Shown: positions 1-64,000 of the stretch, one piece after another
Layout: each line of letters opens with the position of its first letter
Numbering within the stretch: the first letter of the stretch is position 1
DNA from: Crossiella sp. SN42
Lineage (GTDB): Bacteria > Actinomycetota > Actinomycetes > Mycobacteriales > Pseudonocardiaceae
NCBI RefSeq assembly: GCF_023897065.1
Contig: NZ_JAMHIV010000020.1
Coordinates: 1 to 64,000 of the forward strand
DNA: 64,000 nucleotides
Direction of reading: 5' to 3'
The notes under the pieces: model-generated
What the model was told of the DNA's origin: nothing
The model's database searches: none
The model's input: the letters and a program-made list of their open reading frames with translations, nothing else
Program-made: the position numbers and the translations under genes

Positions 1-131
1 AACAGCTGGACACCCGCGAGTACTTCCCGGACGTGCCCGACCTCGGCCCCGGCCCGTCGGTGCAGCTGTGGCCGCACCGGCACGGCACCGACGCCATGTT
101 CTGCGCCCTGTTCCGCCGCCCAGCGGAGTGA
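1..131 (+). CDS. rsmB: 16S rRNA (cytosine-967-C5)-methyltransferase, C-terminal end (partial)
   Basis: Only the last 42 codons are present, read from base 3 to the TGA at 129-131. The end contains QLWPHRHGTDAMF followed by a short basic tail, which is the typical C-terminus of actinobacterial RsmB/Sun proteins that methylate 16S rRNA. The rpe and rib genes that normally follow rsmB in actinobacteria lie further on at 4837-8880, which supports the call. Four unrelated genes intervene here. The stop is one base from the stop of the convergent next gene, so no terminator fits between them. Confidence 0.75.
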   Translation, partial: QLDTREYFPDVPDLGPGPSVQLWPHRHGTDAMFCALFRRPAE

Positions 132-132
132 G

Positions 133-1341
133 TCAGACCGTGGCCAGGTAGCGCTCCGCCGCGGCTTCGGTGAAGAACCACTCCTGCAGATCGGGTGGGT
201 TGACGAAGCCGTTGGCGAAGCGTTCGGCGATCGCCGGGCGCATCGCGGCCAGGCCGAGCAGCTTCTGCACGTGCGCGGGCGGCGGGGCCAGCAGGGCGTG
301 GGAGAACCGCGTCGACCACTGGGCGTGGGACCAGAACTCGGCGAAGCAGCGGTGCATCCAGGCTTCGTCGAACGGGCCGTCGTGGCCGCGGATCGCCCGG
401 TGCGTCACGGCGGCGTGGTGGGCGGCGTTGTTGGCGCCCTGACCGGCGATCGGGTCGTTGAGCACCACCACGTCGGCCAGGCCCAGCACCGGCTTGCCGC
501 AGGGCAGGACCGTCACCGGGGCGCGCACGGTCGGCTGGATACCGCCCGGATGGGTCAGCCAGGCGTGCTCGTCGATGAGCTCCGCGCCGCGGAAACCCTC
601 GGCCTCCCACGGGAAGAACGCGGTCAGCAGCTCCTCGGTGAGTGCCAGGTGCGCCCGCGGGTTAGCGCTTTCCGCCCAGCGGTCCATCGGACCGCCGGGG
701 ACTGACTCCAGCAGCATGAACCAGGCCGGGCCGTCCGCGGTGACCGCGGGGATGGCGATCACCTCGCCGACCGTGGGCAGGATGCTGAAGCGCACCCGGT
801 CCGGGCTGCTCACCCGCAGGCCGTGCACCGCGCACAGGCCCAGGGTGCGCGCGGGCCGGGACTGTTCGCGCACCGGGAAGATCGTGCTCAGCCCGCCCTT
901 GCCGCTGGCCACCACGGTCAGGTCGTGGTGCGCGGCAATGCGGTCCAGCGACTCCGGGGTGACCTGCTCGATCACCAGCCTGCCGCCCAGCCGCTCGAAG
1001 ACCGCCAGCCAGGCCGGGTACTTCACCCGCTGGTCCACCGCCTGGGCGGCGGTCCGCAGCGGGGTGTCCCACCCCACCGCGGTGCCGCCCGCGCCGTCGC
1101 CGATCCGCAGCCGCAGACCGTCGATCAGCGGATCCTCGTTGTCCCACAACGACAATCCCGCCGCCCGCTCCAGCTCCCTGGCCGCGCCGAAGACCGCGGC
1201 GCTGGAGGGGAGCCTGCCCGAGGTGATCTGCTCGGCGGTGACGGGGGAGTAGAGGGTGATGTCGTGGTCGCCGTCCCGCAGGAGCGCGACACCGAGCTGG
1301 AGTCCGGACTGACCTGAGCCCACGATGGCGATTCGACCCAT
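133..1341 (-). CDS. StyA-like FAD-dependent styrene/indole monooxygenase family protein
   Basis: 402 residues from the ATG at 1341. The protein opens with MGRIAIVGSGQSG, the dinucleotide-binding GxGxxG of an FAD Rossmann fold, and then resembles the single-component p-hydroxybenzoate-hydroxylase-fold oxygenases of the styrene/indole monooxygenase family throughout (DPIAGQGANNAAHH near residue 320). Such enzymes epoxidise styrene or indole-like substrates using FADH2 from a separate reductase (StyB). No reductase gene is visible nearby, so it must use one encoded elsewhere. It lies 57 bp downstream of the GT87 gene on the same strand and could be co-transcribed with it. The real substrate is unknown. 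Confidence 0.72.
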   Translation of the reverse strand: MGRIAIVGSGQSGLQLGVALLRDGDHDITLYSPVTAEQITSGRLPSSAAVFGAARELERAAGLSLWDNEDPLIDGLRLRIGDGAGGTAVGWDTPLRTAAQAVDQRVKYPAWLAVFERLGGRLVIEQVTPESLDRIAAHHDLTVVASGKGGLSTIFPVREQSRPARTLGLCAVHGLRVSSPDRVRFSILPTVGEVIAIPAVTADGPAWFMLLESVPGGPMDRWAESANPRAHLALTEELLTAFFPWEAEGFRGAELIDEHAWLTHPGGIQPTVRAPVTVLPCGKPVLGLADVVVLNDPIAGQGANNAAHHAAVTHRAIRGHDGPFDEAWMHRCFAEFWSHAQWSTRFSHALLAPPPAHVQKLLGLAAMRPAIAERFANGFVNPPDLQEWFFTEAAAERYLATV

Positions 1342-1398
1342 GTCACCAGTCTGGTGGGACCCCGGCGCGGCGCGCAGCCGGAGATCAGGTGCCAACCG

Positions 1399-2643
1399 TC
1401 AGACGGGGGACAACTTCGCCCGGTTGGCCGTATCCGCGAGCTCGCCGGGACGTTCGGTGACGAACAGTCTCGGGGCCAGCACCAGGATCGCCGCGGCGGA
1501 GAGGGTGTAGGCGTTGCCCAGCACGTGCTGGGCCAGGTTCCAGCCCAGGTGGTCGTGGTAGGAGAACCACCAGTGCGGGGACAGGAAGGTGGTCAGTCCG
1601 AACACCCCGGCCAGGGCCAGCGCCGGCTTGTCCTTGGCCCGCGCGCCAAGGACCACCAGGCACACCAGCACCGGCACCGCCCACACCCAGTGGTGCGACC
1701 AGGACACCGGCGAGACCAGCAGCCCGCCCAGCGCGTTGAGCGACAACGCCCACGGCGCGCCGACGGTGTCGAAGGCCTGGCGCATGCCGCGCAGCAGCAG
1801 GAACAGCACACCCAGGGACAGCAGCAGCCACAGCACGGTCAGCGGCACGCCCTCCAGGCCGGTCCTGGCCAGCAGGCCCTTGATCGACTGGTTGCCCGGG
1901 TAGGTGGCGCCGCCGATGCGGCCGGTGTCGAACAGGGTCTCGGTCCAGTACTGGGCCGAGTCGCGGGCGGCCAGCAGGAAACCCAGCGCGGTCGCGCCCA
2001 GGAAGCTCAGCACCGTGGTCAGCGCGGCCCGCCGGTCCTTGTTCAGCAGGAAGAACAGCAGGAACACCGCGGGGGTGAGCTTGATCGCGGCCGCGATGCC
2101 GATCAGCAGACCCCTCGGCCAGCGCGGGTTGCGGGCCAGGCAGTCCACCGCGACCAGGGCCAGCAGGATCATGTTGATCTGCCCGAACCCGGCGGTGCCG
2201 CGGACCGGGTCCAGCGCCAGGGCCAGCGGCAGCGCGGTCAGCAGCGGCCACGGCGCCCGGCCGGGCGCGCGGACGCCGAGCCGGTCGAGCACCATGGCGG
2301 CCACCAGCGCGCTCAGCAGCGCGGTCGAGGAGGTCACGATCATCGCGGCGGTGCCCCAGGAGATCCAGGTCAGCGGCACGAACAGCACCGCGGCCAGCGG
2401 CGGGTAGGTGAACGGCAGGCCCACCCCGGCCTGGGTCAGCGGCATGGTCCCGTACAGCTCGCCGCCGTCCAGCCACACCTGCGCGCCGATCCGGTAGACG
2501 TCCAGGTCGATCGGCGTGGTGAACACGAACAGCCCTGCCTCGCCCCAGCGGGTGAACAACGCGGTCAGCGCGAGCAGGTTCGCCACGATGATCCCCGCGC
2601 GCCCGAGTGGGCTGCGCCACAGTCTCTCCAGCGCAGAGCGCAC
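1399..2643 (-). CDS. GT87-family polyprenyl-phosphate-dependent mannosyltransferase (DUF2029)
   Basis: About 414 residues with 9-11 predicted membrane helices. An acidic motif (TPIDLDVYR) sits in the first extracytoplasmic loop, as in GT-C fold GT87 mannosyltransferases such as mycobacterial PimE and relatives. These transfer mannose from polyprenyl-phosphate-mannose to envelope glycolipids on the outer face of the membrane. I chose the GTG at 2643 because a good GGAGG lies about 6 bases upstream. A GTG at 2679 would add 12 residues without a clear ribosome site. The gene is divergent from the response regulator at 2770, with about 126 bp shared upstream DNA. The acceptor glycan cannot be told from sequence. 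Confidence 0.7.
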   Translation of the reverse strand: MRSALERLWRSPLGRAGIIVANLLALTALFTRWGEAGLFVFTTPIDLDVYRIGAQVWLDGGELYGTMPLTQAGVGLPFTYPPLAAVLFVPLTWISWGTAAMIVTSSTALLSALVAAMVLDRLGVRAPGRAPWPLLTALPLALALDPVRGTAGFGQINMILLALVAVDCLARNPRWPRGLLIGIAAAIKLTPAVFLLFFLLNKDRRAALTTVLSFLGATALGFLLAARDSAQYWTETLFDTGRIGGATYPGNQSIKGLLARTGLEGVPLTVLWLLLSLGVLFLLLRGMRQAFDTVGAPWALSLNALGGLLVSPVSWSHHWVWAVPVLVCLVVLGARAKDKPALALAGVFGLTTFLSPHWWFSYHDHLGWNLAQHVLGNAYTLSAAAILVLAPRLFVTERPGELADTANRAKLSPV

Positions 2644-2769
2644 CGGCCACCTCCACCATCCACTCCGGACGCAACACACGTCCGGCTGTGGCGTCAGGTC
2701 TATGTGGCGGTGCTTATCGGGCCGCTAAGGACGATCTTTATGGATCGCTGACAGAACGGGGATCGGGAC

Positions 2770-3417
2770 ATGCGGGTGCTGCTCGGGGAGGCCGCGCACC
2801 GGAGGTCCGAGGAGGAGGTCGAAGCGTTGCGCAGGCTCTCGATCGCGGTGGACCACTGCCGCGACACCGCGGCGGTGCTGGCGCGGCTGGGCGTGCACGA
2901 CTACGACGTGCTGGTGCTGGACCAGCAGCTGCCGGGCTGGGACCGGTTGTGCGCCAAGACATCCGTGCTCGCGCCGGAGGCCAGGCTGCTGCTGGTCACC
3001 GGCCCCGCGCTGGCCGATCGCCTGCACGGCCTGGAACTGGGCGCCGACGACTGCCTGGCCCGCCCCTACGCCTTCGCCGAGCTGCTGGCCCGCATCCGCG
3101 CCCTGGGCAGGCGGGCCAGCCCCGCGCTGCCCCCGGTGCTGGAACACCGCGGCGTGGTGCTGGACCTGGCCCGGCACCGGGCGTTGCGGGACGGCACGCC
3201 GTTGTTGTTGTCGCCCAAGGAGTTCGCCGTGCTCGAGGTGCTGCTGCGGGCGCGGGGCTCGGTGGTCAGCCCGGAACAGCTGCTGGAGAAGGCCTGGGAC
3301 GAGCACGCCAACCCGTTCACCAACGCGGTCCGGATGGCGGTGATGACGTTGCGCCGCAAGCTCGGCGAGCCCTGCCTCATCCGCACCGTGCCCAGGGCGG
3401 GCTACCAGCTGGCCTGA
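2770..3417 (+). CDS. Orphan OmpR/PhoB-type response regulator with degenerate receiver
   Basis: 215 residues: a receiver-like domain (1-115) followed by a C-terminal winged helix (about 125-215) with the usual RRKLGEP...IRTVPRAGYQL recognition-helix and wing signature. In the receiver the phosphoacceptor aspartate is kept (VLVLDQQLP, Asp51). The acidic pocket is reduced to Glu7, and the conserved lysine of the KPF motif is arginine (Arg98, ARPYAF). No histidine kinase is adjacent. The protein therefore probably acts as an atypical regulator with altered or no phosphorylation, or responds to another signal. The start is supported by a GGGGATCGGG stretch just upstream. Likely targets are the divergent GT87 gene or itself, by position only. 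Confidence 0.8.
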   Translation: MRVLLGEAAHRRSEEEVEALRRLSIAVDHCRDTAAVLARLGVHDYDVLVLDQQLPGWDRLCAKTSVLAPEARLLLVTGPALADRLHGLELGADDCLARPYAFAELLARIRALGRRASPALPPVLEHRGVVLDLARHRALRDGTPLLLSPKEFAVLEVLLRARGSVVSPEQLLEKAWDEHANPFTNAVRMAVMTLRRKLGEPCLIRTVPRAGYQLA

Positions 3418-3461
3418 GGCGTGGCAGTCGGTCCACTGTGGAGGTGGCACGATGGTCCCTT

Positions 3462-4826
3462 GTGGAACACCAGGGGCTGCGCCGGGAGCTGACCGGCCGA
3501 CAGGTCGGCATGATCGCCATCGGCGGGGCCATCGGCACCGGCCTGTTCCTGGGCTCCGGCCTGGCCATCTCACTGGCCGGGCCCGCGGTGGTGCTGGCCT
3601 ACCTGCTGGCCGCCGTCGCCGCGCTCGCGCTGGCCTACGCGCTGGCCGAGATGACCGTGGTGCACCCCGAACCCGGCGGCTTCGGCACCGTCGCGCACCG
3701 CTACCTCGGGCCGATGGCCGGGTTCGTGCAGCGCTGGATCTACGTGGCCGCGCAGGTGGTCAACATCGGCAGCGAGGTGGTCGCCGCCGGGCTGTACGCG
3801 CGGTTCTGGTTCCCGCAGCTGCCGCTGTGGCTGCCGGTGCTGCTGTTCTCCCTGGGCGTGCTCGCGGTCAACTTCGCCTCGGTGCGCTTCTTCGGCGAGT
3901 TCGAGTACTGGTTCGCCATGATCAAGGTCGCCACCATCGTGGTGTTCGTGCTGCTCGGCGCGGCCTACCTGGCCTTCGGCCTGCCCGGCCACCCCTCGCC
4001 TGGGTTCTCGGCCTGGCACGACGGCGGGTTCGCGCCCAACGGGCTCGGCGCGGTCTGGCTGGCGGTGACCGTGGTCACCTTCTCCTACCTGGGCACCGAG
4101 GCGGTCGCGGTCACCGCCGCGGAGTCCAAGGACCCCGCCAGGGACGTGCCGCGCGCGGCCAAGGGCATGGTGGCCAGGCTGGTGCTGTTCTACGTGCTCG
4201 GCATGGCCGTGGTGGTCAGCATCGTGCCGTGGCGGGAGACCGCCTCCGCGCAGGGCGTGCTGGAGAGCCCGTTCGTGAGGTTGTTCACCTTCGCCGGCAT
4301 CCCCGCCGCGGCCGGGATCATGAACTTCGTCATCCTCACCGCCGCGCTCTCGGCGATGAACACCAACCTCTACCTCAGCTCCCGGATGCTCTACTCGCTG
4401 GCCCGCGACGGGCACGCCCCCCGCGCGCTGGCCAAGGTCTCCGGGCGCGGCTCGCCCACCCGCGCGCTCGGTGTGGTCGCCCTCGGCCTGGTGATCGCGG
4501 TGCTGGTCTCCGTGCTGTCCCCGGCCGAGGCGTTCCCGCTGCTGGTGGGCCTGGCGCTGTTCGGCGCGCTGGTCGCCTGGATCCTCATCTTCGCCACCCA
4601 GCTGGCCTTCCGGTCCCAGCGCGCCGCCGCCGGGCTGCCGCCCTCCCCGGTCCGGCTGCCCGGCGCGCCTTACACCACGGTGGCCGCGATGCTCTTCGTC
4701 GCCGCCGTGCTGGTCACCACCGCCTTCACCGAGCAGTTCGCCACCGCCTGGCTGGCCGGGGTCCCGTTCCTGCTCATGCTCGTGGGCGCATACCTGCTGT
4801 CCAGGCGGCGTCAGCGGGCGGCATAG
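3462..4826 (+). CDS. Amino acid permease (APC superfamily, AAT family)
   Basis: About 454 residues and 12 hydrophobic segments. The first helix carries [13 protein letters not shown], the substrate-binding glycine signature of APC-family amino acid/proton symporters of the AAT (GABA permease/AroP/ProY-like) group. The cytoplasmic motif [19 protein letters not shown] is also typical. The start is taken as the GTG at 3462, which gives the usual short polar N-terminus before TM1. In-frame GTG codons slightly upstream (around 3438-3444) are possible. It precedes rpe by 10 bp, so it may feed transcription into the riboflavin operon. Substrate specificity is not predictable. Confidence 0.85.
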
Positions 4827-4836
4827 ACTCACCGGC

Positions 4837-5505
4837 GTGTGCCGCCAGCCGATGATCGCGCCGTCGATCCTCTCCGCCGACTTCGCCCGTCTCGCCGAGG
4901 AGACCGCCGCCGTGCGCGGCGCCGACTGGCTGCACGTGGACGTGATGGACGCCCACTTCGTGCCCAACCTGACCCTGGGCCTGCCCGTGGTCAAGTCGCT
5001 GCTCAAGGCCACCGACATCCCGATCGACTGCCACCTGATGATCGAGGACCCGGACCGCTGGGCGATCGGCTACGCCGAGGCCGGCGCCTACAACGTCACC
5101 GTGCACGTCGAGGCGGCCAAGGACCCGGTCAAGCTGGCCAAGGACCTCAAGGCCGCGGGCGCGAAGGCCGGGCTGTCGATCAAGCCCGGCACCCCGCTGG
5201 AGCCCTATGTCGAGGTGCTCAAGCACTACGACACGCTGCTGGTCATGTCGGTCGAGCCCGGCTTCGGCGGCCAGTCCTTCATGCCGGAGGTGCTGGACAA
5301 GGTCCGCACCGCCCGCCGCCTGGTCGACACCGGCCACCTGAAGCTGGTGGTGGAGATCGACGGCGGCATCAACGACGAGACCATCGAAGCCGCCGCCGAG
5401 GCCGGGGTGGACTGCTTCGTGGCCGGCTCGGCCGTCTACGGCGCGGACGATCCGGCCGCCGCCGTCAGCGCGCTGCGCGCCAAGGCCGCCGCGGTCCGGG
5501 GATGA
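4837..5505 (+). CDS. rpe: Ribulose-phosphate 3-epimerase
   Basis: 222 residues, full family length, TIM barrel. Recognisable blocks are [14 protein letters not shown] at the N-terminus, [16 protein letters not shown] with the metal-binding His and catalytic Asp, [21 protein letters not shown] with the phosphate-binding loop, and VEIDGGI with the second catalytic Asp. It interconverts ribulose 5-phosphate and xylulose 5-phosphate. Ribulose 5-phosphate is also the substrate of the RibB activity encoded downstream, so the position in the riboflavin operon is metabolically sensible. Translation starts at GTG 4837; an internal ATG at 4852 is an alternative. Its TGA overlaps the ATG of ribD (ATGA). 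Confidence 0.96.
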
Positions 5506-6530
5506 GCCCCCAGGACCGGCTGCCGCTGGTGGAGGCGATGCGCACGGCCATCGCCGCCAGCACCGCCGTGCTGGGCACCACCAGCCCCAACCCGCCGGTG
5601 GGCGCGGTCATCCTGGACGCCGACGGCGTGGTGGCCGGGGTCGGCGCCACCCAGCCGCCCGGCGGCCCGCACGCCGAGGTGATGGCCCTGCGCGAGGCGG
5701 GGGAGAAGGCCAGGGGCGGCTGCGCCGTGGTCACCCTGGAACCCTGCAACCACACCGGCCGCACCGGACCCTGCGTGGACGCCCTGCTCACCGCGGGTGT
5801 GGCCGAGGTGCACTACGCGGTGGCCGACCCCAACCCCAGGGCCGCCGGCGGCGCCGACCGGCTGCGCGCCGGGGACGTCGAGGTCAGCGAGGGCCTGCTC
5901 GCCGAGCAGGTGCGGCGCGGGCCGCTGCGCGCCTGGCTGCACCACGCCCGCACCGGCCGCCCGCACGTGACCTGGAAGTACGCCGCCACCCTTGACGGTC
6001 GGGTGGCCGCCGCCGACGGCACCAGCCGCTGGATCAGCTCCCCGGAGTCCAGGGCCGAGGTGCACCGGCTGCGCGGCCAGGCCGACGCGATCGTGGTCGG
6101 CCGCGGCACCGTGCTCGCCGACGACCCCGAGCTCACCGCCCGCACCCCCGACGGCGGCCTCGCCCCGCGGCAGCCGCTGCGCGTGGTGGTCGGCGCGGGC
6201 GACCTGCCCGCCGCCGCCAGGGTGCGCAACGACGCCGCCGAGACCCTGCACCTGCGCACGCACGAGCCCAAGATGGTGCTGGCCGAACTCGCCGCTCGCG
6301 GCGCGGTGGACGTGCTGCTGGAAGGCGGGCCGCGGCTGGCCGGGGCCTTCGCCGCCGCCGGGCTGATCGACCGGGTGCTGCTCTACCTGGCCCCCGGCCT
6401 GCTCGGCGCCGGACCGGCCGCGCTGGCCGAGGCCGGGGTGGGAACGATCGCCGACACCGTGCGGTTGCAGTTCGAAGAGGTCGGCAGGAGCGGACCGGAC
6501 GTGCGGATCAGCGCGGTACCCGCGCCGTAG
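5502..6530 (+). CDS. ribD: Bifunctional riboflavin biosynthesis deaminase/reductase
   Basis: 342 residues. The N-terminal deaminase (1-150) has the zinc motif HAEVMAL and [11 protein letters not shown]. The C-terminal reductase (about 155-342) begins with [17 protein letters not shown] and contains the nucleotide-binding DAIVVGRGT and [11 protein letters not shown] segments. It deaminates 2,5-diamino-6-ribosylamino-pyrimidinone phosphate and reduces the ribosyl side chain, the second and third steps of riboflavin synthesis. The ATG overlaps the rpe stop by 4 nt, implying coupled translation. Twelve bases separate it from ribE. Confidence 0.95.
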
Positions 6531-6542
6531 GAGGAGGACGAC

Positions 6543-9347
<2,805 letters not shown>

Positions 9348-9368
9348 ATGAGGGATACGTTGGGGCGC

Positions 9369-10190
9369 ATGGAGATCCGCCTCGGTGAGCTGACCTTCGA
9401 CGTGGCCGTGTCCGGACCGGCCGACGGCGAGGTGGTGCTGCTGCTGCACGGCTTCCCGCAGTCCCACCACTGCTGGGACGAGGTCGTCGAGCTGCTCAAC
9501 GCCCGCGGCTACCGCACCATCGCCCCCGACCAGCGCGGCTACTCACCCGGCGCCCGGCCGGCGGCGGTCGACGGCTACGACATCCCGCTGCTGGCCGCCG
9601 ACGCGGTCGGCATCCTGGACGCCCTCGACGTGCCCGCCGCACACGTGGTCGGCCACGACTGGGGCGCCATCGTGGCCTGGCACGTCGCCGTCCGGCACCC
9701 GGCGCGGACCCGCACGCTGACCGCGCTGTCCGTGCCGCACCCGGCCGCCTTCGCCTGGGCCCGCGCGCACGATGCCGACCAGCGGGCCCGCTCCGCCTAC
9801 ATCGACCTGTTCCGCACCGAGGGCAAGGCCGAGGACGTGCTGCTCGCCGAGGACGCCCAGCGCCTGCGCGAGACCATGGTCCCGCCGCTGACGCCGGAGC
9901 AGGCCGCCCCGCACCTGGCCCTGCTCGGGCAGCGGGCGGCGCTGACCGGGGCGCTCAACTGGTACCGGGCGATCGGCCCCGGGCTCGGCGAGCTCGGCCC
10001 CGTCACCGTGCCCACCACCTACCTCTGGAGCACCGAGGACCGCGCCCTCGGCCGGGCAGGAGCCGAGCGCTGCGGGCAGCACGTCACCGGGCCCTACCGG
10101 TTTGTCGAGGTCGAGGGCATCACGCACTGGATTCCGGAACAGGCGCCAAAACTCGTCACCGAGGAAATCGTCAAGCTGGCCACCGGCTGA
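9369..10190 (+). CDS. Alpha/beta hydrolase, epoxide-hydrolase-like
   Basis: About 273 residues. The oxyanion HGFPQSHHCWD motif is followed by an APDQRGYSPG loop and the nucleophile elbow VGHDWGA, with Asp rather than Ser as in epoxide hydrolases and haloalkane dehalogenases. The distal His is in GITHWIP. An Asp nucleophile implies an alkyl-enzyme intermediate and epoxide or halide substrates. I chose the ATG at 9369, with GGGG 5-6 bases upstream. An ATG at 9348, directly after the preceding stop, would add seven residues. It ends the riboflavin transcription unit or is read through from it. Confidence 0.8.
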   Translation: MEIRLGELTFDVAVSGPADGEVVLLLHGFPQSHHCWDEVVELLNARGYRTIAPDQRGYSPGARPAAVDGYDIPLLAADAVGILDALDVPAAHVVGHDWGAIVAWHVAVRHPARTRTLTALSVPHPAAFAWARAHDADQRARSAYIDLFRTEGKAEDVLLAEDAQRLRETMVPPLTPEQAAPHLALLGQRAALTGALNWYRAIGPGLGELGPVTVPTTYLWSTEDRALGRAGAERCGQHVTGPYRFVEVEGITHWIPEQAPKLVTEEIVKLATG

Positions 10191-10258
10191 ACCCAGCTCG
10201 CGGAGATCGCGTAGTACAGGGCACGATCTGGACCGTCCACCCACCACAGGAGGTTCCC

Positions 10259-10714
10259 GTGCCCGCTCCCGAGCTGCCCAGACCCACCCGGCGCACCGTG
10301 CTGTGCGGACTGGCCGCGGCCCTGCTCGTGCCCGCCGGGCTGGTCTCGGCCTGCGGCACCGAGACACCGGCCGGATCCGGCCCCGCCGGCACCACCGGCG
10401 GCACCACCGGGGCGGCCCCGGGCGGGGCGCTGGCCAAGCTGGCCGACATCCCGGTCGGCAAGGGCGCCGTGGTCACCGGGCCGCAGGGGCCGTTGCTGCT
10501 GGTCCGCGCCTCCGAGACCGAGGTCAAGGCGTTCAACGCGGCCTGCCCGCACGCAGGCACCCCGGTCTCGCCACCGGCCAACGGCACCATCACCTGCCCC
10601 AACCACGGCAGCCAGTTCGACGCCGGCTCCGGCGCGCTGAAGAAGGGACCCGCCACCACCGGGCTGACCCCGGTCAAGGTCACCGTGGCCGACGGGCAGG
10701 TGCTCGCGGCCTGA
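10259..10714 (+). CDS. Rieske (2Fe-2S) protein, Tat-type lipoprotein
   Basis: 151 residues. The N-terminus has twin arginines (TRRTVLCG) and a hydrophobic stretch ending in a lipobox (LVSAC, Cys32), predicting Tat export and lipid anchoring. A Gly/Thr-rich linker (about 33-58) leads to a compact Rieske domain with CPHAGTP and CPNHGSQFD, i.e. the two Cys-His ligand pairs. Such small Rieske lipoproteins are common in actinobacteria as periplasm-side electron carriers; the partner is unknown. The GTG start has CAGGAGG six bases upstream. Confidence 0.88.
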   Translation: MPAPELPRPTRRTVLCGLAAALLVPAGLVSACGTETPAGSGPAGTTGGTTGAAPGGALAKLADIPVGKGAVVTGPQGPLLLVRASETEVKAFNAACPHAGTPVSPPANGTITCPNHGSQFDAGSGALKKGPATTGLTPVKVTVADGQVLAA

Positions 10715-10748
10715 TTCACCGCCGGGCAATATGATGGAAACTCGGATT

Positions 10749-10800
10749 AGCCGCCGTCATACCGTGATTTACCCGTGATGGGAACCCCCTGACGGCGGCT
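10749..10800. terminator. Hairpin downstream of the Rieske gene
   Basis: A perfect 11-bp inverted repeat, AGCCGCCGTCA (10749-10759) and TGACGGCGGCT (10790-10800), encloses a 30-nt loop and is followed by CTTTC. It lies 35 bases after the Rieske stop. It may end that transcript. The long loop and weak T-tract make termination uncertain, and a regulatory role toward the SARP gene is also possible. Confidence 0.45.
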
Positions 10801-10879
10801 CTTTCGGGTGATTCTTGCGGTTAAAGAATCTCTAAGCATCTCGCATGACACCTGATGTTCGATCGGGGATGATTTCCCT

Positions 10880-10918
10880 TCACTCGATAGACCAAGCATA
10901 ATTGCACCAATCGAGTGA
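10880..10918. promoter_or_regulatory. Inverted repeat upstream of the SARP gene, candidate operator
   Basis: TCACTCGAT (10880-10888) and ATCGAGTGA (10910-10918) form a perfect 9-bp inverted repeat with a 21-bp spacer. It ends 60 bp before the SARP start. The surrounding DNA is AT-richer than its neighbours, as expected of a promoter. Two half-sites separated by about three helical turns between centres fit a dimeric regulator, possibly SARP autoregulation. The binding protein is inferred only. Confidence 0.4.
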
Positions 10919-10977
10919 GTAAGTGCGGTATACCAGTGCGTGCTGTGCCCTCGCGGGGGTCCGGAACGTGGAGGTAG

Positions 10978-12852
10978 ATGAACATCCAAGTGTCCGTGCT
11001 CGGCCAGTTGGAGGTGTTGCGCGGCGGGGTGGCCATCACGCCGAGCCCACCAAAACTGCGTCAGGTGCTAGCTCTTCTCGCGGTCAGCGCGAACAGTGTC
11101 GTGCGCGTGGACGAGCTCATGGCCGAGCTGTGGGACGGAACCCCGCCGCCAACCGCCACCACGACCCTGCAGACCTACGTCTCCCACCTGCGCAAGCTGT
11201 TCGGGGCCACCGGCCGCAACGCCCCCGAGTCGGCCTCCGTCGTGCTGCACACCCATCGTGTCGGCTACTCCCTGACCCTGCCCTCGGGGACCCTGGACGT
11301 GCAGCGCTTCACCGAGCTGGCCCAGCGCGGCCGGGGCGAGCTGGAGAACGGCCAGCTGGACCAGGCCGCCGACTCGCTGCGCGGCGCGCTCGCGGTCTGG
11401 CGCGGCCCCGCCCTGTCCGATGTGGACCCCGGTCCGGTGCTGCGCGGGCACGTGGCCCGCCTGGCGGAGAGCCGGGCCAGCGTGACCGACCAGCGGATGG
11501 AGGTCGAGCTGATGCTCGGCCGCCACCACCAGCTCATCGGCGAGCTGACCACCCTGGCCGAGGCGCACCCCACGCACGAGGGCCTGCACACCAAGCTGAT
11601 GCTGGCCCTGCACCGCTCCGGCCGCCGCTCGGAGGCCCTGCGCGTCTTCCAGCGCCTGCGCGCCACCCTGGTGGACCGCCTCGGCCTGGAACCCGGTCCC
11701 GAGCTGCAGCGCCTGCACCGCACCCTGCTCAACGGCGGCGATGAGACCGAGCCGGCGCCGCCGCTGACCACCCAGGTCCGCCCGGCCCCCAGCTGGGCCG
11801 AGCCGCCCGCGCAGCTGCCGCCGGACTTACCGTCCTTCATCGGCAGGGTCGCCGAGCTGACCGCGGCGGAGTCGCTGCTGACCGCGGGGTCGCAGAGCGC
11901 GCCGCCGGTGGTCTCGGTGGTCGGCCCGCCCGGGGTGGGCAAGTCCGCGTTCTGCACGCACGTGGCCAACCGGGTGCGGGCCCGCTTCCCGCACGGCCAG
12001 CTCTACGCCGACCTCGCCGAGACCGAGCCCGAGGAGGCCCTGGCGGGTTTCCTGCGCGCCATCCGCGGCCCGAACACCCCGCTGCCCACCGAGCTGCGCG
12101 AGCGCAGCCAGCTCTTCCGCAGCTGGACGGTGCAGCGCAAGGTGGTCGTGGTGCTGGACAACGCGTGCAGCGCCGCCCAGATCGCCCCGCTGGTGCCCAG
12201 CGGCCCCGGCTGCGCGGTGCTGGTCGCCTGCCGCCGCCGGGTGCCCTTCCACGGCGCCGCGCTCACCGTCGACCTGGCCCCGCTGGATGCCACGGACTCC
12301 TTGGAGCTGCTGCGCTCGGTCATCGGCGCGCCCAGGGTCGAGCAGGACGCCGTTTCCGCGCAGACCCTGGTCGAGCTCTGCGGCGGCCTGCCCCTGGCCC
12401 TGCTGGCCGCGGCCACCCGGCTGACCCTGCGCCCGCACTGGTCCATCGGCCGCCTCACCGACCGCCTGGTCTCCGAAGACCAGCGGCTGCGCGAGCTGGC
12501 CAGCGGCAAGCTGGACGTGCGGGCCAGCGTGGAGGCCAACTACCGCCTCCTGGCCGGCCGTTACCGCACCGCCTTCGTCCGCCTCGGCTCGCTGCCGGGC
12601 GGGCCGATCTCGGTGGAGCAGGCGGCCCTGGCGCTCAACATCGACGAGGACGCCGCCGAGGCGGTGCTGGAACGCCTGGTGGAGTTCCAGCTCGCCGAGG
12701 TCGCCTCCACCGAACCGGAGAACCACGGCGCCTACTTCCGCTACCGCTTCCACCCGCTGATGCAGCTGGCCGCCCGCGCCCTGGCCGCGGCAGGTGTGCT
12801 GGAGGAGAGGCCGCTGGGGTTCCCCCTGGCCAGCACCCCCAGCGACCGCTAG
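10978..12852 (+). CDS. SARP (AfsR-type) transcriptional regulator with NB-ARC ATPase domain
   Basis: 624 residues. An OmpR-like winged helix (about 1-100, VLGQLEVLRGG...TLQTYVSHLRKL...GYSL) is followed by a bacterial transcriptional activation domain (about 105-250). An NB-ARC module (about 290-600) has the P-loop GPPGVGKS near residue 316, a VVVVLDN Walker B and a GGLPLAL motif. There is no C-terminal TPR or WD40 array, so it is shorter than AfsR (about 990 residues). SARPs activate secondary-metabolite clusters by binding direct repeats at 11- or 22-bp spacing. The PKS operon promoter at 43613-43651 has 22-bp-spaced repeats, but a link is inference. Confidence 0.9.
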   Translation: MNIQVSVLGQLEVLRGGVAITPSPPKLRQVLALLAVSANSVVRVDELMAELWDGTPPPTATTTLQTYVSHLRKLFGATGRNAPESASVVLHTHRVGYSLTLPSGTLDVQRFTELAQRGRGELENGQLDQAADSLRGALAVWRGPALSDVDPGPVLRGHVARLAESRASVTDQRMEVELMLGRHHQLIGELTTLAEAHPTHEGLHTKLMLALHRSGRRSEALRVFQRLRATLVDRLGLEPGPELQRLHRTLLNGGDETEPAPPLTTQVRPAPSWAEPPAQLPPDLPSFIGRVAELTAAESLLTAGSQSAPPVVSVVGPPGVGKSAFCTHVANRVRARFPHGQLYADLAETEPEEALAGFLRAIRGPNTPLPTELRERSQLFRSWTVQRKVVVVLDNACSAAQIAPLVPSGPGCAVLVACRRRVPFHGAALTVDLAPLDATDSLELLRSVIGAPRVEQDAVSAQTLVELCGGLPLALLAAATRLTLRPHWSIGRLTDRLVSEDQRLRELASGKLDVRASVEANYRLLAGRYRTAFVRLGSLPGGPISVEQAALALNIDEDAAEAVLERLVEFQLAEVASTEPENHGAYFRYRFHPLMQLAARALAAAGVLEERPLGFPLASTPSDR

Positions 12853-12856
12853 CCCG

Positions 12857-13348
12857 CTAGTGGTCGACGCAGCAGGGCGTCGGGTTGGGCACCTCGAACG
12901 GCGCCAGGCCCTCGCCCGCCGGGGTGACGGTCAGCGTGAGCACGCCCTCGCGCCACTCCGGGCGGACGTGGTCCCTGGTGTGCAGCACCGCCTCCGGCGC
13001 GGGCTCGGGACCGCCGAGCACCGCGATCCGCTCGACCGCGGTCTCCAGCACCCGCGCCACCGGCACCGCCCCGGTCAGCCCGGCCGAGCCGGGGAAGATC
13101 ACCGCCCGGCCGCCGGTCCGGGACCGGTGCTCGGCCGCGGCCAGCTCCGCCCCCGGCGAGTCGTCGGCGGGCAGCTCGCCCGGGTAGCCCGCCGGGGCCG
13201 CGAAGGACAGCGCCACGTGCGGGGTCTCCGTGCGCACGAAGTGCGTGCACACGCAGACCTCCTCGGGCAGCGCGAACTCCGCGACCAGCTCGCGGGCCAG
13301 GTGGTCGGCCGCGGCCAGGTCCTTGCTGCCGCGGTCGACCCCGGTCAC
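12857..13348 (-). CDS. Small protein of unknown function, last gene of the PHP operon
   Basis: 163 residues from the GTG at 13348, whose GTGA overlaps the stop of the upstream PHP gene. The longer reading from 13396 would overlap that gene more deeply. No domain is recognised. It has a Cys-containing segment (EEVCVCTHF) and ends CCVDH. Both are potential metal ligands, which is suggestive given the His-rich metalloenzymes upstream. No signal peptide or membrane helix is seen. Coupled translation with the PHP gene argues for a related role. Confidence 0.6.
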   Translation of the reverse strand: MTGVDRGSKDLAAADHLARELVAEFALPEEVCVCTHFVRTETPHVALSFAAPAGYPGELPADDSPGAELAAAEHRSRTGGRAVIFPGSAGLTGAVPVARVLETAVERIAVLGGPEPAPEAVLHTRDHVRPEWREGVLTLTVTPAGEGLAPFEVPNPTPCCVDH

Positions 13349-15039
13349 CAGGGCAGCGCCCAGATCGGGTTGGTGTAGAACCACAGATCCCTCCACGGGT
13401 CAGCGTCGCCGATGACGTCCATGGCCGGACCGTGCGGGTCCACCGAAGCCCCGCGCAACCCGACCGCCTGCCGGTTGCCGTCCGTGCCGCGCAGCCGCAG
13501 GTAGTACGGGCTGTCCAACCTGCCCAGCTGGTGCACGATCCGGAGTGTGCCTTCCTGCCGCACCTCGAAGGCCTGGGTGACCTTGGTGTCCGGGGCGGTG
13601 GTGGCGTCCCGCTCGGTGACCGGCCCGGTGACCTTGCCCTGGATCAGGTCCACCCGCGCCAGTTTGGGCACGAAGCTGGCCCAGTTCGGCAGCCGGGCCG
13701 CCTCGATGGTGATCACCAGTTCGAGCTTGGTGCCGCGGCGGGCGTGCAGGACCCCGCCCAGGGGCACCGACTGCTGGCCCCAGCGGTCGGCGGTGCGCAG
13801 CTGCACGTCCAGGCCCGCGACCAGCGCGCCGTGGTCGACCCACACCCGGCCGGCGCGGATCGCTTCCAGGACCGCGCCGTAGGAGTGGTCCCTGGCGCCG
13901 ACGTGGGTGCGGCTGTAGTAGCCGGGGAAGAAGTCGCCGGCGTCGAGGTCGGGCTTGCCGCCGTGCACCGGGTCGCTGTGCTTGCCGTTGGCGTTGTAGT
14001 CGCTGTTCGGGCCGCGCACGGCGGTGTCGGCGTAGACCTTGTGCGAGTCGGAGTTCGCGGTGACCCACCAGGGTTTGCCCTCGGCGAGCAGGCTGTCCCA
14101 GAGGCCGCCGACGGTGGCGGTCATCCAGTCGAAACCGCCGAAGGTCCGGTAGGACTCCAGCGGATAGCCGGGCCAGGAGTCCGGGCCGGGGCTGGCGTCG
14201 TAGAGGCCGCGCGCGCCGCCGGGGCCGTTCGGCTTGGGGATGCCCGCGGCCTGGTGGCCGGGCGCGCCCTCCATGCCGACCGCGATCCTGGGCTGGGCGT
14301 CCCGCCAGCCGCGGATCTCGTGCGGGGAGTCCAGGCCCTTGCGCGAGGGGTGGTTGGCCAGGAACAGCACGTCCTCGATCCGCCTGCGCCCCACCGCGTC
14401 GGCCAGGAAGTTGAGGCCGGAGATGGCCAGCGCCTCGTTGGCCGGGGTGGCCGCGCCGGCGTTGCGGGTGCGGCCGTCGAAGCCGGTCTCGAACTCCTTG
14501 AGCACCGCGACCTCGTTGCGGCCGGGGTGCACGATCACGGTGCCGTGCTCGGCGGCCGGGATGTTCCACTCCAGGCCCTGGAACACCAGCGTCTCGGTGT
14601 CCTTGCGGGCGGCCACGATGTCCGGGTTGACCTTGTCCACACCGAGCTTGGCGTGCACCGGCCCGCCGTGGTCGGTGATCACCACCCAGTCCAGCCCGTG
14701 CGCGCCCGCGTGCCGGACCTGGTCGATCACCCGGTACTTGCCGTCGTCGCTGTACTGGGTGTGGATGTGGTGGTCCCCGGCCAGCCACCGGTAGCCGCCG
14801 CGCGGCGGCCGGGCCGAGGGCGCGGCCGCCGCGGTGCCCGCCAGCACGGTCGAGCTCGCGGCCAGCCCGGCGCCGAGCAGCCCGGCGCGGCGCAGCATCG
14901 AGCGCCGGGACAGCTCGGCCGGGCTCAGCGCCTCGTCCGGCACCGCCCGGTCGAGCACCGCGGCCGGGTCCGACGGCTCCTCGGTGTGAGCGTGTTCATG
15001 CTGGTGCGCATGTGGATGGTGGTGATGTCCGTGGCCCAT
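13345..15039 (-). CDS. Tat-exported CehA/McbA-family PHP metallohydrolase with His-rich N-terminus (copy 1)
   Basis: 564 residues. The first 18 residues contain 10 histidines. Only then does a Tat signal appear (SRRSMLRRAGLLGAG, 44-58, with hydrophobic core to about 74). The catalytic PHP domain starts with GDHHIHTQYSDDG and continues with TDHGG, AEHGTVIVHP, HPSRKG and NSDSHK, the multinuclear-metal ligands of the CehA/McbA branch of the PHP superfamily, whose known members hydrolyse carbamate or phosphate esters. The C-terminal 150 residues form a beta-rich domain. The protein is a tandem paralogue of the next gene, with long shared segments. The substrate is unknown. A His-rich stretch placed before the twin arginines is unusual. 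Confidence 0.82.
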   Translation of the reverse strand: MGHGHHHHPHAHQHEHAHTEEPSDPAAVLDRAVPDEALSPAELSRRSMLRRAGLLGAGLAASSTVLAGTAAAAPSARPPRGGYRWLAGDHHIHTQYSDDGKYRVIDQVRHAGAHGLDWVVITDHGGPVHAKLGVDKVNPDIVAARKDTETLVFQGLEWNIPAAEHGTVIVHPGRNEVAVLKEFETGFDGRTRNAGAATPANEALAISGLNFLADAVGRRRIEDVLFLANHPSRKGLDSPHEIRGWRDAQPRIAVGMEGAPGHQAAGIPKPNGPGGARGLYDASPGPDSWPGYPLESYRTFGGFDWMTATVGGLWDSLLAEGKPWWVTANSDSHKVYADTAVRGPNSDYNANGKHSDPVHGGKPDLDAGDFFPGYYSRTHVGARDHSYGAVLEAIRAGRVWVDHGALVAGLDVQLRTADRWGQQSVPLGGVLHARRGTKLELVITIEAARLPNWASFVPKLARVDLIQGKVTGPVTERDATTAPDTKVTQAFEVRQEGTLRIVHQLGRLDSPYYLRLRGTDGNRQAVGLRGASVDPHGPAMDVIGDADPWRDLWFYTNPIWALPW

Positions 15040-15125
15040 GAGCGCACAGCTTCAGCGGGCCGGGTGAACACCGGGCGAACCGGCAGGGTCCCCCCGGTGG
15101 CCACCCGGTCCCGCTTCGGCCGCAC

Positions 15126-16877
15126 TCACACCGGCACCGCCCAGATCGGGTTGGTGTAGAACCACAGGTCCCGCCACGGGTCGGCGTCGTGCGGCACGTC
15201 CATGGCCGGTCCGTGTGGGTCGACCGCGGCCCCGCGCAGGCCGACGGCCTGCCGGTTGCCGTCGGTGCCGCGCAGCCGCAGGTAGATCGGCCCGTCCAGG
15301 GCGCCGATCCGGTAGACGAAGTGCACCTTGCCCTGCCGGTCGCCGACCTCGAAGGCCTTGACCACCTTGGTGTCCGGGGCGGTGGAGGCGTCCCGGTCGG
15401 TGACCGGCCCGGTGACCTTGCCCTGGATGACGTCCACCCGCGCCAGCTTGGGCACGAAGTGCGCCCAGTTCGGCAGCCGCGCCTGGTCCACGGTGATCAC
15501 CAGCTCCACCGGGGTGCCGCGGCGCGCGGTGAGCGTGCCGCCCAGGGTGGCCGAGTGCTGCAGGCCGTGCCCGGCGGTGCGCAGCCGCACGTCCAGGCCG
15601 GCCACCAGCGCGCCGTGGTCGACCCAGACCCGCCCGGCGCGGATGCCGTGCATCACCGCGCTGTAGCTGAAGTCGGTGGCGCCGACGTGGGTGCGGCTGT
15701 AGTAGCCGGGGAAGAAGTCGACCTCGTTGAGGTCCGGCGCGCCGCCGTGCACCGGGTCCGGCCACTTGCCGTCGCGGTCGAAGTCGCCGCCGGGGCCGCG
15801 CACCGCGGCGTCGGCGTAGATGGTGTGCGAGTCGGAGTTCGCGGTGATCCACCACGGCTTGCCCTCAGCGAGCAGGCTGTCCCAGACGCCGCCGACGGTG
15901 GCGGTCATCCAGTCGAAGCCGCCGTAGGTGCGGTAGGACTCCAGCGGGTAGCCGGGCCAGGAGTCCGGGCCGGGGCTGGCGTCGTAGTAGCCGCGGAACA
16001 GGCCGGGCCCGTGCGGCTTGGGGATGCCGGCGGCCTGGTGGCCGGGCGCGCCTTCCATGCCGACCGCGATGTGCGGCGCGGCGTCCCGCCAGTTGCGCAG
16101 CTCGTGCGGGGAGTCCCAGCCCTTGCGCGCGGGGTGGTTGGCCAGGAACAGGATGTCCTCGACCCGCTTGCGCTTGACCGCGTCGGCCAGGAAGTTCACC
16201 CCGGCGATGGCCAGGGTCTCATTGGCCGGGGTGCCGCTCAGCGCGTTCTTCAGGATGCCGTCGTAGTTGTTGACGAACTCCTTGAGCACGGCGACCTCGC
16301 CGTCCCCGCCGGGGTGCACGATCACGGTGCCGTGCTCGGCGGCCGGCACGTTCCACTCCATGCCGTGGAAGACCAGCGCGTCCGGCACGTCCTTGCGCGC
16401 GGCCAGGATGTCCGGGTGGATCTTCTCCACGCCGATCCGGGCGTGCGTGGTGCCGCCGTGGTCGGTGATCACCATCCAGTCCAGGCCGTAGTTGCGGCCG
16501 TGCCGGACCTGGTCGATCACCCGGTAGCGGCCGTCCAGGCTGTACTGGGTGTGGATGTGGTGGTCCCCGGCCAGCCACCGGTAGCCGTTGCGCGGCGGCC
16601 GGGGCTGCCCGCGGCCGGGGTCGGCGGCCGCGGCCCCGGTGAGCACCGAGGACCCGGCGGCCAGGCCCGCGCCGAGCAGGCCGGCCCGGCGCAGCATGGA
16701 CCGGCGGGACAGCTGGCCGGGGCTCAGCTCGGAGTCGGGGATCGCCAGGTCGACCGCGTGGTCGGGACCGGCCTGGAGCTCGTGCTCGTGGTCATGGCCG
16801 TGCTCGTGATCGTGGTCGTGCTGGTGCCCATGACCGTGGCCGTGCCCATGGCCGTGCCCGTGGTGGTGATGACCCAT
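15126..16877 (-). CDS. Tat-exported CehA/McbA-family PHP metallohydrolase with His-rich N-terminus (copy 2)
   Basis: 583 residues from the ATG at 16877, with GGGGAG 7-8 bases upstream. An in-frame TTG two codons earlier is less likely. Seventeen of the first 32 residues are His, mostly as GH, DH and EH pairs, followed by the Tat motif SRRSMLRR (57-64). The metal-ligand motifs DHHIHTQYS, TDHGG, AEHGTVIVHP, HPARKG and NSDSHT are all intact. Strong similarity to copy 1 across the whole length indicates tandem duplication, with the His-rich region the most divergent part. The gap to copy 1 is 86 bp and to the upstream methyltransferase 33 bp. Confidence 0.82.
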   Translation of the reverse strand: MGHHHHGHGHGHGHGHGHQHDHDHEHGHDHEHELQAGPDHAVDLAIPDSELSPGQLSRRSMLRRAGLLGAGLAAGSSVLTGAAAADPGRGQPRPPRNGYRWLAGDHHIHTQYSLDGRYRVIDQVRHGRNYGLDWMVITDHGGTTHARIGVEKIHPDILAARKDVPDALVFHGMEWNVPAAEHGTVIVHPGGDGEVAVLKEFVNNYDGILKNALSGTPANETLAIAGVNFLADAVKRKRVEDILFLANHPARKGWDSPHELRNWRDAAPHIAVGMEGAPGHQAAGIPKPHGPGLFRGYYDASPGPDSWPGYPLESYRTYGGFDWMTATVGGVWDSLLAEGKPWWITANSDSHTIYADAAVRGPGGDFDRDGKWPDPVHGGAPDLNEVDFFPGYYSRTHVGATDFSYSAVMHGIRAGRVWVDHGALVAGLDVRLRTAGHGLQHSATLGGTLTARRGTPVELVITVDQARLPNWAHFVPKLARVDVIQGKVTGPVTDRDASTAPDTKVVKAFEVGDRQGKVHFVYRIGALDGPIYLRLRGTDGNRQAVGLRGAAVDPHGPAMDVPHDADPWRDLWFYTNPIWAVPV

Positions 16878-16910
16878 CGACAAACTCCCCAGTGCGAGAT
16901 CAGCCGGGGG

Positions 16911-17675
16911 TCAGCCGACGGCGCGCCCCCACACGGAGATCGTGAACTGTGGGATGTCAATGAAGGTAGGGCTGTTCAACAATCTCTCAAATTCCGCCAT
17001 ATCGGACTCGCTGACCAGCCCTTCGGCTAGCATCACAGGCTTGACCTGTGCCACCAGCGGACGCCAGCGGTCCTTGTCCAGGTTGCCCATGCTGCCCAGC
17101 GTCCCGGTGTAGCCGACCTCGCCCAGCCCGGCCCCGGCCAGCAGCGCGGGCAGGCCGCGCGCCCAGTGCAGGTCCGCGCCGTGCCGGGCGTAGACCTGTT
17201 CGTAGGCGGCCATGATCCGCCGCACCACCGGGAACGGCGAGGTCTCCGCGGGCAGCTGGTAGGGGTCGGTGACCACCAGCCAGCCGCCCGGCTTGAGCCA
17301 GCTCGCCGCCCTGCGCACCACCTCGTCGCGTTCGGGCAGGTGGCAGAGCAGGTAGCGGGCGTGCACCAGGTCGAACCGGCCGGGCGCGTAGCCGGGGTCG
17401 GTGATGTCGGCCTGCTGCGCCGCCTCGCCCAGGTCGGTCAGGTAGCGGGTGTCGATGTCGTTGGCCACGACCGTCCCCTGTGGACACTGCTCGGCCAGCC
17501 ACCTGGCGATCGAACCGGCGCCCGCGCCGAGGTCCAGGCAGTGCCAGTCCGGTTGCAGCCCAAGGGATTCCAGCACGCGGTGGGTGCCGGCGTCGGCGGC
17601 CCGCTGGATCGAGGCGAGCCGGTCGTGCTCGGTGGCGGAGTCCTTGCCCAGCGCGCTGTCGGTGTAGCGGCTCAC
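16911..17675 (-). CDS. Class I SAM-dependent methyltransferase
   Basis: 254 residues. The SAM-binding loop is CLDLGAGAGSIARWLAE near residue 50, followed by acidic motif II (VANDIDTRYL), a FDLVHARYLLCHLPERDEV post-motif and WLKPGGWLVVTDPY. This is the Methyltransf_25/UbiE-like pattern for small-molecule methylation. It starts at a GTG overlapping the stop of the upstream membrane protein gene (GTGA), so the two are coupled. The substrate is unknown. Location between an ImmA/membrane-protein module and exported metallohydrolases offers no clear pathway. Confidence 0.8.
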   Translation of the reverse strand: MSRYTDSALGKDSATEHDRLASIQRAADAGTHRVLESLGLQPDWHCLDLGAGAGSIARWLAEQCPQGTVVANDIDTRYLTDLGEAAQQADITDPGYAPGRFDLVHARYLLCHLPERDEVVRRAASWLKPGGWLVVTDPYQLPAETSPFPVVRRIMAAYEQVYARHGADLHWARGLPALLAGAGLGEVGYTGTLGSMGNLDKDRWRPLVAQVKPVMLAEGLVSESDMAEFERLLNSPTFIDIPQFTISVWGRAVG

Positions 17676-18859
17676 GCCCGCTTCCCCGCGCCCTGGTCCG
17701 AGCCGGCCGCCTCGAAGGTGGCCACCCACGGCTGGGTCCGCGCCCGCGCCACCGCGAGCAGGAAGTGGATCTCGCTGGGCAGCCCGTCCCCGGGCAGTTG
17801 CGCCACATCCAGGGGGTTCGGGTCCGGGGCCACCCCGGCGTTCTTGGCCCGCCGGGCCGCGGCCAGCCAGCACGCGGTCACCGCCGCCTGCCGCTGCGCC
17901 GGGGGCACTCCGGCGGCCTCGACGTGCGCCTGCGCCCGCCGCACCGTCTCCGGGCTGACGTAGTCGCGCAGGATCAGCATCGCGTCCCTGATCTCGATGA
18001 CCCGCCGGTACAGCCGCAGGTAGGTCGAGTGCGGGGTGCCCAGCAGGTCGCGGGCACGGGCCTGCGGCCTGCTCAGCGCGACGTGCGGCACCTCCTCGAT
18101 CAGGTCCCGCCACAGCGGCCACAGCCGCCACAGCGCGCGCATGTTGCGCACCATCTGCCCGGTGTCGAGCACCAGCGGCAGCGCCGCGCCCGCGGTCATC
18201 AGCACCGCGGTCAGGCCGATGTTGAGCGCGGAGTACTGGCCAATCCAGCGTTCGCCGGTGAACAGCACGTAGAGCATGGTCAGCCAGAAGAACGCCGACA
18301 CCGCGAAGGCCGCGGCGAAGAGGCCGAGCCCGATCCGCAGCGAGGAGTCCTGCTTGGCCTGGTGGGCATAGCGCAGGCACAGCAGCAGGCAGGGGATCTT
18401 GGCCACCAGGTGCGCGGCGATGATGATCCACCAGAACGTGGAGTACCACTGCGCCTGGTTGGTGGTGACGCAGCCCTCGTCGTTGGGGAAGACGGTCAGG
18501 TTGAGCGCCACCAGGGTCACCAGCACCGCCGCGGTGCCGCCGTAGACCAGCTTCGCCCGGCGCCTGCCCAGCGCGCCGAGCACGAAGTCCAGCACCAGCG
18601 CGGAGCTGAACACGCCCCACAGGTTGGTGAACAGGCCACAGCCGGCGATCACGATGCCCGGCAACGCGTTCAGCGCGGAGAGCACCGGGGCGAGGTAGAT
18701 GGTGATGGAGCCCGCCATGCCCACCACGGCGAGCAACAGCATCCGCTGCTGGCGGGACCTCCTGGCCGCGGGGATCCGCAGCAGGATGACCAGCCACATC
18801 GCCAGCACGCCGTACAGCTGGACCTGCGTGCCCAGCTCATAGACCGAAATTGTCCCCAC
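17672..18859 (-). CDS. MAB_1171c-type integral membrane protein (DUF6545-like)
   Basis: 395 residues. About seven transmembrane helices occupy residues 10-230, followed by a cytoplasmic helical region of about 150 residues rich in Arg and Ala. It resembles the actinobacterial family annotated as MAB_1171c putative transporters, which commonly occurs directly after XRE and ImmA/IrrE genes, as here. Transport has not been shown for the family as far as I know. The GTG start at 18859 lies within the last codons of the ImmA gene (23-nt overlap). The conserved pairing suggests it senses or transduces a signal to the peptidase/repressor pair, which is inference. Confidence 0.68.
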   Translation of the reverse strand: MGTISVYELGTQVQLYGVLAMWLVILLRIPAARRSRQQRMLLLAVVGMAGSITIYLAPVLSALNALPGIVIAGCGLFTNLWGVFSSALVLDFVLGALGRRRAKLVYGGTAAVLVTLVALNLTVFPNDEGCVTTNQAQWYSTFWWIIIAAHLVAKIPCLLLCLRYAHQAKQDSSLRIGLGLFAAAFAVSAFFWLTMLYVLFTGERWIGQYSALNIGLTAVLMTAGAALPLVLDTGQMVRNMRALWRLWPLWRDLIEEVPHVALSRPQARARDLLGTPHSTYLRLYRRVIEIRDAMLILRDYVSPETVRRAQAHVEAAGVPPAQRQAAVTACWLAAARRAKNAGVAPDPNPLDVAQLPGDGLPSEIHFLLAVARARTQPWVATFEAAGSDQGAGKRA

Positions 18860-19367
18860 GCCCCTTGTTGCGGATCCCCAGTGCGGCTTCCAGTTCCCCC
18901 AGTGCCCCGCCCGCGGCCGACGGCCCGGTGCGGGTGCCGGCGGCGGTGCGGATCAGGCTGGCCACCAGCTCGGCTTCCTGCTCCTGCTGGCTGGTGTAGT
19001 TGGTGCGCGCGAGCAGCCGTTCGATCAGCTCGGGGCTGAGGTCGGGCAGGAGCTTCGACAGCGACACCTGCCCGCCCTCCTCGGCGGCCTCGTGGTCGCA
19101 GAGGATGTGCCCGATCTCGTGCAGGATGATGTGTTCCCGGTGCAGCGGGGTGGTCTTCTCCTCGACGTAGATCTCGTCGTGGGTCTCGGTGGCGATCCAC
19201 AGCCCACAGGCGTTGACCACCATGCCATTGGGCAGCGCCAGCAGGTGGATCGGCCGCCCGCGCTGCGCGGCCAGCTCCGCCACCAGGGCGTCGACCGAGA
19301 AGGGGACCGGCAGGGTCAGTCCGTCGACCAGCGCCTGGCATCTCTTGCGGATCTGCCGAGTGGTCAT
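18837..19367 (-). CDS. ImmA/IrrE-family zinc metallopeptidase
   Basis: 176 residues from the ATG at 19367. The zinc motif HEIGH (residues 83-87) sits in REHIILHEIGHILCDHE, and the third ligand is probably the Glu in the QQEQEAELVA segment. Family members cleave or inactivate XRE-type repressors (ImmA/ImmR, IrrE/DdrO). The XRE gene 63 bp upstream in the same operon is the obvious substrate candidate. An upstream in-frame start at 19421 is possible but has no better ribosome site. Confidence 0.86.
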   Translation of the reverse strand: MTTRQIRKRCQALVDGLTLPVPFSVDALVAELAAQRGRPIHLLALPNGMVVNACGLWIATETHDEIYVEEKTTPLHREHIILHEIGHILCDHEAAEEGGQVSLSKLLPDLSPELIERLLARTNYTSQQEQEAELVASLIRTAAGTRTGPSAAGGALGELEAALGIRNKGRGDNFGL

Positions 19368-19430
19368 CGCCTCGCCATATTTTCCGATGGGACACCTGCG
19401 GAACGAGCAGACATGCCTCATACCGGGCGG

Positions 19431-19904
19431 CTATCCGTCTGATTCTGGTCGCCGGTCGCGGCCGGTGTCCAGTGGGGGCAGCCGCTCGATCTTGCGGGCC
19501 TGGGTGAGCATGGTCAGGATCGAGTCCAGCGTCGCGTCGGAGAGCCCCTCGGCCCGCAGCGCGATCGAGCGGACCTTCTGGTTGCGCAGCGCCAGGGCCA
19601 GCTCCAGCTGGGTGTCGATGCGCGCGGCCACCTCGTCGTTGAGGAAGTACTCGCTGGGCACGCCGAAGAACTCCGCGAGCGTGGCCAGGGTGCCCTGGGT
19701 GAGGTTGCGCTTCTTCCCGGTGGCCAGCTCCCACAGGTAGGTGTTGGAGATGGAGGACCGGGTCTTCTCACGGATCTCCTGCGCCAGCTTGGCGAAGCCG
19801 GGACGCGTGCGCTTGTCCGGGTACAGCGTCGCGATCAGGTGGTTGATCTTGCGCGCGAGCTGCCCCTCCGCGGGTTCGAGCCCTTCGTTCTGGCCGGGAT
19901 CCAT
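19431..19904 (-). CDS. XRE-family helix-turn-helix regulator
   Basis: 157 residues from the ATG at 19904, with GAGGAAA about 10 bases upstream. The helix-turn-helix lies at about 35-85, in segments FAKLAQEIREKT, ISNTYLWELATGKKRNLT and LATLAEFFGVPSEYF. The C-terminal 70 residues are a helical regulatory tail (DTQLELALALRNQKVRSIALRAEGLS). It heads the operon containing ImmA/IrrE, the membrane protein, a methyltransferase and the PHP enzymes and is probably its repressor. Inverted and direct repeats in its upstream region are candidate operators. Confidence 0.85.
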   Translation of the reverse strand: MDPGQNEGLEPAEGQLARKINHLIATLYPDKRTRPGFAKLAQEIREKTRSSISNTYLWELATGKKRNLTQGTLATLAEFFGVPSEYFLNDEVAARIDTQLELALALRNQKVRSIALRAEGLSDATLDSILTMLTQARKIERLPPLDTGRDRRPESDG

Positions 19905-20353
19905 ACGAGCCGTTTCCTCGATGTCGGTGGCGGACGCGACGTGGTCGAGTGTCCGCCATGGCGAATCAGGAGTACGCCCTGATTGTTCACGCGTCCGCCA
20001 GGGTTGACAACCCGCCCGTCGGTGAGCGTACGCTAATGCGGTCATCACGTCCGCTCCAGCGGATGGCGGGAGAACGAGAGGTACCTGGGGGTCTTCTCCG
20101 TTCGTGGCGATCCCGCTTGCAGCGCACCGCGTCCGACACCGTGGTTCGCTGGTTCTGGGGAAGGAACCGCTGTGCCCGGGGTTACGAGGGAAGGCACAGC
20201 GGTTCTTCCAGCGCGCTCCCACCTTCTCCAGCCGCCGTCCGGGTGATGTTGTCCCCGGGGTGAGTGCATCCTGTGCCGATCGGCTCCGTTGGCGGCGAAG
20301 CTTTCGTTAGGGTGCCCTTGGGAGAGATTTGCCAGGGGACGGGGGAAATTGCC
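19905..20353. promoter_or_regulatory. Divergent intergenic region: XRE operator candidates, forward promoter and leader hairpin
   Basis: A 7-bp inverted repeat AATCAGG (19964-19970)/CCTGATT (19978-19984) and an 8-bp direct repeat GTCCGCCA (19951-19958 and 19993-20000, 42 bp apart) lie upstream of the XRE gene and could bind it. On the plus strand TTGACA (20004-20009) with TACGCT (20029-20034, 19-bp spacer) is a candidate promoter for the DUF3558 unit. The resulting leader of about 310 nt contains a 13-bp stem, GAACCGCTGTGCC (20164-20176) with GGCACAGCGGTTC (20193-20205), which may attenuate or terminate. I see no convincing gene in this stretch. Confidence 0.45.
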
Positions 20354-20719
20354 ATGGCTCCTCGGGAGACCAAGGTGTCGATCGACTTCGGCGGGGGTTC
20401 GAAGTTCACGGTCGACGTGGCACAGCTGGATGGGCTGATCAAGGGGTTGACGGAAGCTAGGGTGAAGGTCGACGCCATCGGCCGCTTGGCGGCGTCCACG
20501 AGACAGATGACGAGTCCGCCGAGCGAAGAGGACTACAGCAGAGGTGCGATCCGTCAGATCATCGAGCGCACCGTTGATGACCGGGATGGCACGCACACCA
20601 GAGCCAACCAGGCGTATTCCGACGCGCTCGATACGATGATTCAGAAGCTGACGGCGGTCCGTGACCAGTACGCCGGGACCGAGGGTGTCAACCAGAACAA
20701 GCTGAGGCCAGGGGGCTGA
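20354..20719 (+). CDS. Small, probably helical protein of unknown function, partner of DUF3558 lipoprotein genes
   Basis: 121 residues from the ATG at 20354, with GGGGGAA about 8 bases upstream. There is no signal peptide. A predicted beta-like start (TKVSIDFGGGSKFTVD) is followed by two long helices (about 24-55 and 66-110). The size and helical hairpin recall ESX/WXG100-type or other export-associated small proteins, but no WXG motif is seen, so I leave it unassigned. It ends one base before the TTG start of the first DUF3558 gene, implying co-expression. Confidence 0.65.
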   Translation: MAPRETKVSIDFGGGSKFTVDVAQLDGLIKGLTEARVKVDAIGRLAASTRQMTSPPSEEDYSRGAIRQIIERTVDDRDGTHTRANQAYSDALDTMIQKLTAVRDQYAGTEGVNQNKLRPGG

Positions 20720-20720
20720 T

Positions 20721-21320
20721 TTGATCCGGCAAGGATCTCGGGTGCTCATCGCGACGGGGACGGCAGCCGGTTTGCTGCTCGCTGGTTGTGGCGGGCCGTC
20801 CACGCCGAGCGTCACGACCACCAGCAGTGGGGTCACAACGTCGAGTTCGGTGCCGAGTGATGTGCCGACGGTGCCGTCGCCTGATCTGGACACCAGCCGG
20901 TTTGCCGCTGATCCGTGCGGAATGCTCACCACGGAGCAGGTCAAGCAGGTCGGGGCCGGTGTGCGTGGTGTCCCAGAGGAGAATCCGCTCGGCCCATCCT
21001 GTGTCTGGAACGGCAAAGACAGCGCGGCGCGGAACACCTTCGCGGTCACGGTGAACAATCAGATCGGGCTCGCCGATATGTACGCGCGTAAGTCGAGTTT
21101 CCGGGTATGGGAACCGGCCAAGGTGGGGGACCGGCCTGCGGTGATCGCGATGGATGACGATGTCCGCAGCATGGGACATTGCCGTCTGGACATAGCCACG
21201 GCGCAGAAGACCATGGTCAACATCGACGTTCGGCTCTCGGTGGCGGCGTCGGATCGTGGCAATCCGTGTCCGCGGGCGACCACGATCGGCGAGATGGTGC
21301 TCGCCACGTTGAAGGGCTGA
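20721..21320 (+). CDS. DUF3558-family lipoprotein (copy 1)
   Basis: 199 residues starting at TTG 20721. The paralogue downstream begins with GTG at the equivalent codon, which supports this start. A type II signal peptide ends in the lipobox LLLAGC (Cys23), followed by a Ser/Thr/Pro-rich linker and the DUF3558 fold (DPCGMLTTEQ, GPSCVWNG, NPCPRATTIGEMVLATL). DUF3558 proteins are cell-surface lipoproteins abundant in mycobacteria and Pseudonocardiaceae, and their biochemical role is not established. Four conserved Cys probably form disulfides. Confidence 0.85.
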   Translation: MIRQGSRVLIATGTAAGLLLAGCGGPSTPSVTTTSSGVTTSSSVPSDVPTVPSPDLDTSRFAADPCGMLTTEQVKQVGAGVRGVPEENPLGPSCVWNGKDSAARNTFAVTVNNQIGLADMYARKSSFRVWEPAKVGDRPAVIAMDDDVRSMGHCRLDIATAQKTMVNIDVRLSVAASDRGNPCPRATTIGEMVLATLKG

Positions 21321-21352
21321 GGGGTTCTCCACCGAAAGCAGGGGGGCTGGTT

Positions 21353-21955
21353 GTGATCCGTCAAGGATCTCGGGTGTTTCTCGGGATCTGTGTTGTTGCT
21401 GGGTTGTCGCTAGCGGGCTGTGGGGGCTTGTCTGGCTCGAACGCCACCACAGTCACGAGTGGGATGGCGCCCACGTCGAGTTCGGTGCCGAGTGATGTGC
21501 CGACGGTGCCGTCGCCTGATCTGGACACCAGCCGGTTTGCCGCTGATCCGTGCGGAATGCTCACCACGGAGCAGGTCAAGCAGGTCGGGGCTGGTGTGCG
21601 AGGCAAGACCGAGGAGAACCCGCTAGGTCCCTCGTGTGTCTGGAATGCCGCATCCACGGCAGCGAAGAACAACTTCGCGGTGACGGTGAACAACCAGATC
21701 GGGCTCGCCGATATGTACGCGCGCAAGGCGAACTTCCGACTGTGGGAGCCGACCAGGGTGGGAGACCGCCCGGCGGTGTTCGCGATCGATGACGATATCC
21801 GGAACATGGGGCTGTGCCGCTTGGACATCGCCACGGCGCAAAAGACCTTGGTCAACATCGATGTCCGGCTGTCGCCGAGCGCGACGGACTACACCAACCC
21901 GTGTCCACGAGCCACCGCCATCGGCGAGATGGTGCTAGCCACGCTCAAGGGCTGA
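21353..21955 (+). CDS. DUF3558-family lipoprotein (copy 2)
   Basis: 200 residues from the GTG at 21353. The lipobox is SLAGC, then a linker and a DUF3558 domain closely matching copy 1. A 119-bp block is identical at the DNA level in both genes (20838-20956 and 21473-21591), while the signal peptides and C-terminal halves have diverged, which points to gene conversion or strong constraint on that part. The 32-bp gap to copy 1 suggests one transcript, ending at the strong hairpin at 21958-21989. Confidence 0.85.
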   Translation: MIRQGSRVFLGICVVAGLSLAGCGGLSGSNATTVTSGMAPTSSSVPSDVPTVPSPDLDTSRFAADPCGMLTTEQVKQVGAGVRGKTEENPLGPSCVWNAASTAAKNNFAVTVNNQIGLADMYARKANFRLWEPTRVGDRPAVFAIDDDIRNMGLCRLDIATAQKTLVNIDVRLSPSATDYTNPCPRATAIGEMVLATLKG

Positions 21956-21957
21956 GA

Positions 21958-21989
21958 AGAGCCGCTGCGCCGAAAAGCGCAGCGGCTCT
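21958..21989. terminator. Bidirectional terminator between DUF3558 copy 2 and the LPMO gene
   Basis: A perfect stem, GAGCCGCTGCGC (21959-21970) with GCGCAGCGGCTC (21977-21988), is extended by one A-T pair and has a CGAAAA loop. It sits between the stop codons of two convergent genes, 3 bp after one and 7 bp before the other, so it should serve both. Confidence 0.8.
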
Positions 21990-21995
21990 CGTGGC

Positions 21996-22625
21996 TCAGC
22001 GGAAGTTCACGTCCGAGCAGGTGTAGAACGCCTCCGGACTGTCCGAACGCTGCCAGATCGAGTAGATCAGGTGGCGTCCGCTCTTTCCCGCCGGCAGCCG
22101 CGCACTCAGCTGGTAGCTCCCATTCGCCAACGGCGGATCCGCCTGCGTGTGGAACCGTTCCAGGTCAGACCACTGGAGCGGCGAGCCCGGGTGGTAGCCG
22201 TCGCGGGTGACGTACAGCTCGAACTGCCCGCGATGGGGTACCGCGGCCCGGTACTGCCAGCTGACCGATGCGCCCGCGGTCAGTTGGGTGGTGGCCCAGT
22301 CGGGGCGGGCCAGGTCCAGGCCGCGGTACTTGTCGCGGCCGGCGCTGCACAGCTTGCCGTTGGGGATGAGGGTGCGGTGGTTGCCTGCGGCGTTGGCGAG
22401 GTTGACCTCGTGCCAGTCGTAGAAGGCCTGGGTGCCGCCGGTGGCCACGGCGGCTTTGCAGGCGGCTGAGGTGGGGTTTTCCGGGTTGTCGTGCCAGCGG
22501 CACTGGTAGGCGCGGCTGACCGGGGACAGCATGGTGCCGTGGGCGGCGGCGGGGTGGGCGCCGAGGACGGTGAGCAGTGTGGGCACCAGGGCGAGCAGGA
22601 GCAGCCCTCGTCGGCGTGTGGTCAT
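21996..22625 (-). CDS. AA10 lytic polysaccharide monooxygenase, chitin-active type
   Basis: 209 residues from the ATG at 22625. A Sec signal (TRRRGLLLLALVPTLLTVLG) is cleaved after AAA, so the mature protein begins with His29 in HGTMLSPVSRAYQC, the first ligand of the copper histidine brace. The second His is in AAGNHRTLIPNG. Cys pairs and the ending YTCSDVNF are typical of single-domain AA10 enzymes that oxidatively cleave chitin or cellulose. No carbohydrate-binding module follows. A DasR-like site upstream argues for chitin or GlcNAc control. Confidence 0.9.
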   Translation of the reverse strand: MTTRRRGLLLLALVPTLLTVLGAHPAAAHGTMLSPVSRAYQCRWHDNPENPTSAACKAAVATGGTQAFYDWHEVNLANAAGNHRTLIPNGKLCSAGRDKYRGLDLARPDWATTQLTAGASVSWQYRAAVPHRGQFELYVTRDGYHPGSPLQWSDLERFHTQADPPLANGSYQLSARLPAGKSGRHLIYSIWQRSDSPEAFYTCSDVNFR

Positions 22626-22707
22626 GGCCTCGTCCTTCGATGTCAGGGAAGCTCGAAGGTCCCCCGCGGCGGCGGAAGGGCTGGGAGACAACGATTGCCA
22701 TGCTGTC

Positions 22708-22719
22708 TGGTCTAGTCCA
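22708..22719. promoter_or_regulatory. DasR-responsive (dre-like) operator upstream of the LPMO gene
   Basis: TGGTCTAGTCCA differs at one position from the palindromic dre core TGGTCTAGACCA bound by DasR, the GntR-family GlcNAc regulator of chitin-utilisation genes in streptomycetes. It lies 83-94 bp upstream of the LPMO start codon, a normal operator distance, and the neighbouring gene is a chitin-type LPMO. Binding is inferred from the motif and context. Confidence 0.6.
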
Positions 22720-22746
22720 ATTACACCAGGGGCTGACTGGAGTAGT

Positions 22747-23772
22747 TCAGCTCTTGCGGGCGACCAGCCGGTAGTTGTGGTGCAGCCGGTAGCGGCGGGC
22801 CAGTGGGCTGAGCAGCCAGCTGGCCGCCGCGGCCAGGGCGACCAGCGGCACCGTCACCAGCAGGCCGAGGGCCCTGGCGAGCTGCCCGGTCCTGGTCGGG
22901 CGGGGCAGCCAGGGGCGGTCCGGCGGGGGGATCAGCTCGCCGAGCAGGTGCATCGCCGCGCTGGTCAGGCCGTGGGAGCGGGCCGGGTCGTCGGTGGTCT
23001 CGCTGAGCACGGTGAAGCCCAGCTCGGTGAGCGCGGCGCGCAGGTTCGCCCTCGGCGCGAAGTGCAGGTGCTGCGGCTGCATCCAGCCGATCCAGTAGCG
23101 GCCGGTGAGCTTGGGCCACGCCGACTCCGGGTCGGGCACCTCGACCAGCAGCAGGCCGCCCGGGCGCAGCACCTTCATCGCGGCCTCCAGCTCGCGCCGC
23201 GGGTCGGTGCTGTGCTCCAGGTAGTGGTGCATGCTGACCACGTCGTAGCGCTCGGCCAGTTCCGGGGCCAGCGCGGGGAACTCGCCGCGGTAGCCGCGCC
23301 GGATCCAGCCCCGGTCGCGGGCCAGCTCCACCCCGCCGCCGAAGTCCAGGCCGTCGAAGCTGGTGCGCGGCAACACCTTCCGCGCGGTGCGGCAGAAGTG
23401 GCCGTGTCCGCAGCCGACGTCCAGCCAGCTGGCCGGGTCGGCGTGCGGCACGATCAGCGCGGCGCGTTCCCGGTACTGCCGGGTCTGCACGCTGAAGGTG
23501 ATGTCCATCACCCGCTCGCCGAGGCCGTCGTAGAAGTCGCGGTAGTAGAAGGCCAGGCCCGCGGCGGACAGGCGGGGGTTCTGGAAGACGTGCGCGCAGT
23601 CGGCGCAGCGGTCCAGCCGGAAGCGGCCCGGCTTGCGCTGCACCAGGTCCGGGCTGCGCAGCAGCAGCGTGATCCGGGTCGAGCCGCACCACGGGCAGGT
23701 GGCCCGGCGCGGTTCGAAGAACCTGGCCACACCCTCGGCCAGCTCGGCGGCGTACTCCGCTCGTCTGTCCAT
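22747..23772 (-). CDS. Zinc-ribbon class I SAM methyltransferase (paralogue 1, short form)
   Basis: 341 residues from the ATG at 23772. An N-terminal Cys4 zinc ribbon (CPWC at 26-29, CADC at 56-59) precedes the SAM-binding loop WLDVGCGHGHFC (116-127), MHHYLEHSTDP and LRPGGLLLVEVPDPES. A C-terminal hydrophobic segment is followed by a basic tail. It corresponds to the C-terminal half of the two longer paralogues at 23778 and 27950. The start follows the upstream paralogue's stop by 5 bp, so the two are one unit. The likely substrate is a sugar or lipid intermediate of the PKS locus, but this is inference from linkage. Confidence 0.75.
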   Translation of the reverse strand: MDRRAEYAAELAEGVARFFEPRRATCPWCGSTRITLLLRSPDLVQRKPGRFRLDRCADCAHVFQNPRLSAAGLAFYYRDFYDGLGERVMDITFSVQTRQYRERAALIVPHADPASWLDVGCGHGHFCRTARKVLPRTSFDGLDFGGGVELARDRGWIRRGYRGEFPALAPELAERYDVVSMHHYLEHSTDPRRELEAAMKVLRPGGLLLVEVPDPESAWPKLTGRYWIGWMQPQHLHFAPRANLRAALTELGFTVLSETTDDPARSHGLTSAAMHLLGELIPPPDRPWLPRPTRTGQLARALGLLVTVPLVALAAAASWLLSPLARRYRLHHNYRLVARKS

Positions 23773-23777
23773 TGTGG

Positions 23778-25601
23778 TCAGTCCCGGCGGGCGATCACGC
23801 GGTAGGCGTTGCACATCCGCAGGCCCTCGGTGAACGGCTCCAGCAGGCTGCCGGCCACCCCGGCGGCCAGCAGCAGCGGCGCGCCCGCGGTGAGCACCGC
23901 GCCGCGGGCGGCCCGCCGCAGCGGGGTCGGCGCGGACGGGTGCCAGGGCTGGTCGGCGCGGGGGGCGAGGTCGTTGATCAGCAGCCAGGACGCGACCACC
24001 AGGTCGGGTGCGCCCGCCTCCCGGCGCTGGGTGCCGACCACGGTGAAGCCCAGTTCGGCGAGTGTGGCGCGCAGGTTGCCCAGCGGGAAGAAGTTGAGGT
24101 GCTGCGGCTGCACCCAGCCGCCCCAGTAGCGGCCCAGCAACCGGCCCAGCCTGCACTCCGGGTCGGGCACGTCGATCACCAGGTGCCCGCCCGGCTTGAG
24201 CGCGGTGCGCGCGGCCAGCAGCTCGGCGACCGGGTCGGTGGCGTGCTCCAGGTAGTGGAACATGCTGACCGCGTCGTAGTTCCCGGCCAGGCCGGGCGCC
24301 AGCTCGGTGAACAGCCCCCGGTAGGCGCGCTGCAGGATTCCGCGCCGCTGGGCCTGCTCCACGCCGCTGCTGAGGTCGAGGCCGTCGAAGGTGGTCTGCG
24401 GCCAGATCTCCTTGGCCTGGTTGCAGAAGTGCCCGTGCCCGGTGCCCACGTCCAGCCAGCGCTCGGGTTTGCCGTGCCGCAGCAGCGAGCGGGCCTGGTT
24501 GAGGAAGTACTCCCGGCGGGTGGCGAACAGCGACTGCACGGCGTGCTCGTTGAGACCGTCGTAGGCGTCCCGGTAGTAGAACTCCAGCCCAGCCTGGTTG
24601 AGCTGGGGGTTCTGGAACACGTGCCCGCAGGAGCGGCACTCGTCGAGGGCGAACCGGCCCGGCTTGTGCCCGTGCAGGTCCCCGGTCACCAGCCTGCGCC
24701 GCAGCTGCGCCGAGCCGCACCACGGGCAGTCCCGGCGCGGCCGGTGGAAGAAGCGGCCGGTGCCCGCGGCCAGGTCAGCGCGGTAGGCGATCCGGCTGGT
24801 GGCGATCGCGGCGGTGCGCTCGGCGCGGGCCGGGGCGGTGACCACGAGGGTGCGCACCAGCCGGGCAGGCTCGGCCACGACCCTGGTCAGGCAGGCGCGG
24901 GGCAGGTCAGCTGGCTTGAGCGCGCGGCTGCCCGCGAAGACCAGCAGCGGCTGCGCCGACCAGGCGGCCAGCAGTCCGGCTGCCCACTTCCGGCCGGTCA
25001 GCGCGGTGGCGGCGAGCGCGGTCAGCACCGCGGCGCGCAGCAGCAGCTGGGTTTTCAGGCCGGGGCCGTGCGCGGCCTGCTGGATGGCGGCGTCCTGGGC
25101 GCGCACGGCGGGGGCGGCGGACAGGCCGGGGGCGACCGCGAAGGCGGTGTCGGCCGGGGCGTGCAGCTTGAGCTCCAGCGCGGCCGTGGCCAGCTCGGGG
25201 GCGCTGGGCCGGGCGGGCAGGCCGACCTTGGCGAGCAGGCCGGCGTCGGCGGCGATGGCGTGCGCCGCGGTGCGGCCCGCGGTCAGCCGGTCCAGCCGGC
25301 AGGTCGCCGGATCGACCTCCCGCAGCAGGTCAAGGGCCTGCGCGGTGGGCAGGTCGGCGGGCACCAGGTCGAGGCTGGCGAGCTGTTCGCGGTGGCGGTG
25401 CGCCTGCGCGGCGGCCTGGGTGGCCGCGGTCAGGGTGACGCCCTCGGCGACGGCCACCGCGCCCTCGTGCGCCGGGCCGGGCTGCTCGCGCAGCACCGGC
25501 AGGGCGGCCAGCCGCCTGCGCAGCTGCGCGGTCTCGGCGGCGAGCAACCCCAGGACGGCGACGTGCACCAGGCGGCGGACCCAGCGAGGACGTGGCGACA
25601 T
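23778..25601 (-). CDS. Two-domain protein: unknown N-terminal domain plus zinc-ribbon SAM methyltransferase (paralogue 2)
   Basis: 607 residues. The first 270 or so form an unrecognised domain shared only with the protein at 27950. It has an N-terminal hydrophobic helix, a LDLVPADLPTAQALDLLREVDP segment, and a hydrophobic region ending AGLLAAWSAQPLLVFAGSRALKPADL. Residues about 275-607 repeat the Cys4 ribbon (CPWCGS, CRSCG) and methyltransferase (WLDVGTGHGHFC, YLEHATDP, LKPGGHLVIDVPDPE) of paralogue 1. The hydrophobic N-terminus suggests membrane attachment. Upstream, a minus-strand gene of unknown function ends 140 bp away. Confidence 0.7.
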   Translation of the reverse strand: MSPRPRWVRRLVHVAVLGLLAAETAQLRRRLAALPVLREQPGPAHEGAVAVAEGVTLTAATQAAAQAHRHREQLASLDLVPADLPTAQALDLLREVDPATCRLDRLTAGRTAAHAIAADAGLLAKVGLPARPSAPELATAALELKLHAPADTAFAVAPGLSAAPAVRAQDAAIQQAAHGPGLKTQLLLRAAVLTALAATALTGRKWAAGLLAAWSAQPLLVFAGSRALKPADLPRACLTRVVAEPARLVRTLVVTAPARAERTAAIATSRIAYRADLAAGTGRFFHRPRRDCPWCGSAQLRRRLVTGDLHGHKPGRFALDECRSCGHVFQNPQLNQAGLEFYYRDAYDGLNEHAVQSLFATRREYFLNQARSLLRHGKPERWLDVGTGHGHFCNQAKEIWPQTTFDGLDLSSGVEQAQRRGILQRAYRGLFTELAPGLAGNYDAVSMFHYLEHATDPVAELLAARTALKPGGHLVIDVPDPECRLGRLLGRYWGGWVQPQHLNFFPLGNLRATLAELGFTVVGTQRREAGAPDLVVASWLLINDLAPRADQPWHPSAPTPLRRAARGAVLTAGAPLLLAAGVAGSLLEPFTEGLRMCNAYRVIARRD

Positions 25602-25741
25602 GTGCGAAATCCTGCGCCGCCAGGGCCGGGATTCCGATCATCGTCAGCGTGTCGCGCCGGTTACCGCCCAATCGAGTCGGCTCGCCGGGTGCGCGCGGCC
25701 TTGCTCGTCCACAATGGACTATTTGGCCGCGCGCCCGCTGG

Positions 25742-26248
25742 TCACGGTTCCTGGAACACGACCTGGGGGATCGGCGCCGCGGAGCGCGACGGCGTGGCCG
25801 GCGGCGGCGGCGCGAACTGCGGCTGCTGCACCGGCACGTGCCGCACCTCCGGCTGCGGCGCCGGGCGCGCGGGCGCGGCCACGACGGGCTGCTCGGTCTT
25901 CGGCGCTGCGCTCGTCGAAGCCGCAACCACCGGAGCCTGGGCCTTCGCGGCGGCGGGCTGGCGCTCGGCCACCGGCTTCTGCTCCGGCGCGGTCTTCGCG
26001 TCGATCGCGTTGCGCGCCGCGGTGATCCACAGCCGCTGCATGTGCTCGTCCCGGCTGCCCTTGATCGTGACGAGCAGTCCGGAGAAGGCACTGCGCAGCT
26101 TGGCCGCCAGCGCGGGGCGTTCCCGGATGACCGTCCACAAGGGATGCTGTGCCGGAAGACGGGCCGCGGCGAGGCGCTGGGCATTCACACGAAGTTCCGC
26201 GGTGGGCAGTTCAGCCCATGCCACAACGGTCTCGGCATCAAAGGTCAC
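25742..26248 (-). CDS. Unknown protein with Pro/Ala-rich C-terminal tail
   Basis: About 168 residues from the GTG at 26248; the start is uncertain. The N-terminal 85 residues look like a small helical domain (AETVVAWAELPTAELRVNAQRLA, PLWTVIRERPALAAKLRS). The rest is a low-complexity Ala/Pro/Gln/Val tail, probably disordered. No signal peptide is present and no family is recognised. A 7-bp inverted repeat, CACCTGC (26276-26282)/GCAGGTG (26285-26291), lies about 30 bp upstream of the start and may be an operator. Its relation to the downstream methyltransferases is unknown. Confidence 0.55.
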   Translation of the reverse strand: MTFDAETVVAWAELPTAELRVNAQRLAAARLPAQHPLWTVIRERPALAAKLRSAFSGLLVTIKGSRDEHMQRLWITAARNAIDAKTAPEQKPVAERQPAAAKAQAPVVAASTSAAPKTEQPVVAAPARPAPQPEVRHVPVQQPQFAPPPPATPSRSAAPIPQVVFQEP

Positions 26249-26450
26249 TGGATCAACTCTCTCAGTTACCGTTCCCACCTGCGGGCAGGTGCTCCCGAGA
26301 TCGGGGAGATGACACCATTCTGACAGAAACCCGGCCGGGGCGGCCACGAACGGCACGCCGATTCACCGATGTGATGCGAAACTTGTTGCCCGATAGGGCA
26401 TTTCCGGCATCAACGCCAAGTAGAGTCGGCGCCGGTGCGTGCCGATCACG

Positions 26451-27161
26451 TCACCCTCCGGGCGGTGAGCTGGGCGGATGTCCGGCCAGCCGGCGGAACT
26501 CGCGGGCCAGGTGAGCCTGGTCGGCGTAGCCGTGTGCGGCCGCCCGATCGGCCAGGTTGCCCTGGTTGTCCCGCAGAACTCGCTGGAAGCGCAGGATTCG
26601 CGCCAGTGTTTTCGGACCGTATCCGACCGCGGCGGCGACCCGGCGGCGCAGGCTTCGTTCGGACACGCCGAGCCGGTCGGCCAGTGCCAATACCGATAAA
26701 GGATTGGGCACGTCAAGAGCCCGGCTGGCGGTCATGACCACCGGATCCAGCGCACCGGCCTCCGGTAGTCGTCCGATCGCAATCCGTTGCACAAGTCCGC
26801 CGATGGTGCGGGCGTCCGGTTCGCCGTCGAACCGCTCGGCCAGCCCGCGCGCACCCCACAGGTCCTCGACGTCCACGGTCCGGTCCCGCAGCTGTTCCGC
26901 CGGGGTCCGGCCGAGCAGCAGTGAACCGGCGCCCGGCCGCAGCCGCAGGCCCACCACCAGGCCGCCGGGCGGGAGCTGGGCCAGCCGCCACCGGGTGTCC
27001 GCGCCGACCACCACCAGCCGCCCGTGCAGCCACAACAGGTCCATGCAGCCATCCGGCAGCACCCGCTGCGCCCTGGCCAGCCCGCCGGTCCGGTCGGTCC
27101 ACAGGCAGGCCGCGTGCGCGCGCAGCGCGCCGTCCGGGCGGTACTCCCGGTACCCGCTCAT
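26451..27161 (-). CDS. AraC-family transcriptional regulator (DUF6597-type N-terminus)
   Basis: 236 residues. The N-terminal 120 residues match the short beta domain of AraC regulators that begin YREYRPDGALRAHAACLW. The C-terminal double helix-turn-helix (about 145-230) includes LADRLGVSERSLRRRVAAAVGYGPKTLARILRF split over two helices and AAAHGYADQAHLAREFRRLAG. It is divergent from a VOC-family gene 99 bp away, a frequent actinobacterial pairing, so it probably controls that gene. A 12-bp palindrome, CCGACCGGTCGG (27173-27184), in the shared spacer is a possible operator, although it adjoins this gene's ribosome site. Confidence 0.85.
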   Translation of the reverse strand: MSGYREYRPDGALRAHAACLWTDRTGGLARAQRVLPDGCMDLLWLHGRLVVVGADTRWRLAQLPPGGLVVGLRLRPGAGSLLLGRTPAEQLRDRTVDVEDLWGARGLAERFDGEPDARTIGGLVQRIAIGRLPEAGALDPVVMTASRALDVPNPLSVLALADRLGVSERSLRRRVAAAVGYGPKTLARILRFQRVLRDNQGNLADRAAAHGYADQAHLAREFRRLAGHPPSSPPGG

Positions 27162-27260
27162 CGCCTGCCCTCCCGACCGGTCGGCTGGCTGGCCGTTTCG
27201 TTCAAGACGGTAGTTGCCCGGACGGCCTAGCGTGGGGGCGACCCGTCAAGGAGGAAGCAC

Positions 27261-27650
27261 ATGACACCGCGTTTCGCCGTGGTCGAGATCCTGGTCGCCG
27301 ACATGGCCAGGTCGCTGGCGTTCTACCGGGAGCTGGGGCTGGCGCTGCCCGCCTCGGCCGATGCCGAGCCGCACGTGGAGCACGAGCTGCCCGGCGGCCT
27401 CAAGCTGGCCTGGGACACCGAGGCCACGGTCGCCTCGTTCACCCCGGACTTCACCCCGCCGACCAGCCGCGGCCGGATCAGCCTGGCCTTCCAGCTGGAC
27501 ACCCCGGCCGAGGTGGACGAGCTGCACGACCGCCTGGTCGGTCTGGGCCACAAGAGCGAGCTGACTCCGTTCGACGCGTTCTGGGGCCAGCGCTACGCCG
27601 TGGTCGAGGACCCCGACGGCAACGGCATCGACCTGTTCGCCACCCGCTAG
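27261..27650 (+). CDS. VOC-family (glyoxalase/bleomycin-resistance fold) protein
   Basis: 129 residues with two beta-alpha-beta3 repeats: FAVVEILVADMARSLAFYRELG at the start and RYAVVEDPDGNGIDLFA at the end, with a central TSRGRISLAFQLD segment. Potential metal ligands are sparse (His and Glu in VEHELPGG, Glu in VVEDPDG). The function could be a dioxygenase, isomerase or binding protein. An AGGAGG 11 bases upstream supports the ATG. It is probably regulated by the divergent AraC protein. Confidence 0.82.
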   Translation: MTPRFAVVEILVADMARSLAFYRELGLALPASADAEPHVEHELPGGLKLAWDTEATVASFTPDFTPPTSRGRISLAFQLDTPAEVDELHDRLVGLGHKSELTPFDAFWGQRYAVVEDPDGNGIDLFATR

Positions 27651-27692
27651 AGCGGCCCGGCCCGCCGTTCGGTTGACGCCTAGGCTCCTGGC

Positions 27693-27914
27693 ATGACCGA
27701 GCACGAGCTGCCTGCCGCGGAGTTCGGCTTCCCCGGCCCGCTGCGTGACCGCCTCGTCGCCGCGATCCTCGCGGGCCGGAAGACCTCCACCTCGGCGCTG
27801 CTGCTGAGCTACCAGCGCACCGGCACCCCACTGCCGGAGACAGGGCAGCGGCGGGCGGTGCTGGACTCCGCAGGCCGGTCGGCAGGGGTGATCGAGCTGA
27901 CCGCGGTGCGGTGA
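27693..27914 (+). pseudogene. Truncated ASCH-domain protein
   Basis: 73 residues matching only the N-terminal half of an ASCH domain (FGFPGPLRDRLVAAILAGRKTS, VLDSAGRSAGVIELTAV). Family members are usually about 125-150 residues and continue with a further beta-alpha segment after the ELTAV strand. Here a TGA follows at once, leading straight into a terminator hairpin and then the PKS-linked methyltransferase. Loss of the 3' half may mark a recombination edge. An unusually short functional protein cannot be excluded. Confidence 0.55.
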
Positions 27915-27942
27915 CCCCGGGCGGGTGAGGCCGCCCGGGGTC
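27913..27942. terminator. Bidirectional terminator between the ASCH remnant and the PKS operon
   Basis: A perfect 12-bp G+C-rich stem, GACCCCGGGCGG (27913-27924) with CCGCCCGGGGTC (27931-27942), has a 6-nt loop. It lies 7 bp beyond the last stop of the minus-strand PKS operon and overlaps the stop of the convergent ASCH remnant. It is a good candidate for the end of the PKS transcript. Confidence 0.75.
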
Positions 27943-27949
27943 GCGCCGG

Positions 27950-29797
27950 TCAGTCCTTGCGGGCGAGCAGGCGGTAGGCGCTGGAGGCGCCGTACTTCTT
28001 CGACAGCGGGGAGAGCAGCCGGTCGGTCAGCGCCGCGGTGACCAGCGCCGGGGCCGCCGCGATCATCGCCGCGGTCCGCCCGGCCTTGGCGCCGGGGGTC
28101 GGCGGCTGGGGCGCCCAGGGCGCGTTGTCGCGGGGGGCGTAGTGGTTGACCGCGTTCCAGGCGGCGCCGACCAGGTCGAGCGGCTCGTGGGGTTCGCCGC
28201 GTTGTTCGGCGACCACGGTGAAGCCCATCTCGGACAGGGCGGCGCGCAGGTTGCCGATCGGCACGAAGTGCAGGTGCTGGGGCTGGAGCCAGGGCAGCCA
28301 CCACTTGCCGAGCAGCTTGCCCCAGCGGGACTCCGGGTCCGGCACCTCGATCATCAGGTGGCCGCCGGGCTTGAGCACCTTGAGCGCGGCCTCCAGCTCC
28401 TGGCGCGGGTCCCGGCTGTGTTCCAGGTAGTGGTACATGCTGACCACGTCGTAGCTCTCGTGGATCTCGGCGGCCAGCTCCGGGAACAGGCCCCGGTAGC
28501 CGCGGTCGACCCAGCCGCGGTGCTCGGCCAGCTCCACGCCCTCGGTGATGTCCAGGCCGTCGAAGGTGGTCTGCGGCCACACCTGGCGGGCGGCGTTGCA
28601 GAAGTGCCCGTGCCCGGTGCCCACGTCCAGCCAGGACTCCGGTTCGGCGAAGGGCCGCAGCATCTCCGCGCGCGGCCGGTAGGCGACTCCGCGGGCGGCG
28701 AAGAGCTTGTCCAGCTTGTCCTCGCCGAGGCCGTCGTAGAAGTCGCGGTAGTAGAAGTCCAGTCCGGCGATGGTCAGCCGCGGGTTCTGGAAGATGTGCG
28801 TGCAGGCCCGGCAGCGGTCCAGGGTGAACTCGCCCGGCTTGTGCTGCAACAGGTCCGGCAGCCGCAGGTGGGTGGCCAGGTCGGTGCTGCCGCACCACGG
28901 GCAGTCGGCGCGGCGTGGCTCGAAGAACTTGGCCACCCCGTCGGCCAGCTCGGCCAGGTAGGCCGGGCGCAGCCTGGTCACCGGGTCCGGATCGTCCGAA
29001 GTGGACAGTCGGGCCTCGGAGATGGCGGCCAGCAGGCGTTTCGGCTCGGCGACGACCCGGCGCACGCTGTAGGAGAGCAGGTCGACCGGCTTGAGGCTGC
29101 GGCTGCCGGCGAAGACCACGGCGGGCTGGGCGGACCAGGCGGCCAGCAGCGCGGCCGTCCAGCCGGGGCCGAGCACCGAGCTGCCTGCCATGATGGCCAG
29201 CCAGCCCAGCCGGGGCCCGAGCTCGCCGGCGGTCTTGCGGCCGTGGTAGCGGGCCAGGATCCGGGCGTCGTCCTCGACGATCTCCGGCGAGCTGGTCAGC
29301 CGGGGGCTGACCACCAGGTCGGTGCTGTCGGGGGCGTGCAGCTTGAGCTTGGCCGCGGCGTGGCCGAGCTCGGCGGCGTCCCGGCCGCCGTGGCCTGCCG
29401 GATAGCCCGCGGCGTGCAGCACGCCGTCGTCGGCGAGCACCGCGTGCCAGGCGCCGGCGCCCCTGGCCTGCCGGTCGGTGCGGTAGTTGGCCGGGTCCAC
29501 GGTGCGCAGCAGGTCCATGGCCTGCGCGGTGGGCAGGTCGCGGGGCACCAGTTCCAGCGCGCACAGGCCCTCGGCCTTGGCGTGCGCGCGGGCGGCGTTG
29601 AGGGTGGGGCCGTCCACGGTGACGCCGTCGGCGTGCAGCAGGCGGTACCGGTCGTCCCCGGGGGCCGGGCGTTCCGGCAGGGTGCGCAAACCGGCCAGGC
29701 GACGGCGCAGCGCGGCGGTGTCGAGCACCAGACCGGCCAGGAGCGCGGCCTGGACGCCACGGCGCAACCAGGTCCGGGCAGTGGAACGCGGGCTCAC
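27950..29797 (-). CDS. Two-domain protein: unknown N-terminal domain plus zinc-ribbon SAM methyltransferase (paralogue 3, PKS operon)
   Basis: 615 residues from the GTG at 29797, which overlaps the glycosyltransferase stop (GTGA). It has the same architecture as the protein at 23778. A hydrophobic N-terminal helix and a domain of about 270 residues (LELVPRDLPTAQAMDLLRTVDP, AALLAAWSAQPAVVFAGSRSLKP) precede the Cys4 ribbon (CPWCGS, CRACT) and the methyltransferase (WLDVGTGHGHFC, YLEHSRDP, LKPGGHLMIEVPDPES). As last gene of the PKS-GT operon it probably modifies the glycosylated lipid. Whether the N-terminal domain is a second catalytic unit, such as a degenerate glycosyltransferase, cannot be judged by eye. 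Confidence 0.72.
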   Translation of the reverse strand: MSPRSTARTWLRRGVQAALLAGLVLDTAALRRRLAGLRTLPERPAPGDDRYRLLHADGVTVDGPTLNAARAHAKAEGLCALELVPRDLPTAQAMDLLRTVDPANYRTDRQARGAGAWHAVLADDGVLHAAGYPAGHGGRDAAELGHAAAKLKLHAPDSTDLVVSPRLTSSPEIVEDDARILARYHGRKTAGELGPRLGWLAIMAGSSVLGPGWTAALLAAWSAQPAVVFAGSRSLKPVDLLSYSVRRVVAEPKRLLAAISEARLSTSDDPDPVTRLRPAYLAELADGVAKFFEPRRADCPWCGSTDLATHLRLPDLLQHKPGEFTLDRCRACTHIFQNPRLTIAGLDFYYRDFYDGLGEDKLDKLFAARGVAYRPRAEMLRPFAEPESWLDVGTGHGHFCNAARQVWPQTTFDGLDITEGVELAEHRGWVDRGYRGLFPELAAEIHESYDVVSMYHYLEHSRDPRQELEAALKVLKPGGHLMIEVPDPESRWGKLLGKWWLPWLQPQHLHFVPIGNLRAALSEMGFTVVAEQRGEPHEPLDLVGAAWNAVNHYAPRDNAPWAPQPPTPGAKAGRTAAMIAAAPALVTAALTDRLLSPLSKKYGASSAYRLLARKD

Positions 29798-30966
29798 TCG
29801 GAGATCCTTCCGATGGCGATGGGTGCGGCGAGCTCCTCCAGGCGCAGCGCGGCGGCCTGCGAGCCACCCGCGGCGATGAAGGACTGGGCGAGGCGGCGGG
29901 CGGCCTCGCGGTGACCCGGCTCGTCGAGCACGGTGGCGACCGCGTCCCTGATGTGCGCGGCGCCTGCCCTGGTGAACCGCAGGCGGATGCCCGCCCCGGC
30001 GTCGGCGACCTGTTGCGCGATCACCGGCTGGTCGTCCCTGATCGGCGCCACCACCAGGGGCAGGCCGTGGCTGAGGGACTCGCAGACGGTGTTGTGCCCG
30101 GCGTGGCAGACCACCGCGTCGACCTTGGGCAGCAGCGCCAGCTGCGGCACCCTGGTCGCGGTGATCACGTTGTCCGGCACCGAGGTCACCGTGCCCGCCG
30201 GGTCGACCAGCACGGCCTGGACCCGGTCGGCCAGCTCGCCCATGGCCTCGGCGGCCGCGCGCAGGAACCGCTCCCCGGCGTCGGCGTTGGCGGTGCCCAG
30301 ACTGATCAGCACCTTCGCCCGCTGGTCCAGTCGTTCCCACGGAAACGGTGTGGGGTCAGGGCGTTCGGTGATCGACGGGCCGACGAAGGCGACCCGGTCG
30401 AAGGCGGGGTCCAGCTCTCCCACCAGTTCCCTGGTGGTGAAGGCGAGGGTCAGGTGCGGGGAGTAGCGCAGGTCGGTCTCCCCGGCCACCGCGGCCCGCG
30501 CCCGCATCCCGGCCATGGTCTCCTGGACCCATTCCACGACCTTCGGCATGCCGCGCAACGGGTCGGTGAACTCCGCGGAGGTGGTCGCCGAGGTCGCCCA
30601 GGGCAGCCCGAGCCGCAGCGCGGCCAGCGCGCCGGCCATCGCCTGCTGGTCCACCACCAGGACATCCGGCTGGAACTCGCCGATCGCGGCCTCCACGTCG
30701 GGCAGCATCGACTCGGCCAGCGGGACCAGGAACTGCTCCCACAGGAACTTCAGCGCCCCCGGCCCGCGCAGGTCAGCCGGGCGTTCCTCGACCTGCGTGG
30801 GGGTGGCGCAGTCGTAGACCTTCGCCGCCGGCCCGGTGAGCTGGCGGAGGAACTCGGCGTGTCCCGCCCAGGCCACCTGGTGCCCGCGCGCGGAGAGCGC
30901 CGCGCCGAGCCCGATGGTCGGGTTGACGTGCCCGAACAGTGGCGGGACCACAAAAAGTACTCTCAC
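29794..30966 (-). CDS. GT1-family (MGT-like) glycosyltransferase
   Basis: 390 residues from the GTG at 30966. The GT-B fold starts with VRVLFVVPPLFGHVNPTIGLGAAL. The C-terminal nucleotide-sugar site is AVVCHAGHNTVCESLSHGLPLV followed by DDQPVIAQQV, the signature of macrolide/sterol-type UDP- or NDP-sugar transferases. It is expected to glycosylate a hydroxylated lipid or polyketide. The start overlaps the hydrolase stop and its own stop overlaps the next start (both GTGA), so it belongs to the PKS operon without doubt. Sugar identity is unknown, and no sugar-nucleotide biosynthesis genes lie in the window. Confidence 0.9.
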   Translation of the reverse strand: MRVLFVVPPLFGHVNPTIGLGAALSARGHQVAWAGHAEFLRQLTGPAAKVYDCATPTQVEERPADLRGPGALKFLWEQFLVPLAESMLPDVEAAIGEFQPDVLVVDQQAMAGALAALRLGLPWATSATTSAEFTDPLRGMPKVVEWVQETMAGMRARAAVAGETDLRYSPHLTLAFTTRELVGELDPAFDRVAFVGPSITERPDPTPFPWERLDQRAKVLISLGTANADAGERFLRAAAEAMGELADRVQAVLVDPAGTVTSVPDNVITATRVPQLALLPKVDAVVCHAGHNTVCESLSHGLPLVVAPIRDDQPVIAQQVADAGAGIRLRFTRAGAAHIRDAVATVLDEPGHREAARRLAQSFIAAGGSQAAALRLEELAAPIAIGRISE

Positions 30967-31766
30967 ACCCCGACCTTCGCCCCGTGTCCGGCCAGCCAGT
31001 CCAGCAGCAGCTCCCGCATCACCTTGGGCGCCTCCACCAGCACCGAGTGCTCCTGTCCCGGCACGATCACCGTGCGGCAGTGCGGCAACGCGGCTTCCAG
31101 CGCCGGCGCCTGCTCGGCCAGGTCGGACTCGCTGCCGTACACCGCGAGCACCGGCGCGGTGATGCCCGCGACCTGCTCGGCGGTGAGCACCGGCCCGGTG
31201 GGCAGCTCGTCGGCGATCGCGGTGGCGTGCAGCATCTTCCCGGCGGCCTTGGCCAGCTTGGAGGTGTGCCCGCCCCGGTTCTCGGTGATCCACTCCAGCG
31301 CTTCGGCCTGCTGCAGCTGTTCGCGGGCCCGGCCCAGCATCTCGGCCATCTTCACCGACCAGGCCTGGCTGGTCGGCTCGGACTCGATCACCACGATGCT
31401 GGCCACCCGCGCGGGGTGGGCGACGGCGAAGCTGAAGGAGACCGTGCCGCCGTAGGAGTTGCCGACCAGGTGCACCGGCCCGGTGATCTCCAGCTCGTCC
31501 AGCAGCGCGGTCAGGTCGGCCACCGCGTCGGAGACCCGGTAGCCGTGCTCGGCGCGCTCGCTGCGGCCGTGGCCGCGCAGGTCGTAGGCCACCACCTGGT
31601 GTCCCGCCGCGGCCACCGGCCCGGCCAGGGTGAAGTAGAAGCTGGCCAGGCTGTCGGTGCCCAGGCCGTGGACGAACACCACGGTCGGCGGGTCGGCCGC
31701 CGTGGTGTTCTTGGCCGCCATCCGCTGCACGTGCATGCGGATGCCGTTAGCCTGTACGACCGCCAA
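30963..31766 (-). CDS. Alpha/beta hydrolase, candidate chain-releasing thioesterase or acyltransferase of the PKS operon
   Basis: 267 residues from TTG 31766, with GAGGGG about 10 bases upstream inside the end of the ACP gene. The oxyanion segment is FVHGLGTDS, the nucleophile elbow VGNSYGG (Ser104), the acid YGSESDL and the base His in PGQEHSVL, so the catalytic triad is intact. No separate thioesterase domain exists in either PKS protein, so this enzyme is the best candidate for releasing or transferring the finished chain. It follows the ACP gene by 2 bp. Confidence 0.78.
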   Translation of the reverse strand: MAVVQANGIRMHVQRMAAKNTTAADPPTVVFVHGLGTDSLASFYFTLAGPVAAAGHQVVAYDLRGHGRSERAEHGYRVSDAVADLTALLDELEITGPVHLVGNSYGGTVSFSFAVAHPARVASIVVIESEPTSQAWSVKMAEMLGRAREQLQQAEALEWITENRGGHTSKLAKAAGKMLHATAIADELPTGPVLTAEQVAGITAPVLAVYGSESDLAEQAPALEAALPHCRTVIVPGQEHSVLVEAPKVMRELLLDWLAGHGAKVGV

Positions 31767-31768
31767 GG

Positions 31769-32089
31769 TCAGTTCCCCTCGTCCAGCGCGCCGACCACGT
31801 AGTCGACGAGCTGGCCCACGGTCAGCGCGATGATCTGCTCGAGCTCGAGCTCGGCGATGAACTCGGCGAAGTTGACCCGGGAGCCGTAGCGCTCCTCCAA
31901 CTCGGCGGCGAGCGCGACCAGGTCGATGCTCTCCAGCTCCAGGTCGTCGTGGAAGGTCGAGTCCATCCGGACCTCGACCTCGTCAAAACCGTACTCGCCC
32001 AGCACTTTGTGCAGCATCACCGTGATGTCGGACAGCACGGCCTCGGGCGTCATCCGGACGAGCGTCAGGGGCGCTTCCGTGATCTCCAC
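31769..32089 (-). CDS. Discrete acyl carrier protein
   Basis: 106 residues from the GTG at 32089, with AGGAG 8 bases upstream. The phosphopantetheine attachment site is in LELESIDLVALAAELE, and the helical bundle with acidic surface is typical of type II ACPs. There is an N-terminal extension of about 15 residues. It is encoded 11 bp after PKS B and 2 bp before the hydrolase. It could accept the chain from the tandem ACPs of PKS A for release or glycosylation, or serve as a loading carrier. The PPTase domain of PKS B may activate it. Confidence 0.9.
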   Translation of the reverse strand: MEITEAPLTLVRMTPEAVLSDITVMLHKVLGEYGFDEVEVRMDSTFHDDLELESIDLVALAAELEERYGSRVNFAEFIAELELEQIIALTVGQLVDYVVGALDEGN

Positions 32090-32100
32090 CGAAATTTCTC

Positions 32101-35100
32101 CTATTCCTTGGTCCAGGCGACCACGTACTCGCCTGCGATCTCACCGTCAGGGTCGGTGATGACGGTCCACGTCACCGGGGTCGTGCGGCCGGTGGCGCCG
32201 CGGACGGTGAGCGTGTCACCCTCCGCGCCGACCACCTCGTACTCGGCGGCCTGGCCGCCGTGCGCCCGCGCGGCCGCGGTCAGCGCGGCGGCGAAGGCGG
32301 TGTTTCCGGGGCTGTCCTCGACCGCGCGGATGTCGATGCCGGTGGGCGCCTCGCCGTCGCGGGCGAAGGCCACGCCGACGCCGTCCTGCTGCGCGGTGCA
32401 GACGGTCAACGGCGGCAACGGGTTGCGGCCCACGACCGTGGCTTCACCGCTGACGGTCAGCTCCACCGGGAACATCGGCCCGGCGCCGCCGTCCCACAGG
32501 TGCTGGCGCACCGCGTCCTTGACCGCCATCCGCCCGAGCAGCCACCGCCGCCGCACCCTCGGCGAGGTGGCCTCGTACTCGGCGCGTTCGGCGGCGTTGA
32601 GGTAGATGCGCATCATCAGGTCGCGGGAGGCGACATCCGGCCAGCGTTCCCACACCACCAGGAAACCGGCGTCGCGGCGTTCGGAGAGCCGGTTGTGCTC
32701 GGGGAAGCGCTCGACCTTCTTGGTGTTCTCGTTGCTGGCGAAGCGCCGGTCCAGCCAGGCGTCGATCTCGCACCACACCCGGCCCTGGTGCACCAGCTGC
32801 ATGGCGCCGCCGAAGACGGTGTCGGTGAGCTCGGTGATCCGCACCAGGCAGTCCAGCCGCGCGCCGGGTTCGGGCTCGGGGCCGAAGAAGCGGATGCGGT
32901 CCATGGACATCGGGAACACCACGCGCTTGTCGGTGACGTTCTCCATGATCCAGTACCCGAAGACCTGGCCGACGTTGTCCAGCAGCGCGCCCGGCCCGCC
33001 GGGCACGGTGATCACGCCGCGGATGTGGTGCTCGCCGATGCCGTCCAGCGCGGTGACGCCTTGGTAGAGCGGGCCGTGGAACATGAACCGCTCTTCGTAG
33101 AGCTGCCGTGCGGTGATCTTCGGCGCCCACTCGCGTTCGGCGAAGGTCCACACCGGCAGGTCGGCGGCCGGGTAGGCCGGCGCGAGTTCGATCTCGGCCT
33201 CGGCGTTCTGGCCGAGGGTCACCTTGACCCGGTTGGCGGACAACGGGGTGACGGTGATCTCGACCTGCGTGGGCGGCGCGACGACGAGCCAGCGGAACAG
33301 CCGCACGTTGTGCACGGTGACCGCGCGCTGGCCGGGCGCGGCCTGTTCGGCGGCGTCCATCATGTGCTTGATCATCGTGGTGGCCGGGACCACCGGGAAG
33401 CCGTCGGTGTCGTCGGGCCAGCCCGCCGGGGTGCGGTAGAAGCTGTGGTCGCGCAGGTAGGGCATGGTCTTGGTGGACAGGTGCAGCGTGGTGCGCAGCG
33501 GCTGGGCCGGTGCGGGGGCGGCGACCCGGGCCTGGAAGGCGGCGGGAAGGCCAGCGGAGCCGGTGCGGGCGGCCTCCAGGACGGTCGCCGCGGTGTCGGC
33601 GGTGTCCTGGAGCAGCCCGCCGAGCTCGCTTGCGAGCGGGAAGCTGGCGGCCAGCCGGTCCAGTTCGGCGAAGGCCCCGCCGAGCTCGCCCACCGGCGCG
33701 ACCGAGCGTGCCGGGGCGACCGCGGCCTTGATCGCGCCGGGCAGGTCGCCGCCGAGCCGGACCGTGGTCGCGGACAGGTCCAGGGGGATTTCCTTGCCGG
33801 CGCGGGTTTTCCGCGGGGCCGGGTCGAGCCGGTCGGGGTGGGTGGGCGCGCCTTCGGCCCACAGTCCGGTGAGCACCCGGCGCAGCTGGCCCAGGCCGCT
33901 GACCTTGGGGCTGTTCGCGGAGATGGACAGGTGTTCCTGCCCGGCAAGGGAATCCGAGACCAGGGTGCTCAGCGCGCCGGTGCCGACCTGGATGAAGGCC
34001 CGGACTCCCGCGGCGTGCATGGCCTGCACCAGCGGGCGGAACCGGACCGGTTCGAGGAGGTGCCGGATGAACAGTTCCCGTTTGGCCTGCTCGCCCTCGG
34101 GAAAGGGCGCGGCGGTGGTGGCCGACCACATCGGGATGCTCGGCTCGTGCAGCCGGAACCCGGCCGCGGCCTCCCGGATCGGGTCCAGGTAGGGGGCGAG
34201 CATGGGGGTGTGGAAGCCGGAGCGGAAGGGCAGCACCTGGCCGAGCACGTTCTTCGCGCGCAGTTCCAGCACCAGCTCCCGCACCACGGGTTCCAGGCCG
34301 CAGACGATGGACTGGTTGGGCGCGTTGTCGTGGGAGAGCACCACGCCGTGCCGTCCGGCCATCACCTCGGTGACCCGGTCCGCGCCGCAGCCGAAGGCGG
34401 CGAAGACCACGCCGGGCACGCGCAGTGAGTCCGGGTCGAACTTGGCCAGGAACTCGTCGATCTGGGTCTGCTCGTAGATGCCGCTGGTGATCATCGCGGT
34501 CCACTCGCCGACGCTGTGCCCGGCGATGTGGTCGGGCTGGACGCCGAGCTTGCGCAGCACGGTGTCGAGCAACCGGCCGACGCCGACCACGCCCGCGCCG
34601 TGCGCGCCCACGTTGCCGGTGTCCAGGCCGGGCACGGTGAGGCCGAAGTGCGCGGCCACGTCGTCCACCCTGGGCTCGAAGTCGGCTTCCAGGCCGGGGT
34701 AGACGAAGGCGACCTTGCCGCCGTTGGCCAGTAAGGGTTCCGGGCTGAACCAGACGTCGTTGCGGCCGCGCCAGGCGACCTGTTTGCCGACCACCTTGCG
34801 CGCGATGCCGAGCCGTTTCGCGGTGGGCGCGACGATGCCCAGCCTGCATCCGTCCTCAGTGGACGGTGCGGTGGAGCGGATCTCGGCATCGGGCAGGTCG
34901 AGCAGCTCGGCCAGGCGGGCCGGGGTGGGCGCGCTGATGGTGAGCACCCGCTCCGGCTCGGTGACCGTGATCGCCGGACGGTCCACAGTGGACGGTGCTT
35001 CTTCGAGGACCACGTGGGCGTTGATGCCGCCGAAGCCGAAGGCGTTGACCGCGGCCCGCCGCACCTCCTGGCCCTCGGACAGCTCCCAGGGCTGGGCGGT

Positions 35101-36396
35101 GTCCAAGGGGCGGAACCGGGTCTGGGCGAGGTCGGCGTGCGGCTGCTCGCAGTGCAGGGTGGGCAGCAGCACCTGCCGGTGCAGCGCCAGCGCGGCCTTG
35201 ACCAGGCTGGCCACCCCCGCGGCCGGCATGGTGTGGCCGATCATAGACTTGACCGAGCCGATCACCGCGCTGGGCCCCTCGGAGCCGAAAACCCGTTGCA
35301 GGGTGGCCAGTTCCGCGCCGTCGCCGGCCGGGGTGGCGGTGCCGTGCGCTTCCAGCAGACCGACCGAGCCGGGCGCGGCGGGGTCGAGTCCGGCCGCCGC
35401 CCAGGCCCGCTGCAACGCGAGGACCTGGCCCTCGGGCTCGGGGTTGAACAGGCTGGCGCTGCGGCCGTCGCTGGCCACGCCGGTGCCGCGGATCACCGCG
35501 TACACCCGGTCGCCGTCCCGCTGGGCGTCGGCAAGTCGTTTCAGCACCACGACTCCGGTGCCCTCGCCGATCAGGATGCCGTCGGCGCGGCGGTCGAACG
35601 GCCGGATCTGCTGGTCCTTGGACAGCGCGCGGAGCTGGGAGAACACGCTCCAGAAGGTGACGTCGTGGCAGTGGTGCACGCCACCGGCCAGCATCACGTC
35701 GCAGCGCCCGGCGGCCAGTTCGGTGACCGCCTGGTCGACCGCGACCAGGCTGGAGGCGCAGGCGGCGTCCACGGTGTAGGCGGGGCCGCGCAGGTCCAGG
35801 CGGTTGGCGATGCGGGAGGCGGCCAGGTTGGGCACCAGGCCGATCGCGGACTCCGGGGAGGCCGGGCCGAGCTGGTCGACGAAGGCCTGCCGGACCGCGG
35901 CCAGCTGGTCCGCGCCCAGGTCGGGCAGCAGGTCGCCGAGGGTCTTGGCCAGCTGGTGGGCGGTGCGCACCCGCTGGTCCAGGCGCACCAGGCCGGGGGT
36001 GAGGTAGCCGCCGCGGCCGAGCACCACGCCGATCCGGTCCGGCGCGGGCAGCTTCTCCTGCCCGCCTGCGTCGGCGATCGCGGCCGCGGCCACCCGCAGC
36101 GCGATCAGCTGGTCGGGTTCGGCGCCGGAGACCGAGTTCGGCATGATGCCGAAGCTCACCGGGTCGAAGCTGGCCTTGACGAACCCGCCGCGGCGGCAGT
36201 AGACCTCCTCCGCCTTGGCCGGTCCGGTGGCCGAGTCCGGGTGGTAGAAGTCGGCGTCCCAGCGGTCGGCAGGCACCTCGGTGATGGCGTCGACGCCGTT
36301 GACCAGGTTGTGCCAGTAGGACTCCAGGTCGCCAGCGCCGGGTAGCAGCACGGCCATCCCGACGATCGCGACCGGGGTGGTCTGGGTCATGGTCAC
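32101..36396 (-). CDS. PUFA-synthase-like iterative PKS subunit B: KS-AT-DH-PPTase
   Basis: About 1431 residues. It starts at GTG 36396, overlapping the PKS A stop, or at ATG 36390. KS: about 8-450, active-site DAACASS (Cys213), EAHGTATPAGDGAE and IGHTMPAAG histidines. AT: about 545-880 with GHSVGEW (Ser628) and FHTPML. DH: hotdog region about 970-1200 with RDHSFYRTPAG (His984) and FPVVPATTMIKHMMDAAE. C-terminal PPTase-like domain: about 1235-1431, with GRMAVKDAVRQHL and GIDIRAVED. This combination is found in PUFA, heterocyst-glycolipid and enediyne-type iterative synthases. It has no ACP or KR of its own, so it must work with PKS A. A built-in PPTase suggests self-activation of the complex. 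Confidence 0.88.
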   Translation of the reverse strand: MTMTQTTPVAIVGMAVLLPGAGDLESYWHNLVNGVDAITEVPADRWDADFYHPDSATGPAKAEEVYCRRGGFVKASFDPVSFGIMPNSVSGAEPDQLIALRVAAAAIADAGGQEKLPAPDRIGVVLGRGGYLTPGLVRLDQRVRTAHQLAKTLGDLLPDLGADQLAAVRQAFVDQLGPASPESAIGLVPNLAASRIANRLDLRGPAYTVDAACASSLVAVDQAVTELAAGRCDVMLAGGVHHCHDVTFWSVFSQLRALSKDQQIRPFDRRADGILIGEGTGVVVLKRLADAQRDGDRVYAVIRGTGVASDGRSASLFNPEPEGQVLALQRAWAAAGLDPAAPGSVGLLEAHGTATPAGDGAELATLQRVFGSEGPSAVIGSVKSMIGHTMPAAGVASLVKAALALHRQVLLPTLHCEQPHADLAQTRFRPLDTAQPWELSEGQEVRRAAVNAFGFGGINAHVVLEEAPSTVDRPAITVTEPERVLTISAPTPARLAELLDLPDAEIRSTAPSTEDGCRLGIVAPTAKRLGIARKVVGKQVAWRGRNDVWFSPEPLLANGGKVAFVYPGLEADFEPRVDDVAAHFGLTVPGLDTGNVGAHGAGVVGVGRLLDTVLRKLGVQPDHIAGHSVGEWTAMITSGIYEQTQIDEFLAKFDPDSLRVPGVVFAAFGCGADRVTEVMAGRHGVVLSHDNAPNQSIVCGLEPVVRELVLELRAKNVLGQVLPFRSGFHTPMLAPYLDPIREAAAGFRLHEPSIPMWSATTAAPFPEGEQAKRELFIRHLLEPVRFRPLVQAMHAAGVRAFIQVGTGALSTLVSDSLAGQEHLSISANSPKVSGLGQLRRVLTGLWAEGAPTHPDRLDPAPRKTRAGKEIPLDLSATTVRLGGDLPGAIKAAVAPARSVAPVGELGGAFAELDRLAASFPLASELGGLLQDTADTAATVLEAARTGSAGLPAAFQARVAAPAPAQPLRTTLHLSTKTMPYLRDHSFYRTPAGWPDDTDGFPVVPATTMIKHMMDAAEQAAPGQRAVTVHNVRLFRWLVVAPPTQVEITVTPLSANRVKVTLGQNAEAEIELAPAYPAADLPVWTFAEREWAPKITARQLYEERFMFHGPLYQGVTALDGIGEHHIRGVITVPGGPGALLDNVGQVFGYWIMENVTDKRVVFPMSMDRIRFFGPEPEPGARLDCLVRITELTDTVFGGAMQLVHQGRVWCEIDAWLDRRFASNENTKKVERFPEHNRLSERRDAGFLVVWERWPDVASRDLMMRIYLNAAERAEYEATSPRVRRRWLLGRMAVKDAVRQHLWDGGAGPMFPVELTVSGEATVVGRNPLPPLTVCTAQQDGVGVAFARDGEAPTGIDIRAVEDSPGNTAFAAALTAAARAHGGQAAEYEVVGAEGDTLTVRGATGRTTPVTWTVITDPDGEIAGEYVVAWTKE

Positions 36397-39300
36397 CAGC
36401 CCGAGGCGGAGTAGACGACCGAGCGGACCGCGTCGCCGCCCCAGGCGAGCTCCCGCAGCAGCGCCAGGGTGCCCTCCTCGGGGTCGATCAGCTCGATGCC
36501 GCGCCGGGTGTAGGACTGCATCAGCTCGGGGGTGACCATGCCGCCGTGCTTGGCCGAGGGCGCCCACGGTCCCCAGTGGACGGTCAGGCCGCGGCCGCCG
36601 GTGCGCTCCGACCAGGTGATGCCCAGGGACTCCAGGGCGTCGTTGGCCGCGGCGTAGTCGACCTGGCCGCGGTTGCCCAGCGCGGCGGCGATGCTGCCGA
36701 ACAGGACCGCGAACCGGGGTCCGGTCTCGCCGAGGTCGGAGACGGCCTCCAGGAGCTGGCGGGCGCCGTCGACCTTGGTGCCGAAGACCCGGCGGAAGCT
36801 CTCGATGTCCTTCTCCGCCAGCAGCTTGTCCTCGATCACGCCGGCGGCGTAGACCACGCCGTCCAGGCGGCCGTGCTCGGCGTGGATCTCCTTGACCAGC
36901 TGGCGCAGCGCGTCGTGGTCGCGCACGTCCACCGAGTGGTAGCGGGTCTGGCTGCCCAGTGCGATGAGTTCGTCCACAGTGGACTGGACTTCGCGCTGGG
37001 CCAGGATGCGGTTCGCGGTGCGCTCGATCTCGGCCGGGTTGCGCAGGCCCTGCTGGATCAGCGCGGCCCGCAGCTGGGTCTTGTCGGTGGCCGCCTTGGT
37101 GGCGGGGTGTTCTGCCTCGGTGGCGGGTGCGGTGCGGCCGACCAGTTCGATCCGGCAGCCGCTGGCCGCGGCCACGGTGGCGGCGAACTGGGCGGTGATG
37201 CCCCTGGCGCCGCCGACCAGCAGCACCACCGAGTCCCGGTCCAGGCCGATCGCACTGGCCTCGGTGGAGCCGTCCCCGGCAGGCCCCGCGCCCAGGCCGA
37301 GCGAGCCGAGCGGGGTGGCCACCATCTCCAGCGCGTGCCGCCCGCCTTCGCGGCGCAGCACCACCGGGTGCCGGTCGGAGGCGAGGATCTCGGCGAAGAG
37401 CGCGGCGGCCGGGTCGGTGTCGGTCTCCACCAGGCTGGCGTGGGTCTCCGGGTACTCGCGGGCGATGGTGCGGAACAGCCCGCGCAGCCCGGCGGCCCGG
37501 CCGAGCTGGCTCGGCGCGGCGGCGAGCAGCCAGCTGACGCCGCGCACCAGCGCGGACTGGAAGGCGGGGAAGGTCTCCGGCAGGACCGGCAGGTCGCCGT
37601 CGGCCAGCGCGTCCAGGAAGACCACGCCGTCGATGCGGCCGTCGGCCTCGGTGAGCACGCGGGCGGTGGACTCGATCCGGGCCTGCGCGCCGTTCTCCAG
37701 CAGCAGCGCGGAGAGCTCGTTCGCGCCGGTGCCGCCGAAGAGGATGAACCGCTTGCCCGCCAGGGTTTCCACGCCGGCCGGGGCGGCGGCGGAGATGTCG
37801 ACCGGGGTGAGCAGGAACCGCTTGGGCGCGATGCCGCCGGAGGCCGCGGGGGCCGCCGTGACCGGTGCCGCCGGGGCCGGGATGGCGGCCACGGGTTCCG
37901 ACGTCGCGGCCGGAGCGCCGGACTTGGCCGCCAGCCAGCCCGCGATCGAGGCGGCGGTGCGGGCCTTGGCCAGGTCCTCCAGCTCGGCGTCGCCGAGGCT
38001 GGCCGCGTCCATCCCGTCGCCGAGCTTGGCCGCGAGCTCACCGGCGATCTCGGTGCGCTTGATGGAGTCGATCGAGAGGTCGGCTTCCAGGTCCAGGTCC
38101 GGTTCGATCATGTCGATCGGGTAGCCGGTGCGGTCGCTGATGATCTGCAGCACGGTGCCGAGCAGCTCGGCCTCGCTCGGTCCACTGGCCGCGACCGGCG
38201 CGGGAGCCGCCGCCGGGACCGGCGCCTGGGTAACCTTTCCGCCCAGCCAGGCCGAGATCGCCGCCGCGGTGCGGGCCTTGGCCAGGTCCTCCAGTTCGGC
38301 GTCGGACAGGCTGGCCGCGTCCATCCCGCCACCCAGCTTGGCCGCCAGCTCACCGGCGATCTCGGTGCGCTTGATGGAGTCGATGGACAGGTCGGCTTCC
38401 AGGTCCAGGTCCGGTTCGATCATGTCGATCGGGTAGCCGGTGCGGTCGCTGATGATCTGCAGCACGGTGCCCAGAACGTCCACAGTGGACGGTGCGGGCA
38501 CGGGAGCCGGTGCGGCGACTGGCGCTGCGACCGGGGCGGGCGCGGCGACCGGCTGGGCCAGCGGGGCCTGCGCGACCGCAGGCAGCTGCTGGATCACCTG
38601 CGGCACCACGTGCTGGGTGCCGGGCGCGGTGCCGAAGTAGGTGAGCAGCACATCGCGCTGGGCGGCCAGGATCTCCCGGCTGGTCCGCAGGAACTCGCTG
38701 ACCAGGGCGTCGTGCTGACCAGCTGGCTGGGGCTGCGGCTGGCTCATGGTGGTGGTCTCCAGGTGGACGCGGCGGGCCGGGGCCAGGCCGCCGGTGAGGT
38801 AGCCGCCGTCGGCGGTGCGCACGACGTGGCCGTCGATGGTCCAGCCGGCGCGCTTGGGCAGGGGGGTGGCCGAGACGTCGCGGGCGTCCCGGCCCTGGAA
38901 CAGCCAGCCGGTGCGCAGGGACACCCCGGCGGTGGCCAGCGCGGCCAGCGCGCCGAGGAAGCCGCGCAGACCGCTGTCCGCGCTGGGCTCCACGGTGACC
39001 GTGGTGTGCGGGCGGTCGCCGAGGATGTCCTTGACCAGCCGGGAAAGCACCTTGCCGGGGCCTGCCTCGACGAAGACCCTGGCGCCGTCGGCGTACATGG
39101 CCTCGACCTGGTCGACGAAGCGCACCGGGGAGCCGATCTGCGCGGCCAGTTCGGCGCGCACGTCGTCGGTGTAGGGGGCGGCGGTGCGGTTGGCCCACAC
39201 CGGGACCTCCGGGGTGTGGATGTCCACAGTGGACAGGACCTGCGCGAACCGGTCACCGGCCTCGGCGATGAGTGGGCTGTGGAAGGCGCAGGCCACCGGG

Positions 39301-42300
39301 ATCGGCTTGGCGCTCAGTCCGGCCGCCTTCAGCTCGGTGACCGCCTTGCCCACGCCCTCGGTGGTGCCGGAGATGACGACCTGCTTGGGCGAGTTGTGGT
39401 TGGCCAGCACCACTTCGCCGCGCAGCCCGGCCTGGTCCAGGACCTCGAGGACCGCGGCGGCCTGGCCGGAGACCGCGGCCATGGTGCCGGGGTCGCCACC
39501 GGCGGCCTCGGCGGCGGCCAGGATCGACTCGGCGCGGGCCGCGGAGATCGCCAGCAGCGTGTCCGCGTCGATCGCGCCCGCCGCGGCCAGCGCGACCAGC
39601 TCGCCGTAGCTGTGCCCGGCCACCAGGTCGGCCCGCACGCCGAGCTTGCCGAGCAGCTGGTGCACGGCGAGCCCGGCGATGCCCAGCGCGGGCTGGGCGG
39701 TCCTGGTGTCACGCAGCCGGGCCTCGTTGTCCTTGGCCACCGCGGAGTCGAAGGCCGCCGGCGGGAACAGCAGGTCGGCGTACTTGTGCCCGCGCTGCAA
39801 CAGGTGCTGCACCTCGGGGAAGGCCACGAACAGCTCGGCCAGCATCCCGGTGCGCTGGCTGCCCTGCCCGGGGAAGAGCAGGGCCAGCTTGCCGGACTCG
39901 GTGTGACCGGCCAGGTACACCCCCGCGGCCGGGTCGTGCTCGCCGGCGACCGCGCGGCGCAGCTGGCCGACCAGGCCGTCCAGGCTGTCCGCGACCACGG
40001 CCACCTGCACCGGTTCGGTGCGGGCGTCGGCGGTGCGGGCGGCGGTGCGCGCCAGGTCCCGCAGCCGCCAGGGCCGGCCGCCGGTGTCGTTGGCCGCGGC
40101 CAGTTCCAGCAGCTTCTCGATGGACTTGGCGGCCGCGCGCAGGTCGGCGCCGCGGAAGGTGAACAGCTCGGCGGGCCAGGCGTCCACGCTGTGCCGGGGA
40201 GCGGGCTGGTCGACCGCGGCGAGCACGGTGTGGAAGTTGGTGCCGCCGAAGCCGAACGCGCTCACCCCGGCGACCCGCTTGGCCGGTTCGGTGGCCCAGG
40301 GCCGGGCCGCGGTGTGGAAGACGAACGGGCTGGAGTCCTTGTCCCAGGCCGAGTTCGGCGTCTGCACGTGCAGCGTGGGTGGCTTGACGCCGGTGTGCAG
40401 CGCGAGCGCGGCCTTGATCAGCCCGGCCAGCCCCGCCGCGCACTTGGTGTGCCCGATCTGGGACTTCACCGAGCCGATCGCGCAGGTCCCCGGCTGGGCC
40501 CCGGCCTCGGTGAACATCGTGGTCAGGGTGGCCAGCTCGGTGCGGTCGCCGACCACGGTGCCGGTGCCGTGCGCCTCGACCAGGCCGACCTCGGCGGGGG
40601 AGAGGTGCGCGTTGGCGTAGGCCCGTTCCAGCGCCGCGCGCTGGCCCTCGGGGCGCGGGGCGGTCAGGCCGAGGGACTTGCCGTCGCTGGCCGAACCGAG
40701 GCCCTTGACCACCGCGTAGATCTTGTCGCCGTCCCGCTGGGCGTCGGACAGTCGTTTCAGCGCAACGCAAGCCACGCCTTCACCGAGGGCGATGCCGTCG
40801 GCGGTGGCGTCGAAGGTGCGGCTGCGGCCGGTGGCCGAGAGCGCGTGCACCGAGGCGAAGAGCAGGTAGTCGTTGATGCCGTTGTGCAGGTCCGCGCCGC
40901 CGCAGAGCACCAGGTCGCTGGTGCCGTTGACCAGTTCCTTGCAGGCCACGTCGAGCGCGGCCAGCGAGGAGGCGCAGGCGGCGTCCACGGTGTAGTTGGC
41001 GCCGCCGAGGTCCAGGCGGTTGGCGATGCGGCCGGAGATGACGTTGGCCAGCATGCCGGGGAAGGAGTCCTCGGTCAGCGGCGGCAGCTGGTCCACCAGC
41101 TCCTTCGGCAGGCTGTCCAGGTAGGCGGGCAGCACCGCGCGCAGGGTGGTGGCGTTGGACAGGTCCGAACCGGCCTCGGCGCCGAAGACCACCGAGGCGC
41201 GGGAGCGGTCGAACTCGCGGTCGCCGTCGTACCCGGCGTCGCGCAGCGCCCGGCGGGCGACCTCCAGTGCGAGCAGCTGCACCGGTTCGATGCTGGCCAG
41301 CGAGGTGGGCGGGATGCCGTAGCTGAGCGGGTCGAACGGGATCCGCGGCAGGAACCCGCCCCAGCGCGAGGGGGTGCGGTCGTTGATGTTCTTGCCGGTG
41401 GCGTCGGGGGAGTAGTAGGTGGCGGCGTCCCAGCGCTCGGCCGGGACCTCGGTGACCGCGTCCACGCCGCCGACGATGTTGGCCCAGAAGGTGGCCAGGT
41501 CGGGGGAGTCGGGGAAGACGCAGGCCATGCCGACGATGGCCACATCCAGCGGCGGCGGCGCCACCGGCTGGGTGCGCGCGGCGGCCAGGCCGAGTCGCTG
41601 CCCGAGCAGCTCCCGTTGTGCGGCAAGGAACTCCGCCGCCTCACCGGTGACCGACTCGTGCAGCGCGGCCACCGTGGTGACCTCATCGCGCAGCACCGCG
41701 ACCTGACCGGCCATGAACAGGCCGTCGGCGAGCTGCTCGGTCTCGTCGGCGGCGATGAGGTCGTTGCCCTCGCGGCGGATGCCCTTGCTGGCGATGCGCA
41801 GCCTGCCGACGTTGAGGCTTTCCAGGTGCTCCCAGACCTCCCGGTCGGGCACGCCCTTGGCGGTCAGCTCGGCCTTGATCGCCTGGAAGCTGTCGGCGAA
41901 GGGGCTGGTGACGCAGCGGGTGGCGTGGCCGGGCGCGGTCTCCAGCAGCTCGGTGCCCTCGGCGGCCAGCACCTGCTGCTGGAACAGGGGTTGCACCGCA
42001 CCGGCGCTGACCGCCTCCTGGGTGAACAGGTAGGCGGTGCCCATCAGCACGCCGATCCCGACGCCCTTGGCGGCCAGTGGCGCGGCCATCGCGGCGACCA
42101 TGGCGGCCGAGCGCGCGTCGTGCACACCCCCGGCGAAGAGCACCTGGAGGTCGCCGCCGGTCTTGTTGCCGAGGTGGTCGAGCAGCACCGAGATCTGGGC
42201 TTCCCACAGGGCGAAGCTGGCGCGCGGGCCGACGTGCCCGCCGCATTCGCTGCCCTCGAAGATGAACCGGCGCGCCCCGGCCTCCACGAACTGCTTGAGC

Positions 42301-43490
42301 AGGCCGGGGGAGGGCACGTGCAGGAAGGTCGTGATGCCGACCTCCTCCAGCGCGGCGGCCTGTGAGGGGCGGCCGCCGGCGATGATCGCGTGCGTGGGCC
42401 GCAGCTCGCGGATGACCTCCAGCTGCGCGGCCCTGGTGTCCTCCGGCGCGAACCCGAGCACGCCGACGCCCCACGGGCGCTCGCCCAGCGCGGCGGCGGT
42501 CTCGGTCATCATCCGCCGGGTCTGCTCCTTGCCCGCCAGGGCGAGCGCGACGAAGGGCAGGCCGCCGCCGGTGGCCACCTCGGCGGCGAAGGCGGCCTGG
42601 TCGCTGACCCTGGTCATCGGGCCCTGCGCGATGGGCAGCGGCACGCCGATGGCCTCGGCGAAGGCCGAGCCGGGGCGCAGCACCGCTTCCAGGGCGTCCT
42701 GGGTGAGCGCGGCGGTGATCGCGTCGCGGACGGCGTGCACCGCCCGGCCGGTGGTGCGGTAGCGCTCGGCGAAGCGGGCGGCCAGGAAGATGTCCTGGCC
42801 CAGCTCCAGTGCGGGCGCGGGGGTGCGGCCCTTGCGGGCGAGCACCCGGCGGCCGTCCACGACGGCGGTCTCCGAGCCGTCCAGGGTGCGCAGCAGGGCC
42901 GCGGTGGTCTCCGGCAGCTCGGACTCCTCCAGCAGCGCGAGCTGGGTGTCCAGCACCACGCCGGTGGCGCCGCCGAGCACGGCCGCGGCCGCGGTGTGCG
43001 TGCCGATGCCGCCGGCCAGCCAGATCGGCAGGTCCAGGCCGGAGGTGGCGACGAGTTTCTGCAGCAGCACGAAGGAGCTGAGCTCGCCGACCAGGCCGCC
43101 GGCCTCGTTGCCGCGGGCGATCAGCCCGGCGGCCCCGGCGGCGGCCGCGGCGCGGGCCTGCTCCACGGAAGTGATCTCTGCCAGCACCCGGTAGTGGGCG
43201 GCGATGTCAGCGAGTTGCCAAGAGCTGTCCCCAGTCAACACGACCGTGTCAACTTCGGTGGGGAGGTCGGCAGGGGTCAGCGCGCAGCCCGAGGGCACGC
43301 GCACACCGAAGGGGCCGGACACCCAGCGCTGGGCGAGGGCGAGTGCTTCCCGAGTCGACCGGGCGCCGGTGCCGAGGTCGAGAACTCCGAGTCCGCCTGC
43401 TTGGCGGACCGCTGCGACGAGACGTGCGTTGGCCTCGCCGAAGGGGGTAACCCCGAGGACGAGCTCACGCCGTTCCGACTGCGCGGCCAT
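36393..43490 (-). CDS. PUFA-synthase-like iterative PKS subunit A: ER(PfaD/nitronate-monooxygenase type)-KS-AT-ACP-ACP-KR
   Basis: 2365 residues from the ATG at 43490, with CGGAGG five bases upstream. Residues 1-640 are a flavin TIM-barrel of the PfaD/2-nitropropane-dioxygenase group (IPIAQGPM-like LPIAQGPMTRVSDQ, AGGRPS, FEGSECGGHVGPR), i.e. a trans-type enoyl reductase fused at the N-terminus. KS: about 647-1090 with DAACASS (Cys839), EAHGTGTVVGD and GHTKCAAG. AT: about 1210-1560 with FPGQGSQ and GHSYGEL (Ser1294). Two nearly identical ACPs carry LSIDSIKRTEI (Ser1705 and Ser1809), the form seen in PUFA synthases. KR: about 1930-2365 with VGGARGIT and the catalytic Tyr in GQVDYAAAND. First gene of the operon. 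Confidence 0.9.
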   Translation of the reverse strand: MAAQSERRELVLGVTPFGEANARLVAAVRQAGGLGVLDLGTGARSTREALALAQRWVSGPFGVRVPSGCALTPADLPTEVDTVVLTGDSSWQLADIAAHYRVLAEITSVEQARAAAAAGAAGLIARGNEAGGLVGELSSFVLLQKLVATSGLDLPIWLAGGIGTHTAAAAVLGGATGVVLDTQLALLEESELPETTAALLRTLDGSETAVVDGRRVLARKGRTPAPALELGQDIFLAARFAERYRTTGRAVHAVRDAITAALTQDALEAVLRPGSAFAEAIGVPLPIAQGPMTRVSDQAAFAAEVATGGGLPFVALALAGKEQTRRMMTETAAALGERPWGVGVLGFAPEDTRAAQLEVIRELRPTHAIIAGGRPSQAAALEEVGITTFLHVPSPGLLKQFVEAGARRFIFEGSECGGHVGPRASFALWEAQISVLLDHLGNKTGGDLQVLFAGGVHDARSAAMVAAMAAPLAAKGVGIGVLMGTAYLFTQEAVSAGAVQPLFQQQVLAAEGTELLETAPGHATRCVTSPFADSFQAIKAELTAKGVPDREVWEHLESLNVGRLRIASKGIRREGNDLIAADETEQLADGLFMAGQVAVLRDEVTTVAALHESVTGEAAEFLAAQRELLGQRLGLAAARTQPVAPPPLDVAIVGMACVFPDSPDLATFWANIVGGVDAVTEVPAERWDAATYYSPDATGKNINDRTPSRWGGFLPRIPFDPLSYGIPPTSLASIEPVQLLALEVARRALRDAGYDGDREFDRSRASVVFGAEAGSDLSNATTLRAVLPAYLDSLPKELVDQLPPLTEDSFPGMLANVISGRIANRLDLGGANYTVDAACASSLAALDVACKELVNGTSDLVLCGGADLHNGINDYLLFASVHALSATGRSRTFDATADGIALGEGVACVALKRLSDAQRDGDKIYAVVKGLGSASDGKSLGLTAPRPEGQRAALERAYANAHLSPAEVGLVEAHGTGTVVGDRTELATLTTMFTEAGAQPGTCAIGSVKSQIGHTKCAAGLAGLIKAALALHTGVKPPTLHVQTPNSAWDKDSSPFVFHTAARPWATEPAKRVAGVSAFGFGGTNFHTVLAAVDQPAPRHSVDAWPAELFTFRGADLRAAAKSIEKLLELAAANDTGGRPWRLRDLARTAARTADARTEPVQVAVVADSLDGLVGQLRRAVAGEHDPAAGVYLAGHTESGKLALLFPGQGSQRTGMLAELFVAFPEVQHLLQRGHKYADLLFPPAAFDSAVAKDNEARLRDTRTAQPALGIAGLAVHQLLGKLGVRADLVAGHSYGELVALAAAGAIDADTLLAISAARAESILAAAEAAGGDPGTMAAVSGQAAAVLEVLDQAGLRGEVVLANHNSPKQVVISGTTEGVGKAVTELKAAGLSAKPIPVACAFHSPLIAEAGDRFAQVLSTVDIHTPEVPVWANRTAAPYTDDVRAELAAQIGSPVRFVDQVEAMYADGARVFVEAGPGKVLSRLVKDILGDRPHTTVTVEPSADSGLRGFLGALAALATAGVSLRTGWLFQGRDARDVSATPLPKRAGWTIDGHVVRTADGGYLTGGLAPARRVHLETTTMSQPQPQPAGQHDALVSEFLRTSREILAAQRDVLLTYFGTAPGTQHVVPQVIQQLPAVAQAPLAQPVAAPAPVAAPVAAPAPVPAPSTVDVLGTVLQIISDRTGYPIDMIEPDLDLEADLSIDSIKRTEIAGELAAKLGGGMDAASLSDAELEDLAKARTAAAISAWLGGKVTQAPVPAAAPAPVAASGPSEAELLGTVLQIISDRTGYPIDMIEPDLDLEADLSIDSIKRTEIAGELAAKLGDGMDAASLGDAELEDLAKARTAASIAGWLAAKSGAPAATSEPVAAIPAPAAPVTAAPAASGGIAPKRFLLTPVDISAAAPAGVETLAGKRFILFGGTGANELSALLLENGAQARIESTARVLTEADGRIDGVVFLDALADGDLPVLPETFPAFQSALVRGVSWLLAAAPSQLGRAAGLRGLFRTIAREYPETHASLVETDTDPAAALFAEILASDRHPVVLRREGGRHALEMVATPLGSLGLGAGPAGDGSTEASAIGLDRDSVVLLVGGARGITAQFAATVAAASGCRIELVGRTAPATEAEHPATKAATDKTQLRAALIQQGLRNPAEIERTANRILAQREVQSTVDELIALGSQTRYHSVDVRDHDALRQLVKEIHAEHGRLDGVVYAAGVIEDKLLAEKDIESFRRVFGTKVDGARQLLEAVSDLGETGPRFAVLFGSIAAALGNRGQVDYAAANDALESLGITWSERTGGRGLTVHWGPWAPSAKHGGMVTPELMQSYTRRGIELIDPEEGTLALLRELAWGGDAVRSVVYSASGW
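38077..38471 (-). repeat. Direct repeat encoding the tandem ACP domains
   Basis: Two copies of the ACP coding segment lie 312 bp apart. An 83-bp core is identical in both (38077-38159 and 38389-38471), and the flanks differ by only a few bases. The copies encode the N-terminal halves of ACP1 and ACP2 up to the region of the phosphopantetheine serine. Such identity indicates recent duplication or ongoing homogenisation, as often seen in multi-ACP lipid synthases where copy number varies. Confidence 0.85.
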
Positions 43491-43567
43491 GGAGCCTCCG
43501 TTGATCAACAACAACCTGTGGACGGGCAGGATCCAGCTAGTGACCCGATTGGCTGAATCGAAACGGG

Positions 43568-43597
43568 AAGCTAGCGGTGCAGGCAGTAATTCATCAA
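43568..43597 (-). promoter_or_regulatory. Candidate sigma-70-type promoter of the PKS operon
   Basis: On the minus strand TTGATG (43597-43592) and TAGCTT (43573-43568) are separated by 18 bp, about 78 bp upstream of the PKS A start. No other hexamer pair nearby is better. The palindromic pair at 43613-43651 lies directly upstream of the -35, where an activator would bind. Confidence 0.45.
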
Positions 43598-43612
43598 CGG
43601 TTGAAATGTGGT

Positions 43613-43651
43613 CTTGAGTGGCCCTCAAGGGAAAATTGAGTGGCTCTCAAG
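43613..43651. promoter_or_regulatory. Tandem 17-bp palindromes, candidate operator pair of the PKS operon
   Basis: CTTGAGTGGCCCTCAAG (43613-43629) and ATTGAGTGGCTCTCAAG (43635-43651) are near-identical imperfect palindromes whose starts are 22 bp apart, two helical turns, placing them on the same DNA face. Read as direct repeats, TTGAGTGG recurs at 22-bp spacing, the spacing used by SARP activators. They sit 16 bp upstream of the candidate -35. The window encodes a SARP at 10978-12852, but whether it acts here is not shown. Confidence 0.6.
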
Positions 43652-44346
43652 TATTCGGCGCTCCCGCTTTGACTCTCGGGTCCCGGTGTCTTCTTCAGCA
43701 ATTCGGCACAAATGCCGTGTGCCTGAAGTCACTCAACCGGGCAAAAGCGCTGGCCGGGGCGTCACCCACCGTGTCCACTGTGGACGCCCGATCCGGGGTT
43801 CAGCTCGGCGGCTGCCCGCTGTTCACCGGCCGGATACGTCCACTGCACGTGGTCGTAATCGACGCTACGTGCGGGTTTGTTACCACCCCTGTGTGGGCAG
43901 GGCGAGCGGCCGCGGCCACGGCGGGCGATCATGGGTCCCCCGCGTGGGTGGCCCCAGAGATGATCATGAACCCATGGTGCTGTCGATCACCGAAAAAATG
44001 CCGGGTGATCTTTCGGCGCGTTAACCCGAGATGCGCGAGCGGCCGGGGTACATTCTGCCCCGCCATTCCTCGGGAGGGCCGCCTTTAATGCTGCCGAAAT
44101 CGGCCATCGACGTTTGCAGAGAACTGAAACTGCTTCAACAAGGCTGTTCTGACACGGTTCAGACGCGGAGCTACCCAGGTAGCAGTGGATCTCCATACCT
44201 GGTAGTGCTCCGCAGCCACCGTGTTGACCGCCCTGGCACACCTCGGCCGCCGAGTTGTCAGCACCGCCCCGCCGAAATCTCCGGTTAACACTGACAGGTA
44301 ACTTGCCTGTACGGCATGCCGTCGTCCCGGCGAACGAAGGAGAGCC
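43652..44346. promoter_or_regulatory. Rest of the divergent intergenic region between the PKS operon and the flavoprotein gene
   Basis: About 700 bp lower in G+C than its surroundings and without a convincing gene; the short open frames here lack family features and ribosome sites. It contains a 13-bp palindrome GTCCACTGTGGAC (43773-43785) and a branched hairpin at 44168-44210 (GAG-CTACC-AGGTA with TACCT-GGTAG-CTC). The inverted repeat ACAGG (44294-44298)/CCTGT (44306-44310) lies 37 bp before the next start. The last could be an operator for a redox or MerR-type regulator, which is a guess. Confidence 0.4.
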
Positions 44347-45723
44347 ATGTCAGCACATGAGGTCGACGTCGTGGTGATCGGGCTCGGCCCCGGTGGCGAG
44401 CAGGTGGCCAGTCAGCTCGCCGGAGCCGGGCTGAGGGTACTGGGCGTGGAGCGCAGGCTGGTCGGCGGGGAGTGTCCGTACTACGGGTGCATCCCGACCA
44501 AGATGATGGTGCGCGCCGCCGAGGTGGTCGCCGAGGCGCGCCGGGTGCCGGAACTGGCCGGGACCGCCACGGTGCTGCCGGACTGGTCCGCGGTCGCCGA
44601 GCGCATCCGCCGCGAGGCCACTGACAACTGGGACGACACGGTCGCGGTCCGCAGGCTGACCGACGCCGGCGCCGCCTTCCTGCGCGGCACCGGCAAGATC
44701 ACCGGCCCCGGCCGGGTCGAGGTCGTGGACGAGGACAACCAGACCCACCAGGTCACCGCGACCAAGGCCATCGTGCTCAACCCCGGCACCGAGCCACTGG
44801 TCCCGCCGATCCCCGGCCTGGCGGGCACCCCGTTCTGGACCAACCGCGAGGCCGTGCGCACCGAGTTCGTCCCGGACACCCTGGTGGTGCTCGGCGGCGG
44901 CGCCATCGGCCTGGAGTTCGCCCAGCTGTTCGCCCGCTTCGGCGCCGAGGTCAGCATCATCGAACCCCAGGACCACCTGGCCGCGGTGGAGGAACCCGAG
45001 GCAGCGGCCCTGCTGGCGGAGATCTTCGCCGACGAGGGCATCACCGTGCACACCGGCGCGGGCGCCGCCGCGGTCACCCACCAGAACAACGAGTTCCAGC
45101 TCGAACTGACCAACGGCACCACCGTCACCGCCGCCCACCTCCTGGTCGCCACCGGCCGCCGCACTGATCTCGAGGCCCTCGGCCTGGGCAATCTGGGCCT
45201 GGACACCACCGCCCGCACCATCCCCACTGACGACCGCCTCAAGGTCACCGACGGTGTGTGGGCGGTCGGCGACGTGGTCGGCCACGGCGCCTTCACCCAC
45301 ATGTCCATGTACCAGGCCGACATCGTCATCCGCGAGATCCTGGGCCGCCCCGGCCCCGCGGCGCAGTACCACGCCATCCCGAGGGTCACCTTCACCAACC
45401 CGGAGCTGGGTTCGGTCGGCCTGACCGAGAAGCAGGCGCGGGAGCAAGGTCGCGACATCCGCACCGGTCTCACCAAGCTGGAGCAGAGCTCCCGGGGCTT
45501 CGTGCACAAGGTCGGCAACCGAGGCCTGATCAAGGTCATCCTGGACACCAGCCAGAACACCCTCATCGGCGCCACCGCCATGGGCCCCGCCGGCGGCGAG
45601 ATCCTGGGCGCCCTGGCCATGGCCGTACACGCCCAGATCCCCCTGGAGACGCTGCAACAGTTCATCGGCGCCTACCCGACCTTCCACCGAGCCATCAGCG
45701 AAGCGATCAAGGACCTCGGCTGA
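44347..45723 (+). CDS. Class I pyridine nucleotide-disulfide oxidoreductase (dihydrolipoamide dehydrogenase-like)
   Basis: 458 residues. FAD site VVVIGLGPGGEQVASQLA; redox-active disulfide GGECPYYGCIPTK, with the CxxxxC of class I enzymes; NAD(P) site VVLGGGAIGLEFAQLF; C-terminal acid-base pair in YPTFHRAISEA. The active-site spacing, CPYYGC rather than CLNVGC, sets it apart from canonical Lpd and resembles the actinobacterial Lpd/mycothione or mercuric-reductase-like group. The substrate may be a low-molecular-weight thiol or a quinone. AAGGAGAG six bases upstream supports the ATG. It is divergent from the PKS operon with a long spacer, so co-regulation is possible. Confidence 0.85.
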   Translation: MSAHEVDVVVIGLGPGGEQVASQLAGAGLRVLGVERRLVGGECPYYGCIPTKMMVRAAEVVAEARRVPELAGTATVLPDWSAVAERIRREATDNWDDTVAVRRLTDAGAAFLRGTGKITGPGRVEVVDEDNQTHQVTATKAIVLNPGTEPLVPPIPGLAGTPFWTNREAVRTEFVPDTLVVLGGGAIGLEFAQLFARFGAEVSIIEPQDHLAAVEEPEAAALLAEIFADEGITVHTGAGAAAVTHQNNEFQLELTNGTTVTAAHLLVATGRRTDLEALGLGNLGLDTTARTIPTDDRLKVTDGVWAVGDVVGHGAFTHMSMYQADIVIREILGRPGPAAQYHAIPRVTFTNPELGSVGLTEKQAREQGRDIRTGLTKLEQSSRGFVHKVGNRGLIKVILDTSQNTLIGATAMGPAGGEILGALAMAVHAQIPLETLQQFIGAYPTFHRAISEAIKDLG

Positions 45724-45729
45724 CCGAGC

Positions 45730-45792
45730 TGTGGAAACCCGCTGACCTGCACTTTGTGGATAACGTCAGCCGGGGTGGCGCCCTGTGGATAC
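45730..45792 (+). promoter_or_regulatory. Cluster of three DnaA-box-like 9-mers
   Basis: TGTGGAAAC (45730-45738), TGTGGATAA (45755-45763) and TGTGGATAC (45784-45792) share one orientation. The middle one equals the reverse complement of the consensus DnaA box TTATCCACA. They follow the flavoprotein stop by 7 bp. There are no replication genes nearby, so an origin is unlikely; a DnaA-binding or titration site, or chance, is possible. Confidence 0.3.
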
Positions 45793-46076
45793 GCTGGGAA
45801 CCAAATCAGCGTTTCCCGCGTTGCGTGAACAATCGGAACGCGCGCCGCCCAGCCCCCCACCACAGGAGCCGCCCCACCAACCGACCCCAAGCGACCACCA
45901 GGGCACCGCGCCACGACGACCAGCAGAGCCCACTCCCAGCCGCAGAGCCCACTCCCGAGCAGCAGAGTCCGCCCACCCCGGCCAGCCACGACGACAGGGC
46001 CGAGAGGGCAGCGGACCGCGATGGCGAGGGACCGCGACGGCAAGCGACCGCGAGGACAAGGGGTACGCCCCGGCCT

Positions 46077-46265
46077 GGCCCGTGTGCTGGGGCCCTGGCG
46101 TGGCCGGGCGTGCCGGAGCCCAGGCGTGGCTCGGTGGCGTGGCTCGGTGCGCGGGAGCCCCGCGTGGCCCGGTGTGCCGGAGTTCCCCGCGTGGCCCGAT
46201 GCGCTGGAGCCCTCGGGTGGCCCGTTGCGCTGGAGCCCCGGCGTGGCTGGCGTGCTCGAGGCGTC
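46077..46265. repeat. Degenerate tandem repeat of about 25 bp between the flavoprotein and ilvD genes
   Basis: Within the 549-bp spacer, a unit of about 22-27 bp resembling GTGCGCTGGAGCCCCGCGTGG plus CCCG recurs about seven times with substitutions and small length changes, up to the ilvD stop. The rest of the spacer (45793-46076) is Pro/Ala-codon-like G+C-rich sequence without a convincing gene. Lack of exact spacing rules out CRISPR. Similar simple-sequence drift is seen at 62259-62725. Confidence 0.65.
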
Positions 46266-46272
46266 CGCGGGC

Positions 46273-47961
46273 CTAGCCGCAGACCGCCCCGGTGCTCGCC
46301 GACCCGACCAGCTTGGCGTACTTGGCCAGCACGCCCCGCGCGTACCCGTGCCGCCGCGGCTGCCACCCCACCCGCCGGGCGGCCAACTCCTCCTCGGTCA
46401 CGGACAGGTCCAGGCGGCCCTCGGCCACGTCCAGGCGGATTCGGTCGCCGTCGCGGATGAAGGCGATCGGGCCGCCGTCGACCGCTTCCGGCGCCACGTG
46501 GCCGACGCACAGGCCCGTGGTGCCGCCGGAGAAGCGGCCGTCGGTCAGCAGGAGCACGTCCTTGCCCAGGCCCGCGCCCTTGATCGCGCCGGTGATGGCC
46601 AGCATCTCGCGCATGCCGGGGCCGCCCTTGGGGCCCTCGTACCTGATCACCACCACGTCGCCTGCGGTGATGGTGCCGTTTTCCAGGGCGTCCATGGCGG
46701 CGCGTTCGCCTTCGAAGACGCGGGCGGTGCCCTCGAAGACGGTTTCGTCGAAGCCCGCGGACTTCACCACCGCGCCGTCGGGGGCCAGGGTGCCGCGCAG
46801 GATGGTGATGCCGCCGGTGGGGTGGATGGGGTTGGCCAGGGCGCGGATGACCTGGCCGTCGGGGGCGGGGGCGTTGAGCTCCGCCAGGTTCTCGGCCATG
46901 GTGCGGCCGGTGACGGTGAGCGTGTCGCCGTTCAGGAGGCCGGCTTCGAGCAGGAGTTTGAGCACCACCGGGATGCCGCCGATGCGGTCCACGTCGTACA
47001 TCACGTGTCGCCCGAACGGCTTGAGGTCGCCCAGGTGGGGAACTTTCGCGCCGATGCGGGTGAAGTCGTCCAGGGTCAGTTCGACCTCGGCCTCGTGTGC
47101 GATGGCCAGCAGGTGCAGCACCGCGTTGGTGGAGCCGCCGAGGGCCATCACCACCGCGATGGCGTTCTCGAACGCGGGCTTGGTCAGGATGTCGCGGGCG
47201 GTGATGCCCTGCCGGAGCAGTTCCACCACCGCCTCGCCGGAGCGGCGGGCGTAGCCGTCGCGTCGCCGGTCCACCGCGGGGGGCGCGGCCGAGCCGGGTA
47301 GCGACATACCCAGGGCCTCGGCCGCGCTGGCCATGGTGTTCGCGGTGTACATGCCGCCGCAGGCGCCCTCGGTCGGGCAGACCGCGCGTTCGATCGCGTC
47401 CACGTCCGCGCGGCTCATCAGCCCGCGCGCGCACGCCCCGACCGCCTCGAAGGCGTCGATCAGGGTCACCTCGCGCTCGGTGCCGTCCGACATGGTGGCC
47501 CGGCCCGGCATGATCGAGCCCGCGTACAGGAACACCGCGGCCAGGTCCAGCCGCGCCGCGGCCATCAGCATTCCCGGCAGCGACTTGTCGCACCCGGCCA
47601 GCAGCACCGAGCCGTCCAGCCGCTCGGCGCCCATCACCGTCTCCACCGAGTCCGCGATCACCTCCCGGGACACCAGCGAGAAGTGCATGCCCTCGTGGCC
47701 CATGGAGATCCCGTCGGAGACCGAGATCGTGCCGAACTGCAACGGGAAACCCTCGGCCGCGTGCACGCCCTCCTTGACCGCCGCGGCCAATCTGTCCAGT
47801 GACAAGTTGCAGGGGGTGATCTCGTTCCAGGAGGAGGCGACCCCGATCTGCGGCTTCTCCCAGTCCGCGTCGGAGAAGCCCACGGCGCGCAGCATGCCGC
47901 GCGCCGCCGCCCGTTCCAGACCATCGGTGACATCCCGGCTGCGCGGTTTCAGATCGGCCAT
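46273..47961 (-). CDS. ilvD: Dihydroxy-acid dehydratase
   Basis: 562 residues, full length. Iron-sulfur and substrate motifs are all present: [59 protein letters not shown] in successive parts, and [20 protein letters not shown]. It dehydrates 2,3-dihydroxy-isovalerate or -methylvalerate in valine and isoleucine synthesis. No other ilv gene is in the window, which is common since ilvD is often separate in actinobacteria. The 5' end is 41 bp from the next minus-strand gene, with which it might share a transcript. Confidence 0.96.
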
Positions 47962-48002
47962 GTCCGCCGACGCTACTCCCCGTCACCCCGCCCCGCGCGT
48001 CC

Positions 48003-48500
48003 TCAGGTCAGCTGTTCCACGCGGGACTCCGCGCGCTCCGCCTCGCCCTCGCGCCAGGTCCGCCAGGCCCGCCCGTCCTCCTCGAACCGGACGAACCCGG
48101 CGGAGAGCACGTCGAAGGCGAAGCAGTGGTACGGCTCCGGTGGCCGCCACCCGGTCCGGGCGAAGATCGCCTCTTCGTAGACCGCCTTGGCCGACTGGGT
48201 CAGCTCGACCACCCGTCCGTAGATCTTCACATCGCCCAGCGGGTTCTCCTTGCCCGGCGGCAGCGAGTGCGCCGTGACCCGCGGATCCCGCAGCAGGTCG
48301 GCGAGCTTGGTCGACGGGGTCATCATGCCGAAGCAGAAGTCGGCCCCGGTGAAGTCGCACTCCACCGCGCTGATCCGCGGCGACCCGTCCCGCCGCACCG
48401 TGCCCAGCAACACCAGCTGGTCCTGCTCGAACCGTTGCCTGGCCAGCCCCGCCAGCACCGGGGCCGCCTTCTCGAAGTCCTGCCATCGCATGCCCGCCAT
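48003..48500 (-). CDS. Pyridoxamine 5'-phosphate oxidase-like FMN/F420-binding protein
   Basis: 165 residues from ATG 48500; another ATG three codons in is equally possible. The split-barrel fold shows LVLLGTVRRDGSPRISAVECDF, STKLADLLRDPRVTAHSL and KIYGRVVELT. Such small proteins bind FMN, F420 or heme and act as reductases or oxidases, and the substrate cannot be deduced. It is divergent from the WYL regulator with only 35 bp between start codons, so the promoters must overlap and co-control by that regulator is plausible. Confidence 0.82.
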   Translation of the reverse strand: MAGMRWQDFEKAAPVLAGLARQRFEQDQLVLLGTVRRDGSPRISAVECDFTGADFCFGMMTPSTKLADLLRDPRVTAHSLPPGKENPLGDVKIYGRVVELTQSAKAVYEEAIFARTGWRPPEPYHCFAFDVLSAGFVRFEEDGRAWRTWREGEAERAESRVEQLT

Positions 48501-48535
48501 GCTGCCGCCGATACCTGACAGAACACGGCAGGAAT

Positions 48536-49522
48536 GTGGTGCAGACTTCAGAGGTGCGCGCCTCCCGACTGCTGTCGCTGCTCCTGCTGCTCCAGACCAG
48601 GGGCCGGCTCACCGCGCAGGAGCTGGCCGAGGAACTGGACGTCTCGGTCCGCACCGTCTACCGCGACGTGGAGTCGCTGAGCAGCGCGGGCGTCCCGGTC
48701 TACGCCGACCGCGGCCCGGCGGGCGGCTACCAGCTGCTGGACGGCTACCGCACCCGCCTCACCGGCCTGACCAGCACCGAAGCCGGCGCGCTCGCCCTGG
48801 CCGGGCTGCCGGACCAGGCCGCCGAACTGGGCCTGGGCACCGTGCTGGCCGCCGCCCGCCTCAAGCTCGACGCCGCCCTGCCACCCAGCCTGCGCGAGGG
48901 CGCCCACCACGTCCGCGACCGCTTCCACCTGGACGCCCCCGGCTGGTTCGCCGACGCCGACCGCCCGCCGCACCTGCAGGCGCTGGCCACCGCGGTCTGG
49001 GAACAACGCCCGGTCAAGATCACCTACCGCCGCTACCGCCAGCCCGACCGCGAGTCCGTGGTGCACCCGCTCGGCCTGGTGCTCAAGGCGGGCACCTGGT
49101 ACCTGGTCGCCGAGGCCGACCGGGTGCGCACCTACCGCGCCAACCGGATCAGCGCCGCCGAGGTCCAGGACACCCCGTTCACCCGCCCGCCCGAGTTCGA
49201 CCTCAGCGCCTACTGGCAGCAGTGGTCAGCCGAGTTCCAGTCCACTGTGTACAAAGGCGAGGCGCGGATCCGGGTGTCCCCCAAGGCGATGCGCGGGATC
49301 TTCACCGCGGGCCCGGTGGTGGCCGCGAAGGTCCGCGGCACCGAACCGGGCCCGGACGGCTGGCGCGAAGTCGTGGTCCCGATCGAGACCCACGAGATCG
49401 CCCAGTCCGACTTCCTGCGCTACGGCCCGGAAATCGAGGTGCTGGAACCCGCGGAGCTCCGCGAGTCCATCGCCAGGGCCGCCGAGGAGATGGTCACGCG
49501 GTACCGGGGCGGCGGGCGATGA
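48536..49522 (+). CDS. WYL-domain transcriptional regulator (YafY/DeoR-type HTH)
   Basis: 328 residues. An N-terminal winged helix (about 5-60, RLLSLLLLLQTRGRLTAQELAEEL, VSVRTVYRDVESLSSAGVPVY) is followed by GPAGGYQLLDGYRTRLTGLT. The WYL domain (about 145-220: PVKITYRRY, HPLGLVLKAGTWYLVAEAD, RTYRANRIS) and a WCX C-terminal region complete it. WYL proteins bind nucleic acids or nucleotides and often regulate metabolic, DNA-damage or defence genes. The GTG at 48536 is assumed; a GTG six codons later is possible. Its 3' end overlaps the convergent ridA gene by 29 bp. Confidence 0.9.
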   Translation: MVQTSEVRASRLLSLLLLLQTRGRLTAQELAEELDVSVRTVYRDVESLSSAGVPVYADRGPAGGYQLLDGYRTRLTGLTSTEAGALALAGLPDQAAELGLGTVLAAARLKLDAALPPSLREGAHHVRDRFHLDAPGWFADADRPPHLQALATAVWEQRPVKITYRRYRQPDRESVVHPLGLVLKAGTWYLVAEADRVRTYRANRISAAEVQDTPFTRPPEFDLSAYWQQWSAEFQSTVYKGEARIRVSPKAMRGIFTAGPVVAAKVRGTEPGPDGWREVVVPIETHEIAQSDFLRYGPEIEVLEPAELRESIARAAEEMVTRYRGGGR

Positions 49523-49877
49523 GCTCGATCTCCACCGCCGCCCCCAGCGGCAACCCCGCCACGCCGATGGTGGTGCGCGCCGGGAACGGCTCGGCGAACT
49601 GCTCGGCGTAGACCGCGTTCATCTCGGCGAAATCGGCCATGTCGGTCAGGAACACGGTGCACTTCACCACATCGTCCGGGGTCAGTCCGGCGGCGGTCAG
49701 CACCGCGAACAGGTTCGCGAAACACTGCCGGGTCTGCTCGCCGACCGAGCCTTCGACGAGCTTTCCGTCCGGTCCGATCGGCGTCTGGCCGGAGAGGTGC
49801 ACGAACGGATCGGCGTTCACGGCATGCGAATACGGCCCGACGGCCACGGCTCCTGGGGCGTTGACGGCTTTCCTCAT
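49494..49877 (-). CDS. RidA-family (YjgF/YER057c/UK114) protein
   Basis: 127 residues. Features are GAVAVGPYSHAV, VHLSGQTPIGPDG and TIGVAGLPLGAAVEIELIAR. The conserved catalytic Arg of true imine deaminases lies in the PARTTIGVAGLP motif and is present. RidA enzymes hydrolyse reactive enamine/imine intermediates released by pyridoxal-phosphate enzymes such as threonine dehydratase. Linkage to ilvD three genes away may be meaningful for branched-chain amino-acid metabolism. Confidence 0.9.
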   Translation of the reverse strand: MRKAVNAPGAVAVGPYSHAVNADPFVHLSGQTPIGPDGKLVEGSVGEQTRQCFANLFAVLTAAGLTPDDVVKCTVFLTDMADFAEMNAVYAEQFAEPFPARTTIGVAGLPLGAAVEIELIARRPGTA

Positions 49878-49889
49878 GCCGCCAGCCTG

Positions 49890-52800
49890 TCACCGAGTCC
49901 TGTGTGCTCGAAGTGATTTCGCCAGCAACTCCTGAGTCGAGTCGTCTTCCCGGATGCCTGCGGTCCACATCAGGTCGAGCAGGTAGCGCAGGCTCAGGTC
50001 ATCGCGGTACCGGTCGAACGGCATGAGCCCGAGTTGCTTCAGCAGGTCACAGCCACTCGGCAGCAACATCGCGAGCACGTGCTTGGCCTCGGCCAGGCGG
50101 TAGTTCTCCCGTACCGCCCTGAGCACCACACCTGCGCTCCGACACGGGTGCTGGCCTCGGATGTCAGCGAGCTGAATCGAGGACATATAACGAAAAACCA
50201 GTTCGGTGACGCCGTGGTGCGGACCGGTGATCCTGGCGATCTGGGCCAAGCGCGGCAACGGTTCCCGCCCGTCGGCGATCAGCGCGCGCAGCGGTGAGAC
50301 CTCGTTGGCGAGCTGGTTCGCGACGGCAATCCGGACCTTGGCCAGTTCGCGACGGTTGTGGTCGACCACCAGCCGGGCGAGTTCGTCGATCGTGCCTTGC
50401 GGCAGGGAGAACAGTGGCCCCGGTAGATCGGTCAATGCCCACCGGCACAGCTGCCAGGCCTCGGTCGCGCTGGCGAAACTGGCCAGCGCCACGGCGATTT
50501 CGGCGTCCAGCGCCCGCTCGTGGTAGGTCGACAGGGTGGTGAGGCGGTTCAGCAGCTCGACGCGTTCCCGCGTGGTTCCCGGCGTGGCCAAGGCGTTGAG
50601 CACCGGCGCGGCCCAGGGCGCGCCGGCCAGGATGGACCGGGCGATGCTGTCGGCACCGTGGTGGTGGAGCAACCAGTCCAGTGCGCCCGGTTCGGCCTGG
50701 GCACAGAACTCGACGATGGCGCTGGCCTCGGCGCGGCTCACCCCGATAACGCAGGCGGCCAGTCGGCGCACGTTTGTCTTGGAAACGGCGTGCAAGGAGT
50801 CGCGCAGCAGCGGCAGTGCGGCGTAGACGTGTTCCGGTGGCCGGGAATCGTGGGCCAGCTCCCTGGCAGGCCAGTCCGAGTCGGTCAGCAGGCTCGGTTC
50901 GGCGCGCGCTCGCAGCACGGTGAACCGGCCGCTGAGGTCGATGCCTTCCTGCTTCAGGCTGCGCTCGATGTAGTCGAGCATCCGGCGTTCCGGATCGGCT
51001 TCCACCGTGGGGATCCCGGCCAGGCCCAGGGTCACGTGGTCGGCGAGGGCGCTGGCCGCGTTGAACACAGTTTGCAAGCGGCCGGTGGCCTGCGGAGTGC
51101 GGAACTCCTGCTGCAACCGCAACGTGATCGTCGTCCCTGCCCGGGTGGCGATCTGGATACCGGCGATCGCGCTGAGCGTCTCCCAGGAGAACCAGGCCCG
51201 CCACAGGTGGGTCAGCTGGTCCCAGGGACGCTGGTCCTCGGGACCGATCAGGGGTTCGTGCAGCTGGTACTCGCCGTCGGCGAGCGCCGCGCGCAGCAGC
51301 ACCAGGTTGAGGCTGTACAGGGCGAGGTGTGCCAGCAGTGGCTTGCGATCGAGCGGGCAGTTGCCGGGTGGCGGCAGGAAGGTTTCCGTGCTGTAGAGGA
51401 CGGCCCGCAGGTGGTGGTGGGTGAGGGCGTCCAGTGCCGCCAGGTCCGCCGCGGTGGTGCGGTGCCTCGCCCACTCGCGCAGCAGCTGCAACAGCATCGG
51501 GCGGGTGTGCAGCGGGGCGTGGATCAGGCAGGCGAACCAGTCACTGGACAGGCGGGCGCGGTCCGGGTCGCCGTCCAGGGAGCGGACGGTCGCGGTTTCG
51601 CGGATCACCTGGCGCAGCAGGAAGTCCGCGGCCAGGAACTCGCCGAAGGTGTTGTGCAGGAACTCGTACGCCTTGGCGTCCTCGACCCGGCCCCTGGACT
51701 CGTGGATGAAGAAGAAGCTGCCCACCAGCAACTCGGCCTGGGACAGGCGTCTGCCGCCGCCGTCAGGAACAGTCCTGGAGCGGTTGAAGTAGGCCAGATC
51801 CGCGTTCAGGTCCTGGGCGAGGATGTGCACCGCGTGCCGGTTGAACATGCCGATCGCGGCCACGCCAAGGCGTTCCACGTCCGACTCGACCATTGTGGAC
51901 AGATCATCGGCGCAGCGGTCGGCCGGGTCCTTGGCGCGTTCGCGGCGGATGAACTCGGTGATGAGGCTGTGGTACAGCTGGGTCCGGTCCAGCTCGGTGG
52001 CGGCGGCCAGCGGTCGCACGGTGGCGTCGTAGATGGCCAGCATGAGCAGCAGCAGCGGTTGCTCGGCCAGTTCGACCAGGGCGGGGGAGCCGGGCACCTG
52101 GAACCGGCGGGCGTTGTGCTCATTCCAGATCCGGGCCCAGGTCTCCCGGCGCGGCGCGTCGAACTCCAGCAGGCGCAGCACGGTGCTGCCCGGCGGCACC
52201 GCGGCCTTGTCGATCAGGGTGATCCGGCTGGTCACCAGGACCCGCAGCGGACGGCCGTGCCGGGCCTCGCGGACCTGGAAGCCGTGCACCCGGGAGAGGT
52301 AGTCGGCGAAAACCTTTCCGTTGGCCTGCAACAGTTCGTCGTAGCCGTCCAGGATCACCAGCGGCGGACTGTCCACTCTGGACTCAGCGAAGTCGGTCCA
52401 CGGCTGGGTCAGGCCGGTGTCCCGCTTGAGCTGGAGCTCCAGCTGGTCCTGCAGGTCCTGTTCCGGGTCGATGTCGCGCAGCTCCACCCGCACCACGGTG
52501 AACGCGGGCGCGGCCAGCCGGGCGGCGAGCACCTCGGTCAGCAGTGACTTGCCCGAGCCCGGATGGCCGAGCACGAGCAGCGGGTGCTCGGTGCTGTGCG
52601 GGGAACCCAGGTAGCGCAACAGGAAGTCGCCGAGATCGGACCGCGCCGGGGCCGCCGCCCAGGACGGCTCGTGTTCGAGCCGGTCGCCGTCGCCGCAGCG
52701 GAGCACCTTGAACGCCTGCGGCACAAAGGCATCCGCCTTGGCTGGATAGGTCAGCCCGTCCTGCGCGCCGTCGCCGAAGACCGGCGCGGCCAGCTTGCCC

Positions 52801-53567
52801 GCGTACTCCGCGGACAGCGCCGTGGCCACCCGGTCCGCGCGGGCCGCCGGGGTCATCGCCTCGACGGTGGCCGCCAGCGCGCGCAGCCCCAGGTCGATGC
52901 CCTCGGCGCGGGCGTGATCCCGCCGCATGGTCCACGCGCAGAACTCCGGACTGCTCGCCATCAGGCGCAGCAGTTGCGCCTGGTAGACCTCCTCGGCCGC
53001 CTCGGTGGCCCGCCGGATGCCCTCCGACAGCTCCCGCTGCCGCGCTCCCGGCACCCGTTCGCGCACCGCCAGACCCTGGGCGAAGACCATGAACTGGGTG
53101 CTCAGCAGCTGGTGGTAGGCCTGGCGCTGGGCGGTGGAGAGCGCCGGATCAACCGGGTGCGGCAGGGACAGCGTCACCCGGTCGCCGACACTGGCGCCGG
53201 CCAACTGGACCCGGTCTGTCTCGGTCAGCGCCACCTCGGCCAGGAACTGGGGCAGCTCGGCCTCCAGCGCGTCGAAGAAGGCGGTGAAGGTGATCAGGTA
53301 GTTCGCCGCGGCCATCCGCCGCGCCCGCGCCAGGAAGTTCCCCTCGCCCCGCCCGAGCAGCTTGCGCGCCACCGCCTGCCCCAGCTTGCTGACCTCGTTC
53401 TTCGCCCCGAGCAGCGACAACGCCCCCGGCGTCACCGCCACCCCCAGCGCCAGCAGCCCGACCGCGGCCAGCCGGTCCACTGCCTCCACCGCCTTGCTGT
53501 CTCCCGCCTGCCGCACCAGCTTCTGGACCTGGGCGAAGGTGATCGCGGTAGCACTGTCCGACCCCAT
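49890..53567 (-). CDS. NACHT-domain STAND NTPase with helical N-terminal domain
   Basis: 1225 residues from the ATG at 53567. Reading further upstream would run into the divergent idi gene. The N-terminal 270 residues are helical with a hydrophobic patch (VGLLALGVAVTPGALSLLG), like the NACHT N-terminal helical domains of actinobacteria. The NACHT core has the P-loop LVLGHPGSGKSLLTEVLA (about residue 338), Walker B VILDGYDELLQ (about 405), sensor RVLVTSRITL and a winged-helix region ending in FLHNTFGEFLAADFLL. The C-terminal 500 residues are helical and leucine-rich, probably the sensor. Bacterial NACHT proteins protect against phage in several tested cases; defence here is inference. No effector nuclease or TIR domain is visible. 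Confidence 0.85.
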   Translation of the reverse strand: MGSDSATAITFAQVQKLVRQAGDSKAVEAVDRLAAVGLLALGVAVTPGALSLLGAKNEVSKLGQAVARKLLGRGEGNFLARARRMAAANYLITFTAFFDALEAELPQFLAEVALTETDRVQLAGASVGDRVTLSLPHPVDPALSTAQRQAYHQLLSTQFMVFAQGLAVRERVPGARQRELSEGIRRATEAAEEVYQAQLLRLMASSPEFCAWTMRRDHARAEGIDLGLRALAATVEAMTPAARADRVATALSAEYAGKLAAPVFGDGAQDGLTYPAKADAFVPQAFKVLRCGDGDRLEHEPSWAAAPARSDLGDFLLRYLGSPHSTEHPLLVLGHPGSGKSLLTEVLAARLAAPAFTVVRVELRDIDPEQDLQDQLELQLKRDTGLTQPWTDFAESRVDSPPLVILDGYDELLQANGKVFADYLSRVHGFQVREARHGRPLRVLVTSRITLIDKAAVPPGSTVLRLLEFDAPRRETWARIWNEHNARRFQVPGSPALVELAEQPLLLLMLAIYDATVRPLAAATELDRTQLYHSLITEFIRRERAKDPADRCADDLSTMVESDVERLGVAAIGMFNRHAVHILAQDLNADLAYFNRSRTVPDGGGRRLSQAELLVGSFFFIHESRGRVEDAKAYEFLHNTFGEFLAADFLLRQVIRETATVRSLDGDPDRARLSSDWFACLIHAPLHTRPMLLQLLREWARHRTTAADLAALDALTHHHLRAVLYSTETFLPPPGNCPLDRKPLLAHLALYSLNLVLLRAALADGEYQLHEPLIGPEDQRPWDQLTHLWRAWFSWETLSAIAGIQIATRAGTTITLRLQQEFRTPQATGRLQTVFNAASALADHVTLGLAGIPTVEADPERRMLDYIERSLKQEGIDLSGRFTVLRARAEPSLLTDSDWPARELAHDSRPPEHVYAALPLLRDSLHAVSKTNVRRLAACVIGVSRAEASAIVEFCAQAEPGALDWLLHHHGADSIARSILAGAPWAAPVLNALATPGTTRERVELLNRLTTLSTYHERALDAEIAVALASFASATEAWQLCRWALTDLPGPLFSLPQGTIDELARLVVDHNRRELAKVRIAVANQLANEVSPLRALIADGREPLPRLAQIARITGPHHGVTELVFRYMSSIQLADIRGQHPCRSAGVVLRAVRENYRLAEAKHVLAMLLPSGCDLLKQLGLMPFDRYRDDLSLRYLLDLMWTAGIREDDSTQELLAKSLRAHRTR

Positions 53568-53590
53568 GGCAGGGGTGTCGCGGAACGTGT

Positions 53591-53610
53591 CCGATTGGTT
53601 ACCGATTGGT
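53591..53610. promoter_or_regulatory. 11-bp-spaced direct repeat between the NACHT and idi genes
   Basis: CCGATTGGT occurs at 53591-53599 and again at 53602-53610, exactly one helical turn apart. The repeats lie 24-43 bp upstream of the NACHT start within the 193-bp divergent spacer, probably overlapping its promoter. This is the geometry used by OmpR/SARP-type winged-helix dimers. The binding protein is unknown. Confidence 0.4.
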
Positions 53611-53760
53611 GCCGGACGGCTGAGCGCGCGGGCGGTGCGGCACACCGGAAGAAGTACCGTGGTGGTCGAGCTGATGCACTCTGCCGGTGCATGGACCCGG
53701 GCGGAACCCCTCATTACGGTGGCTCCCGACCAGGCGCAACATGGATACAAAGGGGTCAGG

Positions 53761-54306
53761 ATGGCTGTCGTGCGCAGGATCGTCGAGCTCGTCGATCCGG
53801 ACGGGAACACGATCGGGGAGACCTCGGTCGAAGAGGCGCACACGCCGCCCGGCCGGTTGCACCGGGCGTTCTCGGTGATGCTGTTCGACGAGGACGACCG
53901 GGTGCTGCTGCAGCAGCGGGCGCTGACCAAGAACCGGTTCCCCGGGCTGTGGGCCAACACCTGCTGCTCGCACCCCCTTGCCGGGGAGGACATCGCGCTC
54001 TCGGCGATCAAGCGGGTGGACGAGGAGCTGCACCTGCGGATCGAGGAGCTGCGGGAGGTGGGCGCGTTCACCTACCAGGCGCTGGACGGGCACGGAGCCG
54101 CCGAGCACGAGTTCGACCACGTGCTGATCGGCAAGATCGGCGCCGACGCGCACCTCACGGCCAAGCCGGAGGCGGATGAGATCGAGCAGCTCAAGTGGGT
54201 GCAGTACAGCGAGCTGGTCGCCGACCACGAGGCGAACCCGGAGCGTTACGCGCCGTGGGTTCCCGGTGTCGTCCGGCTGATCGAGGCGGCTCGCGCCACC
54301 AGCTGA
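53761..54306 (+). CDS. idi: Isopentenyl-diphosphate delta-isomerase, type 1
   Basis: 181 residues, Nudix fold. Key features are LHRAFSVMLFDEDDRVLLQQRA, the active-site Cys69 in NTCCSHP, the Nudix-like helix AIKRVDEELHLRIEEL and the catalytic Glu in AEHEFDHVL. It interconverts IPP and DMAPP. No carotenoid, terpene synthase or other isoprenoid genes are adjacent. The ATG at 53761 follows GGGGTCAGG. It ends at a strong hairpin shared with the convergent GH105 gene. Confidence 0.95.
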   Translation: MAVVRRIVELVDPDGNTIGETSVEEAHTPPGRLHRAFSVMLFDEDDRVLLQQRALTKNRFPGLWANTCCSHPLAGEDIALSAIKRVDEELHLRIEELREVGAFTYQALDGHGAAEHEFDHVLIGKIGADAHLTAKPEADEIEQLKWVQYSELVADHEANPERYAPWVPGVVRLIEAARATS

Positions 54307-54322
54307 CAGCACGCGGTACGAC

Positions 54323-54370
54323 AACGGCCGGCTCGCCGGGAGAGGGCAACCTCCCGGCGGGTCGGCCGTT
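54323..54370. terminator. Bidirectional terminator between idi and the GH105 gene
   Basis: AACGGCCG (54323-54330) pairs with CGGCCGTT (54363-54370), and an inner stem CGCCGGGAG pairs with CTCCCGGCG around an AGGGCAAC loop. It is bounded by T-rich and A-rich ends and lies 17 bp after the idi stop and 6 bp from the GH105 stop. Confidence 0.75.
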
Positions 54371-54375
54371 TCCGG

Positions 54376-55533
54376 TCAGGTGCGGAGTTGTTCGTGCATG
54401 AGCAGGAAGGCGCCCAGGCCGTGTAGGTCGTTGATGTTGCGTTTGCGGGTGTAGTAGTAGTTGAGGTCGCCGACGTTGGTGCCCTCGGAGATGTCGTGGA
54501 TGTTGGTCAGGCCGTCGGCGCCGGTCTTGACCTTGGCCAGGACGCCTTGGTAGCCGCGGTCGGCGACGCGCTGGTAGGCGCGCGAGATATAGCCGCGCTG
54601 GACGGCCGCGTCGATCATCAGGGTGTACATGGACGAGGCCGAGGTCTCGGTCCAGTTGTCCGGGTCGTCACCGCGGTCGACCACCTGGAACCAGCGGCCG
54701 GTGCGGCGGTCCTGGTAGCGGGCCAGGCCCTTGGCCAGGTGCTGCACAAAGCCGATGATCTGCTGTCGGCGCGGGTGGTCCTTGGGCAGCAGGTCCAGGA
54801 TCTCGATGTAGGTGATGGCCGACCAGCCGAAGGCGCGGGCCCAGAAGAAGCTCGAGGTTCCGGTGTCCGGCTTGGGTTTCGGGTCCCACGGGGCGTCCCG
54901 GTCGCCGTCGTAGGCGTGCCACATCAACCCGTTGTCCGCCTTGAGCCGGGTGAAGTAGGTGACCAGGTTCCTGGTGACCTCCTCGGTGGCGTACTGCTCG
55001 TCGCCGTAGGCCTGGCCGTAGCGCATCAGGAACGGCTGGGCCATGAACACCCCGTCCGCCCACAGCTCGTTGGTCTTGCTGGTGGCGTGCCACATGCCGC
55101 CGTCGGGGGTGCGCGGGTAGGTGGTGATGCGGGTGCGGATCTGGTCGGCCGCGGCCTTGTAGCGCGGGTCGCCGGTCTCCTGGTGCAGGAAGATCAGGAT
55201 GTTGCCGGGCTGCATCGCGTCCAGGTTGTTGAAGCTGTGGTTGACGTGCCCGTTGGCGTCGACGTGGTAGTCGGCCCACTTCTTGATGTAGGCCAGGTAC
55301 TTCGGGTCCTTCAACCGCTGGTAGACCTTGTACATCCCGTAGAGGAACAGGCCCCGGGTGTAGCCCCAGCCGCCGATGGTCTGCGGGTCCGGGTTGCGCG
55401 CGATGGTCGAGTCGACGACCGCCTTGGACCAGTCGGTGGCGGGCGGGGCGGCTTGGGCCAGGGGCGTGGTCACCGACAGGGTGAGGGCGCCCGCGGTGGC
55501 CACGGCGGTGGCCACCCGCGTCAGCAGGTTCAC
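54376..55533 (-). CDS. Secreted GH88/GH105 family unsaturated rhamnogalacturonyl hydrolase-like enzyme
   Basis: 385 residues with a Sec signal (to AQAAPPA). The (alpha/alpha)6 barrel has the family landmarks GWGYTRGLFLYGMYKVYQR in two parts, NELWADGVFMAQPFLMRYG with the catalytic Asp, SSFFWARAFGWSAITYIEIL and WTETSASSMYTLMI. GH105 enzymes remove unsaturated galacturonyl residues produced by pectate or rhamnogalacturonan lyases. A secreted form implies extracellular plant-polysaccharide degradation. The start is GTG 55533. A remnant of another secreted protein lies upstream. Confidence 0.88.
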   Translation of the reverse strand: MNLLTRVATAVATAGALTLSVTTPLAQAAPPATDWSKAVVDSTIARNPDPQTIGGWGYTRGLFLYGMYKVYQRLKDPKYLAYIKKWADYHVDANGHVNHSFNNLDAMQPGNILIFLHQETGDPRYKAAADQIRTRITTYPRTPDGGMWHATSKTNELWADGVFMAQPFLMRYGQAYGDEQYATEEVTRNLVTYFTRLKADNGLMWHAYDGDRDAPWDPKPKPDTGTSSFFWARAFGWSAITYIEILDLLPKDHPRRQQIIGFVQHLAKGLARYQDRRTGRWFQVVDRGDDPDNWTETSASSMYTLMIDAAVQRGYISRAYQRVADRGYQGVLAKVKTGADGLTNIHDISEGTNVGDLNYYYTRKRNINDLHGLGAFLLMHEQLRT

Positions 55534-55587
55534 ACATCCTCCTAGGTGCGTTGGGACAACTGCTCGTGCATGACCACGAACGTGAGG

Positions 55588-55805
55588 TCAGGGCAGGGTG
55601 AGCACCAGGTGGCTGATGCCGTTGCGGGGGTTGAGCTTCAGCACGGTGCCGCCGCGCCGCCGGCGAGCTGGTAGGCCATCCGGGCGGCCGGGGCGGGCAG
55701 GCCGGGGCCGGAGGTCGCGTCCGCCGCGCCGGTGCAGGCCAGCGTCACCGCCGACGCCGCGCCGGGCACATTCGGTCGCCGGAGATCCCGCCGTCTCGAT
55801 GCCAT
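55588..55805 (-). pseudogene. Remnant of a secreted protein upstream of the GH105 gene
   Basis: From the ATG at 55805 a signal-like N-terminus (MASRRRDLRR, ASAVTLACTG) runs about 50 codons to MAYQLAGG and then stops. In a different frame the sequence continues to a plausible C-terminal segment, GGTVLKLNPRNGISHLVLTLP, ending at 55588. Joining the frames gives only about 70 residues, so most of the gene seems deleted and a frameshift remains. The position before a GH105 gene and after a clear promoter suggests a lost polysaccharide lyase or hydrolase, which is inference. The other spacer DNA here (55819-56117) holds only the promoter. Confidence 0.45.
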
Positions 55806-55893
55806 CGAAGCTCCTCAACGCACGACACCGTGCTGCTCAGTCGGAAAGCGATTCCCTCCGAATGGCGGTTCGGGGCGGTGTGGGGGCGCACAC

Positions 55894-55921
55894 ACTCTAT
55901 CCTCCGATGTCTGGCGGTCAA
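55894..55921 (-). promoter_or_regulatory. Candidate promoter for the remnant gene and GH105
   Basis: On the minus strand TTGACC (55921-55916) and TAGAGT (55899-55894) are separated by 16 bp, about 90 bp upstream of the remnant's ATG. After loss of the first gene this promoter probably still drives GH105. Confidence 0.4.
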
Positions 55922-56117
55922 GACGGCCAGAAGTAGGCCTCGGACGATCGATGTGGGCCGTTCGGCGGCCAAGTGACCCGATGTTTTCACGTGGGTGAAC
56001 CGACGGGCGTCATTCGTTCGTGAGAGTAGATAAAGATCACCGGCAATCCGATGCAACCTCCGTGCAGGCTCATGCGCCCTTACGGGTAGACAGTGCACTG
56101 AAACGGGTGAGCAGGCT

Positions 56118-58250
56118 GTGGAGAGGGGAGTGCGTTCTGTGTTGGTCGCACGAGCGACGGGGATACTGAAACTCATCGGGCTGTGCGTGGTGGCCGGTTT
56201 GGTGGTCGCCGCGATCGCCTTCCCCGTCGTCGGCGGGGCGGGGCTGCTGTCGAACCGGGCCAGTGAGACGGTCGACCAGTACTCCGCCGAGCTGGCCCAG
56301 GCCGACCCGCCGCTGCTCACCACGATCACCGACAGCAAGAACAAGCCGATCGCCTACCTCTACGACCAGGACCGGGAACTGGTCGACAGCGCGGGCATCT
56401 CGCAGAACATGAAGGCGGCCATGGTCGCCATCGAGGACCACCGCTTCGAAGAGCACAACGGCGTGGACTGGAAGGGCACCATGCGCGCCATGGTCAAGGG
56501 CGTGCTCGGCCAGCGGGTCGAGGGCGGCTCCTCGATCACCCAGCAGTACGTGAAGAACTACCTCGCCTACGTGGTCGCCAAGACCGACATCGAGCGGGAG
56601 AAGGCCAGCGAGGTCACCGCGGCCCGCAAGCTGCGCGAGGTGCGCATCGCGCTGCAGCTGGAGCGCACGCTGAGCAAGGACGAGATCCTCACCCGCTACC
56701 TCAACGTGGTGCCCTTCGGCGGCCAGATCTACGGCATCAAGTCCGCCTCCCGGCACTACTTCGACAAGCTGCCCAAGGACCTCACCGTGCCCGAGGCCGC
56801 CTACCTGGCCGGTCTGGTGAACAAGCCCTCCCGGCTGGGCGCGGAGAACCCGGAGGAGGCCAAGAAGCGGCGCGACCACGTGCTCAAGCGGATGGCCGAC
56901 ACCGGCGCGCTGTCCAAGGACCCGGTGCAGGCGCAGGAGCTGTACAAGCAGTTCCAGGAGGAGCCGCTGAACTTCGCGCTGGTCAAGCGCCGTCCGAACG
57001 ACTGCGTGAGCGCGGACAACGGGCAGACCAACGGCTACTTCTGCGACTACGTGGTCGACTACCTGGCCAAGCACGGCATCAACAAGGACAAGCTCAAGCG
57101 CGGCGGCTACACCATCCAGACCACCCTGGACCAGGGCGCCAACGACGCGGTCAAGGCCGCGGCCGAGGGCGAGGTCAGCAAGAACACCGACGGCATCGCC
57201 AACGCGATGGCCGTGGTCGAGCCGGGCAAGGACAAGCACCGGGTGCGCGCGCTGGGCGCCAACCGGGACTACGGCAACGACAAGAGCAAGAACCAGACCT
57301 CGTTCAACCTGCCCGCCGATGTCAGCCGGTTCGGCGCCGGGTCGATCTTCAAGATCTTCACCGCGGCCGCGGCCATGGAGGAGGGCAAGACCGGGGTCAA
57401 CCGCACGGTCAACGTGCCCAACGTCTACACCTCGCCGATCTACAAGAACGGCGGCAAGGCCTACCAGGTGAAGAACGCCAGCGACGGCGCGGACACCACG
57501 ATGACCTTGCAGAGCGCGCTGGCGCACTCGCCCAACACCGGGTTCGTCATCCTGGAGGAGCAGGCCGGGCTGGACAACGTGGTGGACATGTCGGTGCGGA
57601 TGGGCCTGCGGGACAGCATGAAGTCGGTCAACCGCGGCGGCTCCAAGATCAACCCGGAGGCCAAGGACGCCTCGCTGCGCATCCCGCAGGACAAGTGGGT
57701 CAAGGACAACAAGGTCGGCTCCTTCACCCTGGGCGTGACCGTGGTCAGCGTGCTGGAGCTGGCCAACGTCGGCGCGACCATCACCAGCGGCGGCACCTGG
57801 TGCCCGCCCACCCCGATCGAGAAGGTCCTCGACCGCAACGGCAAGCCGGTGGACATCAAGGAGGCCTCCTGCGAGCAGGCCCTCGACCCCGGTCTGGCCG
57901 GCGCGCTGGCGCAGGGCCTGAGCAAGGACACCACCGAGGGCACCGCGCAGAAGGCGGCGCAGGCGGCAGGCTGGAACCGGCCGATGATCGGCAAGACCGG
58001 CACCACGCAGAACCACCAGTCCGCCGGGTTCGTCGGCGCCACCCCGAACTTCTCCGGCGCGGTGCTGACCTTCTCCGACAGCCCCACGCCGAAGACCATC
58101 TGCGATGGCGACCGGCCGTACCTGTGCACCCGCGGCAGCTTCATCTACGGCGGCAAGGTGCCGGCCCGCACCTGGTTCGAGGCGATGAAACCCATTCACC
58201 AGGGTCAGGAGACCAGGCAGCTCCCGCAAGGAGATGGCCGGTACATGTGA
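56118..58250 (+). CDS. Bifunctional class A penicillin-binding protein (transglycosylase/transpeptidase)
   Basis: Up to 710 residues. A single N-terminal membrane helix (about 20-42) precedes the GT51 transglycosylase domain (about 85-290) with EDHRFEEHNGVD (Glu106) and EGGSSITQQYVKN. The transpeptidase domain (about 330-700) has SIFK (Ser409-Lys412), SPNTGF and GKTGTT (Lys626). The sequence around the nucleophile is FGAGSIFKIF, with Ile after Ser where PGSTFK is usual. It polymerises and cross-links peptidoglycan. No C-terminal PASTA domain is present. The start is uncertain: GTG codons at 56118, 56130 and 56139 are possible, and the last has GGGGAG at good distance. Confidence 0.92.
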   Translation: MERGVRSVLVARATGILKLIGLCVVAGLVVAAIAFPVVGGAGLLSNRASETVDQYSAELAQADPPLLTTITDSKNKPIAYLYDQDRELVDSAGISQNMKAAMVAIEDHRFEEHNGVDWKGTMRAMVKGVLGQRVEGGSSITQQYVKNYLAYVVAKTDIEREKASEVTAARKLREVRIALQLERTLSKDEILTRYLNVVPFGGQIYGIKSASRHYFDKLPKDLTVPEAAYLAGLVNKPSRLGAENPEEAKKRRDHVLKRMADTGALSKDPVQAQELYKQFQEEPLNFALVKRRPNDCVSADNGQTNGYFCDYVVDYLAKHGINKDKLKRGGYTIQTTLDQGANDAVKAAAEGEVSKNTDGIANAMAVVEPGKDKHRVRALGANRDYGNDKSKNQTSFNLPADVSRFGAGSIFKIFTAAAAMEEGKTGVNRTVNVPNVYTSPIYKNGGKAYQVKNASDGADTTMTLQSALAHSPNTGFVILEEQAGLDNVVDMSVRMGLRDSMKSVNRGGSKINPEAKDASLRIPQDKWVKDNKVGSFTLGVTVVSVLELANVGATITSGGTWCPPTPIEKVLDRNGKPVDIKEASCEQALDPGLAGALAQGLSKDTTEGTAQKAAQAAGWNRPMIGKTGTTQNHQSAGFVGATPNFSGAVLTFSDSPTPKTICDGDRPYLCTRGSFIYGGKVPARTWFEAMKPIHQGQETRQLPQGDGRYM

Positions 58251-58343
58251 TCGGACCTACCATCGGCGAACTCGCAATGCCAGTGCCGAATGGCCGTATT
58301 TTTCGCCGGCTGGGAGCAGCTGAGTAAATAACTCAATAAGTCG

Positions 58344-58380
58344 TCGCGGCCCGTATTCAGTGCAGTACCGCGGGTCGCGA
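58344..58380. terminator. Hairpin downstream of the PBP gene
   Basis: TCGCGGCCCG (58344-58353) pairs with CGGGTCGCGA (58371-58380) with one G-U pair, around a 17-nt loop, about 95 bp after the PBP stop. A T-poor tail follows (CTACTTGTCTG). It is a moderate terminator candidate. Confidence 0.45.
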
Positions 58381-58406
58381 CTACTTGTCTGTCCAGCGGT
58401 TTTGTC

Positions 58407-58447
58407 TCACCCGAACGTCGCAACACAAACCAACTTCTGTCGGGTGA
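58407..58447. promoter_or_regulatory. Inverted repeat upstream of the S8 protease gene
   Basis: TCACCCGA (58407-58414) and TCGGGTGA (58440-58447) form a perfect 8-bp inverted repeat with a 25-bp spacer, about 90-130 bp upstream of the protease start in an AT-richer stretch. It is a possible operator; nothing else in the 284-bp spacer stands out. Confidence 0.35.
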
Positions 58448-58534
58448 TGAATTAGTAAACGGTCGTTACTGTCCGCATCACGGCTCGGATCACGCATGTC
58501 CGAGGTCACCCCTGCATTTCGCTGGAGGTAGTCG

Positions 58535-60574
58535 ATGCGGCGAAGGAGTCGCGTTTTCCTGGTGGCCATCACCGCCAGTTCACTGGTCTTGAGCGCGGGC
58601 GCGATGAGCGCGAACGGCGCGGCCGAGGACGAGCAGGTCCGCATGGTCGGCGCGGACAAGTTCACCATCAGCCTGGACGGCGGGCGCACCTGGAGCAGGG
58701 AGCTGCCGCAGGCCAGCCAGATCCGGCTGGCCAACCGCAGCTTCGACCCGGTCACCCAGGCCCAGGCCGAGACCGCGACGCCGGAGGACCTGCGGGCCCG
58801 CCAGGGCGGGGCATACCTGGTGCAGTTCAAGGCCGCGCCGCTGGACGCCCAGCGCCGTGAGCTGGCCAGGCTGGGCGCGCGCGTCGGCGCGTTCATCCCC
58901 GACTACGCCTACGTGGTGCGGATGAGCCCGGCCACCAAGGAACGGGTGGCCAAGCTCGGCTACGTCCGCTGGGTCGGCGCCTACCAGCCCGGTGACAAGC
59001 TGGCCCCGGCCGCCATCGCCGAGACCAAGACCGCGCGCTACGTGGTGACCCTGGTCGAGGCCGACGCCGCCGGGCAGCGGGATGCCGCCGAGGCGATCAC
59101 CCGCGCGGGCGGGCAGGTGCACGTGGTCTCGCAGAGCGCCCAGCACCTGGAGGCCACCCTCAGCCCGCAGCAGCTGCGCGCCACCGCGCACCTGGACCAG
59201 GTCCTCGCGGTCGACGCGGCCTCCGCGCCGGAGACCGACATGGACAACGCGCGCATCGACGGCGGCGCGAACACCATCGAGGCCGCGGGCGGCTACAAGG
59301 GCCAGGGCGTGGTCGGCGAGGTGATGGACTCCGGCCTGCGCACCACGCACCAGGAGTTCCGGGCCAAGCCGCCGATCATCCACGGCGCCGCGGGCACCAG
59401 CCCCAGCCACGGCACCGCCACCTACGGCCAGATCTTCGCCACCGGCGTCAGCCCCAAGCACCGCGGGCTGCTGCCCGAGGGCCAGGGCATCCACGCCGGC
59501 TACGGCGTCGCCGACCGGTACGCCCACTCCAAGGAGCTGGTCGACCCCAACGGCAAGTACAAGGCGGTGTTCCAGACCAACAGCTGGGGCAACGCGCTGA
59601 CCACCTCCTACACCACCATCTCCGCGGCCATGGACAAGATCGTCTTCGATCTGGACCTGTTCATCTGCCAGTCGCAGAGCAACGCGGGCTCGCGCCAGTC
59701 GCGGCCGGAGGCGTGGGCGAAGAACGTGCTCTCGGTGGGCGCGCAGTACCACAAGAACACGCTCAGCCGCACCGATGACACCTGGAACCGCGGCGCCAGC
59801 ATCGGCCCGGCGGCCGACGGCCGGATCAAGCCGGAGATCTCCAACTACTACGACGCCATCGACACCACCACCTCCACCAGCGACACCGCCTACACGCCCA
59901 GCTTCGGCGGCACCAGCGGCGCCACCCCGATCACCTGCGGCAACGCCGGCCTGGTGTTCCAGATGTGGGCCGACGGCGTCTTCGACGGCGCGCCCGGCAA
60001 GAAGCGGGACGTCTTCGCCAGCAGGCCGCACGCGGCCACGGTCAAGGCGCTGCTGGTCAACACCGCGAACCAGTACGCCTTCACCGGTGAGAACCACGAC
60101 CTGACCAGGGTGCACCAGGGCTGGGGCACCGCGAGCGTTGGCAACCTGTACAACCAGGCCAAGGGCAACAGCTGGAAGCTGCCGCTGCTGGTGAACGAGA
60201 CCGACCTGCTCAAGGCCGGCGCGTCCAAGGCTTACACGGTCGAGGCCGACGGCTCCACGCCGTTCAAGGCGACCCTGGCCTACACCGACCCGGCCGGTTC
60301 GCCGACCGCGGCGGTGTCCCGGGTCAACGACCTGACGCTGAAGGTCACCGCGCCCGACGGCACCGTGTACTGGGGCAACAACGGCCTCACCGCGGGCAAC
60401 TACTCCACCCCCGGCGGCTCGCCGAACGCGGTGGACACCGTGGAGAACGTGATCTTGGAGAAGGCGGCCAAGGGCACCTGGAAGGTCGAGGTGCTGGCCG
60501 ACCAGGTGAACGCGGACGGTCACCCGGAAACCCCGGAGACCGACGCGGACTACGCCCTGGTTGTCACCAAGTAA
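58535..60574 (+). CDS. Secreted subtilisin-like (S8) serine protease
   Basis: 679 residues with a Sec signal (about 1-30, cleaved near ANGAAED). A propeptide-like region (about 60-240) contains two inhibitor-like repeats (AYLVQFKAAPLDAQ, ARYVVTLVEADAA). Catalytic residues are Asp265 (GEVMDSGLRTTH), His292 (SPSHGTATYGQIFATG) and Ser461 (GGTSGATPITCGNAG), with the oxyanion Asn in QTNSWGN. A beta-sandwich P/jelly-roll-like domain follows (about 550-679). It is typical of the large extracellular actinomycete proteases. GCTGGAGG upstream supports the ATG. A strong terminator follows. Confidence 0.92.
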   Translation: MRRRSRVFLVAITASSLVLSAGAMSANGAAEDEQVRMVGADKFTISLDGGRTWSRELPQASQIRLANRSFDPVTQAQAETATPEDLRARQGGAYLVQFKAAPLDAQRRELARLGARVGAFIPDYAYVVRMSPATKERVAKLGYVRWVGAYQPGDKLAPAAIAETKTARYVVTLVEADAAGQRDAAEAITRAGGQVHVVSQSAQHLEATLSPQQLRATAHLDQVLAVDAASAPETDMDNARIDGGANTIEAAGGYKGQGVVGEVMDSGLRTTHQEFRAKPPIIHGAAGTSPSHGTATYGQIFATGVSPKHRGLLPEGQGIHAGYGVADRYAHSKELVDPNGKYKAVFQTNSWGNALTTSYTTISAAMDKIVFDLDLFICQSQSNAGSRQSRPEAWAKNVLSVGAQYHKNTLSRTDDTWNRGASIGPAADGRIKPEISNYYDAIDTTTSTSDTAYTPSFGGTSGATPITCGNAGLVFQMWADGVFDGAPGKKRDVFASRPHAATVKALLVNTANQYAFTGENHDLTRVHQGWGTASVGNLYNQAKGNSWKLPLLVNETDLLKAGASKAYTVEADGSTPFKATLAYTDPAGSPTAAVSRVNDLTLKVTAPDGTVYWGNNGLTAGNYSTPGGSPNAVDTVENVILEKAAKGTWKVEVLADQVNADGHPETPETDADYALVVTK

Positions 60575-60585
60575 CCCGGATGGGG

Positions 60586-60623
60586 AAAGCTGGCGGTGAC
60601 CCTCCGGGGTCGCCGCCAGCTTT
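60586..60623 (+). terminator. Strong intrinsic terminator of the S8 protease gene
   Basis: A 17-bp stem from AAAGCTGGCGGTGACCC (60586-60602) to GGGTCGCCGCCAGCTTT (60607-60623), with one G-U pair and a TCCG tetraloop of the stable UNCG class, followed by TTTGCTTCT. It starts 11 bp after the stop codon. Confidence 0.88.
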
Positions 60624-60647
60624 GCTTCTGGGGTTAAGGGGCGTGGT

Positions 60648-61466
60648 ATGCGGGTTCTCGTGTCGGTGGACATGGAGGGCATCGCCGGGATCGTCGACGT
60701 CGAGGACGTCCGCCCCGGGGAACGGGAGTACGAGCGCAACCGGGCGCTGATGACCGCGGAGGCCAACGCCGCGGTGCTCGGGGTCTACGACGCCGAACCG
60801 GATGCCGAGGTGCTGGTCTCCGACGCGCACGCCCAGTTCCGCAACCTGCTGCCGGAGAAGCTGGACCGCCGGGCCACGCTGCTGCGCGGCACGCCCAAGT
60901 CCTTCGGCATGATGGCCGGGATCGCCGAGGACGTGCACGCGGTGATCTTCATCGGCTACCACGGCCGGGCCGGGCTGGCCCATTCGGTGCTCTCGCACAC
61001 CATCAACGGCTCGGTGGTCGCCGAGGTCCGCTGCAACGACCGGGTGCTCGGCGAGCTGGGCCTCAACGCGGCACTGGCCGCCGCGCACGGCGCGGTGCCG
61101 ATCCTGGTGGCGGGGGACGAGACGGTGGCCACCGAGGCCACCGGGGTGGCGCGGGGCATCTGGTCGGTGGTGGTCAAGCGCGCGCTGGGCGCGCGGGCCG
61201 CGGAGAACCTGCACCCGGAGGAGGCCTGCGCCCGGATCCGCGCGGCGGTGCCCCAGGCGCTGCGGCGGCGCGCCAGGGTGCGGCCACTGCGCTTCGCCGG
61301 GGAGGTCGACCTGGAGGTGGACGTGCTGACCCCGGCCATGGCCGAGCACGCCCTGCTGGTGCCCGGCATCGAGCTCCTGGGCGAGCGCACCCTGGCCTAC
61401 GAGGCCGAGGACTTCCCGACCGCCTACCGGGTCATCCAGCTCATCGCGTTGCTGGGCCGCCTGTGA
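60648..61466 (+). CDS. M55-family D-aminopeptidase (DppA-like)
   Basis: 272 residues. N-terminal SVDMEGIAGI with the first zinc-binding Asp and Glu, SDAHAQFRNLLPE, FIGYHGRAGLAHSVLSHT and LVAGDETVATEA are the DppA metal and catalytic segments. The family cleaves D-amino-acid peptides such as D-Ala-D-Ala, linked to cell-wall peptide recycling. Being cytoplasmic, with no signal, it would act on imported peptides. The start ATG is 25 bp after the terminator, so it has its own promoter within a short space or relies on read-through. Confidence 0.9.
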   Translation: MRVLVSVDMEGIAGIVDVEDVRPGEREYERNRALMTAEANAAVLGVYDAEPDAEVLVSDAHAQFRNLLPEKLDRRATLLRGTPKSFGMMAGIAEDVHAVIFIGYHGRAGLAHSVLSHTINGSVVAEVRCNDRVLGELGLNAALAAAHGAVPILVAGDETVATEATGVARGIWSVVVKRALGARAAENLHPEEACARIRAAVPQALRRRARVRPLRFAGEVDLEVDVLTPAMAEHALLVPGIELLGERTLAYEAEDFPTAYRVIQLIALLGRL

Positions 61467-61571
61467 CCCGCGCGGCCAGCCGGTAGCTCCCACGTTCGCT
61501 CCGGGAGAACCCCGCTCCGCCATGGGCGAACACGGCGTCCGCGCCCCCGCCGCGCTGCCAGGCTGACCCCC

Positions 61572-62258
61572 ATGGAGACCGAACACCTGCTGCCCAACCT
61601 GACCCAGCTGACCTTCCCGGTGGGCCAGGCGTACCTGTGGCGCGACGGGAACGAGGCGACGCTGATCGACACGGGGCTGGCCGGATACGGCGAGCGGGTG
61701 CGCGCGGTGGTGACCGGGCTGGGGGTCGAGCTGCGGCGGATCGTGTTGACGCACTGGCACGGCGACCACGCCGGCAGCGCCGCGGAGCTCGTGGCCTGGA
61801 GCGGGGCCGAGGTGATCGCGCACCGGGCGGACGCGGCGGTGATCCGGGGGGAGGCGGAGGGGTTGCCGCCGGTGTTCACCGGGGAGTGGGAGCGGGAGCT
61901 GCACGGGCAGATCTCGCCGGGGGTGCCCGCGCACGAGGCGTGCCGGGTGGACCGCGAGGTCGAGGACGGGGACGTGCTGGAGTTCGGCGGCGGGGCGCGG
62001 GTGGTGGGGATGCCGGGGCACACGCCGGGGAGCATCGCGGTGTGGCTGCCGGGCGGGGTGGTGTTCGTGGGGGACGCGGTGGCGAACGTGGGGGAGCTGA
62101 GTGTTGGTGTGTTCAATGTGGACAGTCAGGTGGCGCGGCGGTCGGTGGTGGGGTTGAGCGGGCTGGAGTTCGAGGTGGTGTGTTTTGGGCATGGGCCGGC
62201 GTTGCGCTCGGGTGGGGCTGATCGGCTCCGTGAGCTGGCGGCGGGGTTGGCTGTCTGA
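61572..62258 (+). CDS. MBL-fold metallo-hydrolase
   Basis: 228 residues. Metal-ligand motif THWHGDHAG (HxHxDH), a further His in GMPGHTPGSI, Asp in FVGDAV and His in CFGHGPAL complete a dinuclear zinc site. This is the glyoxalase-II-like branch of the superfamily that hydrolyses thioesters, lactones or phosphoesters; the substrate is not evident. Downstream DNA is degenerate repeat, and the last codons already resemble it in base composition. Confidence 0.88.
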   Translation: METEHLLPNLTQLTFPVGQAYLWRDGNEATLIDTGLAGYGERVRAVVTGLGVELRRIVLTHWHGDHAGSAAELVAWSGAEVIAHRADAAVIRGEAEGLPPVFTGEWERELHGQISPGVPAHEACRVDREVEDGDVLEFGGGARVVGMPGHTPGSIAVWLPGGVVFVGDAVANVGELSVGVFNVDSQVARRSVVGLSGLEFEVVCFGHGPALRSGGADRLRELAAGLAV

Positions 62259-62725
62259 GCCGCTGCTTGGCTGACCGCTTGGCCGGCCGACCGCTCGGCC
62301 GACCAACCGGCCGAGCGACCGTCCGACCGACTAACCGGCCGAGCGCTCGACCTGCTGACCGCTCGACCGGCCAACCAGCCGCCCGGCCCGCGTTGCCCGG
62401 CCGCATTGTTCGGGTCGCGCCGGTCGGCTTGCGCTGGTCTGGCCAGCTGAACCGTCGCCCACCCGGGCGGTGCGGCCCGGGTGGTTCGGCACGCGTTGTT
62501 GGGCTTGCGCTGGTCGGCCCGCGTTGTTCGGCACGCGCCGGTCTGCTTGTGCTGGTCTGGCCGGCCGAATTGCCACCCGCCGGGCGGTGCGGCTCGCGCG
62601 GTGCGGCTCGCGTTGTTTGGCTCGCGCCGGTCGGGTCGCGTTGGCCCGGCTGGCTGACCGCAGCCCGCCCGCGCTGGTCTGCTCGCGGTGTTCGGCTCGT
62701 GCTGGTCGGCTCTCGGCCGCGCCGC
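62259..62725. repeat. Degenerate short-period repeat spacer between the MBL and oxidoreductase genes
   Basis: Two families of imperfect repeats fill this 467-bp gap. About 62270-62395 repeats a unit like GACCGCTCGGCCGACC. About 62395-62715 repeats a unit like CGCGTTGTTCGGCTCG alternating with CGCTGGTCGGC. All frames are open by composition and none looks like a protein. No precise spacing or palindromic unit supports a CRISPR or integron-like array. Confidence 0.7.
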
Positions 62726-63634
62726 CTAGACGGCCGCCCCGTCCTCCGTCAGCTCCGCCACCACCTGCTCGCACAGCTCGTGCGTCCGCAGCGCGTCCCG
62801 CAGGTCCGGTAGCTCGCCCGCCAGGAACGCCGTGCACGCCTGCTCGATCCCGCGCCGCCGCGCCACCGGCGCCCACCCGTCCTCCGCCAGCCGGGTCACC
62901 CGGCCGCCCTCGTGCCGGGTCACCTGGCCCAGGTCCGTCACCTCGACCTTCACCCCGCCGCCGGTGACCTCCAGCCGTTCCTGCTTGGCCCCGGCCCGCC
63001 GGTGCATGGTGCCGATCGCGGTGAACCCGCCGCCTACCACGGTCAGGCTGACCTGTTCGAGCTCGCCCTCGGTGACCACACCGGCGACCAAAGTTCGCTC
63101 GATCGGGCCCGGGGCCAGGAAGCGCAGGGTGTCCACCACGTGGATGAAGTCGTCGAAGACGATCTCGCGCACCCCGCCGCTTCCGCCGTCCTGGTTCTTC
63201 TGCAACACCACCAGGTCCCGTGGCCCGCGCGCGGCCTCGGTGTAGGCGGGCACGTGACGGCGGTTGAACCCGACCATGAGCGGCACCGCGAGCCGCTCGG
63301 CCAGCTCCACCAGTTCTCGCGCCCCGGCCAGGCTGTCGTCGAGGGGTTTGTCCACGTAGGTCGGCACCCCGGCGGCCAGCAACCGGCGCACCGTTTCCGC
63401 GTGCGCGGCGGTTGGCACGTGCACGAACGCCGCGTCAAGTCCGTGTGCCAGCAACTCACCCAGATCGGTGAACCGCCGCTGTTCGGGAACCCGGTACTGA
63501 TCGGCGACCTCGGCCAGCCGTGCCGGGTTCCTGGTCATCAGGTGCAGGTCCAGCCCCGCCCGGGCCGTGATCGTGGGCAGGTACGCCTTCCGCGCGATGT
63601 CGCCCAACCCGATCACCGCGACCTTGCCCGCCAA
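62726..63634 (-). CDS. Gfo/Idh/MocA-family NAD(P)-dependent oxidoreductase
   Basis: 302 residues from TTG 63634, preceded by GGGAGG. The Rossmann fold is KVAVIGLGDIARKAYLP. The catalytic block is YVDKPLDDSLAGARELVELAE, with the EKP-type lysine, and VGFNRRHVPAYTEA and DDFIHVVDTLRFL follow. Family members oxidise or reduce sugars, inositols or related polyols. It overlaps the upstream partial gene by 22 nt, so the two are co-transcribed. The substrate is unknown. Confidence 0.88.
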   Translation of the reverse strand: MAGKVAVIGLGDIARKAYLPTITARAGLDLHLMTRNPARLAEVADQYRVPEQRRFTDLGELLAHGLDAAFVHVPTAAHAETVRRLLAAGVPTYVDKPLDDSLAGARELVELAERLAVPLMVGFNRRHVPAYTEAARGPRDLVVLQKNQDGGSGGVREIVFDDFIHVVDTLRFLAPGPIERTLVAGVVTEGELEQVSLTVVGGGFTAIGTMHRRAGAKQERLEVTGGGVKVEVTDLGQVTRHEGGRVTRLAEDGWAPVARRRGIEQACTAFLAGELPDLRDALRTHELCEQVVAELTEDGAAV

Positions 63635-64000
63635 CCCGGCCTCCCGTCCTTGGTCCGGCCGGGCGCGGCAAGGGACACCGGAACGGCACGGAGTTCGCGG
63701 ATCCCCAGCCGAGCCCGCCAGCGCAGCTCGTCCTCCTCCCCGGCCAACAGCACATCACACGCCAGCACCGCCCGGACCGCCGCCTCCGCGACCACCCCGG
63801 CGACCCCCGTGCTCCCGGCCCCGCCGTGCAGCACCTCCCGGACCACCCCGGCCAGCACCCGCGGATCGCGGCGCAGCACCGCCAGTTGTTGCGGGCAGCC
63901 GAGCAGCGTGAGCAGCGCACCGGTGATCAGGTCCACGATCCGGGCGTACCCGGCGACCACCTCCACCGCGGACACCCGCGCCGTGCCCTGGTGCGCGGCC
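63613..64000 (-). pseudogene. C-terminal part of a degenerate cytochrome P450-like protein (partial)
   Basis: The reading frame continues past the window edge. The visible 129 or so residues begin TARVSAVEVVAGYARIVDLITGALL split by the I-helix and continue LLGCPQQLAVLRRDPRVLAGVVREVLHGG. They resemble the P450 I-helix and following K-helix region (LVAGHETTVNLI, LLTHPDQLALLRADP, VEELLR). The acidic/Thr pair of the I-helix is lost (AGYARI). There is no FGHGxHxCLG heme loop, the sequence jumping to RARLGIRELRAVPVSLA, which recalls the last P450 helix and strand. It looks like a heme-less remnant or a repurposed P450 fold. The assignment is by eye only. Confidence 0.42.

Follow-up and report, generated by a model that had tools for sequence, protein, structure and literature searches.

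Six genes on the minus strand, running from position 43490 down to 27950 of the 64,000-nucleotide stretch that was analysed (hereafter the window), form one operon on contig C13 of the 9.72-Mb genome of a Crossiella strain. In order, they encode two large synthases (PKS A and PKS B), an acyl carrier protein (ACP), an alpha/beta hydrolase, a GT1 glycosyltransferase (GT) and a methyltransferase (Table 1). All six reading frames are open, with zero internal stops; PKS A begins with ATG and has 2365 amino acids, and PKS B has 1431. The genes are joined by three 4-bp GTGA overlaps (PKS A with PKS B, hydrolase with GT, GT with methyltransferase) and by gaps of 11 bp between PKS B and the ACP and 2 bp between the ACP and the hydrolase. 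In each gene the third codon position is the most G+C-rich (0.83 to 0.97, computed on the open reading frames as first listed, some of which extend past the gene start). The original prediction had described this gene set and its tight junctions correctly. Its extent of 29794 to 43490 was too short, since the methyltransferase lies below 29794 and the unit spans 27950 to 43490. Within the operon there is no modular KS, no regulator, no other tailoring gene and no deoxysugar gene.

Table 1. Positions of the operon genes, their domains and the adjoining methyltransferase paralogs in the window.
Feature	Coordinates	Strand	Basis
PKS A: pseudo-ER, ER, KS, AT, ACP, ACP, KR	36393..43490	-	Pfam, ACP sites, TIGR02813
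N-terminal FabK-like barrel, GGLVG replacing GGHVG	42822..43490	-	phmmer to FabK-type structures, column count
FabK-like enoyl reductase with His (GGHVG)	41625..42662	-	phmmer to FabK-type structures, column count
KS A, Cys-His-His intact	40365..41546	-	Pfam, residue audit
AT A, Ser/His intact, CAFH	38961..39878	-	Pfam, residue audit
Stretch with two tandem ACP sites; phosphopantetheine Ser codons 38376-38378 and 38064-38066	38064..38378	-	
KR	36561..37229	-	Pfam, residue audit
PKS B: KS, AT, DH, PPTase remnant	32101..36396	-	Pfam
KS B, Cys-His-His intact	35146..36378	-	Pfam, residue audit
AT B, Ser/His intact	33970..34560	-	Pfam, residue audit
DH, PKS type, His and Asp intact	32527..33507	-	Pfam, residue audit
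Eroded phosphopantetheinyl transferase domain without KEAxxK	32104..32526	-	Pfam (ACPS), motif count
Discrete acyl carrier protein, 106 aa	31769..32089	-	Pfam, residue audit
Alpha/beta hydrolase with nucleophile motif GNSYGG, predicted to release the chain or close a ring	30963..31766	-	Pfam
GT1 glycosyltransferase, macrolide/YjiC type	29794..30966	-	Model scores, donor motif
Four-Cys zinc-ribbon-like and class I methyltransferase with unclassified N-terminal domain, 615 aa	27950..29797	-	
Two-domain methyltransferase paralog, 51% identical	23778..25568	-	
Paralog with methyltransferase domain alone	22747..23772	-	

Two methyltransferase paralogs follow the operon, at 25568 to 22747. The N-terminal domain of the operon's methyltransferase (28961 to 29797) gave no Pfam match at E ≤ 1; it recurs as a tandem copy in the window and as a third copy on contig C9 of the same genome. 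There, at about 115 to 119 kb (L199, L200), an ACP-hydrolase-GT-methyltransferase cassette stands without a PKS and is followed by an ABC ATPase; two genes upstream of it look, by their translations, like a glycerol-3-phosphate dehydrogenase and a TetR protein. This contig bears none of the genome's 71 KS matches. The four-gene, PKS-less cassette is present also in genome G016 and in Allokutzneria G034, and all five Crossiella genomes carry the three methyltransferases together with the C9 one.

Pfam resolved PKS A as NMO-KS-AT-ACP(x2)-KR and PKS B as KS-AT-DH. As predicted originally, PKS A holds a KS, an AT, two tandem ACPs that both read LSIDSIKR, and a KR. The single enoyl reductase (ER) of that prediction turned out to be two tandem FabK-like barrels, seen as two FabK-type matches by phmmer in the first 640 residues (within residues 24-222 and 278-626). 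The histidine of the GGHVG motif is catalytic in FabK-type enoyl reductases. At its column, the C-terminal barrel has His in 103 of 104 rows and the N-terminal barrel in 2 of 104 (17 gapped); in the Crossiella protein the N-terminal barrel reads GGLVG and the C-terminal one GGHVG. The AT A of PKS A carries a CAFH motif, which we take to be malonyl-type.

Active-site residues are conserved across relatives of the operon. The residue audit drew on 121 sources, continuation pieces included; rows with a stop in the segment were dropped, which left 104 to 117 per domain and 72 for the methyltransferase. The KS A Cys is present in 114 of 115 rows and the KS B Cys in 110 of 115, the other 5 being gapped; because its Cys-His-His triad is intact, KS B is not a chain-length factor. 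Also constant are the Ser and His of AT A and AT B (115/115 each), the KR Tyr, Ser and Asn (112/112), the DH His and Asp (117/117) and the Ser of the discrete ACP (113/113), and the counted tandem-ACP Ser is found in 99 of 112 rows (11 gapped). The hydrolase nucleophile is Ser in 106 and Cys in 8 of 116 rows, and its acid residue is Asp in 56 of 116 at the chosen column, the placement of which is not firm. The Asp and Gln of the DDQP motif of the GT occur in 109 of 109 rows, and the four Cys of the methyltransferase in 71 of 72.

Of the KS-AT-DH-PPTase order predicted for PKS B, the first three domains stand, and the C-terminal phosphopantetheinyl transferase (PPTase) is eroded: this stretch of the window gave no ACPS match at E ≤ 1, and in three relatives, one from Streptomyces and two from Allokutzneria, the corresponding stretch scores 48.8 to 58.6 bits. 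The KEAxxK motif occurs in 83 of 117 tails but neither in the window nor in any of the five other Crossiella rows, which come from four genomes. Given that the motif is kept in most relatives, the loss in Crossiella is probably secondary. The remnant is 79-96% identical within Crossiella and has therefore been kept as protein. Three other PPTases are encoded elsewhere in the genome.

KS A is 55% identical to the KS of a fused Beijerinckia synthase and 47-49% identical to three KS that match the PfaA model. In a tree of 51 KS rows, which has long branches and was built without HglE, the 13 KS A rows and the 12 KS B rows each form a clade (99/99 and 100/100, respectively). The six modular KS of the Crossiella genome make up a clade of their own (100/100), nested in a group (96/87) to which neither KS A nor KS B belongs. 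KS A groups with the Beijerinckia and Rhodobacteraceae SC52 synthases (93/86), and its grouping with PfaA-type KS is weak (89/36). Both KS thus fall outside the modular PKS clade, and the placement, like the KS A identities, agrees with the PUFA-synthase-like iterative PKS that had been predicted. Against the PfaA model (TIGR02813), PKS A scores 950 bits, below the cut-off of 1010; the genome match too stays below the cut-off, and the DH scores 14 bits. A separate region, on contig C15 of genome G000 (38-73 kb; L193, L194), holds five divergent KS domains in large open reading frames, which group with modular KS on long branches.

The synthase is of a known kind, the Type M secondary lipid synthase catalogued in 2011, and its gene combination is widespread and not rare. 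Excerpts of the catalogue by Shulse and Allen (PMC3098273) give its product as uncharacterised and list it in Actinosynnema, Frankia, Renibacterium and Streptomyces avermitilis. For Renibacterium, fused pfaDA and pfaBC with a PPTase domain are described (PMC13291983, excerpt). Taking the layout from that description, the Crossiella operon likewise has a fused ER-KS-AT-ACP-KR protein and a fused KS-AT-DH protein in an actinomycete, but the C-terminal PPTase domain of its second protein is the remnant described above. It also has a GT, whereas the word "glycosyl" is absent from the 2011 text (PMC3098273). With the PfaA-D PUFA synthases the operon shares the KS-AT-ACP-ACP-KR order, the tandem LSIDSIKR carriers and a FabK-like ER; it differs from them in its fused tandem ER, two active-looking KS, lack of a chain-length factor, PKS-type DH and glycosylation tail genes. 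Tandem ERs occur also in the synthases of Beijerinckia indica (L180) and, weakly matched, of Rhodobacteraceae SC52 (L181). In the Beijerinckia locus, an equally fused tandem ER-KS has genes for a PPTase, a GT and an ABC transporter in its vicinity, but the locus is alphaproteobacterial and has two KAS III-like genes in place of PKS B. It is borne on a plasmid, pBIND02. HglE-type synthases are iterative secondary lipid synthases whose product, a hydroxylated long chain, is glycosylated, and the Crossiella operon is predicted to resemble the HglE family of heterocyst glycolipid synthases in this outline. Regions of the hglE-KS type, which may include this operon, are recorded for several actinomycetes in excerpts of antiSMASH surveys (PMC9120177, PMC11004387, PMC8510958).

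At E ≤ 1e-3 the PKS B DH-region profile had matches, some of them weak, in 66 of 394 genomes sampled from the class, and a protein search gave matches in 80 of 200 genomes of the family. At E ≤ 1e-50, matches were confined to 7 of 296 sampled genomes of the phylum, the window's own included. The best 80 loci of a scan of a named collection (L079-L158), which are by that choice the closest relatives, include Streptomyces, Allokutzneria, Amycolatopsis, Kutzneria, Kitasatospora, Kribbella and others. Across 136 loci, the genes follow one another on one strand as DH-(ACP)-hydrolase-GT in 131, namely in all of these 80 (the ACP being unmatched in one, L085), in 32 of the 36 from the same family and in 19 of the 20 drawn from six other families in the class. 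At least five loci were fetched twice (L041/L079, L048/L081, L049/L080, L050/L104 and L078/L134, all with the core order), which leaves at most 131 distinct loci, 126 of them with the order. Because it recurs so often, the gene arrangement is more than chance. The exceptions (L068, L072, L073, L074 and L159) have no GT nearby, and L072 has no tail genes at all. Distances among KS A sequences track those among the tail genes and the KS of PKS B (Mantel r = 0.40-0.54; none of 500 permutations reached such a value), a correlation that does not separate linkage from shared species history and is given little weight.

The methyltransferase is less constant, with matches in 53 of the best 80 named loci, 14 of 36 family loci and 9 of 20 loci from other families. 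Directly after the GT call in the best 80 stand a methyltransferase (49 loci), an ABC exporter (13), another gene (12) or the contig end (1); the remaining five have no GT gene call, the GT having been found there by protein search. Six of the 36 family loci (L062, L063, L066, L067, L069 and, not contiguously, L070) have MCE-type genes downstream of the operon, and on examples from L063 and L069 Pfam recognised AMP-ligase, MlaE and Mce4/MlaD domains. The linkage of ABC or MCE-type transporters to some loci suggests an exported or envelope lipid. In all of these MCE-bearing loci except L070, an acyl-AMP ligase with, by eye, an SRPBCC-like front part precedes the MCE-type genes, and L062, L063, L066 and L067 also encode members of one protein family, identified in L063 as DUF6801. 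A plasmid of Streptomyces sp. NBC_00984 (NZ_CP108735.1) carries the same six genes at about 736219-751190, with no further biosynthetic genes beside them in its incomplete gene table. Transposase genes flank the set, about 0.9 kb away on the downstream side and 7.6 kb away on the upstream side, and the intervening genes are small, hypothetical or of group II introns. This stand-alone copy suggests that the six genes are a complete unit.

From the established genes, their order, domains and conservation, we infer the catalytic steps and the product as follows. The operon probably encodes an iterative secondary lipid synthase that builds a long hydroxyacyl chain with incomplete reduction, and a tail set that glycosylates and O-methylates this chain and sets it free. 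KS A and KS B would extend a malonyl-derived chain on the tandem ACPs, with the KR, the DH of the partner protein and the fused ER reducing it to a degree that differs by round and leaves some hydroxyls. The chain would then move to the discrete ACP, from which the alpha/beta hydrolase may release it or join it as an ester. The GT is predicted to glycosylate a hydroxyl, most likely with a common sugar, because the operon has no deoxysugar genes, and the zinc-ribbon-like methyltransferase would be the O-methyltransferase of the product, acting probably on the sugar. The carrier proteins are presumably activated by a PPTase encoded elsewhere in the genome. The conserved GT is most naturally read as a sign that the lipid is glycosylated. 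Against the scheme as a whole, the GT does not adjoin in 5 of 136 loci, the methyltransferase is missing in 27 of 80, 22 of 36 and 11 of 20 loci of the three samples, and the GT could have an acceptor other than the operon's lipid. The original prediction had left the choice between a long reduced and a polyunsaturated chain. Its iterative lipid is retained, and a polyunsaturated chain is not favoured over an oligohydroxy one, because the GT would need a hydroxyl and the operon has one DH and no KS-CLF pair. Among the open-licence literature matches listed, no compound is assigned to this gene set, in line with the earlier statement that no product had been described.

Three other products were weighed. 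We consider it unlikely that the operon makes a polyunsaturated fatty acid or polyene for the membrane, the GT forming a simple glycoside of its end. The PfaA-type KS and tandem ACPs would suit such a product, and three Kutzneria albida genes, which may be this operon, are called omega-3 PUFA synthase-like in an excerpt of PMC4210621. The operon, however, has no KS-CLF pair (as the KS B Cys counts above indicate), a single PKS-type DH with a low PfaA score, and a PfaA-model score below the cut-off for PKS A, on which grounds a polyunsaturated membrane lipid is disfavoured. Excerpted sources, moreover, call PUFA production undemonstrated in S. coelicolor (PMC3098273) and report that none was found for Nocardia (PMC4035055).

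By analogy with heterocyst glycolipids, the product might instead belong to nitrogen fixation or the vesicle envelope, given that the operon is near universal in Frankiaceae. In family f20, which we took as Frankiaceae from nifH in 25 of its 35 genomes, the PKS B DH marker occurs in 32 of 35; the tail genes are present in the 8 loci fetched, and Frankia sp. CpI1 has a glycolipid of undetermined structure (PMC4365757, excerpt). Yet 8 of the 10 nifH-minus genomes of f20 carry the marker and a nifH-plus genome rated complete (G216) does not, the operon is common among Streptomyces loci and present in Crossiella, and vesicle envelopes are described as hopanoid (PMC5745019, excerpt). The nifH comparison in f20 led us to reject this role, which we regard as highly improbable. 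We likewise see hardly any chance that the PKS pair feeds a small polyketide antibiotic, with the GT conferring self-resistance in the manner of macrolide-inactivating GTs. The GT does score with macrolide GT models, below their cut-offs, but the operon has none of the modular KS, regulator or further tailoring genes, 131 of 136 loci, from at least seven families, have the GT within the operon, and the donor motif of the GT is invariant in 109 rows.

Cycloviracin-type glycolipids are antiviral compounds isolated in the 1990s. The cycloviracins and fattiviracins are macrodiolides of glucosylated trihydroxy fatty acids with chains between C22 and C33, and cycloviracin has 2-O-methyl groups on three of its glucoses and lacks methyl branches at C2 (PMC4365757). 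The 2-O-methyl glucoses and missing branches would fit malonyl-only extension combined with a GT and a sugar methyltransferase. The cycloviracin producer, Kibdelosporangium albatum, is now Allokutzneria albata, and 3 of 3 Allokutzneria genomes carry the operon marker, a match at the level of the genus; Allokutzneria G034 has two methyltransferases in tandem after the GT. Fattiviracin is a product of Streptomyces microflavus. None of the titles among the literature matches listed announces a gene cluster for these compounds. We tentatively hypothesize, at somewhat less than even odds, that the operon family is the missing cycloviracin/fattiviracin locus, in which the PKS pair would make the C22-C33 trihydroxy fatty acids, the GT would add glucose, the methyltransferase would form the 2-O-methyl glucoses and the hydrolase would close the macrodiolide; in Crossiella and Allokutzneria, the second, PKS-less cassette might add further sugars.

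Against this assignment, a single GT must add five glucoses or have help from the second cassette. In addition, each of the three Allokutzneria genomes has at least one further Pfa-like synthase that scores above the operon's. In G034, the one genome of the three so surveyed, two other Pfa-like loci (read over about 27 and 30 kb) contain no GT among 20 genes by Pfam. In one of them, the roughly 8 kb around the ER gene hold an S-adenosyl methyltransferase of a family other than the operon's (PF04672), an alpha/beta hydrolase and a P450, which makes it a conceivable alternative cycloviracin locus. The other (contig 1, about 1.75 Mb; L208, L209) has ACP, KAS III, AMP-ligase, 3-beta-HSD-type and alpha/beta hydrolase genes, and resembles a polyunsaturated hydrocarbon (Ole plus Pfa) locus. 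Because the GT is the telling gene, our estimate for the cycloviracin assignment was left as it stood after this check.

This lipid operon is kept over several actinomycete families, and its synthase type was catalogued in 2011; the literature matches listed give no product for it. If the cycloviracin assignment is true, such glycolipids would be a general product of actinomycetes, Frankia included, and the link would tie an orphan synthase type to an orphan class of antiviral glycolipids.
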